From the IMG/VR virus record IMGVR_UViG_3300009790_000062, positions 1-24,954 of that record: 24,954 nucleotides of DNA. The stretch is one strand, 5' to 3'. Below the pieces are notes generated by a model. That model ran no database searches. It was not told where the DNA came from and was given only the letters and a program-made list of their open reading frames with translations. This stretch comes from a virus. This document shows, in pieces, positions 1 through 24,954 of this stretch. A program made the position numbers and the translations under genes. The first letter of the stretch is position 1. Each line of letters starts with the position of its first letter.

Positions 1-366
1 ACTATCAAATTTAAATACTTTTTCAACTCCAATTACAGAATCTGGAACAGGTATAAAGTTTGAAGTCTCATACCAATTAGATGTAATTGTTCCTAATCCA
101 CTTACACTTGTAGAGTCTACACTTGTAGTAACTATACCAACTCCACTTGTTCCACTTGCCCTTCCTCTATCAACATCTTCTTGAGTAAATGCATGTTTAA
201 GATACATTTTCTCAACACCATTATAATGACGTTCATTGAAATATTGTATCGCATCATCAAATAGATCATCAGCTTGATCATCATCAACATTAATTTCCAA
301 AACAGGAGCACCCAACTGCCTATAGCAATAATCTATTAATTCAGTTTTACTAGTTGGTTTGGCCAT
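1..366 (-). CDS. 13: Neck protein gp13, N-terminal 122 codons (partial at left edge)
   Basis: Translated by eye, this frame starts with ATG at 366-364 and stays open to base 1, so only 122 residues are visible. It begins MAKPTSKTELIDYCYRQLG, followed by APVLEINVDDDQADDLFDDA and then IQYFNERHYNGVEKMYL. This matches the start of T4-type neck protein gp13 (T4: a 'LGAPIINVELT' stretch, then an acidic helix and 'YHFDGLNK'). In T4, gp13 and gp14 form the neck that closes the filled head and accepts the tail. The ATG overlaps the stop of the upstream gene (TGATG), and a strong GGAGG lies 9 bases before it, so translational coupling is likely. T4 gp13 is about 309 residues, so more than half is probably missing. 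The identification rests on remembered family sequence, not on a search. Confidence 0.85.
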   Translation of the reverse strand, partial: MAKPTSKTELIDYCYRQLGAPVLEINVDDDQADDLFDDAIQYFNERHYNGVEKMYLKHAFTQEDVDRGRASGTSGVGIVTTSVDSTSVSGLGTITSNWYETSNFIPVPDSVIGVEKVFKFDS

Positions 367-1208
367 CAGTACGATCCTCCATCGATTAATCCAGCAGTTA
401 ATGTTCCATCCACATAAGCATCTGCTGTAAATGTTGCAATTGCACCAAATGTAGCAATACCAGCAGTTACTACTAAACCACCAGTAGTAGCTCTAAATCC
501 TTTACCAGCAGTAACTAATCCAACAGAATCAACATTTGTTACATCTTCATAAGTAACTGTTCCACCAACTGAAAGATTACCACCAATTGAAAGACTATCA
601 GTTAAACCATCAAATGTAAATCCTGCACTATCTCTTAAAGTAGACCCTGTTCCAACAAAAGGAACACGAGTTGCTGTTAAAACACTTAGTGTAGATAGAC
701 CTGTGATATTTAGTGATTGTGCAGATATGTTATCAAGAACGATATCATCACTCAGGAATAAGTCACCACTAACATAAAGATCTCCAGTAACTGTAGCACC
801 AGTGGAGATCGTTTCAAATACTCTTGTTGTTCCATTATACAGTTCTGCTGTACCACCATATCCAATTCTTAAAGCACCTGCTCCAAGTTCACTTAAGTAA
901 CTATTAGAACCATCATTATAAATTTCTAATTGAGTTGAAGCAGTACCAAATTTTAGTTTTGAACCTGAATTATAGAGAAAGGAATTATCACTTGCATCCC
1001 ATGATGCAGTAACTATACCAGCAACACCCTTAAAGTGTATATCTCCAGCAAATGTTGATATTCCAGTGTTAACATCTAAGGTTGATACTGAAGCAATACC
1101 ACCAACTACATTTTGTGCGGTGATAGCAGTAAGAGCCTCACCACCAGATGCACTGGACAGTATCTTTACAGTATTCTGTTGGCCAACTCTTACTCTAATA
1201 TCTGCCAT
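366..1208 (-). CDS. Fibre-like virion structural protein, 280 residues
   Basis: The protein starts MADIRVRVGQQNTVKILSSA and is rich in Gly, Ser, Thr and Val with almost no charged helix, as expected for a beta-structured fibre or decoration protein. Short repeats such as 'DLYVSGDLFLSDDI' and 'SLSIGGNLSVGGTVTYED' resemble the rungs of trimeric phage fibre beta-helices. The stretch NVDSVGLVTAGKGF recurs, as far as I recall, in structural proteins of marine T4-like cyanophages. The gene lies immediately before gp13, the position of wac (fibritin, the whisker protein) in T4. No fibritin-like heptads or foldon are visible, so that role is only positional inference. The ATG at 1208 has a GAGG 8 bases upstream and follows the previous stop by 2 bases; the TGA overlaps the gp13 ATG. 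A virion structural role is likely; the exact location in the particle is unknown. Confidence 0.8.
   Translation of the reverse strand: MADIRVRVGQQNTVKILSSASGGEALTAITAQNVVGGIASVSTLDVNTGISTFAGDIHFKGVAGIVTASWDASDNSFLYNSGSKLKFGTASTQLEIYNDGSNSYLSELGAGALRIGYGGTAELYNGTTRVFETISTGATVTGDLYVSGDLFLSDDIVLDNISAQSLNITGLSTLSVLTATRVPFVGTGSTLRDSAGFTFDGLTDSLSIGGNLSVGGTVTYEDVTNVDSVGLVTAGKGFRATTGGLVVTAGIATFGAIATFTADAYVDGTLTAGLIDGGSY
376..380 (-). promoter_or_regulatory. Shine-Dalgarno site of gp13
   Basis: GGAGG on the minus strand lies 9 bases upstream of the gp13 ATG (366-364), inside the last codons of the preceding gene. It is the strongest ribosome binding site in the window and fixes the gp13 start. Confidence 0.8.
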
Positions 1209-1210
1209 TA

Positions 1211-1552
1211 TTAGATCCTCGTTACTCCTTCTCTAACTAAGACATTCCCTTCAACGACTCTTTCCGTCACACCTCCTTTTGTAATAAGAATATCATAAAC
1301 ATATCTACCAGCTTTTAATGCTGCAGTAGTTGTAGACGTTAACTCCAATAGAATTATTCCCTCTAATGGGGTAGGAATAGAAGCAACAAAATCTGTAGCT
1401 GCAGACGCACCTGCCCACTTTCTCATTTGAGAATTAACGGTATACCCACTCAAATTTAAAGCAGCATTATTATCTGTAGATTCTAAATTAAAAGTTTGTT
1501 GAAATGTGGATCCTGTATTTACTACAAGATTATTAACGTATACTGCAGCCAT
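1211..1552 (-). CDS. Small beta-rich virion protein, 113 residues
   Basis: The protein starts MAAVYVNNLVVNTGSTFQQT and contains 'LNLSGYTVNSQMRKW' in the middle and 'AGRYVYDILIT' plus 'RVVEGNVLVREGV' near the end. The alternating hydrophobic pattern and the 'L-x-G-Y/T-v-x-x-q-h-R' centre fit a single immunoglobulin-like or BppU N-terminal-like beta sandwich, a fold used in baseplate and fibre attachment. I recognise near-identical small proteins from marine T4-like phages but know no demonstrated role. It is the first gene after a TATAAATA late promoter box and is followed after 2 bases by the fibre-like gene, so the two are probably co-expressed. No strong Shine-Dalgarno lies close to the ATG; GAGGG sits about 17 bases upstream, farther than ideal. 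Confidence 0.75.
   Translation of the reverse strand: MAAVYVNNLVVNTGSTFQQTFNLESTDNNAALNLSGYTVNSQMRKWAGASAATDFVASIPTPLEGIILLELTSTTTAALKAGRYVYDILITKGGVTERVVEGNVLVREGVTRI
1217..1220 (-). promoter_or_regulatory. Shine-Dalgarno site of the 280-residue gene
   Basis: GAGG on the minus strand lies 8 bases before the ATG at 1208-1206 and overlaps the end of the 113-residue gene. It supports the chosen start and suggests translation coupled to the gene before it. Confidence 0.65.
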
Positions 1553-1579
1553 GTATTTACGAGAAGAATCCCTCTACCT

Positions 1580-1587
1580 TATTTATA
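1580..1587 (-). promoter_or_regulatory. T4-type late promoter box TATAAATA
   Basis: An exact TATAAATA on the minus strand lies in the 41-base gap between the 69- and 113-residue genes. In T4-like phages this octamer is the late promoter element read by the sigma-like gp55 with the gp45 clamp. With T4 spacing, transcription would start near 1574, about 22 bases before the ATG at 1552. It would give the 113-residue, 280-residue and neck genes their own late transcript start. Confidence 0.75.
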
Positions 1588-1593
1588 GGAGTA

Positions 1594-1803
1594 CTAAACG
1601 CTATTCTTATTAGTTAAGTTTTTAAGTAAATCCTTTATTTCGTCCAGTTCATTCTTTAATCTGTCTATCTCCTTTTTTTGAGAATCAACAGCTTGTATTT
1701 TAACTAATCTATGCTTATATTCTGCATCATTGCAGTTTATAATAGCACCAGTAGTTTCATCACGAAATAAACCTTTATAATTTAAAACTTTAACATACTC
1801 CAT
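1594..1803 (-). CDS. Small protein with C-terminal coiled coil, 69 residues
   Basis: The N-terminal half contains 'GLFRDETTGAIINCNDAEY', a pattern I have seen in small unannotated proteins of marine T4-like phages. Residues 40 to 65 form a charged amphipathic helix with heptad-like hydrophobics (I, L, L, I, L, L) typical of a short coiled coil, so the protein probably oligomerises or binds a helical partner. The ATG overlaps the stop of the DUF4815-type gene (TAATG) and no Shine-Dalgarno is visible, which suggests translation by re-initiation after the large upstream gene. Function unknown; a small chaperone or linker for the neighbouring fibre proteins would fit the position but has no direct support. 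Confidence 0.75.
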   Translation of the reverse strand: MEYVKVLNYKGLFRDETTGAIINCNDAEYKHRLVKIQAVDSQKKEIDRLKNELDEIKDLLKNLTNKNSV

Positions 1804-4800
1804 TATTTAACAGCAATAGTACGAATATCACTAATCTTAACTGGTTGAGCTTGGTTAGTAGAAGACATTACAACCTTAATTACATATCCATTAAATTCAC
1901 CAAGATTATCTGCAGTAAATTCATATTCCTTGTATTCCCCATATAGACTTGGTGTAACCTGTGCATCAGGTAAACCACTATTAAGTGCCTCATCTATCAC
2001 TTGATTACCTAGACCATCTCCAGTTGTATCCTTAAGATTATCATATCCAGGGAATAATTCAAATTCCTGTAATATTTCCATAGAATCAGGTTTTTGTAAG
2101 GAATAAAGAACTCTAAAGTCTGCGTCTGCTCCCCTATATGCAGTAATAAGTACCTTCAAGGAATCAGCAGTCTTGTTAAGTTTGATTAATCTAGACACAT
2201 AAACTGCAGAATGAGGATCTTCAGTATGAGTTTTAACCTCTCCATTTTCAGGATAATTTGAAACAGGATTATCTATCATATTTGTTCCAAGTTGCGAATA
2301 AGCAACATCTGTATAGATTATTGGAGAGACATTCTGATTTTGAGTTTGAAGTGTTATTCCTGTAGTAAATGATTTATTTCTTTCAATATTACCCAAATAA
2401 GTAGTTTCATTTATTCGAGAACATACTATTCTTGGACTGGTTAAGTCATTAGGAGTATTAAGTTGAACAGGTTGGAATCCTTTGTCTTCGAATGAGACTT
2501 CAGCACCACCAACACTTGTTCCTGTTACAGTTCTAATAGATGCTTTAGAACTGACCATAGGTGATGGTGTAACGATGTTATAGCAAGGAGTTACCGTCTC
2601 AAACTGTATATTCATAGTTCCCCTAGCAAAATCTCCACCAGCAAAGCCATCTTCAGTGAATGATAATTCTGGATTAGCAACTGCATCAGCACTTCTATTT
2701 TTACCACCACTAGTGGTATTGAATCCAACATAATAATGATTTAATCCAATATCTATTGGAGATATTTGATGAGTAAAGTTATTAATTCTTCGTAAAGAAA
2801 CACCATTTAATTCATACTTCTCTAGTGGTTCACCAGCACTATATGATGTTACGATAGTAGAATCTACACCACGAATTATATCATCTAAAGATCCATTTCC
2901 TACTGATCTATAACCAATAATTTCATCACCAATTCTTACATAACCAGTACTTCCAATACCAATAGGTGCACCTTCAAAAGTAGAGAATCCAACAGTAGAT
3001 CCAACACTAATAGATGATGCACTTACACCCACATCTAGCGAAAGTAAAGATATTTCAGCATTAGCTGCAATATCAAATAGTTGTAATTTATTATTAGTGG
3101 CATGCATACCATGATTAAAGTGAGATACTCTAAAGTGCTTACCATCATATACTCCACCATCAAGTGTTAAATCTGAAGCAAGAACAGGGCCACTACCAGT
3201 AGAAGCATTTTGTACTAATCCACTTACAGGATCAACATATCTAAAGTCTTCAGTATCTTTAAATGATCCTGTAGCAGATGTTCCCTGAATACCTGAAAGG
3301 TATAATGTATCAAGGCCGCTATTTTCCTCAATAGTTAAGAAAGCACCAACACCTACACTTCCAGAAACATCAGCAGTTACAATACCTACAACATCACCAA
3401 CTTTATAACCTTTTGCTGTACCAGCTGTTGTAAATCCAGTAATTGCTCCAGTTGAGTCAACGGCATTAATGTTAATCTCAAATCCTTCACCATTTCCTAC
3501 AATATTATAGGTACTAACAGCACTAAGAGTATTATTATACCCCGATCCACCTCTAGCAATAGTTGCATTAGTTACGGAAGCACCAGTACCAACAATGTAT
3601 GCATGAACAGCATCATTTGTAGATCCTAGAATTTTTGTACCTGGTACGAAAGTTGTAAGACCAGCATGTCCTGAGGCAAGATTGGTAATATTAATTCTAC
3701 CAGTCCTAGCTAATGTGGTTATTGGATTACTATCAAGTAAACGTATATAATCATTACTTTCACTTAAAGTTGGATTAGAGAAGTATGCAGTTCCTTCGGA
3801 AGGTTTGAATTTTGCTTTATACAATTTCATCTTCATATCTTCCATCTGACTTGGTGACCAGATAGATCCATTCTGGGATTTATAAAGACTACCTAATGCC
3901 CATTGTTGAGTATAGATTATAGTAGAACCACCAACACCATCACCAGTAGCACCACCAATAACATTTTCACCCATTCTAGCAATCCAGACTTCATACTGAT
4001 CAGTAGTTGTTGCAAGAAGAACTATTGCATATTCTTTTCCTGCTTCTAAGTAAACTGGTTCTTTAAATTTAACATTAGTTGCAACTGATCCATCTTCTGA
4101 AGTTGTTATATCATCAGGATAGATTACTTCACCAAGGTTAAGATTAGTTAGAGTCGGTGTTCCTAACTCCACAGTTCTTACCTGAACAACACATGGATTA
4201 CTTTGTCCTGTTGTTGGTTTTTTTGCAAAGAATAAATCAATAGAAGTTAAAAATGCCCCATGCTGATCATCATCTAAGTTTATATTAGAACTTTGTATGG
4301 TAGAAGAATCAGGTGCTTGTATATTGCTCGCAACGGCAAATGACTGAGCGAGAGGGTCAGATCTATGTCCTTGATATGTCCTTGTAATGGTAGTAACCTG
4401 AGTTGTAACCGTTTTATCAATATCTTGGTATTGTATTTCACGGAATCTACCCATAGATTGGAAACCAATTTCTGCTGAAGAAATTAATTTACTTCCTTTA
4501 AGTTGTTTCGCATTAGTTGGATCTCCAGTAATTTTATATTCAGCTTCACCAGATGGAATTACAACACTAGGTTGTGGATCAACAAAAGGATCTCTCAAGA
4601 ACCAACATCCTTGCAAATCGCCATAGTTATCACTAACTAATCTTAAATCTTTAACATAAGCAACTGCACCACTTGTCTGACCAACTAATTTTGCACCCAT
4701 AACTACATAACCAGAATATTCTCCTTGTGCCTTTTCTGATAGAGCAAAACAATCAACGTTCAATACTTTAGAAGAACTTGTATATATTGATTGGAACTGT

Positions 4801-7800
4801 TCTGCAGGTTTGTATGGAAGATATGTATAAACATTTGTTGGAGCATTATATGGGCCTGCTTTATGATTTTGATTAGCAACTCTGAAATTAATAATTCTCG
4901 TAGTGCCCATATAACCTATTACTTCTTCCCCAACTTGGAATACTCCACTAGATCCATAATTTTCTAAAGTACTATCATTTGATATTTCCAATAATTTTGG
5001 AATAAAGTCCATACCACTTTGACCATCCATGAATTGATAGTGTTGTGTTGTTGGTTTTAGTAGTTTAGCATCAAATGTAGTGTTTCTAGATCTCATATAT
5101 TGATCATCACCACTTGATGTTATAACATCACCTTTGAAATGTGTTCTCCTAACTTCAGTAGATGTACTTCTAGTAGTTCCTGGAGCTCCATTAGACCAGT
5201 AGTAATAAGACCAGAACCAACTAGTCCACCTTCTCCTTTGTGTCCAACGAACAACTTCATCTGTTCTTCTCTTATTTTCCTGAACGACTGCAGTCATAGG
5301 ATCCAGTCTAATAGTTCTAAGCCAACTATCACTTATTGGTGTTAAGTCAACAAGACCCTCAAATGAAATAACATGGAATGGGTTAACATTCTCTACTCTA
5401 GTTGCAAGTGGTTGATTTATCCATGGAACTTCATCATAATCTAAAAGTACTGAGTTACCACGTTTTACAACATTACCATCTAAAAGAGCAAAATTTTCTG
5501 ATCTATCTAATTCACTATCAACAATATTAGAAGATGGCATTAAAGCACTTTCAAGACTATTTTGTCCAATAATAGGTCTTATTTCTCCAACTTGAGAATC
5601 AACACCTACAGAAGAGTATTCAAGATCAATATTATCATTATTCTGGAAATCATCAACAAAAAATCCACTCTTAAATCTATCATTACCCTGAGCATCTTGT
5701 ATTTTTAATGCTTCTGTATTTACTTCAAGTAATGATAATGTAGTTGTTCTTTCTAAACCCTCGATTCTATTTTCCAACTTACCAATATCACGCATTGTAT
5801 ATCTTTTATTATCAGTAAGATAGATATCAGCATCACCTGGATTGTAAAGATATGCTGGATACGCTATCGTAGCCAACTCCATCATTGAAGTGCTATTAAC
5901 TGCTGGAGGTAATGGATCTCTTTCTGATTGACCTTCAATTACTGATAATGTACCATTCTTATCAATGTACAATTTATCAATTCTAGGGAGATAGTAATCA
6001 TACCCCAAAATAGATTGCTCATTAGGTGCTAATAAAAATTTTGGTTCAACATTAAATTGTGTTGTTCTAGCATCAAAAGCAAATGGAGATACTGTATTAC
6101 TAGTAAAATCTGGTACTCTAGGTCTAAAATCTAATGTATCCGTTGCCCTTACTTGATCAATACCAATTGTGGGTATATTTTTATTATATCTTGCTTTATC
6201 ATAACTCATTACAGTAAATACATCTCCCTGATCACCAGTAGGAACAACGTACTTATCAAATACGATTACCATCCTTCTAGATGGTATAGCATAATTTCTT
6301 TTTCTAACAAGTCTTGAATAATCATAGAATTGATCTCTCTGACCTTCATCTAAAGTAAATGATCTTGAAATATCTTGATATTTACCATCTCCTTCAGTAG
6401 TATTAATTCCTTCAACATTAGTAGTTATATTTGACTCTGTAAATTTAACAACTTCATTTACTCGAAATGTTCTATCATTTAGATATACAATACCTAATCT
6501 ATTAGCTCCACCAGAAGAAGGAGAAGATCCATTATTTGTAACTACTCTAGCAATAGCATTAGAACTTTGACCTGCAATATCTTCACCAATAATTGCATTT
6601 GTTGCGACAGCTGCCGTAGCACTAAATGTTATAACGTCAAAAGTTGGTTGTTCTTCATTAGTTGTTTCACGAACTGCTACAATATTTGCAACATCAGGTA
6701 CATTTAAAGATATCTCTCTATCTTGTACTCTTAATCCATATGCATATGGATTCCAAGTTAATCCATCTTGAATACCAGTACCAATACCAGATTGTTGTAA
6801 TTTAGATGCGGTTACTTCTACAATATTACTCTTAACATAATTTTTGACTTTACTCTGAATACCTTGTTTAACTGCAGTTACATTAGCAACAGTGTTAGCA
6901 TCAGTAGCATTTAATCCCCCAATTACAACTTGAGATCCACCACCATTATATGAGAAATTACCACGTTTTACTCCAGCTACTCCATTAGTAGATCCATAAT
7001 GAATAGAATATCTATGTGCAGAATAAGAATCAAAAAATGCTGTACTAATTCCAGCTCCACTACCATCTTTAACACCAGGTGTTCCAGATATATCTAAAGT
7101 TGTTGTAGAAGATGCAATACCTTCACCAGTAATTTGTGCAGTGATTGTTAATGAAGAACTCTTAAAATCAACAGAAGAAATATTAATATCTGGTAATGAT
7201 GTATATAAAGAACCTTGATCACTTTCTTTAACAGAAGGTGCACCAACAGAAATATCTACAGTTCCACTAGTATTAATAGGTGTTCCACTGAATATTCCAG
7301 CAACACTTACACCCAAAGCACCAAGAGTTACAGCAGAACCATCAGCAGAAATAGCATCTACATTTGCAAATATTTCATCACCATCTCCTTGAGAATATCT
7401 AATTATAGTATTAGTTGTAATACCAGTAAATACTGAACCTGGTGATCTTAATGTTAGTCCAGTGTTGGTTACGATTCCTACTTTTATTCCATTAGGTAAA
7501 GGGAATTTTTCTAAAAATGCAAATCCAACAAAGTCTTGTGTGTAAGCACCTGTTGCTGTTTGCTTAACAGACTTAACATCTTTAATACCAAATGCTTTTA
7601 CAGTGAGGGTTTGTACAGCAATAGAATTACCCTGAATTATAAGGGGCTCATTTGATAAAAATCGGCCAGATGTTTGCTCTACAAAAAGATCATTTCCTGT
7701 ACCACTAGTACCACCATTACCAGCTCCAGCAGAATTCCATACATAACCAGTTGCACCACTATGTGCACCTCTTATATGATAAGAATGTAATACTTCAGTT

Positions 7801-9206
7801 GCTGAAAGTGCTCTATTTAATGATAATCTAGTAAATGTTTGAACATCATATAGATATAAATTCCATTTTGATGCATCACCAACATATTCAGCAGAATTTA
7901 AACTGAGATTATATACTCTTGCTCTTCCTATTTCTAAAGTTGATGCTGAATATCCATTATATAATGCAATTTCTTTTCTATACTGAGGTTGTCCTGTAAC
8001 TTTTTGAAGTTGCATTCTATTCCCCATTGAGAAGGGAACACCAGCAGCATTTATAGTTTCAGTATCTCTTGGTTTAGGAACATCCAATATAGTTGTATTA
8101 CCCGTATCAATTTGATATCCCCTAACATATGCTGTTCCACCACCAACTCTTAGACATGCTAAATCATCTGATGGGGTAGCTCCTTCATCTGTTTTCTGAT
8201 CAGCAAAGTATACTCCCGCATTTCCTAATCTATCATTTAATGAATTATTAATTTTTATATTAAATGGTGCTACAGTATAGTTTCCAGATTCTTCATATGT
8301 TCTTTCTGCCATATAATCTTGGATTATATTATAACTACTTTTCTCTTGAATTTTTCTTTTATCACCATTAACAACCTTTAAAACTTCAACAAAATCAGAA
8401 TCATTATAATCATCTGTTGATTTCTTACTAAGACTTAATCCAATTTTAAATCTATCAGCACCAGGAGCAGCATAATTAGTGAATCCTTGTGCATTATCAT
8501 ATAATGATGGATCATCTTTTGCACCAATTATTAATTCATCAATTTTTAAACCAACCCTATATGATGGAGTATTTGTATAATAATCTAAGATTAGTGTTTG
8601 CTTAGTTACATTGACAAAAGTACCTCTAATAAAATAGACACCATCAGCTATAGAAACTGCAGCTCCTGTAGCAGTTGCATCACTGGATATTAATGTTGCA
8701 ACTTCCTGTCCTTCACTAATGGTAGTATTACCATAAACTACATTTTCTTTTGCTATTAATGACTCACCATTTGCAAATGTATCAAGTGTGAAATTATCAG
8801 GACTGGATCCCTCATAATTTACATATAGTGTTAAGTATTCAACATCAACTCCATTAGGTAGTACAACTTGTTGTACAGTTGCAGTTACCCCAGAACTTCT
8901 ACCCTCTATAACTTTACCTACAAGTTGACTAGCATAAATTGAAACATCAATTCCAAACTGTAATGGACTTAATTTTACAGCACTATATTGATCATCATAA
9001 GTAATTCCACCAGGAATTACAACAGATCCTTCTTTAAAAATATGACTACCAAATTGCTCTACCTGATTTTGCAATATAGATTGCAAAGTCGTAAGTTCTC
9101 TAGCTTGAACTGGATATCCTGGTTTAAATAAAACCTTGTAAAAATTCTTACTAGAATCATAATCGTCATAGTAAGGACTGATATTTAAATCTTTTTTCTG
9201 AGCCAT
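1803..9206 (-). CDS. Very large DUF4815-type virion structural protein, 2,467 residues
   Basis: Residues about 8 to 80 (ISPYYDDYDSSKNFYKVLF, then PVQARELTTLQSILQNQVEQ and GSVVIPGG) are the hallmark of DUF4815 proteins of T4-like cyanophages. Further landmarks are DTLDFRPRVPDF near residue 1030; a short coiled coil with TMRDIGKLENRIEGLE at about 1136-1160, followed by 'RFKSGFFVDDF'; a Trp/Tyr-rich patch at about 1328-1338; SDPLAQSFAV near 1615, followed by a beta sandwich with 'YLEAGKEYAIVLL'; and a GGSGY module near residues 1880-1960. There is no signal peptide or membrane segment. It follows gp8 by 6 bases, in the slot of T4 genes 9 to 12 (baseplate fibre attachment, tail pins, short tail fibres), so it is likely a baseplate-attached fibre or spike component. 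The family name is from memory; the exact place in the virion is inference. Confidence 0.85.
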   Translation of the reverse strand: MAQKKDLNISPYYDDYDSSKNFYKVLFKPGYPVQARELTTLQSILQNQVEQFGSHIFKEGSVVIPGGITYDDQYSAVKLSPLQFGIDVSIYASQLVGKVIEGRSSGVTATVQQVVLPNGVDVEYLTLYVNYEGSSPDNFTLDTFANGESLIAKENVVYGNTTISEGQEVATLISSDATATGAAVSIADGVYFIRGTFVNVTKQTLILDYYTNTPSYRVGLKIDELIIGAKDDPSLYDNAQGFTNYAAPGADRFKIGLSLSKKSTDDYNDSDFVEVLKVVNGDKRKIQEKSSYNIIQDYMAERTYEESGNYTVAPFNIKINNSLNDRLGNAGVYFADQKTDEGATPSDDLACLRVGGGTAYVRGYQIDTGNTTILDVPKPRDTETINAAGVPFSMGNRMQLQKVTGQPQYRKEIALYNGYSASTLEIGRARVYNLSLNSAEYVGDASKWNLYLYDVQTFTRLSLNRALSATEVLHSYHIRGAHSGATGYVWNSAGAGNGGTSGTGNDLFVEQTSGRFLSNEPLIIQGNSIAVQTLTVKAFGIKDVKSVKQTATGAYTQDFVGFAFLEKFPLPNGIKVGIVTNTGLTLRSPGSVFTGITTNTIIRYSQGDGDEIFANVDAISADGSAVTLGALGVSVAGIFSGTPINTSGTVDISVGAPSVKESDQGSLYTSLPDINISSVDFKSSSLTITAQITGEGIASSTTTLDISGTPGVKDGSGAGISTAFFDSYSAHRYSIHYGSTNGVAGVKRGNFSYNGGGSQVVIGGLNATDANTVANVTAVKQGIQSKVKNYVKSNIVEVTASKLQQSGIGTGIQDGLTWNPYAYGLRVQDREISLNVPDVANIVAVRETTNEEQPTFDVITFSATAAVATNAIIGEDIAGQSSNAIARVVTNNGSSPSSGGANRLGIVYLNDRTFRVNEVVKFTESNITTNVEGINTTEGDGKYQDISRSFTLDEGQRDQFYDYSRLVRKRNYAIPSRRMVIVFDKYVVPTGDQGDVFTVMSYDKARYNKNIPTIGIDQVRATDTLDFRPRVPDFTSNTVSPFAFDARTTQFNVEPKFLLAPNEQSILGYDYYLPRIDKLYIDKNGTLSVIEGQSERDPLPPAVNSTSMMELATIAYPAYLYNPGDADIYLTDNKRYTMRDIGKLENRIEGLERTTTLSLLEVNTEALKIQDAQGNDRFKSGFFVDDFQNNDNIDLEYSSVGVDSQVGEIRPIIGQNSLESALMPSSNIVDSELDRSENFALLDGNVVKRGNSVLLDYDEVPWINQPLATRVENVNPFHVISFEGLVDLTPISDSWLRTIRLDPMTAVVQENKRRTDEVVRWTQRRRWTSWFWSYYYWSNGAPGTTRSTSTEVRRTHFKGDVITSSGDDQYMRSRNTTFDAKLLKPTTQHYQFMDGQSGMDFIPKLLEISNDSTLENYGSSGVFQVGEEVIGYMGTTRIINFRVANQNHKAGPYNAPTNVYTYLPYKPAEQFQSIYTSSSKVLNVDCFALSEKAQGEYSGYVVMGAKLVGQTSGAVAYVKDLRLVSDNYGDLQGCWFLRDPFVDPQPSVVIPSGEAEYKITGDPTNAKQLKGSKLISSAEIGFQSMGRFREIQYQDIDKTVTTQVTTITRTYQGHRSDPLAQSFAVASNIQAPDSSTIQSSNINLDDDQHGAFLTSIDLFFAKKPTTGQSNPCVVQVRTVELGTPTLTNLNLGEVIYPDDITTSEDGSVATNVKFKEPVYLEAGKEYAIVLLATTTDQYEVWIARMGENVIGGATGDGVGGSTIIYTQQWALGSLYKSQNGSIWSPSQMEDMKMKLYKAKFKPSEGTAYFSNPTLSESNDYIRLLDSNPITTLARTGRINITNLASGHAGLTTFVPGTKILGSTNDAVHAYIVGTGASVTNATIARGGSGYNNTLSAVSTYNIVGNGEGFEININAVDSTGAITGFTTAGTAKGYKVGDVVGIVTADVSGSVGVGAFLTIEENSGLDTLYLSGIQGTSATGSFKDTEDFRYVDPVSGLVQNASTGSGPVLASDLTLDGGVYDGKHFRVSHFNHGMHATNNKLQLFDIAANAEISLLSLDVGVSASSISVGSTVGFSTFEGAPIGIGSTGYVRIGDEIIGYRSVGNGSLDDIIRGVDSTIVTSYSAGEPLEKYELNGVSLRRINNFTHQISPIDIGLNHYYVGFNTTSGGKNRSADAVANPELSFTEDGFAGGDFARGTMNIQFETVTPCYNIVTPSPMVSSKASIRTVTGTSVGGAEVSFEDKGFQPVQLNTPNDLTSPRIVCSRINETTYLGNIERNKSFTTGITLQTQNQNVSPIIYTDVAYSQLGTNMIDNPVSNYPENGEVKTHTEDPHSAVYVSRLIKLNKTADSLKVLITAYRGADADFRVLYSLQKPDSMEILQEFELFPGYDNLKDTTGDGLGNQVIDEALNSGLPDAQVTPSLYGEYKEYEFTADNLGEFNGYVIKVVMSSTNQAQPVKISDIRTIAVK
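3320..3570 (-). repeat. GGSGY module within the DUF4815-type protein
   Basis: The encoded stretch has 'ATIARGGSGYNN', then 'GNGEGFEININAV', 'GAITGFTTAGTAKGYKVGD' and VGVGAFLTIEE. The order GGSGY / short beta strands / G-x-G / second GxGY is the same as in gp8 (9940-10115) and several places in the giant protein, so this looks like a portable beta module repeated across neighbouring virion genes. Confidence 0.6.
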
Positions 9207-9212
9207 GAGTTT

Positions 9213-10799
9213 TTAAAATTCCAGTATGATTTTAATGTCTTCTTTTTGTCTACTATCCCTAGTGACTGACTTGCGATTATCTATGTAAATTACATCGCCA
9301 GTAGTTTTATTTATCTCTGGATCAGCAAGACCACCTGTAAAATAAACACCTAAGTCTATCTCTTTATTACCATCACTATAAGTGTTTCCAGTAAATGCAA
9401 TAGATGGAGAAGTATCAGATGGGCCACCTGCAGCAAAACTAATGCTGTTGGTTGTAGCTTCAAATCCTAGTACTTTAGAATCCGTACTAACACCAATATA
9501 ATCAGTCTGATCTACATTATTTCCAAAATATAGGGATCTATCTTGATAATATTTTAAAACATTAGTTTGCTTATCAAAAGAAGCAACATATGCACGAGCA
9601 ACATTACCATCACTACGTGTTTGTGTTATAGAACTACCAATAGAAATAGAACTACCATCAAAAGATGATCCAAATTTAATTGCACCTAAAGATGAATATT
9701 GACTACCAGTAAAAATGGTATTTTTGGATGAGAATGTAGATGGATTCTTTATAAGTCCCACTTCAGAAAATGTGGTATCTGTTGGAAAATCTCTTGTAGA
9801 ATCATCAAATCTTGCATAGATTAGAACTCTATCTGCACCCAATTCTTTATAAACATCATATCCATGTCCTCTAGAAGGAGGTATAATAGGTATCAATTTA
9901 GCAAAAGTACTTGGAGAAGTACCTGTAGGTTGAAGTAGACTTAAATCAAGAATACCATAAGTATATCCACTTCCACCAGCAGTTACTGTTACTGTTTGGA
10001 TAATTCCCCCCACAGTTTGTACAGATGCTTTTGCACCAGTACCATCACCAAGAATATCTACTGAATATGTTCCATTATTGTATCCAGCACCTGGATTTTC
10101 AATATATACTTGCTTTATCTGGTTAAAGTTAATATCAGAATTAGCTGCCTCTCTAACATTTTGAATTTGAGAGTTTGTGGAAGTAGACCAATCATTAGGA
10201 ACTACAATATACTCTGTAGAATCAAATTTTATAATATCACTAGGTGTTATTGAGAATAAAAACTTCCAAATATATCCATCTCCACTTGTTCCAGCAGCAG
10301 ATGGTTCCAAATCTGTAAATGTTGGTTCATCTTTTGATTTACCACCACTAGCCGTCGCAGAGCCTGGTGCACCAGAAGAACCATTACTTAAACAAATATA
10401 AACGTTATAATCACTATTAACAACATAGTAATTTGCGTCATATAGTCTAGGAGTTTTTGATATGGGAGCAGGATTACTAATACTGTAATCTTGTCTGTAC
10501 ATATCATAAGAAGTGTTCTTAGTCCATTGGACTTTTCTTATAACTCTTCTTATATTATTTGCATTTATTCTTTGACCAAATAGTGAAGTACTTCTATATT
10601 GTGCTTCGTACTGAAGATTATCCGTTGGTAGTAAAGGTGCAGAACTATCCCACGTACTAGTCCTACCAAATCCTGGATTAGGAGAAGTAGGATTGCTCAA
10701 CCCTAAAAAAACATAATAGGAGTTGGATGTATCAAGTACAGACTCTACAAAATTACTTGCATTAAATATTCTAAATTGATCTGTTACGACGGCAGACAT
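9213..10799 (-). CDS. 8: Baseplate wedge protein gp8, enlarged (528 residues)
   Basis: Several blocks align with T4 gp8 in the right order: 'VVTDQFR' near the start, GDGYIWKFLFSITPSDI at 173-189 (T4 GDGYVWEYLFEIPPDV), EYIVVP at 196-201 (identical in T4), FSEVGLIKNP at 344-353, and GDVIYIDNRK at 501-510 with an end 'EDIKIILEF' (T4 GEMIYMENRP and 'EEINILFTF'). In T4, gp8 is a wedge subunit bound to gp6, gp7 and gp10. This protein is about 190 residues longer than the 334-residue T4 one; the extra material lies mainly at about 230-310 (two G-x-GY motifs) and 355-495. The ATG has no Shine-Dalgarno and sits 17 bases after a TATAAATA late promoter box. The next gene begins 6 bases after the stop. 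Confidence 0.9.
   Translation of the reverse strand: MSAVVTDQFRIFNASNFVESVLDTSNSYYVFLGLSNPTSPNPGFGRTSTWDSSAPLLPTDNLQYEAQYRSTSLFGQRINANNIRRVIRKVQWTKNTSYDMYRQDYSISNPAPISKTPRLYDANYYVVNSDYNVYICLSNGSSGAPGSATASGGKSKDEPTFTDLEPSAAGTSGDGYIWKFLFSITPSDIIKFDSTEYIVVPNDWSTSTNSQIQNVREAANSDINFNQIKQVYIENPGAGYNNGTYSVDILGDGTGAKASVQTVGGIIQTVTVTAGGSGYTYGILDLSLLQPTGTSPSTFAKLIPIIPPSRGHGYDVYKELGADRVLIYARFDDSTRDFPTDTTFSEVGLIKNPSTFSSKNTIFTGSQYSSLGAIKFGSSFDGSSISIGSSITQTRSDGNVARAYVASFDKQTNVLKYYQDRSLYFGNNVDQTDYIGVSTDSKVLGFEATTNSISFAAGGPSDTSPSIAFTGNTYSDGNKEIDLGVYFTGGLADPEINKTTGDVIYIDNRKSVTRDSRQKEDIKIILEF
9940..10115 (-). repeat. GGSGY module inserted in gp8
   Basis: Residues about 230-290 of gp8 read QVYIENPGAGYNNGTYSVD, then LGDGTGAKASV and VTVTAGGSGYTYG. 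T4 gp8 has no counterpart between its EYIVVP block and its C-terminal half. The same motif order appears in the DUF4815-type protein and many times in the giant protein. Confidence 0.65.
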
Positions 10800-10816
10800 A
10801 TTAATAGTTTTTTAGA

Positions 10817-10824
10817 TATTTATA
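10817..10824 (-). promoter_or_regulatory. T4-type late promoter box TATAAATA
   Basis: An exact TATAAATA on the minus strand lies in the 33-base gap between the giant gene and gp8. With T4 late promoter spacing the transcript would begin near 10811, only about 12 bases before the gp8 ATG, in the sequence AAAACTATTAAT, which has no Shine-Dalgarno. The box is flanked by two copies of the 9-mer AAACTATTA (10802-10810 and 10823-10831). Confidence 0.75.
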
Positions 10825-10832
10825 ATAGTTTA

Positions 10833-13800
10833 TTAAGATGTTGGATCGACAGCCCCACTATCTCTAAAACCTTCTAACCTTCTCTGTATTGTTGGGAAGG
10901 TAGTTAGACCAGAATTAACGGTTAAACCACTAACACCAATTGCTATTGGATTACCTGCACTTCTGGCAATTGTTCCACTCAATCTACCCATTGAGAAGTA
11001 TCCTGCTGGATTATTTGCCCAAGCACCTGTAGTACTGAGTCCAGTATGTACAGTATCAGATTTAATGTTACATATCAAAATTGAAGTAGTACCACTATAT
11101 CCTCCATGATTACCACTAATGTTGTAAACATTGTCTAAGAATTCTGTTCCTATACCAATTATTTCACTATCAGAATCATATATTGAAGTTACACCTGTTC
11201 CTATCTGTGTATCAAAAACACTAATTGGACGGCCATCTGCTAAGACAGTAAGACCACCAGCAGAGTATACTTCAAACATCAATGCTAAACCACTAGATGA
11301 TCCTGCTTTGGTAGTTGTACCAATTCCTGTAATAGATCCAGTAATATCTTGAACAGCAGTAATATTACTTACTAATTCAGATTTATATAATGGTAATGGT
11401 GCTATAACTTTAGGTACATTGGTAGAAGTGTATCCAAATCCTGCGTTTGTAATTGAAGTACCTGAGATAACTCCATTTGTTATAGTAGCAGTAGCAGTAG
11501 CAGTAGTTCCAATACCAACACCAATACCACTTGTTGGTATTCCAACTGATAGATTGGTTGAAGCACCAACATATCCAAGACCACCATCTACAATGGTAAA
11601 TCCTGATAATTGACCAGAAGCATTGATTGTAGCAGTTAAAGATGCAGCACGAGGTTCTGGAATTGTATTATCTACAATAAATCCACCAATAGGTTTGGAA
11701 GGAAGATCTCCTTCATAATTAAATATGGATGCATTATCAACAAATATTTGGCCAGTTTCTGTAGAAGATAGATCTCTTATAATCTTCGCTGTTGGGAAGA
11801 CTAATGGTTCTGTTATACTTCTTGCTTTAGAAACAACTTGACCACCGATAATTTTATCAACTTTTTGTTTAGTCCAACTAAACTGCTTTCTTTCACTAGT
11901 AATTCCTGGCCCAGTATAGAAACTAGTTTCTATTCTATCAGAATCAACAATCGCTTCGATTGTTCTATCGGTCTGATTTAATTTATCCGACTCCATTCTC
12001 AATAGTTCAATAATATCACCAGGTTTTAGTGTTTCTTTAATATCAGTAATTAGAAGAGTATCTTCACCATCAGTTCCACGATAGAAGAATATACTTACAT
12101 CGTCAGTTGCTCTAGGTGCTTCCCTAAAGACGAATGATGTTCCTCCATCAAAGTCATATGCAACTCCTGGTTCTTGAATAGCACCATTAATAATAATTAA
12201 TAATGCATTTGAAAGATTCATTTCAGGGAATGCTGGAGTATCTTCAGATTCAAATGCTAATAATGAACCATCATATTTTAATTCAAATCTTGTCTTAGAT
12301 CCATCTTGCTGATTTTTAATAGAATCAATGTAATCAAATTGTCCGAATTGCCATGCTGCAAACGAATCATTATGAATATCAACTGCAGTGAATATTGCAG
12401 GAGTCACTATTTCTCGTAAATTAGAGTCTGTAACTAAACCAACAGGTGTAAACTGATCACCTCTTCTAAATCCATAGCCACTTCTAGTAAGTCCATATTC
12501 AGTCATTTCACCATAAGGTAGATCACTAAAGGTTGTTACTCCAACAAAGACCTTAATAGTATCAGTATCTACAATTTCAGTGATAGCAATACTCTGACCA
12601 GATACAGGATCTGATGTACGTGGATAATCATGCTCACTGTTGAAGTTATCTCTACCACATGTAAAGGTTAAAGAATCATTAGCAATCTGAATTGTATTAG
12701 CACCTGATAAACCATGAGCACCAGTAAATGATAATTCAAGAATACCCGTTGATGGAATATATCCAGCATCAGAAACAGTCAAGGTTCCACCAATACTTCT
12801 AGTTACTGAATTGATACCAGCACTTACAAACTGATGCTCATCTCCACGAGGACGTTGACCCATACCAACATTAACTAATAAACCTGATCCAGTATTTGTA
12901 GTTGGGCCTTCACCTAATCTTGATATACCAGTAACTTCAAGATTACTATATGAAGGTTCTGGAATAATTAAACTAGGATTAATATAATTTGTACCAGCAG
13001 CACCAACACTAAGATCTAATCTTGCTCCAGTTCCTGATGGTGATTTACCTACATTAACCGTAAATTTATTTACAGCAAATACTTGTTCAACACCTATGGT
13101 TGCATTATGTACAGGATCTTTCTTAGGTCTAGGATAAGTATGAAGATCAAGATGATTGTTCTTAGCACATGTGAATGTTAAACCACCAGTAGTGAATCCA
13201 ACAGTATTATTTGCTTTCTGGATTCCACTAGCAGCTGCAGATACAAATGTATGTGTTGAAGTATTTGTAGATGGTACTCTCTTAAGACAATTAACTTGGA
13301 AAGTAGCAAAAGATGCATTACTAATTGGAATCCACTTATTATGGATAGGATCACCAGGTCTTGGATAAGTATGCTGTGTAGCATTACCATCCAATGTACA
13401 TGTAAAGGTTAGAGAATTCTCTTCAATCTTAATTAAGTCTCCATTTGACCATCCATGAGCACCACCTACAGTCTCAATTTCTAAAATACCTGTAGTTGGG
13501 TTGTAAGTAGTACCTGCTTTTGCTGTATTGATTCCTGATTGAGTGAATCCATGACTTCCTGTAGTTGTTACTGTTAATATTCCACTTGAAGGATCATATT
13601 CAGTACCAGTAGTTGCTGTAAATGGGCCACCTGCATTTGCAGTAATTGATCCTACACCAGCAGTTATAAAGTTATGCTTATTATATTCTACGATTGATGC
13701 ATTTATTACACCATTAGTACCAACACTAGATCCAACGAATACATCAAATGAAGTTGCATCAGATGAAATAACATCTGTACAGATACCTACAACTGGATCC

Positions 13801-16800
13801 GATAAACGAGGATACGCATGATCTGTTCTGTGATTATCTTTATCGCAAGTAAATGTAAGAGATTCTGTTACAATTCCTATTCTATTGTTGTTAGCAGTAA
13901 CAGCAGTCATGGCTTCTTCACCAACTACTACTTTCAATACACCACTTCCACCTTCATAAGTGGAATCAAGTACATCAAGTGTTGAATTTGTTGTTACTCC
14001 AACAAATATACTGAATGAAGTAGGCCCAGTTGTACCAACACCAACAACTTTACTGTATGAAATATTAAGAGGATCTTTTCCTAATCTTGGATATGTGTGA
14101 ACAGATTGATTATCATCTCTACCACATGTAAATGCTAATGAATCAGTCTTAATTCCAATCTCATCAACTGACTTAGTAAGTGGTTGAGATGCTGATACAA
14201 ATGTATGAATACCTGCATTTATATCTCCTGCAACTCCAACATAAACAGCAAATGTATTAACACCTACTTGCTGAATTGGTAACCACTGACTTCCAGTTTC
14301 ATCTTTATCTGCAGAACTAAATCTTGGATAGTAATGATCTGTTGCATGATTATCAAGAGCACATGTAAATCTTAATGAATTTTCTGCAATCTTAACATAT
14401 TCTCCAGTCTGCCAACCATGGCCTGTAACTGTTAAATCTAAGTATCCAGTTGTAGGATTGTATCCAGCATCAGCAATTGTATGAGTAGTTGGTGAATTGA
14501 AATTATGGGATGCTACAAAGAAGGTAACAATACCTGTTCCAGGACTGTACTCTGCATATGGACTAGTAATAGTAGTAGTTACATTAGGTGATGAACCTAC
14601 ATTTAATTCAACTGTAGTTGTAGTAGGAACAGTAACTGCAGTGTTAACTCCAGCAATAGGATCTGATACACGAGGATATGCATGTTCTGTAGCATTATTA
14701 TCTCTATCACAAGTAAATGTTAATGCACCTCTGTCTATATTAATTTGCTGACCACCACTAATTCCATGAGCATTTGCAAAGGTTATTTGCAATACACCAG
14801 TAGATCCTGTGTATGCTGCTCCAACGGGAGTTAATTTACCACCACCAGTAACCTTAGTAACAGAATCAGTAACACCACTAACGAAGGTATGATTATAATT
14901 TCCACCACTGTATACTGCGTTTGCAAGATCACTAGAACCACTTACAAATGAATGTCCATAATCACCACCAATTTCTATAGCATTACTTGTAGCACTTACA
15001 AATTTATGATCATATGGTGAATCGGTAATTCCTATAGAAACAGATCCCCTATAAGCAGAACCATATGTTGCATCTCCATACCATGGAAGTGCATATCCTC
15101 TACCAAGATATCGGTGAGGTATAGAGTTAACACCTACATTAGTAGTAAATCTATATCTTGGTAACTTACCAACATCCAATGTAATTGTGCTTGTAGTTAC
15201 TGATGTTATACCAATAACTGAACCATCCCCTGCAGGATCTCCATAACGTGGATAATCATGAATAGTTGCATACTCATCCATTGAGCACTTGAATCCTAAT
15301 GATTCTGTCTTGATTCCAACAGTTTTACCAACTTTCTTGAGAATACCATTAGTTGCACCACTTATAAAGGTATGTGCATATTGATCTGCAGTATCTGCGG
15401 CTGCACCAACATATACAGTAAATGTGTTTATAGTGTATACATGAACTGCTAACCATTTAGCATGAGCAGGATCATTTACTCTTGGGTATGAATGTTCTGT
15501 AGCATTACTATCTTTTGCACAAGTAAATGTTAAACAACCATCTGTTAATAAGACTCTATCACCAGTAACAAGACCATGACCATTACTAGTAACTACTAAT
15601 CGTCCAGTTGTCTGTGTATAAGTCGCATTAGTTGCTGTTATTGGGGATGCAGCACTATACCCATGGCCTGACCCTACAGTCAATTCTACCTGACCAGTTA
15701 CGGGAATATAGGTTGCAGCAGTTACGTTCTTCTCAGAGGCAGGAGACGTGCCTACAGGGACTTCAATAGTTGTTCCGTTTGGTACCGTTGCGGTTAATGT
15801 TTGTCCATATGCAGGATCACTTGGTCTAGGATATCTATGTTCTGTTTGGAAATTATCTCTAGAGCATTTGAAAATTAATGAAGCATTATCAATTGTTAAA
15901 GTATTACCATTAGAAACACCATGAGCAGAACCAAATGTTAATGTAAGAACTCCAGTATTAGCATTATAATCTCCACCATTTGGAGTCTTTTGATTTCCAG
16001 ACTCTGGGCCACTCGTAATATTAACTGCATTACTATCTGCAGATACAAATGTATGTGCAAAATCACCACCAGAATAAAGAGCACTAGTTGCAGTACCTAC
16101 AAATTGATGAGTGTAATCTCTTTCATCTACATCTAAAATTGTATAATCTTCACTAGTACTTGTTAATCCTACAGGATACTTAGGATAGATTGTAGTTGTT
16201 ATACCAGAGAATCCACTATTGATTATTACTGCATCAGTTCCTACACCTACAAATTGATGTATAGAATCTGTTCCAGTACCAACATTAATGGTTATGGTTT
16301 CAGCAGTTCTTTCAATAATTGGTGTAGCTATTCCAGCAATAGGATCTGTACCATGACGTGGATATGAATGATAAGAGGAATACCCATCCTGTGAACATGT
16401 AAATGTTAATGAATTGGTTGCAATACCAACACTCTGGCCTACACCTAAAGCATTAGCACCAATTGTTAATACTAAATTACCAGTAGTTTGTTGATAAACT
16501 GCATTAGATACACTATAACTATCATTACAAGTAAAGGAAAGACCAACTAATTTAACTTGTTTAACAACACCAGATGCAAAATAAGTGGGATTAAGTGTAG
16601 TAAGTTCTAATTCACCAGTAACATTATCATAATCTGCAGCTGTAATTGGATTCTTAGTTGATGCAACAGTTGGGAATCCAACAATACTAGTAATACTACC
16701 AGCAGCATCAGTTTCAACATATGCTTTTGCTGGTACTGGAACAGCATATCCTAATCCTGGTGTAGATCCAAGAGAAATTAACACACCACCTCTTGGTAGT

Positions 16801-19800
16801 TGGTTTTGGTTTACATCAGCATCACTGATATAAACATCTCCTGTAGCAGATGCTATACCTGTAAAGACAACACTACTAATTCCAACACTAACGTCTTCTT
16901 CAATTTCAAAATTATTATCTGGATTATTTGCAGCAGATGGTTTCTGGAAGATATTACCAATAAGAACTAATCCACTACCACCAGTACTTCCTAGACCAAC
17001 AGTATTTGCACCACCAACTCTTAATCTGAATTTTGTATCAAGTCCAGTAAATTCATCTGTTATATCATCATATATTTGGTTAGTATTATAATCATTCCTT
17101 AAGAATGCACGTCCAGTAAATGATGATGTTGGGAAAGGTAAATTACCTGCATCTTTCTCTACCTGAGGGTTTCCTCTAGGAGAATCTGTAAAGTATATTT
17201 CCTTACCAACAATTTGATATGAACCCCTATAAAGTTGAACAGTTGAGGTATTTGCATGAGCTGATGGTGGTGAACCAACGAATGATCGTTCAACTTGAAT
17301 AAGAGATGTTGTTCCAATTCCAGTAATTGGGCCATCTGTTTCAGTACCTATTCCAAGATTGAGAATCTTCATATACTCTTCACCAACCTTCACAATATCA
17401 TCAGGGCCAAGAGATGAAATACCACTAAGTGAGAACGTGGTTGCAGTAGTACCTATACCTAATGTTCCAGCACCATCAATATCTTCTGTATTATTCTGAA
17501 GACTGAATGCAATTGGATTATATGCTAATGGGGATTGTATTAAATTATCAATAGTAATGACTGCTTTTGTATTAGCAAGAGCCATTTGGAATTCATGTGC
17601 ATTTCCTGTACCAATACCAACAAATGTAACACCAGTACCAGCAAGTGCTAATGTCTTAGTAGTTGCTATCTGGAATGAATCACTACCATCTCTAATAGCA
17701 AATACAGGACTTGTTAATGAATTAATTCCACCGCCACTATCTACATATTGCATTGGAGTAGATCCAACACCAACAAATGTTGAATTTGGTTTGTATATTA
17801 ATTCTTCTGCGGTTCTAAACCAATGATTGGTAATGTTAAATGTACCTGATGTAAGATTAACTACATCTGTTAAAGAAGGATCAAATGTCTTAGCAAAAAT
17901 TGGAGTACTTTCAGAGGTTAATGTAAAATTCTTTCTATTAATCCTATCACCATTAATTGCATTATAGAAGAATAGTTTAAGATTTTCTCTTCCACTACCA
18001 AAGTCAAGGTCTGTAGTAAGTAATTCATTAAGTGTATCTAATGGGCCATACATACAGAGATTTAATGAAGATACTTGAATTTCAGTAGCTGTATATGCAG
18101 AATCTGGAATAAACTCAAGTTGTAGTTGATTACCATTAAATTTACCGTTGAAGGATCCTATTCCCGACATAGAATCTGAAACAGATGTACTACCAACAGA
18201 TATGAATGGTGATGGTTGTGTATAAACATCACCAGTATCATGCATTAAATATACTTGATGCAATGCTTTGGTTGATCCAGCACTAACTTCAATAACAGAC
18301 TTAACTGCATTAAAGTCAGTGTTACGGATTGAGAATACATTTCTTGTTCCAGTACCAGTAGCATAATCAGACTGATAAAGAGCAGTTTGTTCAGATCCTG
18401 GAGGTTGACCAGGTGCTAAGAATCTATAAGTTCCAACTCCAACAGCTGTTGTACCAAATCCAACTATTTTAGATTTAAGTTGTATTTTGTCTGTTGAATC
18501 ATTTTTATATTCAACTATTAACTCATTTCCATAACCAGAATCTGTTGAGAATCCTACTTCAAATTCACCCATCAAAGTATTTGAATACATTCCAACATCA
18601 GAATGTGTATCAACAAAATATTCAGAAGTATATGTATTTTCACCATCATGTGTAACATATAATTCTAAGTAATTTTGTTCATTTGTTGTTTCATTTAATA
18701 AATGATTTTGTAAATGTAATGAACTATATTTCTCAGAATTTAAACCAACAATTCTTGTAGTTGTTATTCCTGCTGAAAGAGTTGTAGCAATACCAACAGA
18801 ACCAGTTATATTAACAAATCCTACTGCATATGTACCTACACCTGCAAGTTCATTGAATTGTGTTCTAATAACCTTAACATCATAGTCAGTGTTATATGCA
18901 TCTGGTAAAGGAATAAATCTAAGGTAACTATCTCCAAGAGAAGTTTCTTGAACATCAAAAGTTCCAATAGATGTTTCATCATTTAATTTCTGCTTCTCTA
19001 ATAATACAGATTCTGTCCCAAAATTATTCAATAGAACCAAATCTGATGTTTGAATATCAGTTTGATCTAGATTAGTAACTCTAACAAACAAAGATTCAAA
19101 AGTATTAACCTGAGAAGCTTCTATTTCAAATAAATTTAAAAACTCACTTGGTTCACCATCTAAGTTTGAGAATTGTCTATTAATATCATCTACTATCAAA
19201 ACTTGATTACTCTTTCCAAGTAAGTAGGATGATAATCTCTTATTTTCAACTTCAACAAATTTAGATGCTTTACCAGTTAAAGCTAGATTACCAACAGTGC
19301 TATTATATTCCAAATCAAATGCAGTAGTCCAATTATAAAGTGTATCTACTCTTTCATCACCTGTTAGATCAATAATAGAAGTTGATTGATCTGTACTACC
19401 AACTCCAGATACTACTGTTGTTGATGTAATTCCTGTATCTGCAAAGTTCTTAAGGCCTGCAGTATGAAGTAATCCATTTACTGGACTTCTTAATGTGCTA
19501 TATTCTTGACTACTCTTAACTGTATATGAAAGATTTTGGAAATAATCATTGTCAGGAAGTACTTGATTATCTAAATTTAATTTTCCAGTATCATTAGTCC
19601 AACCAATATCCTTTTTAGCCGCATAACTTACAGAATATTTTCCAAGGTTTTCAGTAAGACTAACAATAGCAGCTATTGTTCCAGAGTCCTTTCCAACAAT
19701 AACTTCACCAGGACTTAATTCATAAGTTCCAAAAACTTTAATAAAGTCAGGATTTCTTGCATCATCTTCAGTTGAAGTAATAAATAAATCTCTTACAACC

Positions 19801-22800
19801 TCGTTTGAAACTATTTGTTCCCCAACAATAAATTGTGATGGATATTGATATGTTGTAAATGTTGGATAATTATTCCTATTAATGATTACTGCTAAAGATC
19901 CCTGATCAGTAACAGCAACACCACAATTTGTTGTGAATTCAGTTGCATCAAGGGTTACTGAATCTGTCGTACCTGTTGTATATGCTATAACTTTAGGGAA
20001 TCTGTAACCTAATTCTATAGAGTTAAATCCAGTACCAGCAGTACCAACTTTAACCATATTTTCTATAAAGACCTCATCACCTACTTTAAATGGAAGTGGA
20101 GAGTATCCTACTGATGGAGTTGAGATATAGCAAGTAAATATTCCAGTATTATTACTAGTAACCGTTTTAATACCAATACCATTAGTATTATTAATTGTAT
20201 ATAATTCTACAGGTACTTCTGGTAATCCAGATGGAGCTACAACTACTTCAACATTTCCTATTGCAGGGCCTGTTAATGTTGCTTCTAATAAACCAGAATT
20301 AATTCTCTGCCTTGTAGTTGGATTTACCATTAATACATTTGGAGCAGATAGATAACCATCACCACCATTAGTAACAGTAACTACACCTATTGTATTTGAA
20401 TTTTCAACAACAATTAAAGGTGAAATAAATGCATTTGGTTTTAAAGTTTTATCGGATGAATACTCAAACCCTTCATTAATTATTCTTACCTGATTTGCAT
20501 TACCAATTGATTTTGAAGCAGGAATAATATATGCACCTGATCCTGTGGTAGTAGTACCAATTCCACTAAAACTAGGCAATCTCTTATACCCAAATCCACT
20601 AAAATTAACATCTGCCTTAGCAACACCACCAAATGCTGTTAAAGACGTTGTAGTATAATCTAAAGAACTAATTTCATATGAATAATCTAATCTTTCTGGA
20701 ATTTGTTTTAAAGAAATATCAAATGTTGTAGATCCTGTAGCAATAACATTATAACTATCGTTATATAAACTATCTGAGAAATTAATTAATGAATGATCTT
20801 CAACTTGAGTATCTGCAGTACTAATAAATCCACCCTTCTCTAAGTTATAATATAACTCAGATGGAAGCATACTATCATAATTTAAAGTCTTAGTTGCAAG
20901 GGTACCAATACCAGCCGTTCCAACACCTGTTATAGTAAATGCAGATGCACCTGTATATCCAGTAGAAACAAATTCATTCTTAAACTGATTATCATAATAG
21001 AATTTAAGATTATATCCCTCTAAAGACGGATCAACTATATCAAATATTAAATTACTATTTCCAACAGTAAATAGGGATGGATTTATTAAGGAAAGAGATT
21101 GTGTGGATCCTCCAGTATCAGCCATTCCAACCACAATAGGTGGATTGGTATAAGCATCTTTAGATGATTCAGTTAATTTAATAACATCATCATTAACTTT
21201 AAATACAAAGTAACTACCAGTTGATAATCCACTAGCAACATCATTGGCCTCATAGAAAACTATATCTCCTGTTTTTAATCCATGCTCACTTAAAGTTATT
21301 TCATTAGTTATTGAATTAATTCCAGTATTATTAAAATTAATAGGATTAACTAAAATATGTCCAGTATCTGCATTTCTCTTAAGTCTTACACCTGTGGATG
21401 TTCCTATACCAACTGAAAGATTAGATTTAACTTCTAAATCAACCTGATCACCTACAACTAACCCATGAGTAAATGCTGTAGAAATAGAAACAGTTGAAAT
21501 AATTTCTTGTGTCGTTGCTAATACTTGCTCAAATTTAGTAGTAATTAAATAATTATTATAGTTAGTACCACCACCAATGAAATATACATCTGAGAAACCT
21601 ATACCAACACCAGTTTTTATACCAATATAATTAACACCTCTATTTGTAACAAATACTTCTTGTGGTAAATTATAACTAGAAGTATTAGAACTATTAGCAA
21701 TAGATATTTGTGCTGCTCCACCAGGAACTGAAACAGTTACTGGTTCATTATTTGTAAACTTATGATTTGGTAAGTAAATTGTTTGAGTTGGAATATTTCT
21801 TGTAATTGTAGTACTTCCAAATCCAAAAGTTGATGAATGTGTAATACCAGATGTAGTACCAAAACCAACTTGCTGAATTGGGTTGAAATATGCAATATTG
21901 TTTAATTTTGACTCAAAATGAGGTACAACCTTAGGAATAGTAAATGAATCAGGTACTATATTAACTTTACTTCCTGCATCATGTGAAACACCTGCAGAAG
22001 CTCTATTTGCCTTTATTATTTTCTCAGTTGGGTATATTTCTAAAACTTGCATTGTTTCAGAACCAACTACAATGCTATTACCTATACCTAACGACGTAGG
22101 TACTGATGAGACATATAATTCACTTGCATTTGGTATAGATCCAACTGTAGGTACTTGTGCAATTAGTTGAGTACTTCCTGTTACTATACCAATTTGATAT
22201 CTTCCATTTACTTCAGTTAAAACTGTAGATAGTCCAGAAATAACAACATTATCACCATTAACTAAAGAATGTTGAGGTAAAATATTAATCCGAACACTAT
22301 CAGGATTCCAAGTTAATATTGAATTATTAAAAGAAGTAACGGCCGTTTGGACATCAATAATAGGTCTTCCTTTCAAAGAAGAAATTTTACTTATTAATCC
22401 TTCACCACTTGTTCCTTCCTCATTAAATATTAATCCTTGATTTATTTGATAATTATCACCAGAATCAACAATATTTAATTCATCAATGCTACCCAATGTA
22501 ACTGATTCTATTACTGCCTTCTGATTGGAAATTTCATTGGTTTCAATAATGAAGTCATTATCAATATCTTTTTCAGCAACTCTATATGGAAATGTATTCC
22601 TAATAAGATTATTTGTTGCATAATCATAATCCTGAGTTAAAACCTGTTCTTGTGGAATAGATCTATAACTATCTCCTATAAAATATGGGAACGCTGGTTT
22701 ATTTTGAGAACTACTATCTTTTATAGTTGCATAATAAGCATAAATTCCATCTGGAAACTCAGGAGTTTTTCCAAAACGACCATTATTTAAATCCAAATCA

Positions 22801-24954
22801 CCAGAATCATCAAATTTATTATCTTCTACAAAGAATCCTTCTGGGAATACTGTAGTAGAAGGTCTATCAAACACACTAGAAGAATCTAATGAATAACCAC
22901 TTAATAGTCTCTTTGGAGTTGAGTTAGAATCTTGAGGATCTGAATAACCAAAAGGCCCATAAATTGGATTTCCATCATAAGCCCATCCAATAATCTTAGA
23001 TGCAATGGTTATACCTGTGCCAACTTCACCGAATGATGTTCTATAAGTTTCTCCATACCCAACAACTGTATATTTTAACTTATTATCACTTTCTACCAAT
23101 ACTTCATCTTCATCGTATTTTTGAATTATATCTATGGTTAATGGTCTAATAAAACAATCAATACTACCACTTTTACCTGCAGAAGTTACTTTTATATTAG
23201 TTGATGATGCAGAATATCCAATACCAGAACTAACAACCTCTACAGAGGATATTCTATTATCGGTTATAATTGGTCTTAATTTAGCACCAGATCCTGCTCC
23301 TGTTTCATCAGTTATTTCTAAATCAGGTACTGAATAATATTCTACACCACCATAGCTAATATCAACACTATCAAGTTTACCACCAATGATATTTGGTTTT
23401 AATGATGCATTTCTACCATTTTGGATAGTTATTACAGGTTTCTTTTCAAAGTTAATTATAGTTGTACCATAACCAGTACCAGGTTCATACAAATAAGCAT
23501 CAATGATACTACCTGTAACAGTAGGGGTAAGTATCATCTCTTCGATAGATTGAGTAATAGTACCAAATCCGATAGGAGAATACTTCAATGATACTGAAAT
23601 ATCTGGATATTTGAAGACTTGGAATCCTTTACCTTCAGATTCAAACTTAACAAAGTTATCTCTATTGAAATTAGTTGGATCTGTTCCACCAAGGCCAGCA
23701 TTAGTTAATCTAAATGAATCATTATCAACCTTAAGAACGTGATAATAATTTGCAGTTGTGGTTATTCCTGTACTTGTTGTTAATCCAGTAATGGCTTGTG
23801 GAACCGTTGTACCCACACCTACAGCAGTTGTATATTCAACTATATCACCACTACCAAATCCATGATCTTTATATACTACTTTATTGTATTGTGTAGATAT
23901 ACCAGTAGGTTTAACATGTAATTTTCTATTAGTTAATGTTCCACCATCTATAACTTCTATACCAATAACTGTTTTTTCATTAGGTAAAGTAGAAAACATA
24001 TGTATTCCACTAGTATTAGAAATACCTAAACCAACTACATTAGTTCTATTAATTGCATCTATAGCACTGTCATATAATTTAATTGTTCTATTATTAATTA
24101 CTTCAACAAAATAAGAAGCATTATTAACTAAAGTTTCTGTAACTACATCAAGACCAATACCTTCATTTCCATTAGACTTATAGATTACTTCTTGAGCATT
24201 CTGGAATGTATGATTAGTTAAAAATGAAATAGTATTAGCAGATTCATCAACACCACCAGAATAAACTGTTTGTCTACCATCAAATTCAACTATCCTTGAC
24301 TGATTAGCAATTATTGGTTCTAAAACTGCAGTACCATTACCACCAATAACATTAATACTTTGAACTTCATTGATATTAAATCCTTGAGGATCAATATAAA
24401 CTTTACTAATAGAACCCTGCAATACTGGTTGTATTAAAGCATTTGTACCAACACCAGCACTAACTTCTATATTTGGTGGATTAACAACATCATAACCAGT
24501 ACCACTAGTAACAACATTTGCAGATTTTAATGGGCCATAATAAACATTATCTTCAGACTTGTAGTTAGTAATCTCTACACCGTTAATCAGCACACCAGTT
24601 GTTCCTGGATCTGTCTCTGTTTGATCTGCTCTATTTGAAGATGATGTTAATGCAAACTTCTTAAGTGATTTTTGTGGTGCTATTTCCTCTGATCTCTGGG
24701 AATTTAATATAAATTTATGTGTTCCACCAGTAGATTGCAATGGAATATAAGTAACACTCTCAATAGCTGCTCTAGATCCATATAGTCTAATCTTCTTTTT
24801 ATCAGTAGAAACAATCTCACAAAAATATCTACCAGTCGCTAATCCAACATAATGAGCACCAGCTGGATCATAATATACTTCATCACCTGTAAAGAATGGA
24901 ACTGCAGATGGAAATACAACAGTACTATATTGATCTAATGTATTTGTTATTAAA
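10833..24954 (-). CDS. Giant modular virion structural protein, at least 4,706 residues (start beyond right edge)
   Basis: The frame ending in TAA at 10835-10833 is open to the right edge. A TTG at 24740 could be mistaken for a start, but 71 more in-frame codons precede it (for example 'FFTGDEVYYDP' and 'KKKIRLYGSRAAIES') and repeat a module found inside the protein, so the real start is outside. Composition is Gly/Thr/Ser/Val/Asn-rich and VGIGT-rich, typical of beta-structured phage tail proteins; no signal peptide or membrane segment is seen. From N to C: FCCH-like and GGxGY beta modules, a YHYH-like domain (about 22660-23000), more FCCH-like modules, a first 'GNIFQKPS' module (16855-17075), an 11-copy C-x8-H-x-YPR array (12618-16412), a second 'INGAIQEPG' module (12080-12340), a GGxGY-bearing tail, and the end LEGFRDSGAVDPTS. 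It precedes gp8, the slot of T4 gene 7 (1,032 residues, baseplate wedge). A baseplate-associated, possibly receptor-facing role is inferred from context only. Confidence 0.85.
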   Translation of the reverse strand, partial: LITNTLDQYSTVVFPSAVPFFTGDEVYYDPAGAHYVGLATGRYFCEIVSTDKKKIRLYGSRAAIESVTYIPLQSTGGTHKFILNSQRSEEIAPQKSLKKFALTSSSNRADQTETDPGTTGVLINGVEITNYKSEDNVYYGPLKSANVVTSGTGYDVVNPPNIEVSAGVGTNALIQPVLQGSISKVYIDPQGFNINEVQSINVIGGNGTAVLEPIIANQSRIVEFDGRQTVYSGGVDESANTISFLTNHTFQNAQEVIYKSNGNEGIGLDVVTETLVNNASYFVEVINNRTIKLYDSAIDAINRTNVVGLGISNTSGIHMFSTLPNEKTVIGIEVIDGGTLTNRKLHVKPTGISTQYNKVVYKDHGFGSGDIVEYTTAVGVGTTVPQAITGLTTSTGITTTANYYHVLKVDNDSFRLTNAGLGGTDPTNFNRDNFVKFESEGKGFQVFKYPDISVSLKYSPIGFGTITQSIEEMILTPTVTGSIIDAYLYEPGTGYGTTIINFEKKPVITIQNGRNASLKPNIIGGKLDSVDISYGGVEYYSVPDLEITDETGAGSGAKLRPIITDNRISSVEVVSSGIGYSASSTNIKVTSAGKSGSIDCFIRPLTIDIIQKYDEDEVLVESDNKLKYTVVGYGETYRTSFGEVGTGITIASKIIGWAYDGNPIYGPFGYSDPQDSNSTPKRLLSGYSLDSSSVFDRPSTTVFPEGFFVEDNKFDDSGDLDLNNGRFGKTPEFPDGIYAYYATIKDSSSQNKPAFPYFIGDSYRSIPQEQVLTQDYDYATNNLIRNTFPYRVAEKDIDNDFIIETNEISNQKAVIESVTLGSIDELNIVDSGDNYQINQGLIFNEEGTSGEGLISKISSLKGRPIIDVQTAVTSFNNSILTWNPDSVRINILPQHSLVNGDNVVISGLSTVLTEVNGRYQIGIVTGSTQLIAQVPTVGSIPNASELYVSSVPTSLGIGNSIVVGSETMQVLEIYPTEKIIKANRASAGVSHDAGSKVNIVPDSFTIPKVVPHFESKLNNIAYFNPIQQVGFGTTSGITHSSTFGFGSTTITRNIPTQTIYLPNHKFTNNEPVTVSVPGGAAQISIANSSNTSSYNLPQEVFVTNRGVNYIGIKTGVGIGFSDVYFIGGGTNYNNYLITTKFEQVLATTQEIISTVSISTAFTHGLVVGDQVDLEVKSNLSVGIGTSTGVRLKRNADTGHILVNPINFNNTGINSITNEITLSEHGLKTGDIVFYEANDVASGLSTGSYFVFKVNDDVIKLTESSKDAYTNPPIVVGMADTGGSTQSLSLINPSLFTVGNSNLIFDIVDPSLEGYNLKFYYDNQFKNEFVSTGYTGASAFTITGVGTAGIGTLATKTLNYDSMLPSELYYNLEKGGFISTADTQVEDHSLINFSDSLYNDSYNVIATGSTTFDISLKQIPERLDYSYEISSLDYTTTSLTAFGGVAKADVNFSGFGYKRLPSFSGIGTTTTGSGAYIIPASKSIGNANQVRIINEGFEYSSDKTLKPNAFISPLIVVENSNTIGVVTVTNGGDGYLSAPNVLMVNPTTRQRINSGLLEATLTGPAIGNVEVVVAPSGLPEVPVELYTINNTNGIGIKTVTSNNTGIFTCYISTPSVGYSPLPFKVGDEVFIENMVKVGTAGTGFNSIELGYRFPKVIAYTTGTTDSVTLDATEFTTNCGVAVTDQGSLAVIINRNNYPTFTTYQYPSQFIVGEQIVSNEVVRDLFITSTEDDARNPDFIKVFGTYELSPGEVIVGKDSGTIAAIVSLTENLGKYSVSYAAKKDIGWTNDTGKLNLDNQVLPDNDYFQNLSYTVKSSQEYSTLRSPVNGLLHTAGLKNFADTGITSTTVVSGVGSTDQSTSIIDLTGDERVDTLYNWTTAFDLEYNSTVGNLALTGKASKFVEVENKRLSSYLLGKSNQVLIVDDINRQFSNLDGEPSEFLNLFEIEASQVNTFESLFVRVTNLDQTDIQTSDLVLLNNFGTESVLLEKQKLNDETSIGTFDVQETSLGDSYLRFIPLPDAYNTDYDVKVIRTQFNELAGVGTYAVGFVNITGSVGIATTLSAGITTTRIVGLNSEKYSSLHLQNHLLNETTNEQNYLELYVTHDGENTYTSEYFVDTHSDVGMYSNTLMGEFEVGFSTDSGYGNELIVEYKNDSTDKIQLKSKIVGFGTTAVGVGTYRFLAPGQPPGSEQTALYQSDYATGTGTRNVFSIRNTDFNAVKSVIEVSAGSTKALHQVYLMHDTGDVYTQPSPFISVGSTSVSDSMSGIGSFNGKFNGNQLQLEFIPDSAYTATEIQVSSLNLCMYGPLDTLNELLTTDLDFGSGRENLKLFFYNAINGDRINRKNFTLTSESTPIFAKTFDPSLTDVVNLTSGTFNITNHWFRTAEELIYKPNSTFVGVGSTPMQYVDSGGGINSLTSPVFAIRDGSDSFQIATTKTLALAGTGVTFVGIGTGNAHEFQMALANTKAVITIDNLIQSPLAYNPIAFSLQNNTEDIDGAGTLGIGTTATTFSLSGISSLGPDDIVKVGEEYMKILNLGIGTETDGPITGIGTTSLIQVERSFVGSPPSAHANTSTVQLYRGSYQIVGKEIYFTDSPRGNPQVEKDAGNLPFPTSSFTGRAFLRNDYNTNQIYDDITDEFTGLDTKFRLRVGGANTVGLGSTGGSGLVLIGNIFQKPSAANNPDNNFEIEEDVSVGISSVVFTGIASATGDVYISDADVNQNQLPRGGVLISLGSTPGLGYAVPVPAKAYVETDAAGSITSIVGFPTVASTKNPITAADYDNVTGELELTTLNPTYFASGVVKQVKLVGLSFTCNDSYSVSNAVYQQTTGNLVLTIGANALGVGQSVGIATNSLTFTCSQDGYSSYHSYPRHGTDPIAGIATPIIERTAETITINVGTGTDSIHQFVGVGTDAVIINSGFSGITTTIYPKYPVGLTSTSEDYTILDVDERDYTHQFVGTATSALYSGGDFAHTFVSADSNAVNITSGPESGNQKTPNGGDYNANTGVLTLTFGSAHGVSNGNTLTIDNASLIFKCSRDNFQTEHRYPRPSDPAYGQTLTATVPNGTTIEVPVGTSPASEKNVTAATYIPVTGQVELTVGSGHGYSAASPITATNATYTQTTGRLVVTSNGHGLVTGDRVLLTDGCLTFTCAKDSNATEHSYPRVNDPAHAKWLAVHVYTINTFTVYVGAAADTADQYAHTFISGATNGILKKVGKTVGIKTESLGFKCSMDEYATIHDYPRYGDPAGDGSVIGITSVTTSTITLDVGKLPRYRFTTNVGVNSIPHRYLGRGYALPWYGDATYGSAYRGSVSIGITDSPYDHKFVSATSNAIEIGGDYGHSFVSGSSDLANAVYSGGNYNHTFVSGVTDSVTKVTGGGKLTPVGAAYTGSTGVLQITFANAHGISGGQQINIDRGALTFTCDRDNNATEHAYPRVSDPIAGVNTAVTVPTTTTVELNVGSSPNVTTTITSPYAEYSPGTGIVTFFVASHNFNSPTTHTIADAGYNPTTGYLDLTVTGHGWQTGEYVKIAENSLRFTCALDNHATDHYYPRFSSADKDETGSQWLPIQQVGVNTFAVYVGVAGDINAGIHTFVSASQPLTKSVDEIGIKTDSLAFTCGRDDNQSVHTYPRLGKDPLNISYSKVVGVGTTGPTSFSIFVGVTTNSTLDVLDSTYEGGSGVLKVVVGEEAMTAVTANNNRIGIVTESLTFTCDKDNHRTDHAYPRLSDPVVGICTDVISSDATSFDVFVGSSVGTNGVINASIVEYNKHNFITAGVGSITANAGGPFTATTGTEYDPSSGILTVTTTGSHGFTQSGINTAKAGTTYNPTTGILEIETVGGAHGWSNGDLIKIEENSLTFTCTLDGNATQHTYPRPGDPIHNKWIPISNASFATFQVNCLKRVPSTNTSTHTFVSAAASGIQKANNTVGFTTGGLTFTCAKNNHLDLHTYPRPKKDPVHNATIGVEQVFAVNKFTVNVGKSPSGTGARLDLSVGAAGTNYINPSLIIPEPSYSNLEVTGISRLGEGPTTNTGSGLLVNVGMGQRPRGDEHQFVSAGINSVTRSIGGTLTVSDAGYIPSTGILELSFTGAHGLSGANTIQIANDSLTFTCGRDNFNSEHDYPRTSDPVSGQSIAITEIVDTDTIKVFVGVTTFSDLPYGEMTEYGLTRSGYGFRRGDQFTPVGLVTDSNLREIVTPAIFTAVDIHNDSFAAWQFGQFDYIDSIKNQQDGSKTRFELKYDGSLLAFESEDTPAFPEMNLSNALLIIINGAIQEPGVAYDFDGGTSFVFREAPRATDDVSIFFYRGTDGEDTLLITDIKETLKPGDIIELLRMESDKLNQTDRTIEAIVDSDRIETSFYTGPGITSERKQFSWTKQKVDKIIGGQVVSKARSITEPLVFPTAKIIRDLSSTETGQIFVDNASIFNYEGDLPSKPIGGFIVDNTIPEPRAASLTATINASGQLSGFTIVDGGLGYVGASTNLSVGIPTSGIGVGIGTTATATATITNGVISGTSITNAGFGYTSTNVPKVIAPLPLYKSELVSNITAVQDITGSITGIGTTTKAGSSSGLALMFEVYSAGGLTVLADGRPISVFDTQIGTGVTSIYDSDSEIIGIGTEFLDNVYNISGNHGGYSGTTSILICNIKSDTVHTGLSTTGAWANNPAGYFSMGRLSGTIARSAGNPIAIGVSGLTVNSGLTTFPTIQRRLEGFRDSGAVDPTS
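11370..11650 (-). repeat. C-terminal GGxGY modules of the giant protein
   Basis: Encodes 'FTIVDGGLGYVGASTNLSV' and 'GTSITNAGFGYTSTNVPKV', two consecutive units with the same spacing as the paired units in gp8. A short (AGTAGC)n-like DNA repeat at 11484-11507 encodes alternating Ala-Thr between them. Confidence 0.55.
12080..12340 (-). repeat. Second copy of the 'INGxxQEPG' module
   Basis: Encodes 'IKNQQDGSKTRFELKYDG', then 'ALLIIINGAIQEPGVAYDF', then 'VFREAPRATDDVSIFFYRG'. This is a well-preserved form of a unit common in phage tail fibre proteins and is a distant duplicate of 16855-17075. It starts the C-terminal, non-array part of the protein. Confidence 0.6.
12618..16412 (-). repeat. Eleven-copy C-x8-H-x-YPR array with A-B-C higher-order order
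   Basis: Eleven 57-base cores encode [SAGC]-L-x-F-[TK]-C-x8-H-x-Y-P-R, usually followed by xxDP. N to C they lie at 16356-16412, 15825-15881, 15480-15536, 15246-15302, 14670-14726, 14322-14378, 14085-14141, 13806-13862, 13359-13415, 13128-13184 and 12618-12674. All are exactly 19 codons. Flanks sort them into A (HG turn before; SDPxxG after), B (HGW/HGL turn before; KW/QW about six to fourteen residues after YPR, then VYVG) and C (VGIKT-like before; KDP/GDP after). The order is C-A-B-C-A-B-C-A*-B-C-A, where A* is mixed. Spacings repeat: A to B 345, 348, 447; B to C 234, 237, 231; C to A 531, 576, 279, 510. Role unknown; a long repetitive beta shaft or an adhesin-like surface is the likely structural meaning. 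Confidence 0.85.
14860..15018 (-). repeat. Three tandem H-x-F-V-S motifs
   Basis: Encodes 'YDHKFVSATSNAIEIGGDYG', 'HSFVSGSSDLANAVYSGG' and 'NYNHTFVSGVTDSV' back to back. Single copies of the motif (HTFVSA, HTFISG, HNFITA, HQFVSA, HQFVG) follow most YPR cores across about 12800-16260, so the motif is part of the larger repeat unit and is locally triplicated here. Confidence 0.7.
16855..17075 (-). repeat. First copy of the 'NG/GNxxQxP' module
   Basis: Encodes 'DEFTGLDTKFRLRVGG', then 'GLVLIGNIFQKPS', then 'SSVVFTGI'. It parallels the second copy at 12080-12340 (target Asp/Thr-F-x-L strand, hydrophobic strand plus x-GNIFQKP, then a V-x-F strand). The unit resembles one found in many phage fibre proteins in the form 'LLVFINGVxQEPGxAY'. 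Confidence 0.55.
17655..17832 (-). repeat. FCCH-like beta module
   Basis: Encodes 'NHWFRTAEELIYKPNSTFV', then 'AIRDGSDSFQIATTKTLA'. It matches the window-edge copy and the 24040-24217 copy in the 'NH.F..a.E.iY' start and the 'dsf.ia.t' end. Confidence 0.55.
20180..20620 (-). repeat. Run of GGxGY-type modules
   Basis: Encodes 'VNFSGFGYKRLPSFSGIG' with GSGAYIIPA, then 'VRIINEGFEYSS', then 'VTVTNGGDGYLSAPNVLM'. It uses the same turn-strand pattern as the modules at 23125-23500 and 11370-11650. Confidence 0.55.
21148..21292 (-). repeat. FCCH-like beta module
   Basis: Encodes 'SEHGLKTGDIVFYEANDVA', then 'GSYFVFKVNDDVIKLTESSK'. It is followed upstream on the genome (21420-21475) by another HG-turn unit, 'THGLVVGDQVDLEV'. 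Confidence 0.65.
22145..22280 (-). repeat. FCCH-like beta module
   Basis: Encodes 'QHSLVNGDNVVISGLSTVL', then 'EVNGRYQIGIVTGSTQLIAQ'. Of the copies here it is closest to the classical 'HGL.tGD.V.isG....lNG.y.V' form seen in phage tail proteins. Confidence 0.65.
22660..23000 (-). other. YHYH-like domain within the giant protein
   Basis: This stretch encodes 'IIGWAYDGNPIYGPFGY', then 'LNNGRFGKTPEFPDGIYAYY', then 'PAFPYFIGDSYRS'. The order G-x-A-x-DG-x-PIYGP, N-G-R-F, Y-x-Y-x-x-T and PYFIG-x-Y is that of the YHYH protein family (as I recall, PF14240), otherwise known from extracellular bacterial proteins. The namesake YHYH is YAYY here, so a His-dependent site, if one exists in the family, would be altered. 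Function of the family is unknown to me. Confidence 0.7.
23125..23500 (-). repeat. Run of GGxGY-type modules
   Basis: Encodes three successive modules: 'EPGTGYGTTIINFEKKPVI', 'VDISYGGVEYYSVPDLEI' with GAGSGAKLRPI, and 'VEVVSSGIGYSASSTNIKV'. Each pairs a G-x-GY turn with a following P/N-x-hxh strand and a 'GsGAxhxPhh' strand. Comparable units occur at about 24300-24530, 22350-22510, 20180-20620, 12850-13010 and 11370-11650, as well as in the two neighbouring genes. Confidence 0.55.
23690..23873 (-). repeat. FCCH-like beta module
   Basis: Encodes 'DHGFGSGDIVEYTTAVGVG', then 'NYYHVLKVDNDSFRLTNAGL'. The HG-turn, GD-x-V and 'YYHV.KVD.DSF.L' spacing match the other copies in this protein. Confidence 0.6.
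24040..24217 (-). repeat. FCCH-like beta module
   Basis: Encodes 'NHTFQNAQEVIYKSNGNEG', then 'ASYFVEVINNRTIKLYDSAI'. It has the same strand order and the same 'YFVEV...TIKLY' core as the copy at the right edge. Confidence 0.6.
24762..24899 (-). repeat. FCCH-like 'GD.V' beta module, copy at window edge
   Basis: In-frame codons upstream of the TTG at 24740 encode 'FFTGDEVYYDP', then 'YFCEIVSTDKKKIRLYGSRA'. The pattern 'hxxGdxVxY ... YfvxxVxxxxIkLy-sxxdA' recurs at about 24040-24217, 23690-23873, 22145-22280, 21148-21292 and 17655-17832. It resembles the E1 FCCH-like beta module annotated in many phage tail proteins; the family name is from memory. Confidence 0.6.

Follow-up and report, generated by a model that had tools for sequence, protein, structure and literature searches.

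An apparently shuffled array of predicted beta-barrel modules in the giant baseplate-wedge protein of a putative T4-like cyanophage

The window analyzed here, the whole stretch of 24,954 nucleotides from IMG/VR virus record IMGVR_UViG_3300009790_000062, carries 11 copies of a small module inside a giant virion protein gene in the gp7 slot of the baseplate genes. The position of this gene, the anatomy of its repeats, their variable number, their absence from two relatives and a changeover to other modules in one near relative were directly observed. Our favored reading, held tentatively and at a little under even confidence, is an evolvable baseplate arm built of many barrels, which most likely would make many weak contacts with host glycans. 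The largest such cyanophage protein comprises 7312 amino acids (P-SSM4), and the annotations in the records opened called these proteins only structural protein or baseplate wedge. For a defined part of the giant protein there is now a countable module whose joining rules can be read and whose fold is predicted, together with a variable site. The module would offer a testable link to glycan contact and a defined starting point for studying how T4-like cyanophages encounter their hosts.

Genomic Context of the Giant Gene

The giant open reading frame (10833–24953, minus strand) encodes at least 4706 amino acids and ends with a stop at 10833; its N-terminus lies outside the window. The intact homologue in the relative L157 has 5301 amino acids. 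The array is flanked upstream by a conserved N-terminal part (16704–24953, minus strand) and downstream by a conserved C-terminal part (10833–12473, minus strand). In the relative P0003 the N-terminal part shares 36% identity with the S-T4 protein across ~3000 amino acids, the C-terminal part 42%. A YHYH domain (PF14240) was found at 22719–23003 on the minus strand (E 4.9e-24). The giant protein matched PHROG 2885, a baseplate wedge subunit family, at full scale with 2697 bits, the best stretch placing residues 6–3097 on profile positions 591–3599 of 4179.

The gene is located directly upstream of gp8 (PF09215; 9213–10799, minus strand) in a baseplate operon of the T4-like cyanophage type. On the same strand lies the gene of a VrlC-type/DUF4815 virion protein of 2467 amino acids (1803–9206), named after the VrlC that occupies the corresponding position in P-SSM4, P-RSM4 and S-T4. 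The gene order in the relatives L157 and L158 was gp25 (PF04965), a PHROG 219 wedge protein in the place of gp6, the giant gene, gp8 (PHROG 438) and the VrlC-type gene (PHROG 358). In P-SSM4, P-RSM4 and S-T4 gp6 precedes the giant gene and gp8 plus VrlC follow, with intervening genes in P-SSM4 and P-RSM4. The downstream side of this slot (gp8 and VrlC) was seen in the window and the upstream side (gp25 and the PHROG 219 wedge protein) in L157.

Among the best 12 of 474 records matching gp8, 10 were cyanophages and 2 unassigned marine viruses, and the closest among the matches listed was S-SKS1 (58.5%). Most of the 474 records were named Synechococcus, Prochlorococcus or cyanophage, 16 otherwise. 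Judged by these gp8 relatives, the virus is probably a T4-like marine cyanophage. A photosystem II reaction-centre gene was present in one of four relative records, the one of 152 kb; the window is a 25 kb fragment. Table 3 of a study on phage S-CREM2 lists ORF122 among the proteins found in virions, with 91 unique peptides (PMC10665884). By gene order and size we took ORF122 as the gene of the giant-protein slot, an assignment that concerns slot identity only.

Anatomy of the Array

All 11 cores of the type C-x8-H-x-YPR which the initial annotation had placed at 12618–16412 were found there, all in one open frame of the minus strand. The DNA core pattern matched 11 times on the minus and 0 times on the plus strand; a reversed-pattern control gave 0 and 1 matches. 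The 19 codons given earlier for each core correspond to [SAG]-L/I-x-F-[TK] together with C-x8-H-x-YPR. Read from the N- to the C-terminus, the cores are C1 (16356–16412), A1 (15825–15881), B1 (15480–15536), C2 (15246–15302), A2 (14670–14726), B2 (14322–14378), C3 (14085–14141), A3* (13806–13862), B3 (13359–13415), C4 (13128–13184) and A4 (12618–12674), which agrees with the order C-A-B-C-A-B-C-A*-B-C-A given before. Successive core-to-core distances were 177, 115, 78, 192, 116, 79, 93, 149, 77 and 170 amino acids. From these distances the B-to-C spacing is 231–237 bp in all three cases. The A-to-B spacing is 345, 348 and 447 bp, i.e., 345–348 bp in two of three cases, and both spacings are those described earlier. 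The unit length, however, is not always 1.1–1.2 kb, as the middle unit measures 0.86–0.96 kb (A2 to A3* 864 bp, B2 to B3 963 bp, C3 to C4 957 bp).

The array is not a product of chance, as a longer degenerate pattern matched 4 times in the window versus 0 times in 100 shuffles. Only 2 of the 11550 arrangements of four A, three B and four C cores are strictly period-3, a figure to be read with the labels having been partly assigned from the same spacing. The assignment of C1 to subtype C stood for its core but not for its surroundings: its 38-residue core was nearest to C2 (50%), followed by C3 (45%), while over 101 residues it scored 148 against A2 and 125 against the best C copy, and it carries an upstream Y-x-TG hairpin. 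C1 is therefore treated as mixed. Core number and near-exact spacing were kept in the 8 relatives which hold all 11 cores.

Distribution and Conservation of the Module

The earlier statement that no named domain is known for the module was correct for Pfam and NCBIfam, where none was found, but the module is already contained in PHROG families 1276, 701, 5342 and 18802. All 9 modules tested matched every one of these four families (E 0.1 or better), and the best single-module E value for PHROG 1276 was 5.1e-16. For PHROG 1276 no function or fold is given, and the other three carry no more specific name than virion structural or tail fiber protein. No published description of the module was found in the literature searched, most subscription papers being outside its reach. 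A convincing PDB relative was not found by sequence with the module profiles. A match to iota-carbonic anhydrase (E 1.2e-4 and 0.0036) covered 41 residues, its single-domain E values being no better than 10. A pleiotropic regulator matched the module profile at E 0.8; both were taken as chance.

A total of 697 module copies were detected in 146 of 825 fetched open reading frames. By profile, S-T4 and S-SKS1 have none, seven other phage records have 3 to 12 per protein (P-SSM4 12), and the maximum was 21 (L039). The module is common and apparently shuffled among marine cyanobacterial viruses.

Of 391 non-redundant modules that were scored, 99% had the Cys, a figure biased upward because profile and pattern both include it; among all 697 matched positions Cys stood at 656. 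Elsewhere the same proteins are Cys-poor (0.318 per 100 amino acids); of the 21 Cys among the 4706 amino acids of the window protein, 11 lie inside cores. In the non-redundant modules Y-P-R was conserved to 94–100% and D to 95%, the His of the core only to 76% with Lys in 16%. A metal site formed by Cys and His is disfavored, because His falls to 76% and some modules have lost the His-bearing loop.

The repeat is ~60–85 residues long and has an extra conserved hairpin, FTC...YPR..DP. Module spacings are quantised. In pairs spaced by 77–80 amino acids the opening hairpin was absent in 43 of 47 and an HxFV segment present in 46 of 47, whereas at 85–87 amino acids the hairpin was present in 81 of 98 and HxFV absent in 86 of 98, both sets being counted over related rows. 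Pairs at 72–76 amino acids were mixed (hairpin 25/43, HxFV 31/43). Two joining modes would account for most of the subtype difference. In the first, a module would open with a Y-x-TG-x-L hairpin (A, B, C1); in the second, the HxFV segment after the previous module seems to supply its first strands (C2, C3, C4).

Predicted Fold

AlphaFold2 models were obtained for the B3-C4 pair (12981–13529, minus strand; pLDDT 90, also for B3, and pTM 0.81) and for the A2-B2-C3 block (13938–14846, minus strand). The pair alignment was restricted to pairs with an H-x-[FYW] linker; 2 of 50 rows were dropped. The predicted fold of the module is mostly beta, and the nearest folds are barrels, namely those of E1 FCCH and of phage endosialidases. 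E1 FCCH came first in the VIA list of each model (Z 7.6 and 7.8). Endosialidase barrels appeared from rank 23 for the first model (Z 6.3–6.8, 76–81 residues, rmsd 2.2–2.5) and from rank 3 for the second (Z 7.3–7.8, 77–82 residues, rmsd 1.9–2.4). Every fold match had Z below 8 and covered B-type modules alone, i.e., B3 and B2; C4 lies outside the matched span. Other candidate folds in the VIA lists, mostly of lower rank, were T1, FCWL1 and N4 tail proteins, siderophore-interacting proteins and riboflavin synthase. Foldseek against the PDB gave no match at E 0.001 or better and also listed ATP synthase and TrmO barrels.

In sequence comparisons, hhalign of the module profile with the whole K1F tailspike picked residues 441–465 inside the barrel (E 0.0035, probability 9%; controls 0.58 and 0.51). 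Neither PF12195 nor PF16190 matched the window protein at E 0.1, and both stayed below the gathering score. Single modules matched PF12195 in one of nine cases (E 0.039) and PF16190 likewise in one of nine (E 0.019). Among module pairs, 3 of 48 matched PF12195 at E 0.1 or better (best 0.0017) and 3 of 48 PF16190 (best 0.0085).

Possible Function of the Array

We propose that the array forms a string of small beta-barrels inside the giant gp7-slot baseplate-wedge protein. Modules would be gained, lost and shuffled among T4-like cyanophages at one variable site between the conserved N- and C-terminal parts, and for this reason the array may be a tunable arm or an outer layer of the baseplate. 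If exposed there, its likeliest use would be many weak contacts with cyanobacterial surface glycans during adsorption.

It is also quite possible, though somewhat less likely, that the modules are inert spacers, a rigid barrel stack which sets the length or stiffness of an arm while other parts bind. Purifying selection was even along the array, with a dN/dS of 0.32–0.39 versus 0.16–0.46 in other regions for five overlapping pairs of close relatives; in these pairs no sign of diversifying or positive selection on the array was seen, and in 5 of 5 the hairpin was under stronger constraint than the remaining module. This speaks against our favored reading. The constant number and spacing in the 8 relatives, the wide variation of module number between phages and the quantised spacings would fit a spacer as well, and the T1 tail tube also holds matching barrels. 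A spacer, however, would hardly need Y-P-R, D and Cys in the hairpin at the frequencies given above. The hairpin is seemingly missing from the matched barrels, as 70–82 residues align over model spans of ~108 residues.

A rapidly evolving host-range region was rejected, since dN/dS of the array was not raised. Also against the favored reading, S-T4 and S-SKS1, both without YPR modules, and the module-bearing Syn30 were recorded on the same host, WH7803; the modules are therefore not needed for this host.

Origin of the Array

According to the initial annotation, a three-module block was duplicated after the three subtypes had become distinct. In a tree of the window modules only, the A and B copies formed weak clades (79/88 and 77/88) and each of two adjacent triplets tested as clades was rejected (AU p 0.014), in favor of early subtypes, but a C clade was left unresolved (AU p 0.30). 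With modules of other phages included, and L025_m1 and L025_m2 left out, the A copies formed one clade (95/95), while B and C fell into separate wider groups together with other phages. The placement of A3* varied: a tree with two more rows joined it to C3 (99/90), the wider tree without them did not, and there the pairing was not rejected (p 0.30). The module alignments of 73–76 columns were unstable.

Block duplication was supported by the A copies, which were mostly closest to one another, but not by the B and C copies, which were often closer to modules of other phages. The number of 527 outside-lineage modules that beat the best same-type copy was 0, 1, 3 and 0 for A1, A2, A3* and A4, 84, 28 and 88 for B1 to B3, and 308, 41, 8 and 63 for C1 to C4. 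The best matches of B3 and C4 were two modules 77 amino acids apart in one other record (L076).

That a single A-B-C block was recently triplicated within this phage lineage is unlikely in our view. The single A clade with its mostly reciprocal best matches and the strict period-3 order of the cores speak for it. In a whole-block tree, from which the L009 blocks and four blocks without the A-hairpin-B-C order by eye were left out, descent of all three blocks from one was neither shown nor rejected (AU p 0.157). Blocks 2 and 3 were 1.27 apart there, the nearest foreign blocks 1.17–1.31. Against triplication stand the many foreign modules closer to B and C copies than their fellow copies, the grouping of each block with its own orthologue in relatives (100/100), the low DNA identity between copies, and A-B-C-like spacing triples outside the lineage (16 records, of which 14 have one triple and 2 have two). 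The near relative L025 was identical to the window at 157 of 159 positions through A2 and most of B2; the identity broke inside B2, and two other modules and then the C-terminal part followed. As L025 is a metagenome contig of 4.6 kb, this switch may be an assembly chimera.

Possible Roles of the Conserved Cysteine

A cross-linked sheath, in which the near-invariant Cys would bond neighboring chains or modules and stiffen the baseplate until contraction, is improbable: the otherwise Cys-poor proteins and the disulfide network described as preventing tail contraction in phage Milano (PMC10811340) favor it, but each core offers one Cys and no pairing partner was identified. More doubtful still is a covalently lockable, multivalent adhesion arm. 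It would display FTC...YPR hairpins, cross-link neighboring chains around the baseplate by Cys, and its reach and valency would be adjusted as phages exchange entire barrels out of a shared, ocean-wide pool.

Comparison With Known Systems

The endosialidase barrel (PF12195; K1F, phi92) may resemble the module in fold, as the models predict, and has in common with it an HG-x3-GD strand picked out by hhalign and a context of phage adsorption. It is not known to form a tandem array. It differs in being one barrel of a trimeric enzyme with propeller and stalk, as described in a 2025 preprint, which also assigns to it one of three polysialic-acid sites and loops discriminating hosts (PMC12632334). 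E1 FCCH (PF16190), the top fold match of both models, comes from an unrelated context, and its sequence match is weak.

T4 gp7 occupies the same operon slot as the giant gene but has 1032 amino acids versus at least 4706. By hhalign, the N-terminus of the giant protein weakly resembled T4 gp7 residues 723–757 (35 residues, E 0.002, probability 14%; controls T4 gp10 0.16 and T4 gp6 0.58), and T4 gp7 matched PHROG 2885 at E 1.3e-4. PHROG 964, the family of T4 gp7 itself, was absent from the 7 families matched by the partial window protein at E 0.1 or better. The weak N-terminal likeness speaks weakly against a remark that such phages lack T4 gp7 (PMC7029224).

Closest are the giant proteins of the gp7 slot, P-SSM4 gp7, P-RSM4 PRSM4_106 and S-T4 gp197 (PHROG 2885), with the same slot and homologous N- and C-terminal parts. 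The S-T4 protein lacks the YPR module and has repeats of its own there (FSC...TTTIFPDG...HTYVSGG), whereas those of P-SSM4 and P-RSM4 carry the same module as the window protein, with different spacings in P-SSM4.

Organization and conservation of the module array

The 11 cores (12618-16412) are located on the minus strand in one open frame at 10833-24953, which runs past the end of the window. Their order (C1-A1-B1-C2-A2-B2-C3-A3*-B3-C4-A4, with A, B and C as subtypes) and spacing were as reported in the initial annotation, except that the middle unit was shorter (0.86-0.96 kb) and C1 was mixed. The conservation of single residues was deduced from 394 copies, non-redundant at 75% identity and cleared of rows with fewer than 45 filled columns. 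Pro was found in 100%, Cys in 99%, Tyr in 95% and Arg in 94% of the copies, the Asp after YPR in 95%, the Asp three residues after Cys in 91% and Phe in 89%. Cys occupied 656 of the 697 positions matched by the module profile. Cys and His are part of the profile and of the DNA pattern alike, which biases these figures upward; nonetheless, the His position fell to 76% His with 16% Lys. The originally described C-x8-H-x-YPR motif is one variant of C...YPR..D.

All 11 cores were kept in 8 of 18 related loci (L009-L014, L016, L017), with inter-core distances at most 8 aa off those of the window, and 9 loci cut by contig or locus ends held 1 to 10 cores each. In the near relative L025 (IMGVR_UViG_3300005430_000712, L025:1-1030) 157 of 159 residues from A2 to late B2 were identical to the window (98.7% protein identity). 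After a break inside B2, two other modules followed, 84 and 86 aa apart, and then the C-terminal part, so that the remainder of the window's array was skipped and the array ended early. Natural module exchange would look like this, although an assembly chimera may also have produced the break in this contig of 4.6 kb. Judged from the DNA identity of 60-86% among short pieces of the window copies, with 60% being the floor of the tool, the duplications are old.

The giant gene and its virus

In a relative with a record of 152 kb (IMG/VR, locus L017) the giant gene is intact and encodes 5301 aa. Before it lie gp25 and, in the place of gp6, a wedge protein of 644 aa (PHROG 219); after it come gp8 (PHROG 438) and a 2466-aa VrlC-type ORF (PHROG 358). 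The window also encodes gp8 (PF09215), VrlC/DUF4815 and a head-tail adaptor fragment. A T4-like cyanophage is the most likely identity of the virus, since the nearest gp8 among 474 matching phage records was that of S-SKS1 (58.5%) and a photosystem II gene is present in the 152-kb relative. A profile built on the first 500 aa of the giant protein (L157:3076-4575, in the intact relative) matched residues 723-757 of T4 gp7 (E 0.002, probability 14%), in contrast to a passage of PMC7029224 in which T4 gp7 is said to be absent from such phages. The giant protein and gp8 may share a small domain, as gp8 residues about 223-291 (L157:19022-19900) matched PHROGs 2885, 701 and 5342, which are families of the giant protein, at E 1e-6 to 5e-5. 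Elsewhere in the window, positions 366-1208 of the minus strand encode a protein of 280 aa that weakly matched PHROGs of tail fibres and baseplates; its gene lies between the head-tail adaptor gene and a 113-aa L-shaped-fibre-assembly-like gene.

Occurrence of the module

Among 825 ORFs from 148 records the module profile identified 697 copies, distributed over 146 of the ORFs. This count is no natural frequency, since the records were picked for carrying the module or related ones and in part overlap. The most modules in one ORF were 21; this 4593-aa ORF fragment (IMGVR_UViG_3300012953_004005) has a spacing pattern of its own. Using the 1433-aa array region for tblastn against a phage collection, 330 of 50,697 records matched, named Synechococcus (250), Cyanophage (49), Prochlorococcus (22) and Marine (9). 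Beyond phage collections the DNA pattern matched 24 genome-contig stretches, mostly from marine metagenome bins, with one Prochlorococcus record and one probable contaminating phage in an isolate genome. The latter, a 188,235-bp contig of Nonlabens xiamenensis 1Q3 (NZ_RMVE01000006.1), is probably a cyanophage genome present as a contaminant, because an 8000-base piece was over its full length 98.7% identical to cyanophage P-TIM40 (188,632 bp). The 189,106-bp contig QCLS01000003.1 of Prochlorococcus sp. AG-418-C09, in which the module was also found, may, to judge by its size, be a cyanophage genome.

Spacing and history of the copies

The spacings of 488 distinct neighbour pairs peaked at 85-87 aa (98 pairs) and 73-80 aa (87 pairs), with lesser groups near 59-63, 97-103 and 114-117 aa. 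At 77-80 aa the Y-x-TG hairpin was missing in 43 of 47 pairs and HxFV present in 46; at 85-87 aa the hairpin was present in 81 of 98 pairs and HxFV missing in 86; pairs at 72-76 aa were mixed. Among pairs up to 105 aa apart the two segments tended not to occur together (odds ratio 0.15; Fisher p 4e-15, an indicative value because the rows are related). In the predicted B3-C4 model, read for secondary structure only, strands 93-98 and 103-105 of the HxFV segment precede the C core where the TG hairpin would stand.

The proposed duplication of a three-module A-B-C block, with every third copy clustering, was borne out in part. The window-only tree contained an A clade (79/88) and a B clade (77/88) and rejected the adjacent triplets A1B1C2 and A2B2C3 (AU p 0.014 each), while C was left unresolved. 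A wider tree of 50 rows (window, six named phage records, L025 and L017, leaving out L025_m1 and L025_m2) placed the A copies in one clade (95/95), and the B and C copies in two wider groups including other phages. As single clades, B had an AU p of 0.060 and C one of 0.184; the grouping of A3* with C3, seen in an earlier tree of 52 rows, had one of 0.298. In a comparison with 527 modules outside the lineage (122 records), the best same-type copy was beaten by 0, 1, 3 and 0 outside modules for the A copies, 84, 28 and 88 for B, and 308, 41, 8 and 63 for C; taking the maximum over 527 favors outsiders, yet a paralogue is able to win, as the A copies demonstrate. A-B-C-like spacing triples numbered 50, spread over 28 records; of these triples 18 came from outside the lineage (16 records), and not every triple had the A-hairpin-B-C order. 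A single origin of the blocks had a p of 0.157 in the whole-block tree. We interpret the B-C unit and the subtypes as old, shared features, A as a type that spread inside the window's lineage, and the strict A-B-C order as partly inherited and partly assembled.

Predicted fold and possible function

AlphaFold2 yielded models of B3-C4 (48 sequences, pLDDT 90, pTM 0.81) and A2-B2-C3 (20 sequences, pLDDT 74, pTM 0.62). E1 FCCH domains headed the VIA list for both (best Z 7.6 and 7.8), with phage endosialidase barrels from rank 23 (Z 6.8) for B3-C4 and from rank 3 (Z 7.8) for A2-B2-C3, values below 8 for which the tool warns of a possibly common arrangement. At a cutoff of E 0.001, Foldseek alone found no match in the PDB and 22 viral ones, of which those named were from Synechococcus phages. 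Agreement at the sequence level was weak: of 48 module pairs, 3 each matched PF12195 and PF16190, and 6 matched the carbohydrate-binding family PF14262; 13 further Pfam families were found, 12 of which had a single matching pair and one of which had two. By hhalign the module matched residues 441-465 of the full K1F tailspike (E 0.0035, probability only 9%; control proteins E 0.58 and 0.51), within the barrel (427-508) if the same numbering is assumed. According to PMC12632334, this barrel of K1F contains positions for host discrimination as well as one of the three polysialic-acid sites. From the endosialidase-barrel likeness and this site we infer host glycan contact as the likeliest task of the array. 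Against it count an ordinary dN/dS of the array and the hairpin being the more constrained part. Mutations in baseplate and tail-fibre genes are reported from cyanophage evolution experiments (PMC6224464, PMC9910659); S-TIM4 ORF101, a homologue of the giant gene, is not mentioned in the main text of PMC6224464.

Comparison with known phage proteins

In P-SSM4, P-RSM4 and S-T4 the slot of the giant gene is occupied by proteins of 7312, 6603 and 4749 aa, respectively. The N- and C-terminal parts are homologous in S-T4 and S-SKS1, where nothing matched the module profile at a cutoff of E 0.01; the array therefore occupies a variable site. In place of the YPR array, S-T4 carries at residues about 3560-4060 another Cys-bearing sister repeat (FSC...GVTTTIFPDGT...HTYVSGG), which retains the Cys but has FPD instead of YPR. 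In S-SKS1 (L028:6212-16820) the frame shifts around the place where relatives hold the array. Its gene in this slot is annotated only piecewise, and a long upstream stretch matching the N-terminus of the giant protein is unannotated. Existing annotations describe homologues of the giant protein as structural or baseplate wedge proteins, and PHROG families already include the module. What this analysis adds is the definition of the module as a likely barrel, together with its spacing grammar and mosaic history.
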